A stretch of DNA of 64,000 bases. Origin: Euptelea pleiosperma. Taxonomy: Eukaryota > Streptophyta > Magnoliopsida > Ranunculales > Eupteleaceae. Below, piece by piece: positions 1 through 64,000 of the stretch (positions within the stretch are counted from its first letter, which is position 1; every line of letters begins with the position of its first letter). Made by a program: the position numbers and the translations under genes. The stretch lies in contig CM068540.1 of NCBI GenBank assembly GCA_035048495.1, positions 10,400,829 to 10,464,828 of the forward strand. The letters run 5' to 3'. Below the pieces are notes generated by a model, which was given only the letters and a program-made list of their open reading frames with translations, did no database searches and was not told where the DNA came from.

Positions 1-120
1 TGTAATGGCCCTTGGCCCAGTTATTCCCTGCTCCAGATTGCCCAAAATCGAAGTTATCATGCATGAAGATCTGATTGTAAGGCCCAGATCTGAGGCTGCC
101 CATTGTCACAGGCTCCATAT
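1..120 (-). pseudogene. TUB: beta-tubulin exon fragment
   Basis: Read on the minus strand, this stretch encodes a beta-tubulin segment with the recognisable pieces RSGPYNQIF and [15 protein letters not shown]. The second is the conserved tubulin block around residue 100 that lies close to the bound nucleotide. Beta-tubulin pairs with alpha-tubulin to build microtubules. Only about 38 codons are visible. The frame runs off the left edge of the window, and upstream (higher coordinates) it goes straight into AT-rich DNA that looks like intron or captured sequence. Some residues differ from the usual protein (EPVTMGS where EPGTMDS is normal), which suggests relaxed selection. Because other minus-strand gene fragments follow within 8 kb, I infer a captured or retained fragment, but the edge of a real gene outside the window cannot be excluded. 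Confidence 0.72.
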
Positions 121-925
121 ATACTTGTAGGCATGCAACATTCTTATGTTTTCACATGAAGTAGTAGACAAGGCTTAGAAAAATTTACCTTAATTTTTTG
201 ATTGCTAGAAAAAATTTGATCTCATCTTCATGGTGCGCATCCAGGTCTCACATGTACTATTAATTCATTTTTGTCAATACAGATTCAGCCACACTTGTTC
301 TTATCCTTGTCCAATTCTTTGTTAACAAAATTTTGGATGGCAACAAGCAGCAAACAGGAAAAATGGGAATACGACAAGCCTAACATTTGTCTTGAGATTA
401 CATTTCTGCAAAATACAAATGGCAAACAAGAATATCATCAAGTCAAGAAATAGAAATAAAAAATCTTTTGAATTAATCCCTTAATGACATAGTAGTTTTC
501 TTCTTGCTTTTTAGTAACTGGAGTAGGTCAATTGGTTTCGTCTAGCATCCTCTTTGAATTAATTCACTATGAAAGAGACTCCTTGGATATGGATACATTT
601 ACTCTAAAATTTTAAGAATAATTGCTTTAACCCTGTGTGAGAAACCAATCTACTTTATTGGCTTCTAGATTCACTGGCCAATCAACAAAAAGGTTACACT
701 TTCTTCTTGATAGCAAATATTTGCACCCACATGGACTTCAAACTTCTTTATCCCTAGAACTCGTAACTATCTGCCGATTCTTGACATAGTTCTCTATAAG
801 CAGCTACTAATTGATCTGTTATTTTCCCTAAAATTGCAACAACAAAAAAATATTGCACAAATCAATTATACACCAAGTATATCTAAATCACCCGGTAGCC
901 GTATTGGGGGACAACCATTTTGGCG
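121..925. other. AT-rich DNA, nothing recognised
   Basis: No frame here shows a recognisable domain or codon bias. The sequence is AT-rich and could be intron or intergenic DNA behind the beta-tubulin fragment. Confidence 0.5.
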
Positions 926-1090
926 GGCCCACACAAAAGATGAATCAGTGTCTAATTTTTGGTGAGGATGATCTCCTCACCATATAGATCACCCCAGCAA
1001 AAAATCAGCCCATTCTAAAATTTCTAACCCCATCAAATGTGGTTTTCAAGTTACACGGAAAAAATGGACGGTCCATAATTCTTCAACTAA
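926..1090 (+). repeat. half copy of MITE family 1
   Basis: This stretch matches the left half of the complete family-1 MITE at 1749-2108. It holds the GATGATCTCCTCACC block, the CAAATGTGGTTTTCAAGTT block and the ACGGTCCATAATTCTTC block in the same order. The second half is missing, so this is a truncated copy. Confidence 0.7.
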
Positions 1091-1739
1091 CGCTCAATGA
1101 TGTTAAAGGTACCATAAAGGTCTCATGGATGAAGAAAGATATCTCACAATGGAATCTTGGGGTTCGTCTAAGAAATCTAGACTTGGCTGATGTTCTTTCT
1201 GTTAAATTGTCTAATCTATTCATGCTTTTTGTGTTCGTAATGATTTGTTAGGAATCAGAAAAGGACACAAGCAAACATAAGAAGAAAAATGGCAATCTAT
1301 TTTATCTAAACATTCAGGATTCTTTGTGGTTAGAAATCACACATATAAGACACTCCTCATAAGTAGATCATCCAAAATAATAGCCGCGAAATGGGCTGAT
1401 TGATCCCCAGCTCACAATATTATTACACAAAGCAAGAGCAAGAGCAAGAGAACCAAGGAGAATTACAACCCACAAAATGATATATTAAAAATCAATGAGC
1501 ACAGATGACCATGTTTAAGACATTTATCACAACATCATCAGATATGCAAGTGAGACAGTAAAGATACATCCTCTCACTTATTGAAATTTCTGAGCAGTGA
1601 ATCAAGGAGCAAGAGAACCTTTGTGTGAACAGGTAGTTGGTCTCCCCGAAGGATGGTGTTTTCAAACGATGCAAGAACATGTCTTTCTTGAGGCAGCAAT
1701 GCACATTACTAAATTAGTAGTCCCTTCTAGCCACAAGAA
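1091..1739. other. unassigned AT-rich DNA
   Basis: Apart from a short AGCAAG triplication near 1430-1450, I see no gene, repeat or motif that I can name. Confidence 0.4.
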
Positions 1740-1748
1740 TAAATTACC

Positions 1749-2108
1749 GGGTCGGGCTCAAGGGACCCTTACATTACCATCCTTAGAAGATGAATCAATG
1801 GTTGATTTTTGGTGAGGATGATCTCTATGGTGAGGAGATCATCCTCACAAAAATTCAAATCATTCTGATATTCATAGACCGGTTTAGAAGCTGAAGAATT
1901 ATGGACCGTCGATTTTTACCGTGGAACTTGAAAACCACATTTGATGGGTTAGAAATTTCAGAATGGGCTGATTTTTTGTTGGGGTGATCTATATGGAGAG
2001 GTTATCATCCCCACCAAAAATCATCCCCACCAAAAATCAGCCATTGATTCATCTCCTATGTGGTACGCCAAGATGGGAGTCAAAATGGGGGTCCCTTGAG
2101 CCCGACCC
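1749..2108. mobile_element. MITE family 1, complete, with 9-bp target duplication
   Basis: A 360-bp element with long terminal inverted repeats. It begins with GGGTCGGGCTCAAGGGACC and ends with the reverse complement. Further inside, the arms share the GATGAATCAATGG, GGTGAGGATGATCTC and ACCGTCGATTTTTACCG blocks, so most of the element is one large imperfect hairpin. The 9-bp sequence TAAATTACC lies immediately on both sides (1740-1748 and 2109-2117) as an exact direct repeat. A 9-bp duplication is typical of Mutator-like elements, so I infer a MULE-derived MITE. It has no coding capacity. Confidence 0.85.
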
Positions 2109-2477
2109 TAAATTACCACCATCAGTATAGTTCTGCCAACATTACAGTATATAATAAATTAATATATGATATGAAAGCAAATTTAATGCCTTCCAGTACA
2201 ACAATAGACCAACTTTTCCTTTTTTCCTCTCTTCTTGAAAGATTTGTCCTTTCAGCCCAACTATCTCAATTCCATTCACCATTTTCTTCATCTCTCTTGC
2301 TTTTTTCTTTTTTACCATCTTCCACACAATAAATTGAACTCTTGGGCGATAGATACATCAGTCCACTATTTGCCTCCAAAGAATTAATGGTGGATAGAGC
2401 TTTCTTATGTGCAGCAACCAGCTCCATGAAGCACCAAATTCAGTAAAACAATTGAGTATAGGAGAAAGAAGAAATAC

Positions 2478-2592
2478 CTTAAAAAGATGGGTTCCAGTGT
2501 GAGCAGCATCCACAGCCCTGAAAGGATCATCAAACATAAATATGTCCTTATAAATAAGGATTCTAAGCAATCCAAGAGCACCAGCAAGCTGA
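2478..2592 (-). pseudogene. ABCC: ABCC-type ABC transporter exon fragment (Walker B region)
   Basis: The minus strand encodes IFMFDDPFRAVDAAHTGTHL, which matches the Walker B, D-loop and following HTG region of the first nucleotide-binding domain of plant ABCC (MRP-type) transporters. The family moves glutathione conjugates and similar anions across the vacuolar membrane, and the Walker B aspartate helps hydrolyse ATP. The exon ends at a good splice donor (AAG then GTATTT at 2476-2477). An extra alanine splits the usual VDAHTG, and the signature-motif side is degraded. I could not find the neighbouring exons convincingly, so this is an isolated fragment. Confidence 0.75.
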
Positions 2593-3306
2593 CAATTAGT
2601 CCATTGAACAAGAAAAATAGGTATGATTTAATATAGAGAAACCAACTTATGAACAAGAAAAAATCAATATGAAGCTGTGGTAACGAGTTCACCTTCCCCT
2701 TGTACTGGTGTGCTCAGAAAAACAAGCAGCAAGAGCATGATATCTCTACCATGAAACATTTCGCAGAAAAGTATCGGTTGAGGAACTCCACGCGGCCAAG
2801 CCATTGCCAATAGACTGAAATATCGAACAAGGAAAAGAAGAATTGAAGGGCTCAAAGTTCAACTCAAGCACAAAGTTGTCCAACTTAAGCGCACTTGGTG
2901 TTGAGGAAACTTACCCAAAGTCAGGCATACATAGGTAGGAGAGGTAATAGATCTTATACAAGACGCACTGCCAGCAGTACAGAACCTCCACTTTCTTTGA
3001 AACTTGGCCGGAGCTTCTTACTTTTACATGATCAAACTAGCAAGATACAAAGGCAACAGATCAGTGTACTAATACTGGAATCACCAGCTATAAATCATCA
3101 ACCTGCATGGTACAAAATCATGGGAAATGGTCATATTGAAAACCAAAAAGCCATTATTATATTTCTTTTTTACTTTGCTTGTTGGTCTGTATATACCTTA
3201 ATTAAAAGCTGTGTTTTTCAAATATGCAAACCTACCTGTACAGTAAATAATATATATATGACTATCACAACAGACACAACAAGTCCCATTCCTAACATGA
3301 TCCGAT
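2593..3306. other. unassigned DNA
   Basis: No exon that I can assign. Several open frames on both strands have no recognisable domain. Confidence 0.4.
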
Positions 3307-3740
3307 TTTTGTAGACTAGTTTAGAGGTTGAAGAATTATGGACCGTCCATTTTTATCATTAACTTGAAAACCCCATTTGATGGGGAGAAATTTCAGAATG
3401 GGTTGATTTTTTGTAGGAGTGATCTATATGGTGAGGAGATCATCCTCACAAAAAATCATCTACTGAATCATCTTCTATGTGGGTATGCCAAAATTGTTGT
3501 CAAAAACGTTGTATGAAATTGTTGTCCCCCGATCCTGACCCTATATCAGGATCGGGAGACAGCAATTTGCACAACTGCGTACCCACATAGAAGATGAACT
3601 AATGGCTGATTTTTGGTGAGGATGATCTCCTTACCATATAGATCACTCGTACAAAAAATCAGTCCATTCTGAAATTTTGAACCCCATCAAATGTAGTTTT
3701 CAAGTAAACAGTAAAAATAAACGGTCCATAGGTTATGAGT
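3307..3740. repeat. two family-1 MITE halves abutted in opposite orientation
   Basis: The left half (about 3307-3541) reads as the right-hand part of family 1 and ends in GATCCTGACCC. The right half (about 3545-3740) reads as the left-hand part and starts TCAGGATCGGGAG. The two ends meet at about 3543 with only TATA between them, giving a palindrome with arms of roughly 200 bp. Their terminal sequence differs from the copy at 1749-2108, so this is a subfamily. Confidence 0.75.
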
Positions 3741-4590
3741 TCTAACTTTCATAATTGAAATTTTTGATGCAATAAATATAAGATTACAATAGAACATAAC
3801 CAGTACCTCATGCTATTCTTGTATCTCCCTCTCATGTACGAGGAAATACAAAAATGTATCAATAGAGAAAAAACACTTGCTTGGCACAACTCTTCACAGA
3901 TTTATCATTCTTCTTTGCCTCCTAACTTTGATAGGAAAATGAGGCAGTGTGTAAGACAAATGCTAACAAAGCTTCATCAAGATGCAAACCAAAGAAATAA
4001 ACATTTTAACAAAGCAGCAACGCATCTTACCTAGTAATCCATTTCCAACTTCCTCTGCACTCCTGTAAAAAAATTTAAACTAAATGAGTATTTGCAAATT
4101 TTCAGCCATGTTACACTTGTAAACAGCAGCCTTTCGAAATAAGAACACCTACAAAAATCAAAGATCGATAACTAGCTTTTCGATCAAGCCAATTCTCTGT
4201 GCAGCTCAAGTACCTTTTAAAGAGAATGAAAATCTAAAGCATACCTGTTTGGATTTTTGCTAGCTTCCAGCGTGGTTCCTTTGTCACTTCCATCCCCATC
4301 AGAGAAAATTTAAAACGGATTGCTATGTAAAAAAAACAGAAAAGTGAAAGAGTCACACCAACTATTGTTTGGGAAAATGAGAGCAAAAACAAGGTGATGC
4401 CACTATTTTCCTTGAGCAACATGCAACTACAGTTGCCGTCCGTCCAAAGCAAAAACCTATAACTCAATGGAGCAAAGAACTTGACGCCTAAAAAATATAG
4501 ATGGTGAGAAAAGTAGCTAATATGGCATGCACAAGTTGGTTTTACCCATGTGTGGCATTGGGGGTAGAAATAAATGAATTTGACCCTGAA
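3741..4590. other. unassigned AT-rich DNA
   Basis: No domain or structured repeat recognised on either strand. Confidence 0.4.
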
Positions 4591-4680
4591 TGTGATTCAA
4601 ACTGACATTCCTATACAACAAAACAGAACCTTTAATGTGATTCAAACTGACATTCCTATACAACAAAACAGATGGAAAAA
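4591..4680. repeat. 45-bp tandem duplication
   Basis: Two near-identical copies with a 45-bp period start at 4591 and 4636; each contains TGTGATTCAAACTGACATTC. Confidence 0.85.
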
Positions 4681-4809
4681 AATTCTTAAATTTGTTTAAA
4701 ATGTATTGAAACTTATTTCGACGCTACAAAAATGACTTACAAATGTTTTAAATTAAGAAGGTTGGAAAGCCACACGCCCGCAACAAATGACAAAAGGAAA
4801 ATCCAAGTC

Positions 4810-4940
4810 CATACTTCAATGCCTGCAAATGGAGGTGATTCGGCATAGGTTCAGCCCCTACCATGTTTGTCTTTATAATCTTTCTTACAACTATAGCTGT
4901 GTAACTTGCAATGGAAAGTGAAGCCACCAGCCCCCAACTG
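4810..4940 (-). other. exon-like fragment encoding a membrane segment, unidentified
   Basis: On the minus strand an open stretch reads WGLVASLSIASYTAIVVRKI, a hydrophobic helix followed by basic residues. It is preceded by TTTTCTGCAG (acceptor-like). The piece looks like one membrane-protein exon, but I do not recognise the family. It shares the minus-strand orientation of the other gene fragments in the first 10 kb. It may simply be chance. Confidence 0.3.
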
Positions 4941-5309
4941 CAGAAAACAAGGAAAGAATAGTCTGTTACCTCCATAAAAAGCATCATTACGGATTCCTCT
5001 TTATGCCATAAAACTTTTTCTAGATCAACAACTTTTAACATACAAATTCTTTTCTTAGAGAACATTTTGTTTATCACACACAGAGCATATGATGTAGTGA
5101 GTGGCCCAACTTGAAAGAGAAAAGGCTACCATTCTGCAGAAAACAGAGCAACAATACGTTGATTTTTAAATAGAAAAAAATTAGAAGGTGCTTGTAATTC
5201 AAGAATCAAAATCTTTACCCTATGAAAGGCTTAGGACTTGGGTGGAATGCCAATCATATTTCGGGTTAACGAGAAAACTAATCACCCAATGCTCTATGGT
5301 GTTAACTTG

Positions 5310-5555
5310 TTATCCTTCAACATTTGCAAAGATCATTGAGAACATGGAGAACAAAGCATTATAGGCTAATTTTGAAGTATTAACTGCATTTAGGAAGGGA
5401 ACGCTATACATCATTGATGCTGTCATAAAAGATGGATTAAATCTCGGCAGAAATATAACATAGACAGAAGAACCACTAAGAAAGCCAAACACATTGACAA
5501 TACATGCTAGAAGCAGGACTATATAGTACGTGGGTACAGTAACCCAACCCAACAA
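5310..5555 (-). other. hydrophobic open frame, unidentified
   Basis: A minus-strand frame of 81 codons is rich in hydrophobic residues (YYIVLLLACIVNVFGFL and neighbours). No family recognised. Given the AT-rich context, hydrophobic composition alone is weak evidence for a gene, so this is only a note that the stretch could be a captured membrane-protein exon. Confidence 0.2.
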
Positions 5556-6800
5556 GATTTTAATTTATAAAGATAGTTCATTAGATAAAGATAGTTTGTC
5601 TTTCAGCCTGATTTTTCTGAAACGGAAAAGAAAGAAGGAGGACTAAAGGGGACAACGTCTGTAAGAAAATGTGGATTGCAACTCTGCAAGTAACGTGGAC
5701 TGAAAGAAGATGAAAACCAGAAACAGTTACAGAAATGTTAAAGAAAAATGTGAAGAAGAAGAAGACGGAAACCAGAAAACAGAGTTACAGAAAAACGTGA
5801 AGTAGAAGAACAAGTGGACAACGTCTGAAATAACATGGACTGAAAGAAGGCGAAGTGGACAATGTCTGAAATAATGTGGACTAAAAGAAGGCGAAAACCA
5901 GAAAAACAGATGAAGAAGAAGAAGAAAAAGGACAGAGGAAGGTATACCTTTCACCTTTGCTTCTATGACGTGGAGGCTGGACATGCTTGACAGCACTGCC
6001 TATTCCTTTGAACAAGGATAGAATCATAAGCTGAAAAATGGCATCAAATTCATTTAATTTTTACATCTCAAGCTGCTCTTGTTCTAATAAAAATTGTAAG
6101 AGGAAAAGAACTCTTGCTTCCCGTGTACAATATTATTACACATCATTTACGATGTAACTAAAACCAGATATGTTCTTTTTCTTTTTAATAGAGTATATGT
6201 TCTTCTCAACATGGATATTAGCCAGCCTCACAAAAATAGCGCATTCTGACATTTTTAATCGAAGGTAATGGCCAGCAGCATCGGAAATAATTAATACTTA
6301 CAAGCTTGATTAGAATATTAGGATCTGCAACACAAAAAGCTAAATATAATCTTCATTCCACTCAAGATTTATGTTGCTTTTTTTTACACTAGTCTTCAAT
6401 TTATGCATGAGATTTTAAAATTTATTTAACATAAGAAACAAAGAATAACACCAAGAGCTACACAACTGAATTTCAAGAAAGAATGGGAAATAAACATTAA
6501 TTATGTAGAACTAATTGCCTACCATGTTATAATTGAATATAACTATTTTCGACGTTCAACTCACTAAGTTCCAACATAAACTTCTTTATTTGAAACATAT
6601 TCCTACTCTGCAGCTTGTCCTATTCTTACAACGGCTGCTACAATGTTGAAACAAATAGGATCAGATTGGTGTGGTTGTAGAATTTATTTCTGCATCTTTA
6701 ACAAATAACGATCCAATCTTGCAAGTACTGTAGGGTAGTCTTAAACATAACCACCAATCTTGTTCTAGGAAAGTTTTCAACAAGGAAGATTTTAGGAGAT
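5556..6800. other. unassigned DNA with short GA-rich repeats
   Basis: Between about 5640 and 5910 short segments containing GACAACGTCTG, GTGGACTGAAAGAAG and CGAAAACCAGAAA recur irregularly two to four times. The rest is AT-rich with no recognised gene. Confidence 0.4.
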
Positions 6801-6822
6801 TTTATACTTTGTCTTTTTTCAG

Positions 6823-7990
6823 CTATTTAGCAACAAATTCCTGTGTTGTGACAGGAGCCATTTGCAACAAAACAGCCCTGGTCTCATCCTCTGTAACTGA
6901 ACTAGCAGATGGTGTTGACTTAGTTTTTGTAGCTGACGATGTTGGACATTTTGAAGGCACACTTACTACTTTTGGAAGCAGATGCAGACCCATCTTTTGT
7001 AGAAGATTTTGATTCCTATACCCAAAGAGAATATTATCTACCATCCAGCATAAAAGAAATGACTAGCACTAGAAGTGGTTATCTATGTGCAACAAAATCA
7101 AGCAGGTAGAGAATATTATCAACTAAAGCAAAATTAAAGTCTAGCTCTCTAAAAGGAAATGACGTACATTTTCCATCTTAACCTTTTTAGCAGGTGAGCC
7201 ATTAGCAACTTTTACATCATTACTACCAAATTTTCTCTTTACCTTTGTTGACTTGGATGTAGACGGGGTTCCTCGAGCAAATCATGTATGATTGTTTTTG
7301 AGGGACTGTTGTCAGCAAGTTCTTGTTTAGGTGCATACTTCTATTTTGGAGCTAGCACAAGGGACATGCTAACGTCATCATCCATCTATACACATCAAAA
7401 CAAAGGGCACAATGAATCATGGAGAAAACAAAATAGAATTGTGAAATAACATAATGGAGATAATCCAACTTGTCTAATGGTTCTTCAAGTTCTTCATACT
7501 TCCAGCATGTAACTAAATGGAAACACAGGACACATTGAGACGCAATCAACATATGTAATCATTTAGTGTCTTTTAAACTCGAGGCAGAATGCATGCAAGT
7601 TGGCTAAAATTATTGATCATATAAGATTCCCCAAGTGTGTTGAGGCATCAATGTACTGAATTTAACATTGTTGATAAGGAAAACAAAACAAGTAATACAG
7701 ATTGACCTTCCTGAATTCTGCATAAAAATGCTGTCGACAATGCAAAGTGAAGATGCTATCAAAAAGAAAAAAAAAAAGTGAAGATCAATTCATATATGTT
7801 GCTCATAAAGAAATGTCTGAACAAAGCAGCTCCAAAATGTTATTAATATATTAGGGCAGTCAATTGTGTATAAGCATCGCATGGGCGTACATCATCATCT
7901 TCAGCATCTGATTCATTCAGCCCACTAACTCGCTCAAGAAGCTTCTTTAACTCCTTTCTAGATTTGCTCAGTCCTCCCTCCCCTTCACTA
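6823..7990 (-). pseudogene. RAP74: TFIIF alpha subunit (RAP74) pseudogene fragment
   Basis: Minus-strand segments match the C-terminal half of the plant TFIIF alpha subunit, a general factor that joins RNA polymerase II at promoters. In gene order they are: an acidic and lysine-rich part with LSKSRKELKKLLERVSGL and NESDAEDDD (about 7880-7990); MDDDVSMSLVLAPK (about 7345-7385); a basic linker ending VANGSPAKKVK (about 7165-7270); and the start of the C-terminal winged helix, SVTEDETRAVLLQMAPVTTQ (about 6830-6910). Spacers between the parts look like introns. An in-frame stop follows SLVLAPK, and a frame change lies near 7270, so the copy is dead. The N-terminal half and the end of the winged helix are not found. 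Confidence 0.8.
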
Positions 7991-8173
7991 GCTTCATCCT
8001 GCATGCATGTGAAAAACATATGACCCTTCACATAGTTAATGCTGATATTTCAAAATTTCAATAGAGCAACAAACCCAATACATATATGAAACTATTCCAG
8101 AAAACCCCATTCTTTAAGTCTAAGAACACCACTCATAAATCTCAACAATTAAGGAAAAGAATGGACCATTGTG

Positions 8174-8330
8174 TGTTGCAACCTTATGGGAAAAAAATAT
8201 ATAAGACAAAACAGCCAAAATCATCATTCTACTGAATGAAGTCTATAAAATGTTGCAACCTTACGGGCAAAAAATATATAAGACAAAACATCCAAAATCA
8301 TCATTCTACTGAATGAAGTTCTATAAAATT
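8174..8330. repeat. 77-bp tandem duplication
   Basis: Two copies begin with TGTTGCAACCTTA at 8174 and 8251 and run through the same CATCATTCTACTGAATGAAG segment. They differ by a few substitutions and indels. Confidence 0.85.
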
Positions 8331-9645
8331 GACCTATAAAATATTTTCACCCCGGAAGCACAATAAGGCATCCAAAACTGAAAGTTCATCAAATAGGCAT
8401 TAACATCTCAAATTAGTGTCAAACCTCTATGACAAATGAAAACATCTCCATTGCCTGTGTGCAAGTTGCAGCCCCAGGAAGACTTAACTATAAAACAACT
8501 CCTCAGCACTTCATATCTCGTAAAATCCCAGCATATAATAAATCTCACATCCTTGTGTTCAATAATGGGCTTTAGAGATATATCAGGGAAGTTTGTCATT
8601 TGGGAACAGAGTTGGGGGGTTAAGATGGCGTGTAAAAAATAGGCTTTCATAGGAATAGAAATAAGTTAAATTTGGAGGAAGATTTTGGGGCTTAGGATTG
8701 GTGTGGAGAAGGAGCAATTGATACAGTTATGAAAGTACACTTGATTCAAGGATGATGTGCCATTTCAAATGTTCCATCTCTTATTTGTTATTGAGATCAA
8801 TAAAAAAATATGGTTAGGAATTATTTTGAAAGATATGGAACTACCGGGTTCTAAATCTAACACTTGAATATCCTTGAACACAATTCTCTAGCATCATTGA
8901 TGAGAATGAGGAAGAAAGATTATATTTCTGAATCCACATCCAGATTGAGATTTTGGAAGCAACGAAACGAGGAGACTTTTGGATTTCTTGTACAAAACGA
9001 TTGTGTGGAGAGATTTCAATCATTGTTTAAGCCTTACTGATGACATAGGACTAGCATGGTCATGTGTCTTTCCTCTATAATCAAAGGAGATGCTTGAAAC
9101 TGATAGTCTTCTTTTATTAACTAAGTCGGCCTAATTTTTTTACAAACATCATACCTAGTTTGAAATGAAATTTAACATTTAGTTCCAAAATAAGGGGCCT
9201 GTAACTTGTACACAAACAAAGAACTAATATAGAATATGCCAAACTATGATAATTTCAAGCATCGAACTGCATGACCAAAATGCATATCTAACTTACAAAA
9301 GTTTAGGAAATGAAATAACAAACTAAATAATATGCAAAACAGAAATGTTGTAACTTAAAATTGTAGCATTAGTTGCTTTTAGAAGTACATTTCGCAACAA
9401 CTTGGACAAAGAAAATTCCTACTACGGGGAAAAAGTTATCCAAAGTAATGAAGTTTTTAGGGTTTCAATTTCATTAGGCAAATAGGGTTTCAATGCAACA
9501 AAAATGTGCCACAAATAGGTCAAAAGAATGAAATAGATACAAATCGATTCAGTCAAAGGAAATGACTAGCAAACAAAGTATGAAGAACATATAGAATTAA
9601 AGATTAAAGAAGAAAAAGGAATAAGATATCATAAACGAAATAACA
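8331..9645. other. unassigned AT-rich DNA
   Basis: No domain recognised on either strand. Confidence 0.4.
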
Positions 9646-9780
9646 AACCAGTCCTTGAGGGAAGAGATCTGTGACATCAGTGATAGAATGAACCAGTCCG
9701 TGAGGGAAGTGATTTGCAACATCAATAATAGAACAAACCAGTCCGTGAGGGAAGATATCTGCGACATCAGTCATACAAAT
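9646..9780. repeat. 45-bp minisatellite, three copies
   Basis: AACCAGTCCNTGAGGGAAG recurs at 9646, 9691 and 9736, giving a period of exactly 45 bp. Since 45 is a multiple of three, the minus strand keeps one frame through all copies, with a peptide repeat of the type DVADIFPHGLVCSI. Confidence 0.85.
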
Positions 9781-10184
9781 AGAGAAAAACCCATGGAATA
9801 TCAACATGCAAGGAAAAAAGAATGAAATTTTATGTAGAGAAAAAGAAAATCTAACTGCAAACCAGTATATAAAGATTTTGTGTAAATCTTTATATCCCCA
9901 CTTGCCAAAGAGTACCGTGAAACAAACCAATCCACAAAAGCTTGGAGACGAAGAGAAACGGGCCACGGAGATCGAGCTCTATTCTTCGATGTCGCCGGCA
10001 AAAGAGGAGACAACGAGGAGGGTTGACAGTGGTTGGGCATTTCTGCCCTAGGAAGAAGAAAAAACTTGGAAATGAAGAGAAGGGGGCAAAAATGAGAATG
10101 GAATGGGAAGGTGTTTTAGGGTTAAGGTGTTTTGGCGTGGGGAATATGAGTTGGGTCGGGATTTTAGGTAAAATGTTATTGGCG

Positions 10185-10366
10185 TTCAGAAAATGAACGC
10201 TGTCAAGTATATAGTTTCTAACCCCCACTTAAGTAGCGCACGGGTTAAAATCAAGTGTTAACGGCGTTTAGAACGAGAACACCATAATAAATAGAATTTT
10301 ATAGCGTTTTTATCTAAAAGCCGTGATTTAAATGCCATAGTAAATGTTATTTGTTGTAGCATATAT
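10185..10366. mobile_element. putative right terminus of a second CACTA-like element
   Basis: This stretch carries short inverted motifs (GGCGTTCAGAAAATGAACGC, GGCGTTTAGAACGAGAAC, TAGCGTTTTTATC) like the subterminal repeats of the complete element starting at 10674. It ends in ATTTGTTGTAGC, one or two bases from the expected TTTGTTGTAGTG. I infer a degenerate right end of a related element whose body would be the 1-10 kb region. Its left end and target duplication were not found in the window. Confidence 0.5.
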
Positions 10367-10691
10367 AACAAGTAATATATCATGTGGCATCATATGGACG
10401 TGAGTAAATTCTGGTGCATCATAATATAATGATCAAGGCACTATGATAGGATTTTGCTACGCTTGGTCCATGTCAAAACTGAAATTTTGAAACTTGGTAA
10501 AACGGTAGACCACGAACGGTTCTGCTAAAAATGTCCGATGAGTCAGAATGTTTGTTGAGTTGAGTTCCAAATATCCATACTGATGCGGTTTTATCTTCTA
10601 CTAACCAGTGTCCGTTGAGTTGATCTTCATCATTTAACTTTGGTCTTCTCTGAATAGTTGGTGAAGTTTATGTCACTACAACAAAATTGAC

Positions 10692-10995
10692 CTTTTATGG
10701 CGTTCGAAAAACGCCTTAAAAGGCATTTTATGGCGTTCTTCGAATGTCATAAGAAACGCTGTAAAAAGCTATGCCATGCTTTTCATTGGTAAATTATGGC
10801 GTTCATAGAACGCTGTACTTTAATGGCGTTTATGGAATGCCATTACTTTATAGCTTTTGTGAACGCCATAAGTACATGTTTAGAATGTCATCATTTTAGG
10901 TATTGTTGGACTATTGAGTAAAACCATGGCGTTTACCGAACGCTATGATTTTATTCTTTCAAAGTCATGGCACTTTGTGAACGCCATTGTTTTAT
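10692..10995. repeat. left subterminal repeats of the CACTA element
   Basis: About seven variants of ATGGCGTTC or its complement GAACGCCAT occur here, often paired as short inverted repeats such as GGCGTTCGAAAAACGCC and GGCGTTTACCGAACGC. In characterised CACTA elements such arrays are binding sites for the TnpA-type protein; that role is inferred here from position and layout. Confidence 0.8.
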
Positions 10996-13025
<2,030 letters not shown>

Positions 13026-13111
13026 ACTTAGAATCCAACACCACTTTTCATAAGTATATATATACAGTACAATAGAAAAATGTTGAATGCTAAATTAGAA
13101 ACGAATGTGTC

Positions 13112-13202
13112 CTTACATTGCACATCAAGGCACTCTTGCGGGCCTTTAAGTTGTACACAACTACTTCCAGCATATACACTTGCAACTTGTTGGTCACCCT
13201 GC
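13112..13202 (-). other. exon-like fragment, unidentified
   Basis: On the minus strand an open segment is preceded by TGTTGCAG and followed by GTAAGG. One frame reads VTNKLQVYMLEVVVYNLKA. I do not recognise the protein. The splice-like borders and the shared strand with the glutamate dehydrogenase piece suggest another captured exon. Confidence 0.3.
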
Positions 13203-13257
13203 AACAACATATAACAGATTGGGGAACAACAATTTCAAAAGACATTTTTTACAACAA

Positions 13258-13520
13258 TTTTGGCGTAGCCAGATGGAAGATGAATCAATAGCTGATTTTT
13301 GGCAAGCATGATCTCATCACCATATAGATCACCTTATAAAAAATCATCACATTCTGAAATTTCTAATCCCATCAAATGTTTCAAGTTAACGATAAAAATA
13401 GACGGTCCATAATTCTTCAACTTGTAAACCAGTCTACGAATATCAGAATGATTTGATTTTTAGTGAGGATGATCTCCTCACCATAGAGAACATCCTCGCC
13501 AAATATCATCCCACTCCAGA
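13258..13520. repeat. MITE family 1, diverged copy
   Basis: It contains the GATGAATCAATAGCTGATTT start, the ACGGTCCATAATTCTTCAAC centre and the GTGAGGATGATCTCCTCACC block in the family-1 order. The outermost ends are not preserved. Confidence 0.7.
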
Positions 13521-14840
13521 ACTTCTAATTTATAAATTGGCCTACGCCAATTTTTTGCTGTCAAAAATGAAATACAGAAAATTTTCAAACAGATTATCTC
13601 CTGGCAGACCTAGCACAAAAAGTTTAAACTTTTTAAACAGATTTAGCATATAGCACACATCAGTTTCTATTCCAAGATAGATCTCCCATACAGAATTAAA
13701 GAAAAAAAGAAAAAAATGTACTTCAACATACAGAATTAAAAAAAAGAAAAAAAGAAACTATCTATTAGTCAGATAGAGAATTGATGGAGACATTAAAAAT
13801 TGATGTGAAAATAGAAATCCAGATTAAGATAATCAAACTTTCCATCAATCAGGCTGATAAGGCATTAATCAAACTTTCCCTGCTTGTTCGTGCACCATGT
13901 AATGGTGTTTATGGATTAGAGTAAGGGCTATAGTACTCATACCATAGGTCATCCAAAAAACATAAAAGAAGATGACAATCTAGGAATTGGTAACCTACAT
14001 CTTACCCACCTTTCCTTTGTGAAATGAAATATACAGAATTAGTACATCATCGACTTTTTTAAACAATAAAGTAATAAATTTTCAAATGCCTCCATCATCT
14101 AAAATCAATAGAAACATAAATCTGGTTGAAATGTTCTCCATTCAAAACATGGTTCAAAAGCCAATTAAATAAAAAAAGATAGTAAAAATTTAAAATCACC
14201 CCATAAAATCCCACAAAACCACAAACAAATTCAAGGGAACCCAGGTGATCCAAAAACCTACAAAGATATTGATGAGATAGCTGATATTTTTAGAACAGAT
14301 TTTAGTTTCGAAAGGTGCATATAGATACTCATCTACTGTGTGATTCCTCCTTATTAATCTGGTGCATCAACTCTAAAACAACACTATATGGACCATTCAA
14401 GCCCAGATACCCACGGTTTCAAAAAAAAAAAAAAATATAGACAGTCAATAGGTAGTGTATGACTGCTCTTTTTCTGGACATAACAGTCCAAAAACAGAGC
14501 ATGTTTCAGCCCCTTAACCCCTTGGCCACGTGGCCAGTCCAGATGGCTATCTATCACATGAATGGCCCAGTTTATAAACCTTTTTATATTCTGATATTTC
14601 AATTATGGCAGAAAAAATAATTCAAACTTAAAAGCATTTAACTTGGGCAAGTCAAATGCTAAAATCAAAACACTAGCTTCCAACTTGGATCTATGCTTCT
14701 AAAAAATTATTCCAATGGATGACCTTTATACATGAAGTGCAATGTCTCCTTACCTATGCTAACCATTCGAGTAGAATTTTTTCACACACAAGGAAAAACC
14801 ACAACCACCAAAAACTAAGTAGCATAAGGAAAAATTACTC
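13521..14840. other. AT-rich CACTA interior
   Basis: No gene or structured repeat recognised. Confidence 0.35.
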
Positions 14841-14845
14841 ACCTT

Positions 14846-14915
14846 GGTGAACCCATACACTTCTGAGTTCCTTGACCAAGCTTGGACGTTAGGCTCCAAA
14901 AGGGCCTCATAGCCT
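14846..14915 (-). other. exon-like fragment, unidentified
   Basis: The minus strand has TGTTCTACAG, about 68 bases open in at least one frame (YEALLEPNVQAWSRNSEVYG), then ACCAAG with a GTGAGTAA donor. The borders look like a real exon. The family is not recognised. Confidence 0.35.
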
Positions 14916-15224
14916 GTAGAACAAGATGCTCGCGGTGTTGAGATTATAAACAAGAAAAAATAGGATTTGAGAAAGAAATAAGATAATAAAAAGGCATGAT
15001 ATCTGCATCTTAGCTTCGTCTCACGATGATCCAATTCCCTTGCCTAAGACTAGTCCTCCTATTTCAGCCTAAATCAGTCCCCAAATAGAAAAAAGAACTA
15101 CTGAAGTTGAGGGAAGAAAGGTCATGTAATTCCAACATATGACATATGAGAGTAAACTTAGTTACCATATAAAACCAAATGAGCAGCCACAAAACAAGTC
15201 AAAAAATATCATAACCTAGTAGAT

Positions 15225-15369
15225 CCTTGCCTAGAATCAATATATGAATGAAAAGCAAGCAGATCTGCAGCTTTCCGCCTTTAAAACTTGAAGAAACCAA
15301 CATCAAAAGCCTTTTTCAACGACGGAGAGAGAGGAAGAGCATTGAGAGAGAGATGGATGAAAAGGGTTT
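15225..15369. repeat. 145-bp direct repeat, copy 1
   Basis: It begins CCTTGCCTAGAATCAATATA and ends GGATGAAAAGGGTTT, with a GAGAGAGAGGAAGAGCATTG block. It recurs at 17328-17472 in the same orientation with about 90 percent identity by eye. The minus strand has a CT-rich tract of the kind seen in plant 5' untranslated leaders. Confidence 0.85.
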
Positions 15370-17327
15370 CTGAAGCATTTTCTTTTGCTTGTTTCTTCCT
15401 TTTTCTTTTGGCAGTCTCTTTTGGGTTATGTATGTGCTGAAAATTTGTATCCTTTTCTCTCTTCTGCTCCACTTAAAGTTTATGTATTTCTATAGAAAAC
15501 AGAGACGGATTTTTATGCAGTTTCTCATGCTTTCTTCACCTGAAACGTACCCCGTGTATGTGGACTGTATATGTGTTGTGTTCACTCAAATTAATTGTAG
15601 CATACAATAATAGGTTAGGCTTCCTACATTACTTGCTTGGTGTGCAGCCCGAAAACTATAATATTAGATGCCACTAGCAACTACAAACCAAGGTATGAAA
15701 GAAATACGGAAATAGTATACAAACAAAGATATGACAGTTCATTAAAATAGCAACACTAAAACAAAACAAACCAAAAAACCTTTCAAGTGTACATAATAAA
15801 TGCCAAAATAATTTTCAGAACAAGAGAAATGGTAAAACGCTTTGGCCGTACAAAGTAACAAACTCATTCTAGCACATAATTTTTTTGATGATGTTAGACT
15901 CCAAATCTAGGGGGAAATGATTTGATTGGAAAAGTTATTGCAACAGTACTTTGTTAAGTGAGGCATTCCTCCTAGTGAAAAGATAGTTGCCTTTATTTCA
16001 TTCCATTGGAACTTTTTGGATCATAGTAGCTTGTGAAAAGGGAACTTTTTGGATCATCAAAGGGAACTTTTCCCACTGAGGTTCAGTCCTATGCAGAGTA
16101 ATAAGAGAAATTGATAACTGGCGATGGAAAACTATAGCTGTGACTAGCACAGCTGTTGAGAAAGAGAGAGAGAAAAAGGAAACTAGAAAAATATGCTTCT
16201 TTTATAAACATTACATTCGAGAAGACCACAACTAGACCAATACTTGACTCAGCCAGACCAAAAGACTAACTATAATAACACAACAACAGAACTTTATAAT
16301 CTCAAATAGTGACTTTATGCTCATCCTCTATTTACTGGCCATATAGTGAACTAGAAACATGATGAGCGGAAAGTGAACTCTCTAACTTTAGTACCCAGAG
16401 TAGAAGTACTACTTACACTTTTCCCAGGAAAGCACTTGCATGCAATTAGGTCTTCTTAAGCTAAGATAGGTCTATAGGCTATCCAACTAGTTCACTGAGG
16501 GTAGATGGAAGTGTCTAAAGCTCAAACTAGAAAACACTTATAAGTTACACAGAGAACACGTATAGGCAATCCACAACTATATATCAAAAAATTTAAACAT
16601 TATTGTAAGTTTTCTCAAAACAAATTGAGAAAAAACCAATGTATCTAATGGTTACATTTACCTAAACTGAGATATTTGGCAACCAACTTTTATTTCTAAT
16701 CAGTCTTACCTACACAAATCCAACTTATGCTGTTACCACTGAGCCTGCAATTCCAGTATTCACATTTCTCTTGGCTTCAATCATGGGGTTTGTATTTTTT
16801 TCCTTTCTCTGATTCATTCATCCCCACAGCCTACAAGGAAAGAACCACAAAGGAAAATTTTGAAGGTAATCAGGATTAGTTGAAATGATAGTGGATCTGC
16901 GGCTGCCAGCTAAATAGCGGAGAAAATTGTTATTCTACCATGCATCAACACATCCATATAGAGGGAAGAGAACGCATAGCCCTCCGATAAGAAAAACAAG
17001 GAATTTCACCGGTAAATGCAAAAACTATGGTTTGTTGAAGAAAAAATGGAAACCTTTGGCTGAAAATTGAGAAAAACCTCACCCAAAAATGAAAACAAGA
17101 TAAGGTTCCAGATAGAAACCAAAAATTAAGACAAATTAAGGAAAATGCCACAAATCAGTAGTTCCCAACAGAATAACTAGAGAAAAACATGAAAAATCGA
17201 ACTTGAGACTCAACAAATAATGAAAAACGTGAGATTGAACTCAAAATGTGGGAAATCACGCAAAGAAACCCAAATTCTCTAACTAATCTTAAAAAATGTT
17301 TAAGAATGAACAAATCAGGGAAAAAAA
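15370..17327. other. AT-rich CACTA interior between the two direct repeats
   Basis: No gene recognised. The stretch is bounded by the 145-bp direct repeats, but I did not see LTR-type ends, a primer-binding site or coding sequence that would make it a retroelement. Confidence 0.4.
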
Positions 17328-17472
17328 CCTTGCCTAGAATCAATATATGAATGAAAAACAAGCAGATTTGAGACTTTCTGCCTTTAAAACCTGAAGAAAC
17401 CAACATCAAAAGCCCTTTTCAACGAGGGAGAGAGAGGAAGAGCATTGAGAGAGAGATGGATGAAAAGGGTTT
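17328..17472. repeat. 145-bp direct repeat, copy 2
   Basis: Second copy of the segment at 15225-15369, differing by scattered substitutions and one short indel. Confidence 0.85.
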
Positions 17473-19895
17473 AAGTTCCACCCGAACTTCCGTATCTTAA
17501 AACCTCGTAAAAACTCCACTAGAAGTGTTGAACACACTTTAACAAAATTAAAATTTCAAGCAGTTCTAACTGTTTCACAAACCAATCAAGATCTTCACTG
17601 AGTTGTCAACATTGAATGTAACCTAAATGGCTAAGAAAATCACATATTTGGACATACAAAAATAAATTTAAAGGCAATGGGGGTCTGAGATGAATGATTG
17701 ATTTTACCTCCAAAAGGATTTTTTGCTTGACTCATCTCTCCCCCCACCTCTCCCCACTCTTCTTGGACATCATTGACACTTCCCTCAATATGCAACTTCT
17801 CTAAGACTTTGCTGCCTGCAATAAGATGCTTATGAGATATAAGAAAAATGAATAAAACAAAAAATAAGATGCTACATGCCTGATATTGAAAGTGGAACCA
17901 ACATGCACATCATGAATAGAAATACAAAGAAGATGCGTATGTAAAATATCATTATCCGATAGTTCAAAGTGATATTAAAAGACTGTTGTACAAATCAAGA
18001 GAAACACCAAATTACAATATAATCTATTCACATCTCAGTTTGATATCCACCACATAGAGCAACTGAACTAGTAAAGGAGAAAATAATTTGCCTAGATACT
18101 AATACCAAATCCACACAAAGAAATGATAAGGTCAAGTCTTGCAAAGAACCAAAACAAATAGAACAAAATTACTTATAAAAAAAAAAGAACATAATAACAC
18201 AACTAACTAAACCCACAACAACTGAGCACTTGACGATAATAAAAACCACACTAACAAAAACAAATTTCTTTACCCAAATCCAAAAGAAGCAGATAGCAGC
18301 TGAGAAATGCATTAATTCCACAAACAGGAAAACAAAAACTCTTACCCAAAATACAACAAAAAAGGACTAAATAAGCCAAACCCATTAACAAAGACTAAAT
18401 TAAAGACTAGCCAACCCAATTGATTCACACAAACAACAAAACCCCTTACAGAAAAAATGATTTTTGAGAGAGAGATAATCATGGAGGCACTAAAATGAGC
18501 ATTAAAGGAAAATATGTTAAAATGTTACCAAAAAAAGAAGTAAAACTGACCTGTTTGAGACGATGGGTTTGTTGTTTTCATGAAATAATTCAGATTTTCA
18601 AGTTATAACAAAACTTTGAGCATTTGTGCTATAGAAAGTCAGAGAATCAACTGAAAATAAACTAAAACATTAGATTACTTCACCAAATCAGTTAGATTTT
18701 CTTCACTTCAACTGAAAAAGAAATCAAAAGAATGAACATAATTTAGATATACCTCGCATTACTCTTAAGATTTTGGATTTGCAAGCTCAAAATGCAGATC
18801 TCCAGCTTGGACCATCTTTGAAATCGAGAACGAAGAGACCGATCGAGGGATCATCTAATAAATCAGCATGTAAAGGTCCTCTCAGTAAAGGAATCGAAAG
18901 ATCAAAGGCGATTAGGGTTGCTAATGTAGAGCAATCTTTGACATCACTCATCATTGTTAGGTTATAAGGCTCACAAGGGTTTTTGTTCGAAATACTGTTT
19001 GTCAGCCAAAAAAGGGAGAGACAAAGAAGGGGCAAGAAAAGAAAAGAAAATAATTGGGGGTTTTAGCCTCATGATGGCAGCGCCTCCATCGCGACCTGCA
19101 ACCCTCCCAAAACACATGTTTCTTCATTGAAAATAAGCCTAACTTCGTTTCCCACCTTTGATTCATTCAGAAATCACAATACTAAAGAAGTTAGTCATTT
19201 TCCAAGATGATGGAAACCCTCAAATCCGATGTTGGTGCCCCAGAAACCTAAATGGGTACCCTCAACCACCTAAAACCCTTAAATACGAAGGTTAGAAACC
19301 ACTTAAGGGTTTCAGGTGTTGGATCTGAGCACAACCTCACTCGTTGGTACCCCCATAAATCCCAAAACACAAAAAATAGAGAGATGAAAATCGATTTTAT
19401 GTGTCAATCCAAAATACCCTAATCAAAGAAGCATTATTTTTGCGTTAAGAGGGTTAAAAAACTAAGCTAGGGTTTCAGAAATTAGGGGATCTGAGTACCC
19501 CAAAATAATGCTAAAATCTGACAAGAAGAGAGAGAGAGAGAGAGAGGGACCTCGAGAACGATTGCAACGGCAGCGAGGGAGAGTTGGAGATGATGGCGAG
19601 AATGGCGTGGGGCAGTTGCAGCGGCGAGAGACGGGAGAGCTGAAGCACGGTGAGGAGGCGCAGTGAGATGTCCGAAGAATTCTCAGAAATCTAAAAACTC
19701 TAGGTTGAGATAAAAACACCAAGAAATCAGATTGGTTGGAGCTTTCCTCTTCACTTTCTTTTTCTCTCAGACAACGAGGAAAGAAGAAGAAGAAGGATGA
19801 AGGAAACCTCAAGAAGGGGAGAAGATAGGTTTGGAGGCCGAGACTGATTTTTAGGTCGTGGGGGGTGAAGAGGGGTTAGATGATGTCGGGGTTTA
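17473..19895. other. CACTA interior with a possible minus-strand promoter or leader near 19500-19800
   Basis: Most of this is AT-rich and unassigned. Around 19460-19860 the composition becomes GC-richer, with a GA repeat (19528-19548), CGGCAGCGAGG-type blocks and a TAGGGTTTCAG motif, like the start of a plant gene read on the minus strand. That is the strand of the captured exons. No protein was recognised. Confidence 0.35.
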
Positions 19896-20073
19896 TTATA
19901 ATTAATGTAACGACATTCACAATATGAACGCCATTATTGAACGTGATATCTTACATCAAATGAAATAAATACTAATATTAACAGCGTTCGTGGAACCAAT
20001 GCCGTTAACCCTATTAATTTTCTAATTTCAATGGCGTTTTACAATAAATGTTATAAAAATAATGCCATTGAAA
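19896..20073. repeat. right subterminal repeats of the CACTA element
   Basis: GAACGCCATTATTGAACG, AACAGCGTTCGTGGAACC, AATGGCGTTTTA and AATGCCATTG match the repeats at the left end. Confidence 0.75.
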
Positions 20074-20204
20074 GTCAATTTTGTTGTAGTGTGTGTTGTT
20101 GATGCTTCAAGTTTTCGAAAGTCTAGAGATACACACAACTATCTACTAACTAAATATGCATTCTTGGGATTGACAACAGAGACTTTTCAAAGTTTTTGTC
20201 ATTG

Positions 20205-20520
20205 TTCTCAGATCCTACGGCTATGTTAAGGTAGCATAGTACTAACATTACTATTGGAACTACGACATCATTGTCTAGAATGTGATATATTCCCTTGTTA
20301 TGAATTGAGACAAAGCGCAAACCACACCCAACTCCAACACCCCCTCACATAAGCCTTCTTTAGCGACTTGAAAAGCCAAAAAACTAAAAGTTGGACTTTA
20401 AAGTGGCTTACATGGCAAACAAAGAAGATAGGGTAGGGTAACTGCCCAATTGCCCAACTTATTGAAAAACATAATTTAAATGCAAAAATCTGCAAAGAAT
20501 CATTGCTTTTAAATGACTTT
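20205..20520 (+). repeat. segmental duplication, copy 1
   Basis: It matches 24394-24750 in the same orientation. Shared landmarks in order are GTTCTCAGATCC, GGCTATGTTAAGGTAG, CTACGACATCATTGTC, ATATTCCCTTGT, TTGGACTTTAAAG and TTATTGAAAAACATAATTTA. Identity is about 80 percent by eye, with several indels. Confidence 0.8.
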
Positions 20521-20834
20521 TTATTACTTCTTATTTTATTTTATTCTTGTCAAAATTTTTGAATAATATTCTAACTTTTTCCATATCATTTTCTTTTTTT
20601 ATAAGTCTAAGTACATATATTTAAAAAGCGAGATGGAGAAGATCTCAAAAGAAGAGTACATGGATAGGAAGAAAATCAAGGAAAGACATTTACACAAAAA
20701 CTTCATCAAACCTAAACACTATGTCGCTAAAAAACATGCCTCTCATTTCTGGTGAAATGTTGCCCCAATTTTGTCATATTTCAAACTGCTAACTATGATT
20801 GCCATTTAGTACAACATTTGAGATGGTCTTACGG

Positions 20835-21065
20835 TTGCACAATCTTCTGGGCCCACTGGCACAATGAATATTTGGCCAACCCCTTGATAGACCAATACAA
20901 AAGTTCAGTCTAATTAGTGATTTCAATCTATTGGATATAAGCATATTTTCATAATGAGCTTAACAAACAAGCCTATGTATGTTTTCATTAAATGCCCGTG
21001 ATGAGAAATGCTCAAATCCAATGGCTATGAATCATCAATCTGGATGATATCTGCTGTATAGGTTC
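20835..21065. repeat. diverged MITE related to the copy at 24028-24327
   Basis: It shares TCTGGGCCCACTG, ATTTGGCCAACCCC and CAATGGCTATGAATCATCAA-like blocks with the MITE at 24028, but the ends are worn. Confidence 0.5.
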
Positions 21066-21689
21066 ACCAAGAGGGGGTGAAATATTCTTGGATCAATGGA
21101 GAGTGCAAACTTTTGAAACAACCTTTTATATCAAAGATTTGTTTGAGAATGCTTTTCCAAAAGCGCTGCGGAAAAGCGCTCTGCAAAAGTTGGAAACAGT
21201 TGCTGAGAAGCTCTTTTTTCTAAAATAGTGTTTGATAAATCATACTAGAGAAGTGTTATTATGTGTGTGGGAGCTGGTATTGTACGTTGTTTGACAAAAC
21301 TAACTATGAGCTTTAGATTCTGTCAAAATGTCACGAATACCCTTAATTCAAAACAAGACAATAGTCAATATTGTTGACTCACCTAAGGCAAATACAATGT
21401 TTTGAATTACATCTTATGGATTGCAATAATAAAATAACATTAAAAAGACACGAAATGCATAAAACAAGCAATCTAAATGAAATACAATCCATAACATGAA
21501 ATCCATCAAACTATAAAATAAAACCCATCAATAGTTGAGGATCCAAAATCTTGGATTCAGTCTTCTCCATTTACACCAAATCAAATCTTAAATGAGTGGC
21601 TTGAATGGAATACACTAATTGGAAAGAAAGTCCATGTTATGTCCATCGTCTTTGAGTGGAAGGTCCAATGAAATACTTTTGAGACGAGC
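21066..21689. other. unassigned AT-rich DNA
   Basis: Nothing recognised apart from the fragment that follows. Confidence 0.35.
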
Positions 21690-21860
21690 ATCTTCGCATG
21701 ATTTCTTCATACCAACTTTTAGTTCTCCTTTTGTAATTGCAAAGGAGCAAAATACATTTCCAGGCCTTCCCTCAAAAGAACAGTTGAAGAAGAGGTGGTC
21801 CACATTTTCATGGTACTATTCACATGAGCACACATCTAGATTCCTCAATAAATCCCAGGC
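21690..21860 (-). pseudogene. possible zf-RVT (LINE-associated zinc-binding) fragment
   Basis: The minus strand reads VCSCE, a stop, then YHENVDHLFFNCSFEGR. The pattern of cysteines followed by DHLFFNC is typical of the zf-RVT domain found at the end of plant LINE reverse-transcriptase proteins and their relics. Only this motif is visible and a stop interrupts it. Confidence 0.45.
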
Positions 21861-22254
21861 CAATGAGATGATCCTGACAAACAAAACTGTACTCTTCTTT
21901 CTATCTCTTGTCCATCTTTAAAACCAAAAGTATTTAGGCTATGCTTGGTTCGCTGTAAATGAATGCATTTTGAAAATAAATGTAAATGCATTTAGTTACC
22001 ATGCATTAGTTTACGATTGCTTGGTAGCAATTGAGAAAAACTTCGTAATACTGTACTTAATTAGTCTATGCATTGCAAATAAATGCAACATTTTTTGAAA
22101 AAAAATTAACATTCCTTGTTGGTAATATACATTGACTACTGAAATTTCTACTAAAATCTGTTTGGTTTTCAAATCTTCATAACACAATCTACATAACTAG
22201 AATTTTCCATTTTTCAAGTCAAATTTCCTTGGCACGGAATCAAAATAAATGCCC

Positions 22255-22695
22255 ATTTGCAGCTACATGTGGTACAAAGACACTTCAGGGTCTCTAAAAT
22301 TGCCAAGGCCTCTTGTTCCTCATGCCAACCAATGACATCTTTGTATGCTAAATCGCCCCCAAAAATATCTAGAGCGCTTCCCACGGTAATATCCATGAGT
22401 CCCATCCCCGCCAACTTTATCCTCTCGAAATCAACCATTGTTGTGACACCACGCCAGCATAAGTTACCGGGATCTATCACAAACCAGAATGCATCAATAA
22501 TGTGTGATAAACATGCAGCCCAAATCAGGAAAGAAGGGCAAATGTTAGAGAAATAACCATTTTCCCTTCAACATCAACTCCACGAGCTAAAAACTTGTCA
22601 GCGTATAAGGCAAGAAAGTCCAAAGTTTTCTCATCAAGACATACATTGCTGAACTTCTACCATCTATCAGGGAAAATTGCATATCTCCCATCCTG
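22255..22695 (-). pseudogene. HISN3: HISN3 (phosphoribosylformimino-AICAR isomerase) pseudogene
   Basis: The minus strand carries two parts of the plant histidine-pathway isomerase HISN3 (HisA/His6 type), a plastid beta/alpha barrel that opens the ribose of ProFAR. The first part (about 22565-22690) reads GRYAIFPDRW, a stop, [20 protein letters not shown], then RGVDVEG. The second (about 22255-22475) follows an intron-like spacer ending in TGATAG and reads IPVTYAG, shifts frame, then continues through [17 protein letters not shown] and [19 protein letters not shown], the conserved C-terminal barrel end. The stop and the frameshift make it non-functional. The remaining exons were not found. 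Confidence 0.85.
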
Positions 22696-22917
22696 CACAT
22701 GGAAAACATCAAGAAGATTTAAGGAAGAAAGAAAAGCAGTTCAAGTAAAATTCCCTTTTTCCCTCGCATCTTAGGCAAACAAGCAACACAGTTACAGCAA
22801 AAAAAGGCATTACATATCAGCTTGCAATGAGATTTCTTAGGTAGCTAGAGGCAGCTCAAGGAAACTTTTACAGATTGAAATGCAAAGTACCAGCATAGAA
22901 AGAACAGCTCCAAAGAT

Positions 22918-23105
22918 CATGGGTTGATTTTAACCATGGGAATTTGAGCATTATTGACCATTATTTGAGGTACAAAGATCGAAAGGTTTGAAATAACTAA
23001 TCAAGCTGATTTTTGGTTTGTAGGTCAACCTCGGGATTGGAAAAACATCCATTCGGTCAGAGTACTCTAAGAATGTGCCACGTGGCTCATTTTATACCCA
23101 GTCGT
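22918..23105. repeat. MITE family 2, half copy
   Basis: It contains TTTGAGCATTATT, GCTGATTTTTGGTTTGTAGG, CATCCATTCGGTCAG and GTGCCACGTGGCTC in the same order as the copies at 12740-13020 and 23712-23940. Confidence 0.7.
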
Positions 23106-23112
23106 CGACCTC

Positions 23113-23570
23113 GATGACAGGGCCCAAAGTTTTACGCTTGGACATAGACTTAAAATCGTATCAATCTGATTCTTTCCACCGTATCTCATCACATACTTCC
23201 AGTAGAAAAAATACGAGTACAACTTTGATTACGGACGTCCATTATCAACATTGATAACTGACCACTGAGTAAAATTTTGATGACAGTTCGAAATTTCGGG
23301 ATTGGATCGGCCAACTTGCCCCAAGACGGTGTGAAAATCCTTCAGAAAACAGAGAACTCGGGCGAGACAGACATGGTTTGGATCGGATCGGTGGGCCGAT
23401 CCACCGATCCAGATCGGGATTGCCCGAGACTTTGAACTATGGTTCGAAGCCCGTGACGGCAAATGAGTTCCCGAGTGCTTTTTCCACGTACCCACCTTTG
23501 CGAGTGTTTTATAAAATTTTTTTTTTAATTTTTTACCGCAAAAGCTAAAAAGCACATGTGCCCTGTCATC
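23113..23570. mobile_element. putative MITE with termini shared with the satellite
   Basis: GATGACAGGGC at 23113 is mirrored by GCCCTGTCATC at 23560-23570. Both ends are accompanied by AAAGTTTTAC, as in the short inverted repeat of the satellite that starts at 28756. No target duplication is visible and the interior has no clear coding capacity. The shared termini point to a common origin with the satellite monomer, which is an inference. Confidence 0.5.
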
Positions 23571-23711
23571 AAAGTTTTACTCTACATCCAAACACACAAG
23601 AGGTGGCCATGAAATGAAGGGTATTTAACTGATGGGCACGTGCGCTACTTGTACGGTAGGCCATTACTGTAACCACGTGCCCTCATTAAGCGATTCGATT
23701 GATGTTATTTT

Positions 23712-23945
23712 CATGGTTTGATTTTAACAGTAGGAATTTGAGCATTATTGAGCGTTATTTTTATACAAAGATCCAAAGGTGTTAAATTACTAATCAGGCT
23801 GATTTTTGGTTTATAGGTCCACCGAGGGACTGGACAAACATCCATACGGTCATCGCCCCACTAAGAATGTGCCATGTGGCTCGTATTTTGTGCTGTGACA
23901 GAAGCTTCTGTCACAACGCTGTGACAGTAGTTTTACTCGATCTTG
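23712..23945. repeat. MITE family 2 copy with a GCTGTGACAG palindrome
   Basis: It has the family-2 order of blocks (TTTGAGCATTATTGAGC, AGGCTGATTTTTGG, CATCCATACGGTCA, GTGCCATGTGGCTCG) and then GCTGTGACAGAAGCTTCTGT, which folds on itself. Confidence 0.7.
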
Positions 23946-24027
23946 TTTGACAAACATCCATACGGTCAGCAACAGCCATTTGATTTGGGAAGGGTCTTGA
24001 TGTAACTAAGGTAAACCTGAGATCTTT

Positions 24028-24327
24028 TCAAATGTGGAAGCGGCATTTTTGGTAGTCACCACTACCATCTGGGCCCACTGACCGCATTGATGTTTAGCCT
24101 ACCCTTAGTAGACATTCATATCAAACCTTGTTTGATGATTTTTAGCCGTTGGTTTTAGTACTAAAAAAAATGGTTGCATTAACGGCTATAAGAACTCCTT
24201 TAAAATTTCTAAAATCTAATGGTTATTGATTACCAATCTGGGTGACTAATGGGTGGGATAAACATCCATGCGGTCAGTGGGCCCAGATGACAGTGGTGAG
24301 TAACAAAAAACGTGCTTCCACATTTGA
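24028..24327. mobile_element. 300-bp MITE with long inverted ends
   Basis: The left arm starts TCAAATGTGGAAG and the right arm ends CTTCCACATTTGA. Inside, the arms also share ATCTGGGCCCACTGACCGCA and its complement. The centre contains short AT-rich DNA. Confidence 0.75.
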
Positions 24328-24393
24328 AGAAGTTTCGGGCATGCTTGTTACATCTTTTTCCATTTGGGAATAATGATGTTTTAGAAAAGCTGA

Positions 24394-24745
24394 CGTCATC
24401 GTTCTCAGATCCAATGGCTATGTTAAGGTAGTATAGTACTAAAATTACTACTGGAGCTACGACATCATTGTCCTGGAAGAGAAATATTCCCTTGTAATTT
24501 GAGACTAAGCACAAACCACATAACTCGAACACATAAGCGATGTTTAATGTTTCAGACTCTTTCTTTTTTTTTTTTATTATGTTTCAGACTTGAAAAGCAA
24601 AATAATAAAAGCTGGACTTTAAAGCAGGGTAGGTGGCAAACACAAATTATTGAAAGCTGGGCAGTTGACGTGGTAAGTATCCAACTGCCCAAATTATTGA
24701 AAAACATAATTTAAAATTTAAATGCAATACATGTACAAAGAATCA
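24394..24745 (+). repeat. segmental duplication, copy 2
   Basis: Second copy of the block at 20205-20520. It has an extra insertion including a T-rich tract and a doubled TTTCAGACT segment near 24550-24590. Confidence 0.8.
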
Positions 24746-25062
24746 TCTATTCTACTATTTAAAGTGCGAAGCTTGCGTGCCTCACGCTAAACCCCAATAT
24801 CCTACTAATGCCCTTATTTTTGTTTCTTTTCTTTTCTTCATTTTATTTACTTGACACGGGTTTTTCGATCTTTTTGGTGTGAAAGAACACATTATCCTTC
24901 AAGCACACGACACCCGGCAGCTCATTCAATGTTAAAAAAGTAAAATAAAGGATAATTTCTGAAATAATTAACGATCGCAATATTTATCACCGAAACGACA
25001 AAAAAATTTTAATAATTTCCAGATTAATAATTTGGACACATTTTCGAACATTATTACCCTTA
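24746..25062 (+). other. possible Helitron 5' terminus and following DNA
   Basis: TCTATTCTACTATTTAAAGT at 24746 resembles the 5' ends of many plant Helitrons (TCTATAC-type start followed by an AAAG block). No matching 3' hairpin with a CTRR end was identified, so this is a weak call. The rest is AT-rich. Confidence 0.25.
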
Positions 25063-25067
25063 CTATC

Positions 25068-27071
25068 TGTCACACCCCGGATTCCAACTACACGAATCCC
25101 GAGGTGTGCGCCGTGTGTCTTGAATCCAACGCTTGAATCCAAGGCACGCAAGGCTAACTCACACTCTCATCTAACCCAAGTTATGAAATTAAGGGATAAT
25201 TTTTTTTTTAATGCGGAAACGCGGATCTACTAAGTAATACATCTATGTCTAAACCATTTCATTTAATATGAAGAATTGAATATGTTATAAAGAAGTTAAC
25301 TATTGCCAATATATTTCTTAAGTGTTATCGTGATACAATACTGTAGAAAGGTGTGTAATATCAAATGATACATATTTATAAGTAACAGGGAAATTGAATA
25401 ATCTAAGGATAACTACCTACTCGATCCTAATACCAAAATCAACATGCTCCATCGCGTTTGGACATCATTCCAAAATCGACATGGATAATTCTCAAGTTTT
25501 TTTCTGCAATAGACTGTAAGTAGATGATCTTTTATGAAAAAGCTCGTAACTATGTCCAACTTCTACAACATGTCAGGGATAAAATATTTTGCAATTCAAA
25601 ACTCAAGTAAATTCTTTTGGCCACGATATAAGACATGCACAGTTATAAAAGAACTATAGTTGGAAATATAATGAACATCATGTATTTGAGATAAAGCAAG
25701 AATAATTGTGTCATGGATGCATGAGTTTATTTTTCATAGAACAGTAATAGTGGCAGGCCCAATTCGTAACCTCCCAGCCCACACCAGGCATCACTCATGA
25801 GTCTACCTATAGCATGTAATATATAGCTAGTTATCCTTCATTAACTATCATCTTTCTACTTTATAAATCGGGACCCAGTCCCACAAGTTTATTTGGACTA
25901 CTAAAAATACCAACTGATTTTCTCACTACCTCGGCCAAGGTATCTGCTGATTTTCTCACCACCCTAGCGTGGTATCTGATTGGTTTTCTCATCACCCCAA
26001 CCTGGGTATCTTTCCAAATCAATCCATCATCTCATATCTAACTCATCAATACCTATATACATAGTTCCCAAGTTCACCGACTGAAGTCTGTCTCGTAACC
26101 AATTTCACCGCTAGTAAGACGTTCAACGATTGCAAATTTACTAAGGATCCAAAGCTCATCGTGTGCGACTGCCCACCTACACCCGTGTCTAATGCCCATC
26201 GGGTGATCATATATCTCTAGTGTCCAATGATCACATAAAGAAAATCATGATTATCTTATTACATGCTCAGCGTTGTTTAAATCACAAATAACTCTTCGAA
26301 CATGCAACAATCCTAACATTTCAAAATAGGTAAGTACATAGATAGATAATTATAATTCATAAAACAAATCTGATATGCAAGTTAAAGCATTTAATTTGCA
26401 GAACATTTTAAATAAAGCAATTTTGGTTCTAAGAAATGCCTAATACAAGGCACGAAGGAGAAGGGAGGCCACTTACAGTAGATTGCTATAATTTCTCTTG
26501 TTGGTTGAGTTGTTACTCCAATTTGTCATAATTTTGATACTTCCAAACTTTGTCTACCATTTTCTCCTGTTGTTGCTCCTCTGAGGTTGTACGCATTTGC
26601 CATATATGAAATAGTTAAAGAGAACCGGTTTAAGTATGAGAATATAAGAGTTTTAAACTATAAAGAACATCACTGATTAAAATGCGGTCACTTAAACTAA
26701 CCGACTTGGTTTGGTAATCAAAGTTCATGAATTTCGTACCTATAGGCCTGTTTTAGCGTGTTTCCAAAGTCAACCTAACCGATGTCTCACTCAACTAAAC
26801 TAGTAAGAATCAGTTGCACCCTACATGAAGATTCAAGGAAGCAGTTATACACGGTCTGGATAATCTCAGCTAAAATTCGGTAGGTCCAATTTCAACAAAA
26901 GGTTCGATAAAACCTTATCCTAATCAGAGACCTTGACGACTAATCCTCATTGTTCATTGGTACTTGTACCTGTTCATACTAAAACTCTTCTCACGAAAAT
27001 CCATTATTATAGTTCATACTCGGGTGTATATTTTATTAAAATTGATGCATTCTCCTATTAGAGAATGTTCA
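25068..27071. mobile_element. candidate solo LTR
   Basis: It begins TGTCACACCCCGGATTCC, a start very common in LTRs of plant Ty3/gypsy elements. A candidate end GAATGTTCA at 27071 is followed by CTATC (27072-27076), identical to the five bases before the start (25063-25067). No coding sequence lies in between. The start is convincing. The end could be coincidental, because many CA dinucleotides were available to match. Confidence 0.5.
25910..26020. repeat. minisatellite, three degenerate copies of about 35 bp
   Basis: TGATTTTCTCAC(T/C)AC followed by a variable part and GGTATCT recurs three times. Confidence 0.7.
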
Positions 27072-27076
27072 CTATC

Positions 27077-28136
27077 CATTATTATGGATTCCCTAGGACT
27101 ACGACCGCTCTTAATGTGCTTAAGATCATGAGATTAGTTACTTGCTTAGTAATGGCCGCTCATGCATGCGTTACCTAGAAATAAGTCGTATATTGTAGGG
27201 TTCAATTTGTTGTATTAGCATTATATGCGTATATATGGACATATGTCCTTACCTTCCCACACACCCTACGACATTTAAGTCAATGAAGACATTCTGAGTA
27301 TTATTATGATCCCATTTATGGATACGGCATTTATACTAATACTATAAACGTGCATATTGTTTCTTTAGTTTTCTTATTACTCATTTCACGAAAGTATTGT
27401 CTCCATTTCTCTCACGTGTGTTTATCCTCCAAGTGATCCATCTCCCTTAGCTATTTTATTGTTACACCACTGATGACATACCCAATATTTGCATGTACTA
27501 ACCATTTCTTTTTCGTGTTTGCTTTGTTGTCCCTTACGGACAGGTGTGGATTGAAACGGACAAGTGTATATTAATTGAAGGTCAAGGATGGCTGAAGTGG
27601 ACAAGTGAGGCTGAGGACGTGATCTAGATCAATCCAAAATGAGGACACGTGCATGGCCTAAGAGTTTGCTAGATTCATGAGAAGTTAGTGGGTCAAGGGC
27701 CGTTGACAACCAATGTGGAGTTCAAGCGATAGAGAGAGGTGTCGGGTTAGACGAAGTTGAGTGAGGGGTGTTCAGTGTCACTGCCATATATGTGGACAGA
27801 ATAGGTCCATGGACTGATCGGTATGATCAGCTAGTGTAGGGTGGAGGTGCTGCCGAAAAGATTGGCTAGTAGGCGGTCATCGGCCAAGTGGTTTTTGTGA
27901 TGCACCATGATAGGGTCTGCATCAAACGGTCATACAGGATGTGCAGCCAGCATACTAGACACCCACACGGACCATATATATGATGTTTGGCCAACACTTA
28001 GGTGGACCAATGAACCGAAACCATACATGGTTGGTGGTCCAACCGTTAGATTGGAGTCATTTACATGGTTGATTTGTAACGTTGGTAACTTGAACATCAC
28101 GACCCCGTATCCTATCTAACCTATTATTATATTATA
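27077..28136. other. unassigned DNA with a family-2-like stretch
   Basis: About 27944-28090 contains GATGTTTGGCCAACACTTAG, TGGACCAATGAACCG and ACCGTTAGATTGG, resembling half of MITE family 2. The rest shows no gene. Confidence 0.4.
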
Positions 28137-28500
28137 TCTATATAACAAAATAGGGAAGTTGTCTCCCCCTCTTATACCCCTTTTATCTATTTAGACAAAG
28201 AAGGGCTGAGATCTTATCCCCCAAATAGATGGTGGATCTCAGCCATTCACACCCAATTTTGACAAACGCTTTGTTGGAGAGTACCGTGGGCACTAGCCAC
28301 CCACTATCTATATAACAAGTGACGGTGGTTGTCTAATACCCCTCTTATCTTATATGGCTTCAATAATGAGTGGCTGAGATCCACTATGCTTCATATCGAA
28401 GGCTGAGATTAACTCCCACCGGATTTTGACAAACACTTTGTCGGAAAGTACCGCGGGCACGGGCCACCCACGCATATAACAAGACAACTCAGTTGTATTT
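28137..28500 (+). repeat. tandem duplication of about 165-170 bp
   Basis: Units start TCTATATAACAA at 28137 and 28307, and a third start (CATATAACAAG) lies near 28471. Each unit contains GGCTGAGATC, a TTTTGACAAACNCTTTGT block, GTACCG(T/C)GGGCAC and GCCACCCAC. The third unit is incomplete. Confidence 0.75.
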
Positions 28501-28755
28501 TCTTATCTTATCCATCCATCTAATGTGGACGGTTAGATAAAGAGTCGTTGAGATCAAATCCATCGATCTAATGCGGATGGTTAGATTGTTCTTTGGGATT
28601 GGTGCTAACCGTTGGATCACCAACTTACCTAAGGGGGTTGAGGGGGTGGAAGGAGATTCGGGAGTGCTAGACATGAAGGCAGGCTGACAAAGAAAGCTGG
28701 CACGTGCATTCTGCCATCATGTATGGGAAAGTCGAGCAGGTCATGCTATCCACTA

Positions 28756-31700
28756 GTTGCTGGGAGTAAAACTTCGCAACAGGCCCTGTCATCGAAGAAG
28801 ATGATAGGGCAGCGGATGATGGCACGTGGATTTTGTACCGGCAGACCACCTCGACCTCACCACCCACGTACACAGGTGAGTGTTTTGGCAAAAAAGCACT
28901 CGAGTAATCACCTGGGTACGTGTGTGGCGAGGCCGAGGTGGTCAGTCCGTACAAATCCACGTGCCGAGATCTGTTGCCCTGTCATCTCCTTCGATGACAG
29001 GGCCAGGTCATCAAAGTTTTATCCGGTTGGAGTAAAACATCGATGACAGGCCCTGTCATCGAAGAAGATGACAGGGCAGCGGATGATGGCACGTGGATTT
29101 TGTACCGGTAGACCACCACGGCCTCACCGCCCATGTACACAGGTGAGTGTTTTGGCAAAAAAGCACTCGAGTAATCACTTGGATATGTGTGTGGCGAGGC
29201 CGAGGTGGTCAGTCCGTACAAATTCATGTGCCGAGATCTGCTGCCCGGTCATCAAAGTTTTATCCAGTTGGAGTAAAACTTCGCTGATAGGCCCTGTCAT
29301 CGAAGGAGATGACAGGGCAGCGGATGATGGCACGTGGATTTTGTACCGGTAGACCACCTCGGCCTCACCGCCCACATACACAAGTAAGTATTTTAGCAAA
29401 AAAGCACTCGAGTAATCACCTGGGTACGTGTGTGGCGAGGCTGAGGTGGTCAGTCCATACAAATCCACGTGCCGAGATATGCTGCCTTGTCATCTCCTTC
29501 GATGACAGGGCCCGGTCATCAAAGTTTTATCCGGTTGGAGTAAAACTTCGATTACAGGCCCTATCATCGAAAAAGATGACGGGGCAGCGGATGATGGCAT
29601 GTGGATTTTGTACCGGTAGACCACCTCGGCCTCACTGCCCATGTACACAGGTGAGTGTTTTGGCAAAAAAGCACTCGAGTAATCACATGGGTACGTGTGT
29701 GGCGAGGCCAAGGCAGTCAGTCCGTACAAATACACGTGCTGAGATCTGCTGCCCTATCATCTCCTTTCATGACAGGGCCCGGTCATCAAAGTTTTATCCG
29801 GTTGGAGTAAAACATCGATGACAGGCCCTGTCGTCGAAAAAGAAGACAGGGCTGTGGATGATGGCACGTGGATTTTGTACCGGTAGACAACCTTGCCCTC
29901 AGCACCCACATACACAGGTGAGTGTTTTGGGAAAAAAACACTCGAGTAATCACCGGGGCACGTGGATGGCGAGGGAGAGGTGGTCAGTCCGTATAAATCC
30001 ATGTGCCGAGATCTGCTGCCTTGTCATCTCCTAAGATGACAGGGCCCGGTCATCAAAGTTTTATCCGGTTGGAGTAAAACTTCGATGACAGGTCGGTTGG
30101 AGTAAAACTTCGATGATAGGCCCTTTTCATCGAAGATGACAAGGCAGCGGATGATGGCACGTGGATTTTGTACCGGCAGACCACCTCGGCCTCACCGCCC
30201 ACGTACACAAGTGAGTGTTTTTGCAAAAAAGCACTCGAGTAATCACCAGGATACGTGTGTGGCGAGGCTGAGGTGGTCAGTCCGTACAAATCCACGTGGC
30301 GAGATCTGCTGCCCGGTCATCAAAGTTTTATCCAGTTGGAGTAAAACTTCGATGACAGACCCTGTCATCGAAGGAGATGACAGGGCAGCGGATGATGGCA
30401 CGTGAATTTTGTACCGGTAGACCACCTCGACCTCACCGCCCACGTACACCGGTGAGTGTTTTGGCAAAAAAGCACTCGAGTAATCACTTGGGTATGTGTG
30501 TGGCGAGGCCGAGGTGGTCAGTCAGTACAAATCCACATGCCAAGATCTGCTGCCCTGTCATCTCCTTGGATGACAAGGCCCGGTCATCAAAGTTTTATCC
30601 GGTTGGAGTAAAACTTCGATGACAGGCCCTGTCATCGAAGAATATGACAGTGCAGCGAATGATGGTACTTGGATTTTGTACCGGTAGACCAGCTCAGCCT
30701 CACCACCCACGTACACAGGTGAGTGTTTTGGCAAAAAAGCACTCGAATAATCACCTGGGTACGTGTGTGGCGAGGCCGAGGAGGTCAGGCCGTACAAATC
30801 CACGTCCCGAGATTTGCTGCCCTGTCATCTCCTTCGATGACAAGGTCCGGTCATCAAAGTTTTATCCAGTTGGAGTAAAACTTCTATGACAGACCCTGTC
30901 ATCGAAGATGACAGGGCAGCGGATGATGGCACGTGGATTTTGTACCCGTAAACCACCTCGGCCTCACCGCCCACGTACACAGGTGAGTGTTTTGGCAAAA
31001 AACACTCGAGTAATCACCTGGGTACGTGTATGGCAGGGCCGAGGTGGCCAGTCCGTACAAATCCACTTGCTGAGATCTGATGCCCTGTCCTCTCCTTCGA
31101 TGACAGGGCCCGATCATCAAAGTTTTATCCGGTTGGAGTAAAACTTCGTTGACAGGCCCTGTCATCAAAAAAGATGATTGGGCAGCGGATGATGGCACGT
31201 GGATTTTGTACCGGCAGACAACCTTGGCCTCACCGCCCACGTACACAGGTGAGTGTTTTGGCAAAAACACACTCGAGTAATCACCTGGGTATGTGTGTGG
31301 CGAGGCCGAGGTGGTCATTCCGTACAAATCCACGTGCCGAGATCTGTTGCCCTGTCATCTCCTTCGATGACAGGGCCCGGTCATCAAGTTTTATCCGGTT
31401 GGAGTAAAATTTCGAGGACAGGCCCTATCATCGAAAAAGATGACGGGGCAGCGGATGATGGCATGTGGATTTTATACCGGTAGACCACATCGGCCTCACT
31501 GTCCATGTACACAGGTGAGTGTTTTGGCAAAAAACACTCGAGTAATCACCTGGGTACATGTGTGGCGAGGCCAAGGTGGTCAGCCCGTACAAATCCACTT
31601 GCCGAGATCTGCTGCCCTGTCATCTCCTTTAATGACAGGGCCCGGTCATCAAAGTTTAATCCAGTTGGAGTAAAACTTTGATGATAGGCCCTGTCATCGA

Positions 31701-34700
31701 AAAAGATGACAGGGCAGCAGATCTCGGCAAGTGGATTTTGTAACGGCAGACAACCTTGGCCTCACGGCCCACGTACACAGGTGAGTATTTTCGCAAAAAG
31801 GCACTCGAGTAATCACCTGGGTACGTGTGTGGCGAGGGCGAGGTGGTCAGTCCGTATAAATCCACATGCCGAGATCTGCTGCCCTGTCATCTCCTTCGAT
31901 GACAGGGCCCGGTCATCAAAGTTTTATCCGGTTGGAGTAAAACTTCGATGACAGGCCCTGTCATCGAAAAAGATGATTGGGCAGCGGATGATGGCACGTG
32001 GATTTTGTACCGACAGATAACCTCGGCCTCACCGCCCACGTACACAGGTGAGTATTTTGGCAAAAAAGCACTCGAGTAATCACCTGGGTACGTGAGTGGC
32101 GAAGGCGAGGTGGTGAATCCGTATAAATGCATGTGCCGAGATCTGTTACCCTATCATTTCCTTCGATGACAGGGCCCGGTCATCAAAGTTTTATCCGATT
32201 GGAATAAAACATCGATGACAGGCCCTGTCATCGAAGAAGATGACAGGGGAGAGGATGATGGCAGGTGGATTTTGTACCGGCAGACCACCTCGGCTTCACC
32301 GCCCATGTACATAAGTGAGTATTTTGGCAAAAAAGCACTCGAGTAATCACCTGGGTTTGAGTGTGGCGAGCCCGAGGAGGCCAGTCCGTACAAATCCACG
32401 TGCCGAGATTTGCTACCCTGTCATCTCCTTCGATGACAGGCCCGGTCATCAAAGTTTTATACGATTGGAGTAAAACTTCGATGACAGGGCAGCGAATGAT
32501 GGCACGTGGATTTTCTACCAGCAGACCACCTCGGCCTCACCGCCTACGTACACAGGTGAGTGTTTTGGCAAAAAAACACTCGAGTAATTACCTGGGTACG
32601 TGTGTGGCAAGGCCGAGGTAGTCAGTCCGTACAAATCCATGTGCTGAGATGCTCTGCCCTGTCATCTCCTTTGATGACAGGGCCCGGTCATCAAAGTTTT
32701 ATCCGGTTGGAGTAAAACTTCGATGACAGGGCAGCGGATGATTGCACGTGGATTTTGTACCGGTAGACAACCTTGGCCTCAGCACCCACGTATACAGGTG
32801 GGTGTTTTGGCAAAAAAGCACTCGAGTAATCACCTGGGTATGTGTGTGGCGAGGGAGAGGTGGTCAGTCCATATAAATCCACGTGCCGAGATCTGCTGCC
32901 CTGTCATCTCCGGCGATGACAGGGCCTGGTCATCAAAGTTTTATCCGGTTAGAGTAAAACTTCGATGACAGGCCGGTTGGAGTAAAACTTCGATGACAGG
33001 CCCTGTAATTAAAAAAGATGACAGAGCAACGGATGATGGCACGTAGATTTTGTACCGGTAGACAACCTTGGCCTCAGCACCCACGTACACCAGTGAGTGT
33101 TTTGGCAAAAAAGCACTCGAGTAATCACCTGGGTACGTGTGTGGCGAGGCCGAGGTGGTCAGTCCGTATAAATCCACGTGCTGAGATCTGCTGCCCTGTC
33201 ATCTCCTTTGATGATAGGGCCCGATCATCAAAGTTTAATCCGGTTGGAGTAAAACTTCGATGACAGGGCATTGGATGATGGCAAGTGGATATTGTACCGG
33301 CAGACAACCTTGGCCTCACCGCCCACGTACACAGGTGAGTGTTTTGACAAAAAAGCACTCGAGTAATCACCTGGGTACGTGTGTGGCGAGGGCGAGGTTG
33401 TCAGTCCATATAAATCCTTGTGCTGAGATCTGCTGCCTTGTCATCTCCTTCGATGACAGGGCCCGGTCATCAAAGTTTTATCCGGTTGGAGTAAAACTAC
33501 GATGACAGGGCAGCGGATGATGGCACGTGGATTTTGCGCCTGAAGACCACCCCAACCTCACCGCCCACGTACACAGGTGAGTGTTTTGGCAAAAAAACAC
33601 TCAAGTAATCACCTGGGTATGTGTATGACAAGGCCGAGGTGGTCAGTCCGTACAAATCCACTTGTCGAGATCTGATGCCCTATCATCTCCTTCGATGACA
33701 TGGCCCGGTCATCAAAGTTTTATCCGGTTGGAGTAAAACTTCGTTGCCAGGCCCTGTCATCAAAAAAGATGATTGGGCAGCGGATGATGGCACGTGGATT
33801 TTGTACCGGCAGACAGCCATGGCTTCACCGCCCACGTACACAGGCGAGTGTTTTGGCAAAAACGCACTCGAGTAATCACCTGGGTATGCGTGTGGCGAGG
33901 CCGAGGTGGTCATTCCGTACAAATCCACGTGCCGAGATCTGTTGCCCTGTCATCTCCTTCGATGACAGGGCCAGGTCATCAAATTTTTATCCGGTTGGAG
34001 TAAAACTGCGATGACAGGCCCTGTCATCGAAGAAGATCACAGGTCAGCGGATGATGGCACGTGGATTTTGTACCGGCAGACCACCTCGACCTCACCGCCC
34101 ACGTACACAGGAGAGTGTTTTGGCAAAAAACCACTCGAGTAATCACCGGGTTATGTGTGTGGTGAGGACGAGGTGGTTAGTCTGTACAAATCCACGTGCC
34201 GAGATCTACTGCCCGGTCATCAAAGTTTTATCCAGTTGGAGTAAAAGTTCGATGACAGGCCCTGTCATCGAAGGAGATGACAGGGCAGCGGATGATGGCA
34301 CGTGGATTTTGTACTGGCAGACCACGTCGGCCTCACCACCCACGTACACAGGTGAGTGTTTTCGCAAAAAAGCACTCGAGTAATCTCCTGGGGTACGTGT
34401 GTGGCGAGGCCGAGGTGGTCAGTCCGTATAAATCCACATGCCGAGATCTGTTGCCCTGTCATCTCTTTCGATGACAGGGCCTGGTCATCAAAGTTTTATC
34501 CAGTTGGAGTAAAACATCGATGACTGGACCTGTCATCGAAGAAGATGACAGGGCAGCGGATGATGGCACGTGGATTTTGTACCGGCAGACCACCACGGCC
34601 TCACCGCCCACGTACTCAGGTGAGTGTTTTGGCAAAAAAGCACTCGAGTAATCACCTGGATATGTGTGTGGCGAGGCCGAGGTGGTCAGTCCGTACAAAT

Positions 34701-37700
34701 CCACGCGCTGAGATCTGCTGCCCGGTCTTCGAAGTTTTATCCAGTTCGAGTAAAACTTCGATGACAGGCCCTGTCATCGAAGGAGATGACAGGGCAGCGG
34801 ATGATGGCACGTGGATTTTGTATCGGTAGACCACCTCGGCCTCACCGCCCATGTACACAGATGAGTGTTTTAGCAAAAAAGCACTCGAGTAATCACCTGG
34901 GTACGTGTGTGGCGAGGGCTAGGTGGTCAGTCCGTATAAATCCATGTGCAGAGATCTGCTGCATTGTCATCTCCTTCAATGACAGGGCCCGATTATTGAA
35001 GTTTTATCCAGTTGGAGTTAAACTTCGATGACAGGGCAGCGGATGATGGCACATGGATTTTGCGCCTGCAGACCTCCTCGACCTCACCGCCCACGTACAC
35101 AGCTGAGTGTTTTGGCAAAAAAGCACTCAAGTAATCACCTGGGTACGTGTGTGCCGAGGCCGAGGCGGTCAGTCCGTACAAATCCACGTGCTGAGACAGG
35201 GCCCGGTCATCAAAGTTTTATCCAGTTGGAGTAAAACATCGATGACAGGCCCTGTCGTCGAAAAAGAAGATAGGGCAGTGGATGATGGCACGTGGATTTT
35301 GTACCGGTAGACAACCTTGCCCTCAGCACCCACGTACACAGGTGAGTGTTTTGGGAAAAAAGCACTCGAGTACTCACCGGGGTACGTGTGTGGCGAGGGA
35401 CAGGTGGTCAGTCCGTATTAATCCATGTGCCGAGATCTGCTGCCTTGTCATCTCCTTCGATGACAGGGCCCGGTCATCAAAGTTTTATCCGATTGGAGTA
35501 AAACTTTGATGTCAGGTCGGTTGGAGTAAAACTTTGATAATAGGCCCTTTTCATCGAACATGACAGGGCAGCGGATGATGGCACGTGGATTTTGTACCGA
35601 CCGACCACCTCGGCCTCACCGCGCACGTACACAGGTGAGAGTTTTGGCAAAAAAGGACTCGAGTAATCACCAAGATACGTGTGTGGCGAGGCCGATGTGG
35701 TCAGTCCGTACAAATCCACGTGCCGACATGTGCTGCCCGGTCATCAAAGTTTTATCATGTTGGAGTAAAACTTCGATGACATGCCCTGTAATCGAAAAAG
35801 ATGATAGGGCATTGGATGATGGCAAGTGGATTTTGTACCGGTAGACCACCTCGGCCTCACCGCCCACGTACACCGGTGAGTGTTTTGGCAAAAAAGCACT
35901 CGAGTAATCACCTGGGTACGTGTGTGGCGAGGCCGAGGTGGTCAGTCAGTACAAATCCACATGCCGAGATCTGCTGCCTTGTCATCTCCTTCGATGACAA
36001 GGCCCGGTCATCAAAGTTTAATCCGGTTGGAGTAAAACTTTGATGATAGGCCCTGTCATCGAAAAAGATGACAGGGCAGCGGATGATGGCACATGGATTT
36101 TGTACCGGCAGACAACCTTGGCCTCACCGCCCACGTACATAGGTGAGTGTTTTTGGCAAAAAAGCACTCGAGTAATCACCTGGGTACGTGTATGGCAAGG
36201 CCGAGGTGGTCAGTCCGTACAAATTCACTTGCCGAGATCTGATGCCTTGTCATCTCCTTCGATGACAGGGCCCGATTATCAAAGTTTTATCTGGTTGGAG
36301 TAAAACTTCGTTGACAGGCCCTGTCATCAAAAAAGATGATTGCGCAGCGGATGATGGCACATGGATTTTGTACCGACAGACAACCTTGGCCTCACCGCCC
36401 ACGTACACAGGTGAGTGTTTTGGCAAAAATGCACTCGAGTAATCACCTGGGTATGTGTGTGGCTAGGCCGAAGTGGTCATTCCGTACAAATCCACATGCC
36501 AAAATCTGTTGCCCTGTCATCTCCTTCGATGACAGGGCCAGGTCATCAAAGTTTTATTCGGTTGGAGTAAAACTTCGATGACAGACCGTGTCATCGAAGA
36601 AGATCACAGGTCAGCGGATGATGGCACGTGGATTTTGTATCGGCAGACCACCTCGGCCTCACCGCCCACATACACAGGAGAGTGTTTTGGCAAAAAACCA
36701 CTCGAGTAATAACCTAGATACGTCTGTGGTGAGGTCGAGGTGGTCAGTCTGTACAAATTCACGTGCCGAGATTTGCTGCCCGGTCATCAAAGTTTTATCC
36801 AGTTGGAGTAAAAGTTCGATGACAGGCCCTGTCATCGAAGAGATGACAGGGCAGCGGATGATGGCACGTGGATTTTGTACCGGCAGACCACCTCAGCCTC
36901 ACCACCCACGTACACAGGTGAGTACTTTGACAAAAAGCAGTCGAGTAATCTCCTAGGTACGTGTGTGGGAGGCCGAGGTGGTCAGTCCGTACAAATCCAC
37001 GTGCCGAGATCAGTTGCCCAGTCATCTCCTTCGATGACAGGGCCAGGTCATCAAAGTTTTATCCGGTTGGAGTAAAACATTGATGACAGGCCCTGTCATT
37101 GAAGAAGATGACAGGGCAGCGGATGATGGCACGTGGATTTTGTACCGGTAGACCACGACGGCCTCACCGCCCACGTACACAGGTGAGTGTGTTGGCAAAA
37201 AAGCACTCGAGTAATAACCTAGATATGTGTGTGGCGAGGCTGAGGTGGTCTGTCCGTACAAATCCATGTGGCGAGATCTGCTGCCCGGTCATCAAAGTTT
37301 TATCCAGTTGGAGTTTAAACTTCGATGAGAGGCCCTGTCATTGAATGAGATGACAGGGCAGCGGATGATGGCACGTGGATTTTGTACCGGTAGACCACCT
37401 CGGCCTCACCGCCCACGTACACAGGTGAGTGTTTTAGCAAAAAAACACTCGAGTAATCACCTGGGTACGTGTGTGGCGAGGCTGAGGTGGTCAGTCCATA
37501 CAAATCGACGTGCCGAGATCTACTGCCTTGTCATCTCCTTCGATGACAGGGCCCGGTCATCAAAGTTTTATCTGGTTGGAGTAAACTTCGATGACAGGCC
37601 CTATCATCGAAAAAGATGACGGGGCAGCGGATGATGGCATGTGGATTTTGTACCGGTAGAGCACCTCGGCCTCACTGCCCATGTACACAGGTGAGTATTT

Positions 37701-40700
37701 TGGCAAAAAAGCACTCGAGTAATCACCCGGGTACGTGTGTGGCGAGGCCGAGGTGGTTAGCCCGTACAAATCCACTTGCCGAGATCTGCTGCCCTGTCAT
37801 CTCCTTTGATAACAGGGCCCGGTCATCAAAGTTTAATCCGGTTGGAGTAAAACTTTGATGATAGGCCCTGTCATCTAAAAAGATGACAGGGTAGTCGATG
37901 TTGGCACGTGGATTTTGTACCGGCAGACAACCTTGGCCTCACCGCCCACGTACACAGGTGAGTGTTTTGGCAAAAAAGCACTCGAATAATCACCTGGGTA
38001 CATGTGTGGCGAGGGCGAGGTGGTCGGTCTGTATAAATCCACGTGCCGAGATCTGCTGCCCTGTCATCTCCTTCGATGACAGGGCCCGGTCATCTCCTTC
38101 GATGACAAGGTCCAATCATCAAAGTTTTATCCGGTTGGAGTAAATCTTCGATGACAGGCCCTGTCATCGAAAAAGATTACAGGACAGCGGATGATGGCAC
38201 GTGGATTTTGTACTGGCAGACAACGTCGGCCTCACCGCCCACGTACACAGGTGAGTGTTTGGGCAAAAAAGCACTCGAGTAATCACCTAGGAACGTGAGT
38301 GGCGAGGACGAGGTGGTCAGTCCGTATAAATCCACGTGCCAAGATCTGTTTCCCTGTCATTTCCTTCCATGACAGCGCCCGGTCCTCAAAGTTTTATCCG
38401 GTTGGAGTAAAACATCGATGACAGGCCCTATCATCGAAGAAGATGACAGGGCAGAGGAAGATGGCAGGTGATTTTGTACCGGCAGACCACCTCGTCTTCA
38501 CCGCCCACGTACATAGGTGAGTGTTTTCGCAGAAAAGCACTCGAGTAATCACCTGGGTACGAGTCTGGCGAGGCTGAGGAGGCCAGTCCGTACAAATCCA
38601 CGTGCCGAGATTTGCTGCCCTGTCATCTCCTTCGATGACAGGCCCGATCATCAAAGTTTTATCCGATTGGAGTAAAACTTCGATGACAGGGAAGCGGATG
38701 ATGGCACGTGGATTTTGTACCAGCAGACCACCTCGGCCTCACCGCCCACGTACACAGGTGAGTGTTTTGGCAAAGAAACACATGAGTAATCACCTGGGTA
38801 CGTGTGTGTCAAGGCCGAGGTGGTCAGTCCGTACAAATCCACGTGTTGAGATCCATTGCCCCATCATCTCCTTTGATGACAGTTCTCGGTCATCAAGGTT
38901 TTATCCGGTTGGAGTAAAACTTTGATGACAGGCCCTGTCATCAAAAAAGATGACAGGGCAGCGGATGATGGCATGTGGATTTTGTACCGGTAGACCACCT
39001 CGGCCTCACTGCCCATGTACACAGGTGAGTATTTTGGCAAAAAAGCACTCGAGTAATCACCCAGGTACGTGTGTGGCGAGGTCGAGGTGGTTAGCCCGTA
39101 CAAATCCACTTGCCGAGATCTGCTGCCCTGTCATCTCCTTTGATGACAGGGCCCGGTCATCAAAGTTTAATCCGGTTGGAGTAAAACTTTGATGATAGGC
39201 CCTGTCATCGAAAAAGATGACAGGGCAGTGGATGTTGGCACGTGGATTTTGTACCGGCAGACAACCTTGGCCTCACCGCCCACGTACACAGGTGAGTGTT
39301 TTGGCAAAAAAGCACTCGAATAATCACCTGGGTACATGTGTGGCAAGGGCGAGGTGGTCGGTCCGTATAAATCCACGTGCCGAGATCTGCTGCCCTGTCA
39401 TCTCCTTCGATGACAGGGTCCGATCATCAAAGTTTTATCCGGTTGGAGTAAAACTTTGATGACAGGCCTTGTCATCGAAAAAGATGACAGGACAGCGGAT
39501 GATGGCACGTGGATTTTGTACTGGCAGACAACGTCGGCCATACCGCCCACATACACAGGTGAGTGTTTTGGCAAGAAAGCACTCGAGTAATCACCTGGGA
39601 ACGTGAGTGGTGAGGGCGAGGTGGTCAGTCCGTATAAATCCACATGCCAAGATCTGTTTCCCTGTCATTTCCTTCCATGACAGGGCCCGGTCCTCAAAGT
39701 TTTATCCGGTTGGAGTAAAACATCGATGACAGGCCCTGTCATCGAAGAAGATGACAGGGCAGAGGAAGATGGCAGGTGGATTTTGTACCGGCAGACCACC
39801 TCGTCTTCACCGCCCACGTACATAGGTGAGTGTTTTGGCAAAAAAGCACTCGAGTAATCACCTGGGTACGAGTGTGGCGAGGCCGAGGAGGCCAGTCCTT
39901 ACAAACCCACGTGCCGAGATTTGCTGCCCTGTCATCTCCTTCGATGACAGGCCCGGTCATCAAAGTTTTATCCGATTGGAGTAAAACTTCGATGACAGGG
40001 CAGAGGATGATGGCACGTGGATTTTGTATCAGCAGACCACCTCGGCCTCACCGTCCACATACACAGGTTAGTGTTTTGGCAAAAAAACACATGAGTAATC
40101 ACCTGGGTACGTGTGTGTCAAGGCCGAGGTGGTCAGTCCGTACAAATCCATGTGTTGAGATCCATTGCCCCATCATCTCCTTTGATGACAGTTCTCGGTC
40201 ATCAAGGTTTTATCCGGTTGGAGTAAAACTTTGATGACAGGCCCTGTCATCAAAAAAGATGACAGGGCAGCGGATGATGGCACGTGGATTTTTTACCGGT
40301 AGACAACCTTGGCCTCAGCACCCACGTACATAGGTGAGTATTTTGGCAAAAAAGCACTCGAGTAATCACCTGGGTACGTGTGTGGCGAGGGAGAGGTGGT
40401 CAGTTCGTATAAATCCACGTGCCGAGATCTGCTGCCCTGTCATCTCCTTCGATGACAGGGCCTGGTCATCAAAGTTTTATCCGGTTGGAGTAAAACTTCG
40501 ATGACAGGCCCTGTCATCGAAGATGACAGGGCAGCGGATGATGGCATGTAGATTTTGTACCGGCAAACCACCTCGGCCTCACCGCCCACTTACACAGGTG
40601 AGTGTTTTGGCAAAGAAGCACTCGAGTAATCACCTGGGTATGTGTGTGGCGAGGCCGAGGTGGTCAGTCCGTATAAATCAACGTGCTGAGATTTGCTGCT

Positions 40701-41801
40701 CTGTCATCTCCTTTGATGATAGGGCCCGGTCATCGAAGTTTAATCCGGTTGGAGTAAAACTTCGATGACAGGCCCTGTCATCGAAAAAGATGACAGGGCA
40801 TTGGATGATGGCAAGTGGATTTTGTACCGGTAGACAACCTTGGCCTCACCGCCCACGTACACAGGTGATTGGTTTGGCAAAAAAGCACTCGAGTAATCAC
40901 CTGGGTACGTGTGTGGCGAGGGCGAGGTGGTCAGTCCGTATAAATCCATGTGCTGAGATCTGCTGCTTTGTCATCTCCTTCGATGACAGGGCCCGGTCAT
41001 CAAAGTTTTATCCGTTTGGAGTAAAACTTCGATGACAGGGCAGCGTATGATGGCACGTGGATTTTGCGCCGGCAGACCAGATCGACCTCACCGCCCACGT
41101 ACATAGGTGAGTGTTTTGGCAAAAAAGCACTCGAGTAATCACCTAGGTACGTGTGTGGCGAGGCCGAGGCGGTCAGTCCGTACAAATCCACGTGCTGAGA
41201 TCTGCTGTCCTATCATCTCCTTTGATGATAGGGCCCGGTAATCAAAGTTTTATCCGGTTGGAGTAAAACATCAATGACAGGCCCTGTCGTGGAAAAGGAA
41301 GACAGGGCAGTGGATGATGGCACGTGGATTTTGTACCAGTAGATAACCTTGCCCTCAGCACCCACGTACACAGGTGAGTGTTTTGAGAAAAAAGCACTCG
41401 AGTAATCACCGGGGTACATGTGTGGCAAGGGAGAGGTGGTCAGTCCGTATAAATCCATGTGCCGAGATCTGCTGCCTTGTCATCTCCTTCGATGACAGGG
41501 CCCGGTCATCAAAGTTTTATCTGGTTGGAGTAAAACTTCGATGACAGGTCGGTTGGAGTAAAACTTCGATGACAGGCCCTTTTCATCGAAGATGACAGGG
41601 AAGCGGATGATGGCACGTGGATTTTGTACCGGTAGACCAGCTCGGCATCACCGCCCACGTACACAGGTGAGTGTTTTGGCAAAAAAGCACTCGAGTAATC
41701 ACCAGGATACGTGTGTGGCGAAGACGAGGTGGTCAGTCCGTACAAATCCACGTGCCGAGATCTGCTGCCCGGTCATCAAAGTTTTATCCAGTTGGAGTAC
41801 T
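28756..41801. repeat. 13-kb satellite of nested hairpin monomers (about 266 bp each)
   Basis: Roughly 49 head-to-tail monomers. In the monomer at 28800-29059 the first inverted repeat has arms of about 87 bp (28800-28886 and 28898-28986, about 85 percent complementary by eye). The arms contain GGCACGTGGATTTTGTAC on one side and GTACAAATCCACGTGCC on the other. The loop region carries AAAAAAGCACTCGAG. A second, shorter inverted repeat follows (28992-29022 and 29031-29060: CGATGACAGGG..., AGTTTTA, a GGTTGG loop, TAAAAC, ...CCCTGTCATCG). Full-length monomers are 264-267 bp; shorter forms of about 241 bp lack part of a palindrome. Many monomers stay partly open in frame because 267 is divisible by three, but stops recur and nothing suggests a protein. 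The array starts after unrelated DNA and ends abruptly at GTTGGAGTA against a Copia fragment. Confidence 0.95.
37616..40250. repeat. higher-order duplication of a five-monomer block in the satellite
   Basis: Private variants recur about 1.31-1.34 kb apart. CATTTCCTTCCATGACAG occurs near 38357 and 39666. CATTGCCCCATCATC occurs near 38854 and 40164. A CACTGCCCATGTACAC monomer occurs near 37673 and 39007. The blocks 37616-38925 and 38950-40234 are therefore recent copies of each other. Confidence 0.8.
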
Positions 41802-41802
41802 A

Positions 41803-42160
41803 TTAAGACACCAACAATCTATGTCCTCTTTAGTCTAGTCGTTTTTCAGTTTAAGAATGATTTTATCTCCTACTTCCATTGTGGGTGGTGACCAACCATC
41901 CACTATAGACATCAAGACTCTTTCATCAATGGACTTTAAAAAAGCCCTCATCTTAGCCTTCCAATGGGCATAGTCTTTCCCATCAAACAATGGAGGTCTG
42001 GATGTATTTTCACATTCTCTTTGCATTTTAAAAAATTAATGAAAATGGACTGGTTTCTCAGGAATCTAAATTCAGGTGATTAAACCTTAAAATAGAAATA
42101 CCCGCTCTGATACCAATTGAAATTCCACCAGTCCGTTCTCTTTACTCAATATACCTAGAA
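41803..42160 (-). pseudogene. Ty1/Copia 5' fragment: LTR tip, primer-binding site and start of gag
   Basis: On the minus strand the order is a short LTR remnant ending TTTCA (about 42118-42160), then TGGTATCAGAGCGGG (42101-42115), complementary to initiator methionine tRNA. A gag start follows at 42026 with RPPLFDGKDYAHWKAKMRAF and VDGWSPPT, as in the N-terminal domain of plant Copia gag proteins. The frame stops after 63 codons and the element is cut off at the satellite border. The LTR remnant is cut by the Athila copy A boundary. Only the 5' tip of a Copia element survives. Confidence 0.8.
42101..42115 (-). promoter_or_regulatory. Copia primer-binding site (tRNA-iMet type)
   Basis: TGGTATCAGAGCGGG on the minus strand begins with the standard sequence complementary to the 3' end of plant initiator tRNA-Met. 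It sits just inside the LTR remnant. Confidence 0.85.
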
Positions 42161-45100
42161 AGGGGGGGTCTTGTAGGCAGTTCTGTATGCCCATAAAGCA
42201 TCAGTGAGACGAGTAGACCAGTCTTTACGAGTGGAATTGACTGTCTTCTCCAAGATCTGCTTGATCTGCCGATTAGAAACCTCTACTTGACCACTAGTCT
42301 GCGGATGATAAGCTAGGGCAACCTTGTGGGTAACCCCATACTTTTTCATTAATTTCTCGAATATCCTATTGCAGAAATGGGTGCCCCCATCACTAATGAT
42401 GGCCTTAGGGGCACCGAATCGGGCGAAAATGAACTCCTTTAGGAATTTGACCACCACTTTGTGGTCATTGGTCTTGGTGGGAATAGCTTCTATCCATTTG
42501 GATACATAGTCTACCGCAAGGAGAATGTACTCAAAACCATATGAAACGGGAAAGGGGCCCATGAAGTCGATGCCCCAAATGTCAAAGATTTCATCGACCT
42601 AGATGGGATTGAGGGGCATCATGTTCCTCTGGGAGATGCGGCCTAGATGCTGGCAATTAGGATAGGTTTTGCTGTAGATGTGGGCATCTTTAAATAATGT
42701 GGGCCAGTAGAATCCGCATTGCAGCACTTTTTCTGCAATCTTCTTAGTGCTGAAATGACCACCACAAGGTTGGTCATGACATGAGGACAAGATATTAAGT
42801 TGGTCCGACTCAGGGACACAGAGACGAATGATCTGGTCAGGACAATATTTATACAAATAAGGGTCATCCCAAGAGTAGTACTTAACTCTTGCTAGGAATT
42901 GGCTTTTGTCCTGTTTTAACCAGTGTGAAGGCATTTCTTCGGTGATAAGGTAGTTGACAATGTCAGCATACCAAGGATTAACAGAGATGGCGAACAGTTG
43001 TTCATCTGGAAAGGTTTCAGTGATGGGCTGGGTGTCGAAGGATGACTCTAAAGTCAGTCTAGACAAGTGATCAGCCACTACATTCTCAGTTCCTTTCTTA
43101 TCCTTAATCTCGAGGTCGAATTCCTGCAGTAAGAGAATCCATCGAATTAATCGAGGCTTGGTTTCCTTTTTCGACATAAGATAACGAAGGGCTGCATGAT
43201 CAGTATACACGACCACCTTAGTGGCTAAGAGGTACTGACGGAATTAATCAAGGGCGAAGACTACCGCCAAGAGTTCTTTCTCAGTGGTAGAGTAGTTCAT
43301 TTGGGCAGAGTTAAGAGTTTTGCTCGCGTAGTAGATCACGTGTGACCTTTTGTCAACTCTCTGCCCTAGAACGGTGCCTAACGCGTAGTCAGAAGCATCG
43401 CACATTACCTCGAAGGGTAGAGTCCAGTCAGGGGGACAGATAATGGGCGCAGTAGTGAGCTCAGATTTGAGACGCTCGAATGCCTTGACACAGTCAGCAT
43501 TAAAGTCGAAAGGACTATCTTTAGCCAGAAGATGGGACAGAGGTCGAGCGATTTGAGAGAAGTCCTTGATGAATCGCCTATAGAATCCTCTGTGTCCCAA
43601 AAAGGACCGGATGTCACGCACAGACTTAGGAGTAGGCAAGGTCGAGATGATATCGATTTTAGCTTTGTCGACCTCAATGCCCTGATGGGAAATGACATGT
43701 CCCAGAACAATGCCCTTCTTCACCATGAAGTGGCATTTCTCCCAATTGAGGACAAGTCGCTTGTCCTGACAGCGGTGAAGTACAAGCCCTAGATGGTTCA
43801 GACAGTCATCAAAGGATGACCCAAAGACTGAGAAGTCGTCCATAAAGACTTCGAGAAATTTTTCCACCATGTCAGAGAATATGCTCATCATACACCTTTG
43901 AAAGGTTGCGGGTGCATTGCAGAGGCCAAAGGGCATGCGCTTGTAGGCAAAAGTGCCAAAGGGACAAGTGAAGGTTGTCTTCTCGTGATCCTCAGGGGCA
44001 ATTGGTATTTGATTATACCCTGAGTAACCATCGAGGAAGCAGTAATAGGAGTGACCTGCTAGTCTCTCCAACATTTGGTCTATGAAGGGTAAAGGAAAAT
44101 GGTCCTTCCTAGTGTTGGTGTTGAGTCGTCGGTAATCGATGCAGACTCTCCACCCTTTCTTCAGGCGCTGGGTTACCATTTCCTTGTTCTCATTTTCCAC
44201 AACTGTGAATCCTGCCTTTTTAGGGATGACATGAATAGGACTCACCCATTTGCTATCGGAGATGGGGTAAATGATACCCGCATCTAACAGTTTAAGGACC
44301 TCGTCCCGGACTACATCCTTCAAGACGGGGTTCAACCTCCTCTGGTGTTCTCGAGAGGTTTTGGATTCATCCTCAAGATAGATGTGATGTTGGCACACCG
44401 AGGGGTCAATGCCACGAATATCATCTATAGTCCAACCTATCGCAGATTTGTGCTTGTTGAGCAGCTCGAGAAGTTTTTTACGTTCACTCTCAAACAAAGC
44501 GGAAGCAATAATGACAGGGTAGGTTTCCTTAGGACCAAGATAGGCATAGGAAAGATCTGTTGGAAGTGGCTTGAGCTCCAATATTGGAGCAGATGGAGTA
44601 GAAATAGGTGTCACAGAAGACACGGATTGAAGAGGTTTGACTTCAGTAGGTAAAGGAAGGATGGGTTCTCTGGCCATGGTTATCAGAGGCTCGAACTCGA
44701 TGAGTGGAGCGGGGATCTCTATCAGTGGAGCAGTCTCCAAAAGATCATTGAGATCGGAAATAGCTGATTCTGTTGCAAAGTCAGCTCCAAAGTGTTCTAG
44801 ACACTGCTTAAGAATATCTTTGGTGGAGTCCGGGATTAGACTCTCAACGGCACACATTTCATCGGCCACATCGCGATCGGCATCCTGTTGCATTAGACGA
44901 AAGATATTGACCTCAGCTTTGAGGTTTCCGAAAGCAATGGACATGTTTCCGTCCCGGCACTCGATGTGTGCATTCGCAGTGGCAAGGAATGGATGGCCTA
45001 AGATGACCGGAATGCGGTTATCCTGACACGGCTCGGTGTCTAGAATGATAAAGTCCACAGGATAATAAAAGTCAACAACTTTTACTAGGACATCTTTAAT

Positions 45101-45780
45101 GATTCCTCTTGGAATCTTGATGGACTGATCAGCCAATTTCAGGGTGACATTGGTAGGCTTCATATCTTTCAGTCCTAACTGCTGATATACCGAGAATGGT
45201 ATGAGGTTAACGCTAGCCCCTAAATCTAGCAAGGCAGTGCAGCTAAAGTTGTCGCCAATTTCACATTGGACAGTTGGGCTACCTGGATCCTTGTGTTTGA
45301 TCACACTGTTGCGTTGAATGAACGCGGTAGCTTTTTCGGCCAAGAAGGCAGCTTTGGGTACATGCGTACGCCGCTTAACTGTGCACAAGTCCTTGAGGAA
45401 TTTGGCATAAGAGGGGATTTGCTTGATAGCAGAAAGGAATGGGATATTGATCTGGACGTCTTTAAAGACGTCTAAGATCTCTGAGAATTGCTGATCCCGC
45501 TTATCTTGGACAAGTCTGTCCGGGAGGGAGGCTTTAGTCGACAAATGGATTTGTCTTTAGCCTTAGATTTCTGCACAAAGATATCTGATGTTGGCACAGA
45601 GGGAGAGGAAGCAGAGGTAGGATTGGTACTAGTTTCCTCTGTACGAGTGATGGGTGCTGGAGATGGCACTGGCGGTGGTTGGACTCCTATGTCCACAGTT
45701 TTTCCAGATCGTAGGGTGGTTACAGCTTGCACCTCCCCTTGACAGTTCTCATTCTGGCTTTGAGATTGGGATCCAATCTC
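42157..45780 (-). pseudogene. Athila copy A pol: protease, RT, RNase H, integrase (decayed)
   Basis: Reading the minus strand, an aspartic protease with LLDLGASVNLIPFSVYQQ (about 45160-45230) is followed by reverse transcriptase with catalytic FMDDFSVFG (about 43830), RNase H with VMCDASDYALGTVLG (about 43400), then the integrase zinc finger and DDE core. The core retains [15 protein letters not shown] and [10 protein letters not shown] around its three acidic residues. In the zinc finger one cysteine appears to be replaced (TYPNCQ where a C-x2-C pair is expected). Damage: a one-base deletion near 45525 compared with copy B, a stop after VVFALD (43244-43246), and a stop before VDEIFDIWG (42599-42601). 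The frame is cut at AYKTPPF. It cannot make an active polyprotein. Confidence 0.92.
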
Positions 45781-45884
45781 ATATATGAAAGTAGGATTTT
45801 TCCACGTCGTTGGTTACGAAACCCTAATTCCAACTAAATTTGTATCTTTTCCAATTTAATTCCTGCAAAATATGCGATATTTGT

Positions 45885-47632
45885 ATAGGGATTCTTGTCG
45901 GATGTCGATCCGCACTCGGGGTTAGCTTGCACAATTCAAGGACATAAAATGACAGATTTTAGCGAGAAATTTGCGGAAACAATTTATGGAGGGGTGAGAA
46001 TGGTGATGAAAGTGAGATTAAAATATGCTTTGTATGTGGAAATTGATCACAAATAACTAATAACATCAATGACAATGATTCAAAACACAGAAATATAATA
46101 ATAAAATTCTAATCAAAATTCTGAGTTACAAAACGTTGCTCAATTGAAAATTGTTCTAAACATGATGACATACTTTCTAATAAAAGTTAATTAAGAGAAA
46201 CTAGAGAGAGAAAAATGCTAGAGATAGAGAGAGTTATTAAGAGAGAGAAAGTTAGAGGAAGAGAGAGAAAGAAAGATTTTGGAGAGAAAGAAGATTAATG
46301 AGGGAAGATAGAAGATCACCTTTCAAGAACTTACCAATGGCAAAGGATCACCATGTTGGATCGGCAAATGGGCTGGTCGAGCACTGCGAGGAGATCCAGC
46401 CAAGTGATTGGTTGTAGGTAGTGCACGTGATGCACTATGAGGAGGCTACAGTAGCACGTGGAAGGACAAGGCTTGTGGTTGGCTTCAAGGTTTGCAGCGA
46501 TGTGCAAGACAGGTGGCAGCAAGCGCAACCCTTAGACCAACGAATCAGGCTATGAAGATGGACGGGGGGTGCATGGTGGAGGCGATGGTGGTGGACTGTT
46601 GCAAGTACGGGAGAAGTAGCAACTTTCCGGTGGAGTTGTAGGTGGTGGATTGGTGGGAGTAGATGGAGAAGGTCGGCAGCTTCTACTGGTGGAGTGCAGT
46701 CAGTGAAGACAACAATGGGTGACTGCAACATCGCCTTCACTTAGAGCCTCCATCGGACTGGTACACCAAGGCCCTCACGTCCAGCGATATCGGTCACCCA
46801 TTGCTGTCTTCACTGACTGCACTCCACCAGTAGAAGCTGCCGACCTTCTCCATCTACTCCCACCAATCCACCACCTGCAACTCCACCGGAAAGTTGCTAC
46901 TTCTCCCGTACTTGCAACAGTCCACCACCATCGTCTCCACCATGCACCCCCCCATCCATCTTCATAGCATGATTCGTTGGTCTAAGGGTTGCGCTTGCTG
47001 CCACCTGTCTTGCACATCGCTGCAAACCTTGAAGCCAACCACCAACCTTGTCCTTCCACGTGCTACTGTAGCCTCCTCATAGTGCATCACGTGCACTACC
47101 TACAACCAATCACTTGGCTGGATCTCCTCGCAGTGCTCGACCAGCCCATTTGCCGATCCAACATGGTGATCCTTTGCCATTGGTAAGTTCTTGAAAGGTG
47201 ATCTTCTATCTTCCCTCATTAATCTTCTTTCTCTCCAAAATCTTTCTTTCTCTCTCTTTCCCTAACTTTCTCTCTCTTAATAACTCTCTCTATCTCTAGC
47301 ATTTTTCTCTCTCTAGTTTCTCTTAATTAACTTTTATTAGAAAGTATGTCATCATGTTTAGAACAATTTTCAATTGAGCAACGTTTTGTAACTCAGAATT
47401 TTGATTAGAATTTTATTATTATATTTCTGTGTTTTGAATCATTGTCATTGATGTTATTAGTTATTTGTGATCAATTTCCACATACAAAGCATATTTTAAT
47501 CTCACTTTCAACACCATTCTCACCCCTCCATAAATTGTTTCCGCAAATTTCTCACTAAAATCTGTCATTTTATGTCCTTGAATTGTGCAAGCTAACCCCG
47601 AGTGCGGATCGACATCCGACGGTATAGGGATG
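45885..47632. repeat. inverted duplication of about 840 bp inside the solo LTR
   Basis: The left arm is about 45885-46722 and the right arm about 46792-47632, with a 70-bp spacer. The arms match almost base for base by eye, for example CGGATGTCGATCCGCACTCG at the outer left and its complement at the outer right, and GCAGTCAGTGAAGACAACAA at the inner left and nearly its complement at the inner right. Comparison with copy C shows the left arm has the normal LTR orientation and the right arm is the inverted extra copy. Confidence 0.9.
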
Positions 47633-48124
47633 CTGACGGTGGATAGGGCAAGGAGGAACCCGTTGTGAGAGGTGTCTCAGGCGGTGCAGCAGGTTGCTCC
47701 TTCGGTGGTTGAGGAGATGAAGGCACGGTGGAGGTGGAGGGCATGCGAGATAGCAGACCGTGGTGAAGGAACCGCTGGTGTGCAACGGCGTGCAGCAAGT
47801 TCTTCTTGCTGGTTCGACTAGCAAACCAGTAAGAAGGATGGGGAGCTTTTCTTCTTTCTCCTCCTCTTTTTTCTATTCTTTTTTATCTTTGAAGAAGGGA
47901 GAGATGACCGGAAGGGGTGAAGGACGGTGGTGTTGCAGCTGCAACAGTTCGCCGGAGTTGCAACCTGCAACTCCGGTTTGGGTTGATGAATAGGATGAAC
48001 GGTGGCTGGTGGAGCGTAGATGGATGAGGGAGGCGCTGGCAAGATGAACAAGGGGTTGGGCAGCGGTTGGAGGAGGAGAATAACGTGAAGAAGACGAGGT
48101 GGCCGGAGTTCTACAACTCCGGCC

Positions 48125-48329
48125 GGTAAATGAAGAAGAAGAAGAAGAAGAAGAAGAAGAAGAAGAAGAAGAAGAAGAAGATGAAAAAGAGGAGGAAGAA
48201 CGTAGGGGGGGTTTTTGGGAAGAGAAAGGAGAGGAAAGGAGGGGGATTAGGGTTCGAACGAACCCTTCTCCCTCCTCTTATAAAGCTCCCTATTTCCTTT
48301 AATGAAAATAGGGTATTTTTGAAAATAAA

Positions 48330-48385
<56 letters not shown>
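48125..48385. repeat. simple repeats and TATA box of the solo LTR
   Basis: A GAA/AAG repeat lies at about 48128-48182. An A tract, a TA repeat and a T tract lie at about 48329-48383. Between them the minus strand has the TATA-like CTTTATAAG (48277-48285) with AGGGTTCGTTCGAACCCT about 10 bases downstream. The TATA box and hairpin are shared with the other two LTRs. Confidence 0.75.
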
Positions 48386-49334
48386 GTAAAAATCTACTTT
48401 TCTATGGGGAATCTCCCCAATTAGTGGACCTCCCGTTTTTTTGAAATTTAATTAAAATTCTTTGGAAATTCACGGGGTCCACTAACTAGTCGGACAGCGG
48501 GTCGATGATGATGGGCCCGACTACTGGCCCACATGGATTTATGATGTCCATTGTCTCACAAGATGATGTGACAGACGGTCTGATGGCGATCGGATGGATG
48601 GTGACTTGATTGGGACCCAGATTGGTGGATCGACGGATCTAGAGAGATCCAACGGTCCGATTGAAGATCCAATGGTCCGATGGAAGATCCAACGGTCAGA
48701 AAGCTAAGGGAGATGAGATAGAGCCGAAGGATAGGAGTTCTGGGGTTAGGTTAGTAGATTCGAGGATCGAGAGATGAAGAGAGAGAGAGAATAAGAAGAG
48801 ATGAGAGAGAAAGTATCAAAAAAATGGAGAACCCTGGTCTTCACTATGACCATCCTCACGCTTCTCCAGTAGAGTAGACTATCATTCCTTGCTGACTCAT
48901 GTGGTTTTAAACGCTTTGGTCCGTCTCTTGGTCATTGGCTCTCCTGTTCTTTTCGTTCTTTGGGCCGGCTTTTTTGGTCCTCCTATTCAGCCCATAGTTG
49001 GCCCATATCTTTTAGTCATAGTATGTGGGCTCTTTAAGCTTTGATAATGGGCTTTCCTGATCGATGTGGGCTCGCAAGTCTTCGAGAATTGTCCCATCGG
49101 GGTTTCCTGCGACAGAAGAAGCGCGTAATGAGACTTTATCAGAATGACTACATGTCTAACTTCCGAAAATGTGTTTAATGCATGCAAATATACCATTTCG
49201 TCCAGAAAAGTGTGTTCTACGCAACACAAGAGACTCTTACGTAGAAAAGTAGATAAATAGAGTATTTTAACGTAGGAGAATGCAATAACGCTAACAGGAT
49301 AATTGCTTAAAATAAGCACTTTTGAGCGAATATC
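48386..49334 (-). promoter_or_regulatory. U3 region of the solo LTR
   Basis: This LTR part lies upstream of the TATA-like box on the minus strand. It contains tandem 20-bp blocks of the type GACCGTTGGATCTTCNATCG (about 48640-48705), also present in the LTRs of B and C. There is no coding content. A promoter role is inferred from position. Confidence 0.6.
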
Positions 49335-49340
49335 AATATA

Positions 49341-50262
49341 CTGCCCCTTTGGCATTTCCTTTAGGGTTGGCAATGGGTTGGCTAGGAAAGATCCCCTTAG
49401 CTTTCTCAGCTTCTAAGTTACCTAGACGTTGCTCTAGACGAAGCATGGATTGCTGTTGCTGTTGCTCTAGGCGTTGCATAGATTGAGTAATGAGTTGAGC
49501 TAGAAGGTCCTCGATACCGGGTTTGGGGACCGACTGTTGGGGAGCAGCTAATGGGAGCTGAGGCACCAATTCGCGACTCGAGCTCATCGGGGCATTATAG
49601 TTATAGGCGGAAGAATTAGTTGGGACAATCTGTTGGTTCTGAAAGTTCTGGGGAACTCTTTGCTGATTCTGAAATGTGCTCTGTTGTCTAGAGTATTGAC
49701 CCTGTTGGAACTGCTGGTTTTGAGTAGATGGGTACTGACTCTGCTGGTGTTGTCCCTGATTGAATTGCCTATTGGGTTGATTGAACCCAGGGGGATACAT
49801 GCCCTGAGGTTGACGCGGAGGTTGAGCTTGAGGTTGAGTAGACTGAGGCCTCCAAGAGAAGTTAGGGTGATTTCTCGTGTCAGGATGATAAGATTGACTA
49901 TACGAGTTCTGAGAGGGTGGTTTGTATGTGCTGAGAGCACAAACTTCTTCCTGAAGAGGATTAGACCATCCTTCATTCAAAGGACAATGGTCAGTAGTAT
50001 GGGAGGGTTGCAGACAAAGGGTGCAGGATTCCATAGGGCTCTCGTGTCCCACATGCATGACTGGGGTGGATTGTTGAGTAGGCTTTTGTACTGACACAGC
50101 CAGTGCCGAGACTTACTTGCTCAACTCTTGAATGATAGATCGAAGCTTAGTATCAGCTGTAGCATCATGTCCCTTGGTTGTCCTTTGGACCGAAGTGGTT
50201 CGACTAAACTCTGAGTCAGTCGTCCAATGTTGAGAGTTTTCTTTTAACTCTCCCAAGAATTT
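49341..50262 (-). pseudogene. Athila copy A gag, C-terminal part only
   Basis: The minus-strand frame starts inside gag at KFLGELKENSQHW. A stop follows IQELSK (near 50115), and it then runs open from 50097 as MSVQKPTQQSTPVMHVG to the solo LTR. It includes an intact CCHC zinc knuckle (CTLCLQPSHTTDHC), a long glutamine/serine/tyrosine-rich stretch with repeated NQQFQQGQYS-like units, and a glutamine-rich coiled segment. The capsid domain present in copy B is missing: the leader is joined directly to KFLGEL through an A/T-rich junction near 50262. Gag normally forms the virus-like particle; this truncated copy cannot. Confidence 0.88.
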
Positions 50263-50559
50263 TTTTTGAATTTTGAATTTTTATTTTTTTGGTAATTTTC
50301 ACTTATTCTAGGGCTTCTAAAAAACCCTAGAACAAGATCTAACAGTTATTTGGAAAGTCGTAAAATTCCGAAAGTATTACAACTTTGCACTCGGCCTTCC
50401 GAGGCATTAAAAATAGTAATTTAAAATTGCTAAAAATCACTAAAAACCAAAAATAGAAAGTTTCCCGAAAAGGTCAGGCTGTCCAAATTGAGCAGCTTTT
50501 CGCTTCAGCAACTTTCTAATTCCGTCTTTACGTCCTTTTTCGCACTTCTGGTCACCCGA
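50263..50559 (-). other. shortened leader of copy A
   Basis: It matches, on the minus strand, the leader just downstream of the primer-binding site of copy C (61318-61610), including GGACAGCCTGACCTTTTCGG and TGCCTCGGAAGGCCGAGTGC. Compared with C and B, the rest of the leader and the capsid part of gag are deleted. Confidence 0.8.
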
Positions 50560-50574
50560 GCGGCAGCGGCGCCA
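50560..50574 (-). promoter_or_regulatory. primer-binding site of copy A (tRNA-Asp-like)
   Basis: TGGCGCCGCTGCCGC lies two bases inside the LTR end on the minus strand. It resembles TGGCGCCGTTGCC, the tRNA-Asp site reported for Athila-type elements, with one mismatch. Confidence 0.8.
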
Positions 50575-50576
50575 TT

Positions 50577-51123
50577 TGAAAGTAGGATTTTTCCGTGTCG
50601 TTGGTTACGGAAACCCTAATCTCAATAATATTTGTAATTTTTATCCGATTATCTTGCAAAATTTAGAACTTCTTGCACAGTGGGAAGTGTCAGATGTCGA
50701 TCCGCACTCGGGGTTAGCTCGATTAGCGCAATAATGAACATGAAATGATGGGGTTTTTTTTTTTTTTTTTCTAGAGATTGTGGAAAATATTTGATGGAGG
50801 GGTGAGAAGGGTGGATAGGTGAGTTAAAACATGCTTTATTTTGACGCTTCTAGAGAGAGAGTGGGCGATAAACACTAAAGAAGAAAAATCAACATAACCA
50901 ATTTATTCATTCATTAAAAGTGTTCACAAACATTAAACAAGAAAATAAATCTAACTAGAAAACCTGTAAAAGATAAAAACTAGAGAGAGAAACAAGAGAT
51001 TTAGAGAGAAGAGATTCTAAGAACTAGAGAGAGAAATTAAGAAAAGAGATGAAGAGAAAACTCACCAGTAGCACTTGAGAGTGAGGTGGCTAACAATGAG
51101 ATGTAGGGGTGATGGAGGTGCAG
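50577..51123 (-). mobile_element. 5' LTR remnant of copy A
   Basis: It begins (minus-strand 3' end) with the standard LTR end and includes the GTCGATCCGCACTCGGGGTTA block. It is interrupted at 51124 by the LTR of copy B. The rest of this LTR would lie on the far side of copy B, outside the window. Confidence 0.85.
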
Positions 51124-52084
51124 TGATATTCGCTCAAAAGTGCTTATTTTAAGCACTTATCCTGTTAGCGTTATCGCACTCTCCTACGTAAAACTGCTCT
51201 AATTATCCACTTTTCTACGTAAGAGTCTATCTCATTGCGTAAAACACACTTTTCTGGATGAAATGGTATATTTGCATGCATTAAACACATTTTCGGAAGT
51301 CTAAATATTAAGCCGTTCTGATAAAGTCTCATTACGCGCTTCTTCTGTCGCAGGAAACCCCGATGGGACGATTTTCGAGACTTGTGGGCCCAAATCGATC
51401 ATGAAAGCCCATTATCAAAGCTTAACAAGCCCACATGCTATAACTAGAAGATATGGGCCAAATATGGGCTGAATAAGAGGACCAAAAAGCCGGCCCAAAG
51501 AACGAAGAGAGTAGGAGAGCCAATGACCAAGAGACGGACCAAAGCGTTTAAAGCCACATGAGTCAGCAAAGAATGATGGTCGACTCTACTGGAGAAGCGT
51601 GAGGATGGTCACAGTGAAGACCAGGGTTCCAGACCCTCCGCCAGTGCTTTTTTCCATTTTTTTGATACTTTTTCTCTCATCTCTCCTTATTCTCTCTCTC
51701 TCTTCATCTCTCGATCCTCGAATCTACTGACCTAACCCCAGAACTCCTGCCTATCAGCTCTATCTCATCTCCCTTAGCTTTCTGACCGTTGGATCTTCCA
51801 TCGGACCGTTGGATCTTCAATCGGACCGTTGGATCTCTCTAGATCCGTCGATCTACCAATCTGGGTCCCAATCAAGTCACCATCCATCCGATCGCCTTCA
51901 GAATGCCTGTCACATCATCTTGTGAGACGATGGACATCATCAGTCCATGTGGGCCAGTAGCCGGGCCCATCATCATCGACCCGCTGTCCGACCAGTTAGT
52001 GGACCCCGCGAATTTCAAAAATAATTTTAATTAAATGGGGGGTCCACTAATTGGGGAGATTCCCCATAGAAAAGTAGGTTTTTA

Positions 52085-52121
<37 letters not shown>

Positions 52122-54228
52122 TTTTCAAAAAATACCCTATTTTCATAGGGAGCTTTATAAGATGAGGGAGAAGGGTTCGTTCGAACCCTAATCCCCCTCA
52201 AATCCCTCTCCCCTCTCATCCTCTCTTCCCCCCTTTCAATCCCCCCCACGTTCTCCCTCCACCGGGCCGTTTTTCTTCTTTTCTTCTTCTTCTTCTTCTT
52301 CTTCTTCTTCTCCCTTCTCTTCTCCGGCGAGCTGCTCCACCAAGCATCTACGCCCCTGCCCCTTTGCTGCAACGCCTCCACAGTCCATCCACGACTGCCT
52401 GGTGCAGCCCATCATCCATCCACGACCGCCTGGTTGCAGCACAAGGTTTCATACCGCCTTCCTCTTCTCACGTTTTTACCGGAGTTGCAGGCTGCAACTC
52501 CGGCAGGTCACGAACTCCACCACTAGCGCCTCCATCACCGTCTCTCTCCTTTCCCTTCTCTGTGGCTGTTCTCCACACAGCCACCACCATCACCTCTCTT
52601 CCCCACGTCATCCACCCACTCTCTCTATCGTCCCTGCTGCACCACCCCACTCACTCCCATCACCGATCACCATCGTGGTCATCTCCTTACCGGGGCGTGG
52701 AGAACCTACTACTCCTTCATTCTCAAGCTATCTGGACCTTCTCCCATTCAAAAAGAAAAATAATAAAAAGAAAAAAACAAGGGAGAAGAAGGAAGAAGGA
52801 GGAGGTCGTGAGGTTCTTCCTCTTCACTGGTCCGCCGCCCTCTCCATTGTCCAAGGAGCTGCGATCTGCAACTCAGCCACCGCCCTCAACCTTGGCACCT
52901 CCATCGGACTGGTGCGCCCGGTTCCAGAGCTGCCCCTTCTTCCTCAACGGTTTCTATAACAGTTGTCATCACAGCGACGTGATCCCCTCACTAACCACCT
53001 TCACGCTGCCCATCCCCTTGGCAGCAACGTGAATACTCCCAGGTTTGCAACTCTCCCTTTACCGTCCATCTCTTATCTCCAAAAGAGGACTGCCCCTCTT
53101 CACCATTAACTGCTGTGACACCTGCTTGTGGGTTTCACCAGCAACCCTGATCTATTTGGGCCATTCCCTTTCTCATCCATAGAGAAAGCCTGCAACACCC
53201 TTTGGTCGCCGGAACCTGCTGCTTCACCGTGAAGCTCCATACCTGCTGCAAGCACTTCACGTCTTCATCATCTTGGGTTGGCTGTCCAGTAACCCATCTT
53301 CATCTCTCACCTGCAAGCAGTCCACGCCTCCAACGCCTGCAAATCAAAAAAAAAAAAAAGAAAAAAAAAAAAAAAAAAAAACAAAAAAACAAAAAAAAAA
53401 AAGAGGAAAAGAAGAAGAAGAGTAGAAAGGGAAGATTGCTCCTACCTGCCCATCTCTCCATCACCGCCTGCTGCTCTATTCCCAGCCTTCTCTCACCTTG
53501 AGTGGAGGCGAGTCCAACAGCAAACATCCATGGTCCATGTGGGCCACCGAAATATCCTCCATTGCTGGTCAACTGGATCTGCAACTCCATAGTTGCATCC
53601 TCGTTGCAATATAGACCGTGGTACTCATCCACGGTGCACACCACATTGCTGTTGCACCCAATGCACCTTACTCAGACCGATGTTCTCCATCTAACGGCTC
53701 ATTGGTAAGTGCGCAAACGGTGAGTTTCTTACTTTCTCTCTCTACCTTATTTTCTTTTCTCTCTACTAGGTTTCGATTAGGCTTTCCCTTAATTCGTTTC
53801 TCTCTCTACATTTTCTCATTTCTCTCTCTAATTTTTATGGCTTTCTAGGTTATTTTTGAATTTAATTTGATTTTGTAAGACTCATTGAGGATGAATAAAA
53901 TTATTATTTTTGCATTTGTTAGTTTACTTTTGTGTTTTTGGTCGTTTGTGGTAATTTCTCTCTCTAAAAATCACTAAGAATGTTTTAAATCCATCACCAT
54001 TCTCACCTCTCCATATTTTCTACAATCTCCTTCAGTTTTCTTGATAAAAATCTGTCATTGCATGTTCATGAGTCGCGCTAACTAACCCCGAGTGCGGATC
54101 GACATCCGACACGAGCCACTGTACAAGCCTGTGATTTTTGCAGGATTTAAGTAAAAAAAAGAATCGGATAATTACAAAAATGTGTTGAGATCTAGGATTT
54201 CCGTAACCAACGACGCGGAAAAATCCTA
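51124..54228 (+). mobile_element. 5' LTR of copy B (3' tip deleted)
   Basis: It starts TGATATTCGCTCAAAAGTGC. The first 0.5 kb is about 93 percent identical by eye to the LTR of copy C. Three 20-bp GACCGTTGGATCTT repeats start at 51784, 51804 and 51824. TATA-like TTTATAAG lies at 52154-52161, followed by the hairpin AGGGTTCGTTCGAACCCT at 52172-52189. The usual end CCTACTTTCA is cut after CCTA. It includes A tracts at 52088-52117 and 53347-53402 and a TTC repeat near 52274-52310. It is longer than copy C's LTR, mainly in the region after the TATA box. Confidence 0.88.
52154..52189 (+). promoter_or_regulatory. TATA-like box and downstream hairpin of LTR B
   Basis: TTTATAAG is followed 10 bases later by the inverted repeat AGGGTTCG-TT-CGAACCCT. 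The same pair occurs in the solo LTR and, with small changes, in LTR C, so it is conserved between copies and likely marks the transcription start. Confidence 0.55.
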
Positions 54229-55315
54229 GACCGTGTGATCTAACTTTTCTGCAGGAACACGATCCAGTGTGGGTAGAGAGCAAAAGCTCAAAGAGGTGGA
54301 GTCGGGCCCAAGCCCATTAGGATACCCCTCTCTAACCCACGGAGGCGACCCCGTGGCGTGGCCCACGGGAGGTAAGTCTCTATCCTCGCTTTGAGTGCGA
54401 TACAGAGCATATTGGGTGCATCATTGCCGCTTGTCTATTTGTTTTTTAGCAACAACTTATTCGACTTGCGTGGCGTGGCCGTTAATCAATCAACTCTAAG
54501 AGAGCAAACCCAGCTCCAAAATTGAAACTGGTGGGATTTCATCACCCACCTCATCACTCCAGCTGATATTGATCCCCAGGATCCATCTATAATAAAAAGA
54601 ATCAAGAAGTAGCGCCAATTAGCCCGGTGTTCGAGGAAAAATCCACGCAAAGCGAACCCGCTTAACATCCAATCGAAATAAGACCACGAGCGCGGGTCCC
54701 TGTTGTCTAACACACCCATAAGTCCCTGCTACTCAAGTACACTGAGCTCGACGTGGCATCTTGGACTATTCGGCGATTAGTTGCGTGTGGACTAGGAACA
54801 CGCACCAACCCTAGCTTAACCCGAGGGAACACTCTTCTTAAACACTTGACCAATCTGGTTAGTCTGGGACGTACTTAAGACAGCCATTGTGCCGCACGTC
54901 TGTCTAGGCTTCGGATTGCCTTGTTGTTAACTAGAGTTAGTACTAAAGGATTCGCTTTGAAGAGTGTAGCCTGGTGAGAACCTTTGGGTGCAAAACAGTT
55001 AGTCCGGCGGTTAAAAGATAAACCAGTGGTCCGCCCACTATCATAATCTACTCTAGCCCCAAAACTAACTAAGATAATTCCTAAAATATATCCTGATTGC
55101 CTAGAATAGGATTATCTGTGCTTGGTGTGCATCATTTAGGATAGTGTTCCTCTCTGGCAACTTTTTGCCAAGTATAGAGCTTGCCTCATTCGCGTATGCC
55201 CGGTTGGACTCGCCCGAACAAGCGCTTGGTTCGATCTGAGAATCACGTCCCTACAGTGGATCCTCCACTGAATTCTTCCCCACTCACCTCCCCCAGTACT
55301 ACTACTTTTGTAGTC
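54229..55315 (+). other. leader of copy B with a conserved splice-donor-like site
   Basis: Non-coding and about 95 percent identical by eye to 62044-63090 of copy C. A perfect-looking donor, CGGGAG then GTAAGT (54372-54377), is kept in both copies. No env-like or other conserved frame is visible. The LTR end, the primer site and the first 0.74 kb of the leader are deleted between two CCTA motifs. Confidence 0.75.
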
Positions 55316-57997
55316 ATGGCAGTCGAACGACCTCTTATCGAGACGTTCGCTCCTATCTCTGCCAATCCACCCACTTGCATTGTTCTCCCACCTACTACGG
55401 CGGTACAGTTCGAGATCAGGCCGCAGACGATCCAAATGCTGCCAACCTTTCGTGGTCTCCCAAGAGAAGACCCATATTCCCATATTAGGGAATTCCAACA
55501 TGTCATCCTACTTTTCAAGAATCAGAACCTTGATGATGACAATGTCCGTCTGCGAGTTTTCCCATTCTCGCTCAAAGACCGAGCCTCAGATTGGCTCTAC
55601 TCCTTACCCGCTGATTCAATCAGCAGTTGGAAAGAGTTGGTGGGCAAATTCATGTCTAAATTCTACCCCATGACTCGGACCAACCAAATGAAGCAACTCA
55701 TCCAGGACTTTCGACAAAAGTCCGATGAGAAATTTTTTGAAGCATGGGATAGATTCCAAGACTACCTGACTAAGTGTCCCCACCATAGGATCAACAAGGG
55801 CAATCTTGTCCATGTCTTCTACAAGGGACTTACTGATGAGTCCCGGACCATGGTAGAGTCAATGTGCCAAGGAAAATTCCTGCACCAAACTCCGACCGAT
55901 GCATACAAATTCTTGGGAGAGTTAGGAGAAAACTCTCAACATTGGACGACTGACTCAGAGTTTAGTCGAACCACTTCGGTCCAAAGGACAACCAAGGGAC
56001 ATGATGCTACAGCTGATACTGAGCTTCGATCAGTCATTCAAGAGTTGAGCAAGTCAGTCTCGGCACTGGCTGTGTCTGTACAAAAGCCTACTCAACAATC
56101 TACCCCAGTCATGCATGTGGGACACGAGAGCCCTATGGAATCCTGTACCCTCTGTCTGCAACCCTCCTATACTACTGAGCATTGTCCTTTGAATGAAGGG
56201 TGGTCTAATCCTCTTCAGGAAGAAGTTTGTGCTTTCAGCACATACAAACCACCCACTCAGAACTCGTATAGTCAATCTTATCATCCGGACACGAGAAACC
56301 ACCCTAACTTTTCTTGGAGGCCTCAGTCTACTCAACCACAAGCTCAACCTCCACGTCAACCTCAGGGCATGTATCCTCCTGGGTTCAATCAACCCAATAG
56401 GCAATTCAATCAGGGTCAGTACCAGCAGAATCAGTACCCATCTACTCAGAACCAGCAATTCCAACAGGGTCAATACTCTGGACAATCGAGCACATTTCAG
56501 AATCAGCAAAGAGTCCCACAGACCTTTCAGAACCAACCGATTGTCCCAACTAATTCTCCAGCCTATAACTATAATGCCCCAATGAGCTCGAGTCGCGAAT
56601 TGGTGCCTCAGCTCCCATTAGCTGCCCCCCAACAGTCGGTCCCCAAATCTGGTATCGAAGACCTTCTAGCTCAACTCATTACTCAGCAACAACAATCTAT
56701 GCAACGCCTAGAACAACAGCAACAGCAATCCATGCTTCGTCTAGAGCAACGTCTAGGTAACTTGGAAGCTGAGAAAGCTAAGGGGATCTTTCCTAGCCAA
56801 CCCATTGCCAACCCTAAAGGAAATGCCAAAGGGGCAGTATATGAGATCGGATCCCAATCTCAAAGCCAGAATGAGAATTGTCAAGGGGAGGTGCAAGCTG
56901 TAACCACCCTACGATCTGGAAAAACTGTGGACATGGGAGTCCAACCACGACCGGTGCCATCTCCGGCACCCATCACTCGCACAGAGGAAACTAGTCCTAA
57001 TCCTACCTCTGCTTCTTCTACCTCTGCACCAACATCAGATATCCCTGTGCAGAAATCTAAGGCTAAAGACAAATCCATTTGTCGAGTAAAGCCTCCTTTC
57101 CCGGACAGACTTGTCCAAGATAACTGGGATCAGCAATTCTCTGAGATCTTAGAAGTCTTTAAAGACGTCCAGATCAATATCCCATTCCTTTCTGCTATCA
57201 AGCAAATCTCCTCCTATGCCAAATTCCTCAAGGACTTGTGCATAGTTAAGCGGCGTACGCATGTACCCAAAGCTGCCTTCTTGGCCGAAAAAGCTACCGC
57301 GTTCATTCAACGCAACAGTGTGATCAAACACAAGGATCCAGGTAGCCCAACTGTCCAATGTGAAATTGGCGACAACTTTAGCTGCACTGCCTTGCTAGAT
57401 TTAGGGGCTAGCGTTAACCTCATACCATTCTCGGTATATCAGCAGTTAGGACTGAAAGATATGAAGCTTACCAATGTCACCCTGAAATTGGCTGATCAGT
57501 CCATCAAGATTCCAAGAGGAATCATTGAAGATGTCCTAGTAAAAGTCGCTGACTTTTATTATCCTGTGGACTTTATCATTCTAGACACCGAGCCGTGTCA
57601 GGATAACCGCATTCCGGTCATCTTAGGCCGTCCATTCCTTACCACCGCGAATGCACACATCGGTTGCCGGGACGGAAACATGTCCATTGCTTTTGGTAAC
57701 CTAAAAGCTGAGGTCAACATCTTTCGTTTAATGCAACAAGATGCCGATCGCGAAGTGACCGATGAAATGTGTGCCGTTGAGAGTCTAATCCCGGACTCCA
57801 CCAAAGATATTCTTAAGCAGTGTCTAGCACACTTTGGGGCTGACTTTGCAACAGAGTCAGCTATTTCTGATCTCAATGATCTTTTGGAGACTGCTCCACT
57901 GCTAGAGATCCCCGCTCCACTCATCGAGTTCGAGCCTCTGATAACCATGGCCAGAGAACCCATCATTCCTTTACCTACTGAAGTCAAACCTCTTTAA
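55316..57997 (+). CDS. Athila copy B gag-protease (ends at a premature stop)
   Basis: I place the start at 55316 (MAVERPLIETFAP) because copy C starts its frame at the matching codon (MADERPLYET). The frame is already open from 55181. Domains in order: a retrotransposon capsid (FRGLPREDPYSHIREFQHV to MCQGKFLHQTPTDAYKFLG, about 55435-55920); a zinc knuckle that has lost its histidine (CTLCLQPSYTTEHC, about 56143-56184); a glutamine-rich linker and coiled segment (about 56280-56770); a basic-proline linker; and the aspartic protease with LLDLGASVNLIPFSV (about 57393-57437). In copy A the frame continues into RT; here CAA has become TAA at 57995. Gag would assemble the particle and the protease would process it, but the lost knuckle residue and the stop argue against activity. 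Confidence 0.88.
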   Translation: MAVERPLIETFAPISANPPTCIVLPPTTAVQFEIRPQTIQMLPTFRGLPREDPYSHIREFQHVILLFKNQNLDDDNVRLRVFPFSLKDRASDWLYSLPADSISSWKELVGKFMSKFYPMTRTNQMKQLIQDFRQKSDEKFFEAWDRFQDYLTKCPHHRINKGNLVHVFYKGLTDESRTMVESMCQGKFLHQTPTDAYKFLGELGENSQHWTTDSEFSRTTSVQRTTKGHDATADTELRSVIQELSKSVSALAVSVQKPTQQSTPVMHVGHESPMESCTLCLQPSYTTEHCPLNEGWSNPLQEEVCAFSTYKPPTQNSYSQSYHPDTRNHPNFSWRPQSTQPQAQPPRQPQGMYPPGFNQPNRQFNQGQYQQNQYPSTQNQQFQQGQYSGQSSTFQNQQRVPQTFQNQPIVPTNSPAYNYNAPMSSSRELVPQLPLAAPQQSVPKSGIEDLLAQLITQQQQSMQRLEQQQQQSMLRLEQRLGNLEAEKAKGIFPSQPIANPKGNAKGAVYEIGSQSQSQNENCQGEVQAVTTLRSGKTVDMGVQPRPVPSPAPITRTEETSPNPTSASSTSAPTSDIPVQKSKAKDKSICRVKPPFPDRLVQDNWDQQFSEILEVFKDVQINIPFLSAIKQISSYAKFLKDLCIVKRRTHVPKAAFLAEKATAFIQRNSVIKHKDPGSPTVQCEIGDNFSCTALLDLGASVNLIPFSVYQQLGLKDMKLTNVTLKLADQSIKIPRGIIEDVLVKVADFYYPVDFIILDTEPCQDNRIPVILGRPFLTTANAHIGCRDGNMSIAFGNLKAEVNIFRLMQQDADREVTDEMCAVESLIPDSTKDILKQCLAHFGADFATESAISDLNDLLETAPLLEIPAPLIEFEPLITMAREPIIPLPTEVKPL

Positions 57998-58684
57998 TCC
58001 GTGTCTTCTGTGACACCTATTTCTACTCCATCTGCTCCAAAATTGGAGCTTAAGCCTCTTCCAACAGATCTTTCCTATGCCTATCTTGGTCCTAAGGAAA
58101 CCTACCCTGTCATTATTGCTTCCGCTTTGTCTGAGAGTGAACGTAAGAAACTTCTCGAGCTGCTCAACGAGCACAAATCTGCGATAGGTTGGACTATAGA
58201 TGATATTCGAGGCATAGACCCCTCGGTGTGCCAACATCACATCTATCTCGAGGATGAATCCAAAACCTCTCGAGAACACCAGAGGAGGTTGAACCCCGTC
58301 TTGAAGGATGTAGTCCGGGATGAGGTCCTTAAACTGTTAGATGCGGGTATCATTTATCCCATCTCCGATAGCAAATGGGTGAGTCCTATTCATGTCGTCC
58401 CTAAAAAGGCAGGATTCACAGTTGTGGAAAATGAGAACAAGGAAATGGTAACCCAGCGCCTGAAGAAAGGGTGGAGAGTCTGCATCGATTACCGACGACT
58501 CAACACCAACACTAGGAAGGACCATTTTCCTTTACCCTTCATAGACCAGATGTTGGAGAGACTAGCAGGTCATTCCTATTATTGCTTCCTTGATGGTTAC
58601 TCAGGGTATAATCAAATACCAATCGCCCCGGAGGATCACGAGAAGACAACCTTCACTTGTCCCTTTGGCACTTTTGCCTACAAG
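57998..58684 (+). pseudogene. Athila copy B reverse-transcriptase start, cut by copy C
   Basis: Same frame as the gag-protease after the stop at 57995. It contains GWTIDDIRGIDPSVCQHHI, VCIDYRRLNTNTRKDHFPLP and the YSGYNQIPIAPEDHEKT block of reverse transcriptase, and ends at FGTFAYK where LTR C begins. The catalytic FMDD and everything after it would lie beyond copy C, outside the window. Confidence 0.9.
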
Positions 58685-59645
58685 TGATATTCGCTCAAAA
58701 GTGCTTATTTTAAGCAATTATCCTTTTAGCGTTATTGTATTCTCCTACGTAAAATACTCTATTTACCGACTTTTCTACGTAAGAGTCTCTTCTGTTGCGT
58801 AGAACACACTTTTCTGGACGAAATGGTATATTTGCATGCATTAAACACATTTTTGGAAGTCTAAATATTAAGCCGTTCTGATAAAGTCTCATTACGTGCC
58901 TCTTCTGTCGCAGGAAACCCCGATGGGACGATTCTCGAGACTTGTGGGCCCAAATCTATCATGAAAGCCCATTATCAAAGCTTAAAGAGCCCACATGATA
59001 TGACTAGAAGATATGGGCCAAATATGGGCTGAATAAGATGACCAAAAAGTCGGCCCAAAGAACGAAGAGAGCCGGAGAGCCAATGACCAAGAGACGGACC
59101 AAAGCGTTTAAAGCCACATGAGTCAGCAAAGAATGATAGTCGACTCTACTGGAGAAGCGTGAGGATGGTCACAGTGAAGAACAGGGTTCCAGACCCTCCG
59201 CCAGTGCTTTTTTCCATTTTTTTTGATACTTTTTCTCTCATCTCTCCTTATTCTCTCTCTCTCTTCATCTCTCGATCCTCGAATCTACTGACCTAACCCC
59301 AGAACTCCTGCCTATCAGCTCTATCTCATCTCCCTTAGCTTTCTGACCGTTGGATCTTCCATCGGACCGTTGGATCTTCAATCGGACCGTTGGATCTCTC
59401 TGGATCCGTCGATCTACCAATCTGAGTCCCAATCAAGTCACCATCCATCCGATCGCCATCAGACTGTCTGTCACATCATTCTGTGAGATGATGGACATCA
59501 TCAACCCATGAGGGCCAATAGCCGGGCCCATCTTCATCGACCCGCTGACTGACCAGTTAGTGGACCCCGCGAATTTCAAAAATAATTTTAATTAAATGGG
59601 GGGTCCACTAATTGGGGAGATTCCCCATAGAAAAGTAGGTTTTTA

Positions 59646-59686
<41 letters not shown>

Positions 59687-61297
59687 TTTTCTTATTTTTT
59701 TATTTTCTAAAATCCCCTATTTCCATTAATGGAAATAGGGAAGCTTTAAAAGGAGAAGGATAGGGGTTCATTCGAACCCTAATCCCTCTCCCCTCTCCTC
59801 CTCTCCTTCCCCGAATCTTCTCCCACGTTTTCCCTTCCTTCTTCTTCTTCTTCTTCTTCTTCTTCTTCCTCATTCCGGCCGGAGTTGCAGAACTCCGGCC
59901 ACCTCCTTCTTCTCTTCTCCTTCTGTCGTCTCCTTCTCTTTCTCCTTCATCTGAAACTCTCCACCCTCCGCCTGTGCGCAGCAAATCTGCTGCCACGAGC
60001 AGCACCGTTTTTTTTCAAGTTTTGATTACCGGAGTTGCAGCCTGCAACTCCGGTCACCTCTTCCTTCACCGCCATCTCCTTCCTTCAATACCCGAAGGTT
60101 CCTCTGTTGCTCCCTCCTCCACCTGTGCGTAGCACAGCTTGCTGCTGCGGGCAGCAACCATCTCCACCACCAAGAAGCTCCGCCCGAACCAGCAACCTCG
60201 CCCCCTCTTCGTTGCTGGTTCACCCTTCGCCTGTGTCTTCTTCATCTGCACCGCCCAGCACCACACCATCTCCTCCGGCGACCACCATTGACGCCGGAGC
60301 AGCCTGCGGTTGCCGCCTGCAACTTCTCCACGTCACCACGCACCAACAATCAGCGTCCTTCACCGGGGTTATTTCTCCACAAGCACCACCAGCCACGTGG
60401 ACTGCTCCTCTTCACCTAGTTCGGGCTCTAATCAGACCGGCCAACATCACCACTGTTCCTGCAATCAACCGCTCCGCCTGCAACTCAAACACCTCTTCGA
60501 TCACCGGAGAGCTCCTCCCTAACGCCGGCAATCTCCTCTCAAGAACACGGTCTGCAACACACTTGCAGACCGTCTTCCCCAGCCTGCACCTTAGGACGAA
60601 TCAGCATCCTCCTAGCGCCTCCATCTGAAACTTCGGCCAAACTTCCATTTGCAGGCCGACCACCATTGCCGCCCTCATGCTCGTCAAGCATCCCATGGTG
60701 CTGCCTTCCAATCACAACACTGCAGGTGATATTCCAACCCGGCTAACTTGAAGCTCTACCTTCGTTCATCGCCGATCACTTGGGGTAAAGTTCCCTAAGG
60801 GAGTAACTTCTTCCCTCATCTTCTCTCTACTTTCTCTCTCTTGACTTTTTTTCTCTTAATTTCTATCTCTCTAGATTTTCTTTCTCTACCTAATCCCTTC
60901 ATCTTTTGTTTCTCTCTCTACATCTCTTTATAGTCATTATTTGTAGTGATTTTTGCAAAGAAAGTTTGTAAACATTTTGATTGAATAAAGTTTAGTTGAG
61001 TTTGCATTATTGCGTTTTAGTCTTATTTTTGTTCTAATTGCTTGTGGCAATTTCTCTCTCTAAAAATCACTAAGCATGTTTTAAATCGCTTCACCATTCT
61101 CATATCACCACAATTTCTGAAATAAATCCGTCATTTTATGTTCTTATTCGCGCTAATCCGACTAATCCCGAGTGCGGATCGACATCCGACACGAATCCCT
61201 ATACAAATCTATCAATTTTGCAGGATAATCGGATTAATTACAAATTGTGTTGAAGTTAGGGTTTCCGTACCAACGACGCGGAAAAAGCCTACTTTCA
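58685..61297 (+). mobile_element. complete 5' LTR of copy C (2613 bp)
   Basis: It starts TGATATTCGCTC and ends GCCTACTTTCA, two bases before the primer-binding site. Three 20-bp GACCGTTGGATC repeats start near 59345. TATA-like TTTAAAAG lies at 59745-59752 with GGGGTTCATTCGAACCCT at 59763-59780. A long A tract is at about 59649-59682 and a TTC repeat near 59840-59870. It serves as the reference for the other LTRs in this window. Confidence 0.93.
59745..59780 (+). promoter_or_regulatory. TATA-like box and downstream hairpin of LTR C
   Basis: TTTAAAAG stands where the other two LTRs have TTTATAAG. The following inverted repeat has one arm changed (GGGGTTCA versus AGGGTTCG). Confidence 0.5.
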
Positions 61298-61299
61298 AA

Positions 61300-61317
61300 T
61301 GGCGCCGCTGCCGCTCG
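61300..61317 (+). promoter_or_regulatory. primer-binding site of copy C (tRNA-Asp-like)
   Basis: TGGCGCCGCTGCCGCTCG begins two bases after the LTR end. The first eight bases match the tRNA-Asp complement found in Athila elements; the following GCTGCC has one mismatch to GTTGCC. Confidence 0.82.
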
Positions 61318-63091
61318 GGTGTTCGGGAGTGCGAAAAAGGACGTAAAGACGGAATTGGAAAGTTGCTGAAGCGAAAAGCTGCTCAATTTGGACAGCCTGA
61401 CCTTTTCGGGAAACTTTCTATTTTTGGTTTTTAGTGATTTTTAGCAGTTTTTAATTACTATTTTTAATGCCTCGGAAGGCCGAGTGCAATTTGTAATAAT
61501 TTAGGAATTTTATTGCTTTCCATATAACTGCTAGATCTTGTTCTAGGGTTTTTTAGAAACCCTAGATTAAGTGGAAATTACAAAAAAAATAATAAAATCA
61601 AAATTCAAAAAAATTAGGGTTTTATATTCTGCAGATTTTTAGAAATCACCAATCAAGGATTTGCGATTTTTGGAAAGATTCCAAAATCTTGATACTCTGC
61701 TTAATTAGGGTTTCCCCTCTTAGAAGTTTCCTCTTTAGAAGAATTTCTATCTTTAGAAATCTTCCGAATTTGGAAAAGTCTGCAAAAGGAAACGCCCCAA
61801 ATCTAGCAGAATTTCAATTTTGGGAAATTTCCCAAAATTATAAGGGATCTCGCAATCAAATCTTTCTTGGAAGATCTCCACAGTTCGGGAAACTTTCCAA
61901 TCTAGGTATTTTCCAATCTGGGAATTCCTAAATTTTAACCCATCTCGAATTTGGAAACTCATTCAAAAACTTGCCTAAATTCAGTGCTTGTTCAGTGAAC
62001 CCTAAAAAGGCAAGGATCTTCCAAATAGAATCCCACATACCTAGACCGTGCGATCTAACTGTTTCTGCAGGAACACGATCCAGTGTGGGTAGAGAGCGAA
62101 AGATCAAAGAGGTGGAGTCGGGCCCAAGCCCATTAGGATACCCCTCTCTAACCCACGGAGGAGACCCCGTGGCGTGGCCCACGGGAGGTAAGTCTCTATC
62201 CTCGCCTTGAGTGCGATACAGAGCAATTTGGGTGCATCATTGCCGCTTGTCTATTTGCTTTCGCATCCATATTCTTCGACTTGCGTGGCGTGGCCGTTAA
62301 TCAATCAACTCTAAGAGAGCAGACCCAGCTCCAAAATTGAAACTGGTGGGATTTCATCACCCACCTCATCATTCCAACTGATTTGATCCCGAGGCTCCAT
62401 TTAATTAAAAAGAATCAAGAAGTAGAGCCAATTAGCCCGGTGTTCGAGGAAAAATCCACGCAAAGCGAACCCGCTTAACATCCAATCGAAATAAGACCAC
62501 GAGCGCGGGTCCCTGTTGTCTAACACACCCATAAGTCCCTGCTACTCAAGTACACTGAGCTCGACGTGGCATCTTGGACTATTCGGCGGTTAGTTGCGTG
62601 TGGACTAGGAACACGCACCAACCCTAGCTTAACCCGAGGGAACACTCTTCTTATACACTTGACCAATCCGGTTAGTCTGGGACGTACTTAAGACAGCCAT
62701 TGTGCCGCACGTCTGTCTAGGCTTCGGATTGCCTTGTTGTTGACTAGAGTTAGTACTAAAGGATTCGCTTTGAAGAGTGTAGCCTGGTGAGAACCTAAGA
62801 GCGACAAAGTTAGTCCGGCGGCTAAAAGATAAACCAGTGGTCCGCCCACTGTCATAATCTACTCTAGCCCCAAACTAACACGATAATGCCTAAAATATAT
62901 CCTGATTGTTTAGAATAGGATTATCTGTGCTTGGTGTGCATCATTTAGAATCACTACTCCAGTGTCTCCTTTTGGCAACTTTTTGCCAAATCTTGGGCTT
63001 GCTTTTTCAAGTAGAAGCCCGGTTGGACTTGACCTAACCTTTTACTGACTCGATCTGAGAGTTAGTCCACCGCACCCCTCCATCGCCTCTA
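61318..63091 (+). other. leader of copy C
   Basis: A non-coding leader of 1.77 kb. The first part (to about 62040) is AT-rich with many short GGAAA / TTTCC pairs and a perfect 24-bp palindrome at 61816-61839 centred on GGGAAATTTCCC. The second part (62044-63000) matches the leader of copy B, including the CGGGAG-GTAAGT donor-like site at 62188-62193. An in-frame TGA at 63056 rules out an upstream extension of the following frame. Confidence 0.8.
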
Positions 63092-64000
63092 ATGGCAGAT
63101 GAACGGCCTCTGTATGAGACCTACTACAGTTTCTGTGAGACTCGAGGTGATCACTCTCAACAATGGTATGACAATTCTGCGTATCATCATGATACTCCAG
63201 TCTCGCACACTTCTACAGGGTATGATAATCACCGAGATCCAGAGTACAATTCTGTACTCCAAGAGCTTAAAAATTCAGTCTCTGCCCTTCGTGCCGCGGT
63301 CCAGCAACCTGTGCACCATTCCCAGTCTGTAGGATATTACCCTCCTATCCACCAAGATGTCAGTACCTTTCCATCTCCAATGCAGACCTCCTATGACAAC
63401 ACTTATTATCCGGATAATAGGAGTCACCATAACTTTGGTTGGGAACAGTCTGCCCTCCCGCAGCAACTACCGCAGGATAATTATCCTTCCGGGTTCCATC
63501 AACCCAATGGAGAGTATGACTGGCAATACTCACAATCCCAGTACCCGTCATATCCACAGAATGACTATTCTGATCAACAGTGGGCCCCTCAGGATTTTCA
63601 GAGTCAGCACCTAGTCCCAGACTCCACTTTGCCTTACAACCTTCATACCCAGTCGGACTACAATCAAGAGTTGGCACCTCAGCTCCCCTTGGCTGAACCG
63701 CCTCCGTTGGCTACTAAACCCGGTCTAGAGGACCTTCTCTCTCAGTACATTGCCCAGCAACAACAGTATTTCCAAGGTCTAGAGCACCAACAACAGCTAT
63801 CTATGGAGAGCTTGGAGCAACGTCTAGTTCAATTAGAAAATGAGAGAGAGGAAGTCAACTTCACTAGTCCACCAATAGCCTATCTTGAGGAGAGTGACAT
63901 GGCCACTTTCTATAATGAGGAGTCGCACAATTGGACCAACGACCAGAATTGCCAAGATGAAATAGAAGTTGTTACCACCCCTAGATCAAGCTTGATTATT
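63092..64000 (+). CDS. copy C gag-like protein without capsid domain (partial, open to window end)
   Basis: Open for 303 codons with no stop up to the last base. The start is fixed by ATG at 63092, an in-frame TGA 36 bases upstream, and the match to copy B (MADERPLYET versus MAVERPLIET). After about 20 residues it jumps to the post-capsid part of gag (DHSQQWYDN, matching NSQHWTTD). It then has LQELKNSVSALRAAVQQP, a tyrosine/glutamine/serine-rich linker (for example YYPDNRSHHNFGW, matching YHPDTRNHPNFSW), LAPQLPLAEPP and a glutamine-rich coiled segment (LEDLLSQYIAQQQQY, LEQRLVQLENE). The capsid domain and the CCHC knuckle are both absent. An open frame despite large deletions suggests a non-autonomous lineage kept by helper elements, or a very young defective copy. 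Confidence 0.88.
   Translation, partial: MADERPLYETYYSFCETRGDHSQQWYDNSAYHHDTPVSHTSTGYDNHRDPEYNSVLQELKNSVSALRAAVQQPVHHSQSVGYYPPIHQDVSTFPSPMQTSYDNTYYPDNRSHHNFGWEQSALPQQLPQDNYPSGFHQPNGEYDWQYSQSQYPSYPQNDYSDQQWAPQDFQSQHLVPDSTLPYNLHTQSDYNQELAPQLPLAEPPPLATKPGLEDLLSQYIAQQQQYFQGLEHQQQLSMESLEQRLVQLENEREEVNFTSPPIAYLEESDMATFYNEESHNWTNDQNCQDEIEVVTTPRSSLII

Follow-up and report, generated by a model that had tools for sequence, protein, structure and literature searches.

Tandem full-size MITEs in corals, satellites derived from MITEs, and satellite monomers with long dyads in Tribolium are already known. In the coral arrays, the CMITE elements and their intervening sequence are highly similar, which the authors read as replication slippage and not as independent transposition (PMC2872659). 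Satellites described as MITE-derived include Xstir and miDNA4 in Xenopus, D1100 in rye, and examples from Messor ants and bivalves (PMC12628747, PMC9659126), and the 1061-bp unit of T. brevicornis is described as carrying arms of ~470 bp (PMC13081366). Searches of the open-licence PMC literature turned up no plant satellite whose monomer is a whole-hairpin MITE. Here we describe an array of ~13 kb in a 64,000-nt stretch of plant DNA (the window), which probably originated from a foldback MITE that was joined once, was amplified to a 50-copy satellite, and now seems to be passive, methylated, and decaying heterochromatin. The array and two of its monomers are as follows:

28763..41799, + strand: tandem array of 50 monomers (28763-41793) and a 6-bp stub, GGAGTA (41794-41799)
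30071..30337, + strand: monomer 6, an example of a structural variant
41527-41793: last monomer (50), 267 bp

The array starts and ends at the same phase of the unit, with GGAGTA at 28763 and again at 41794. All 50 monomers have the same orientation, as expected of a satellite composed of many head-to-tail copies, with a modal length of 267 bp and a mean pairwise identity of 88.7%. An earlier note on this DNA had reported about 49 monomers near 266 bp at 28756..41801; the place, the tandem layout, and a period of ~267 bp were confirmed, while the count was corrected to 50 and the edges to 28763-41799. Most monomers (35) were 263–268 bp long, 12 were 241–242 bp, two were 293 and 295 bp, and one was 214 bp. 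In monomer 6, a 28-bp duplication at the 5' end occurs together with the loss of the right 26-bp module, a combination common to monomers 27 and 50. The G-box CACGTG was present in 57 copies across the 50 monomers, 11 of which had none. No tRNAs were found in the window, and a search of Rfam at the gathering score gave no matches in the array and one in the window. A scan of two monomers for bacterial-type promoters and terminators was uninformative for a plant. Long tandem palindromes are difficult to assemble, a point in favor of the view that the assembler repeated a few monomers. However, all 50 monomer rows differed from one another, the closest pair reached 97.4% identity in the columns common to both, no exact direct repeat was longer than 131 bp, and no N occurred in the window. 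An assembly artefact, which the earlier note had named as grounds for giving up its reading, is unlikely as judged from these data, and we give it hardly any credence.

When the consensus was cut at GGAGTAAAAC...TTTTATCC, it folded into a single hairpin over positions 1–263 of 267, with 112 pairs, followed by a 4-nt GGTT-type spacer; it therefore has the form of a foldback MITE, a short element with terminal inverted repeats (TIRs). The consensus folded as RNA at -196.6 kcal/mol, versus -86.4 kcal/mol (sd 5.6) in 200 dinucleotide shuffles (z -19.7), and the z value was -19.0 when it was folded as DNA. The 50 actual monomers had a mean of -143.9 kcal/mol (range, -96.4 to -185.4), and even the weakest had a z of -5.5 (20 mononucleotide shuffles per monomer). 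The most stable was the following:

34238..34505, + strand: monomer 22, -185.4 kcal/mol as RNA

Aligning the monomers and folding their consensus, as the earlier note had proposed, thus yielded a stable long stem and a dyad far beyond chance. The same note had described each monomer as a double hairpin, with one pair of arms of ~87 bp and another of ~30 bp. Nearly every base does lie within inverted repeats, but there is one hairpin, and the appearance of two is an effect of phase. The ~87-bp arms correspond to consensus positions 38–118 with 147–226 and belong to this single hairpin, while the ~30-bp arms correspond to positions 229–263 with 1–35 of the next monomer, that is, to the basal stem across the junction and not to a second hairpin. 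Two hairpins per monomer were rejected, since a single fold takes in 263 of the 267 nt, and the other axis lies at the junction. About 99 dyad axes fall within the 13 kb of the array, which as a whole is similar to its reverse complement. With the loop counted in, the consensus arms agreed at no more than 105 of 131 aligned columns, suggesting that the element had aged before amplification or had never been a perfect foldback.

Dyad-rich DNA has been proposed to help specify centromeres (PMC9070824), and each of the 50 monomers folds stably, as would be expected if extruded cruciforms or hairpin RNAs were under selection for a function in chromatin, for example the marking of centromeres. In that case, changes in one arm should be matched in the other; however, only 8 pairs were altered on both sides, versus 13.2 in shuffles. 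The arm–arm covariation score was 0.073, compared with 0.075 in shuffled data, and double departures numbered 28 against 31.6 expected. Among the 50 monomers, no compensatory change preserving the fold was seen beyond chance, so that the array does not have the mark of a dyad-selected satellite, and in 15 of the 16 monomers lacking a module the loss was confined to one arm. The arms drift independently, and the hairpin looks inherited and decaying, with no sign of a preserved shape in the array. Independent arm drift and one-sided module losses led us to reject selection on the fold for the array. The maintained cruciform or chromatin landmark suggested in the earlier note was not supported, and a functional role for the hairpins, against which the methylation-type decay described below also speaks, is very unlikely.

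The mutations in the array were concentrated at CG and CHG sites. Transitions per cell class amounted to 11.3% at CG, 8.5% at CHG, 2.9% at CHH, and 1.3% at A/T, and the rates at CG and CHG cytosines were 6–8 times that at A/T sites. Such a pattern is best viewed as a methylation scar, with methylation as its presumed cause, and it fits any silenced repeat. Three pairs of inverted duplicates outside the array but in the window also showed the CG/CHG scar, although their counts were small. The earlier idea that the array attracts small-RNA silencing finds indirect support in the excess of CG/CHG transitions, but the scar is not specific to the hairpin. MITE hairpins have been described as being cut by DCL3 into 24-nt siRNAs independently of RDR2 (PMC10004981). 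A tandem palindrome and its reverse complement are alike, so that a transcript of either strand of the array would fold to a long dsRNA, and DCL3-dependent 24-nt siRNAs directing methylation could then keep the array silent.

All 49 internal junctions carried a spacer of the same type (GGTT in 31, AGTT in 11, GATT in 5, TGTT in 1, and GTTT in 1), which points to a single founding joint that was later multiplied by copying blocks of several monomers. A fixed-target element inserting repeatedly would likewise give uniform spacers. Best partners were collinear in 17 of 49 neighbouring monomers, compared with a mean of 0.96 and a maximum of 6 in 2000 shuffled orders. The clearest block copy was the following:

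37578..40486, + strand: monomers 35-45, offset 5

The segments running from monomer 35 into 40 and from 40 into 45 were 96.9% identical across 1326 aligned positions, a length exceeding that of the longest segments in shuffled orders (mean 517, maximum 1064). The segment scan as a whole was weak, with 7 segments observed versus a mean of 6.0 in 20 shuffled monomer orders; it separated block copying from a shuffled order for the offset-5 block only, and the collinearity test is the better evidence. Clustering of recombination breakpoints at the tip or base of the hairpin was rejected, as the 14 segment ends of this weak scan were spread over the unit from 9 to 247.

Relatives of the monomer outside the array occurred, within the window, only at 23.0–23.9 kb, as one 316-bp element and diverged fragments, including the following:

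23267..23582, no strand assigned: 316-bp MITE-like element, 5 kb away from the array; its ends, GAGTAAAATTTTGATGACAG / CTGTCATCAAAGTTTTACTC, are inverted
23078..23135, - strand: diverged fragment, 69% identical to positions 4-68 of the monomer (nhmmer E 9.3e-5)

The two ends of the 316-bp element are 95% complementary; 20 of 21 bases of the right end and 18 of 20 of the left agree with the terminus of the monomer. Taken singly, the match of the ~20-bp terminus is modest, with E values of 0.017 in blastn and 0.11 in nhmmer, and the interior of the element is unlike the monomer except for a chance-level stretch near 23.46–23.50 kb. No full-length solo copy of the monomer was present among the window matches outside the array. 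No target-site duplication was seen by eye at the 316-bp element, and none was found around the array, where the flanks shared three 4-bp matches. No transposase was found by Pfam in 10 of the 74 ORFs, of which three gave retrotransposon domains and seven gave nothing; one of the three, with an rve integrase match, additionally hit DDE_Tnp_IS240 at a score under the cut-off. A fuzzy scan for the terminus was uninformative, its pattern being copied from one match and its best-match mode giving one site (shuffles, means 3.1 and 0.9), and the monomer-end pattern had no matches in viral contigs. As side observations, the best near-full-length relatives of a gag/protease ORF in the window were 36–38% identical, and a HisA-like exon had 12 protein matches, the best named one being from Cinnamomum (65% over 49% of the query).

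Because the ~20-bp terminus of the monomer recurs as the inverted ends of the 316-bp element, a foldback-MITE origin is the best reading of the sequence, albeit not proven. The earlier suggestion of a MITE turned satellite accordingly holds in that the unit runs from one TIR end to the other and shares its terminus with the element nearby; the modest match, the imperfect arms, the missing target-site duplication, and the finding of neither a transposase nor a superfamily weigh on the other side. It is rather unlikely that the palindrome was instead born inside a satellite, by the inverted duplication of a ~130-bp repeat whose pair became the new monomer, with no transposon involved and with the similar ends nearby being satellite debris. 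In Tribolium madens, inverted subunits are reported to make up whole-monomer dyads, for example in TmSat2 (PMC13081366), and the 26 differences between the consensus arms in 131 aligned columns (loop counted) are in keeping with such a birth. However, no monomer of about half length exists among the 50, the shortest being 214 bp, and such an origin gives no reason to expect the terminus at both ends, in inverted orientation, of another element of 316 bp.

The sequences flanking the array bear on whether it was moved whole within a larger transposon or other mobile unit, of which it would form an internal block of tandem repeats, as is the case in Tetris or Helitrons:

28561..28762, no strand assigned: left flank, non-satellite
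41800..42115, - strand: right flank, copia-type gag-like reading frame ending at the array edge

The array opens and closes on the same phase, its right edge cuts the gag-like frame, and Tetris provides a precedent for a satellite born within a transposon (PMC4079207). Nevertheless, a target duplication was not evident at the edges, where exact matches of the 25 bases on the left side with 30 bases at the right edge did not exceed 4 bp, and no gag-like frame was seen by eye in the six frames of 27600-28780; we see only a slim chance of such a larger unit. Insertion of the array into a copia-like gag with target duplication was unsupported on the same two counts. No second copy of the gag stretch was detected by blastn (best E, 0.79), and the left flank contained a short local repeat at 28513-28538 (blastn E 8e-4).

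Under the preferred reading, that of a MITE turned satellite, the starting point would be a ~263-bp foldback-type element, whose terminal inverted repeats met at a short loop, and whose autonomous partner would carry GAGTAAAACTT ends. This element may have been joined end to end once, with a GGTT-type spacer of 4 bp (TTATCC-GGTT-GGAGTA). The first growth could have proceeded through an excised circle serving as a rolling-circle template, or through replication slippage, and later growth to 50 copies through unequal exchange or template switching of blocks of several monomers. The array would now be passive methylated heterochromatin in which a transposon-derived hairpin decays. A further-reaching idea, which we regard as improbable, is that it represents a class of plant satellites with an entire foldback transposon as the monomer. 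Such satellites would make long dsRNA from either strand without an RNA-dependent polymerase, seed self-silencing heterochromatin, and be able to silence dispersed MITE relatives in trans. The array seems to capture a transposon on its way to becoming a satellite: the TIR-to-TIR unit is still recognisable, the founding joint is still legible at all 49 internal junctions, and the history of block copying is partly traceable. Should related arrays exist, they could be used to ask directly whether the hairpin RNA of fold-back satellites brings about their silencing, and whether selection, or inheritance alone, accounts for the long dyads found in satellites.

The coral CMITEs resemble the array in being full-size MITEs in tandem, but they are described as piggyBac-like, with TTAA duplications and conservation of the interior rather than of the TIRs (PMC2872659), while here the whole unit is a hairpin, present in 50 block-duplicated copies with no target duplication found. 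In cod, MITE-derived inverted repeats are likewise arranged in tandem, as hAT-MITEs of a fish that are reported at inversion breakpoints and have TIRs of ~600 bp made of ~167-bp repeats (PMC12368964). In Tetris/TIR-220 of Drosophila virilis, a foldback transposon also feeds a satellite, but the unit is described as a ~220-bp tandem repeat within the TIR and not as the whole foldback element (PMC4079207). The MITE-derived satellites share a non-autonomous TIR element as their source, with rye representing a plant; Xstir comes from a part of its MITE, given as internal sequence in one review and as TIR in a table of the other, and miDNA4 is a satellite inside a MITE (PMC12628747, PMC9659126), whereas the monomer here extends from TIR to TIR. 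In TmSat2 of Tribolium madens, as here, one inverted repeat fills most of the monomer, with ~300-bp arms in 704 bp; it is described as a putatively (peri)centromeric, multi-megabase beetle satellite of inverted satellite subunits (PMC13081366), in contrast to the plant array of ~13 kb with transposon-like ends described here.

The array, a tandem satellite found by Tandem Repeats Finder at about 28.76-41.8 kb with a period of ~267 bp, was cut at the recurrent GGAGTAAAAC into units numbered 1-50.

28763-41793: 50 complete monomers
41794-41799: 6-base stub GGAGTA directly after monomer 50, followed by unrelated sequence

An earlier note had correctly recognized the place and tandem nature of the array, but had counted about 49 monomers rather than 50 complete ones. 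Monomer lengths were 241-242 bp (n = 12), 263-268 bp (n = 35, mostly 267), 293-295 bp (n = 2), and 214 bp (n = 1). Any two monomers were on average 88.7% identical (81.6-97.4%), identity to the consensus averaged 93.5%, and for all 50 monomers the forward orientation outscored the reverse. The GC content of the array was ~50%, with 33-40% in 2-kb windows to the left and 42-48% to the right.

The 267-nt consensus folded into a single stem of 112 pairs spanning bases 1-263, beyond which lie only the last four bases (GGTT). Its RNA folding energy was −196.6 kcal/mol (z = −19.7 relative to 200 dinucleotide shuffles averaging −86.4, sd 5.6), and folding as DNA gave z = −19.0. The long inverted repeats from which the earlier note had read a double hairpin in each monomer were thus present, but they form one stem: its ~87-bp arms correspond to consensus 38-118 paired with 147-226, and its ~30-bp dyad is the hairpin base, 229-263 paired with 1-35 of the following monomer. 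Because a tandem array of palindromes always has two dyad axes per period, the one- and two-hairpin descriptions are the same fact, and the apparent second dyad results from a different cut of the unit. About 99 dyad axes (fifty loops and 49 junctions) occur in the array, and its comparison with its own reverse complement gave single array-long matches, the longest covering 13,670 columns at 66.7% identity. Individual monomers folded more weakly than the consensus (mean −143.9, from −96.4 to −185.4 kcal/mol), and each reached z ≤ −5.5 relative to 20 mononucleotide shuffles of its sequence.

The hairpin fold is apparently not maintained in the array. Standard pairs occupied 92.6% of 5202 pair cells in the 50-monomer alignment, compared with 92.7% when the 3' letters were shuffled among monomers. 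Since the pairing scheme was itself taken from the consensus, a high paired fraction, also relative to slid versions of the scheme, is expected and is no evidence of upkeep. Compensatory change did not exceed chance in this alignment (pairs altered on both sides, 8 versus 13.2 expected), and the covariation score was 0.073 versus 0.075 shuffled. A second count gave 334 departures from the consensus in the left arm and 348 in the right arm; both partners departed in 28 cases versus 31.6 expected, and 12 of these were Watson-Crick pairs. The length variants, moreover, break the hairpin symmetry. The left ~25-bp module is absent from monomers 15, 16, 18, 19, 25, 39, 44, and 48, and the right 26-bp module from monomers 2, 6, 21, 23, 25, 27, 31, 33, and 50. 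The two are missing together in monomer 25 alone, which leaves 15 of the 16 affected monomers lopsided. The first 28 bp are duplicated in monomers 6, 17, 27, and 50, and the right module is doubled in monomer 36. In the alignment, GATGACAGG or GTCATC recurs as a short direct repeat on either side of the lost modules, as expected of slippage.

Transitions relative to the consensus affected 11.3% of CG (198/1757), 8.5% of CHG (147/1727), 2.9% of CHH (105/3575), and 1.3% of A/T positions (78/5831), with transversions at 1.8-3.5% across these classes. On a FastTree tree, parsimony gave 4.14, 3.81, 1.85, and 0.90 changes per site, respectively, counts that correct only in part for common ancestry and for exchange between monomers. 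This bias is probably a scar left by prolonged cytosine methylation at CG and CHG sites. Three control inverted-duplicate pairs from the transposon-rich right part of the window, with 2-12 CG changes each, gave CG/CHG/CHH values of 10.7/5.2/3.0%, 8.6/9.8/6.5% (little contrast), and 5.0/4.7/1.5%. The array is thus not alone in bearing this scar, which is uninformative on the hairpin specifically.

One spacer type was found at all 49 internal junctions (GGTT 31, AGTT 11, GATT 5, TGTT 1, GTTT 1), adjoining TTATCC at 37 and a near variant at 12. As independent insertions usually produce differing target duplications, this uniformity points to one founding junction that was multiplied by copying, the exception being repeated insertion at a fixed target sequence, which would also yield uniform spacers. 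An adjacent monomer was the closest relative in 0 of 50 cases, weak alone, as the same occurred in 463 of 2000 shuffles. Best partners lay in register, with the same offset in 17 of 49 neighbouring pairs (shuffled mean 0.96, maximum 6; 2000 shuffles), and recurrent offsets included 5, 10, 21, 23, 24, 29, and 31 monomers. The clearest block copy, monomers 35-40 to 40-45 (96.9% over 1326 positions), was the sole scan segment exceeding the longest from 20 shuffled orders. The array thus grew by multi-monomer blocks, giving an irregular higher-order pattern.

The monomer termini are terminal inverted repeats (TIRs), GGAGTAAAACTTCGATGACAGG... at one end and GGATAAAACTTTGATGACCGGG... at the other, the latter read inward. 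In an nhmmer profile search run after masking the array, the best matches outside it clustered at one place, 23.06-23.58 kb; the remaining rows (E 2.3-9.9), three of them elsewhere in the window, were at chance level.

23078-23135, both orientations: diverged match (E 9.3e-5 and 8.6e-4)
23558-23582: terminus match (E 0.11-0.19)
23267-23582: 316-bp MITE-like element with inverted ends GAGTAAAATTTTGATGACAG / CTGTCATCAAAGTTTTACTC
23938: third GAGTAAAACT end

The right and left ends of the 316-bp element matched the monomer terminus at 20/21 and 18/20 bases (blastn E 0.017 and 0.33); its interior showed hardly any similarity to the monomer, and target duplications were found neither beside this element nor beside the array. 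Judged from these termini, the two probably belong to one TIR-element family, of which the monomer would be a nearly loopless foldback member. The consensus arms are identical at 105 of 131 columns, loop columns included, and the element was therefore already imperfect at amplification. Direct repeats at 22917-23093 and 23711-23887, ~793 bp apart and 87-89% identical in three stretches, flank the 316-bp element. The copies continue to different ...AGTTTTAC ends, so the elements may be nested or composite. A further MITE-like element, at 24016-24339, has inverted arms of 89 nt that are 82% complementary and separated by 146 nt.

Several MITE-like inverted repeats, as well as a HisA-like exon, are located left of the array.

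22214-22567, minus strand: HisA-like exon, several matches with PF00977 or HisA-type names

The stretch upstream of this exon (feature 22214-22760, minus strand), which by eye we take to be HisA-like, has in-frame stops, and the feature, which lies close to the TIR elements at 23.0-23.9 kb, is perhaps a pseudogene or gene fragment. Named protein relatives of this exon and of a gag/protease ORF indicate that the DNA comes from a flowering plant. The right array edge cuts a copia-type gag-like reading frame (DUF4219 at E 1e-4 and Retrotran_gag_3 at E 0.03, neither reaching its Pfam cut-off). Reading the left flank (27600-28780) by eye in six frames showed no continuation, which argues against a simple drop-in to this element, or for later rearrangement of the site. 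Further right are Ty3-type ORFs (RVT_1 E 4.4e-29, Retrotrans_gag E 3.9e-20), with one coding stretch in two inverted copies, 43940-45525 and 57099-58684 (97% complementary over 1586 nt). An Rfam match to snoR71 (RF00097; 55682-55791, minus strand; 49.8 bits, gathering 40) lies antisense inside the gag/protease ORF of a Ty3-type element (55178-57997, plus strand), and is either chance, transposon-borne, or a snoRNA inside a retrotransposon. The retrotransposon-rich part also holds a near-perfect inverted duplication at 45897-47620 (arms 45897-46723 and 46793-47620, 69-nt centre), made up of two neighbouring arm pairs, one of 673 nt (99% complementary) and one of 160 nt (98%), and apparently a recent long palindrome.

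Most likely, we infer, a foldback MITE was joined end to end on excision or replication, and the product was amplified into the array, which was later silenced. DCL3 is reported to dice plant MITE hairpins into 24-nt siRNAs without RDR2 (PMC10004981); tandem hairpins would be a strong source of such siRNAs whichever strand is transcribed. No sequence feature was seen that calls for a further function.

Earlier reports describe full-size MITE tandem arrays in corals, the first such case according to their authors (PMC2872659), and MITE-derived satellites in Xenopus, Messor ants, bivalves, and rye (PMC9659126, PMC12628747). The foldback transposon Tetris also feeds a satellite; its unit is a repeat inside the TIR (PMC4079207), whereas here it is the whole TIR-to-TIR hairpin. 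Long dyads are described for Tribolium satellites, whose monomers are mostly one dyad with arms of ~300 and ~470 bp, and for a Trichogramma satellite with 80-bp arms, such long dyads being termed not so common (PMC13081366). The words tandem, satellite, and foldback are all absent from the main text of a 2025 plant MITE review (PMC12595863), and searches of open-licence papers turned up no precedent for a plant satellite with a whole TIR-to-TIR hairpin monomer in 50 copies. Tandem MITEs, MITE-derived satellites, and long-dyad monomers are thus already known.
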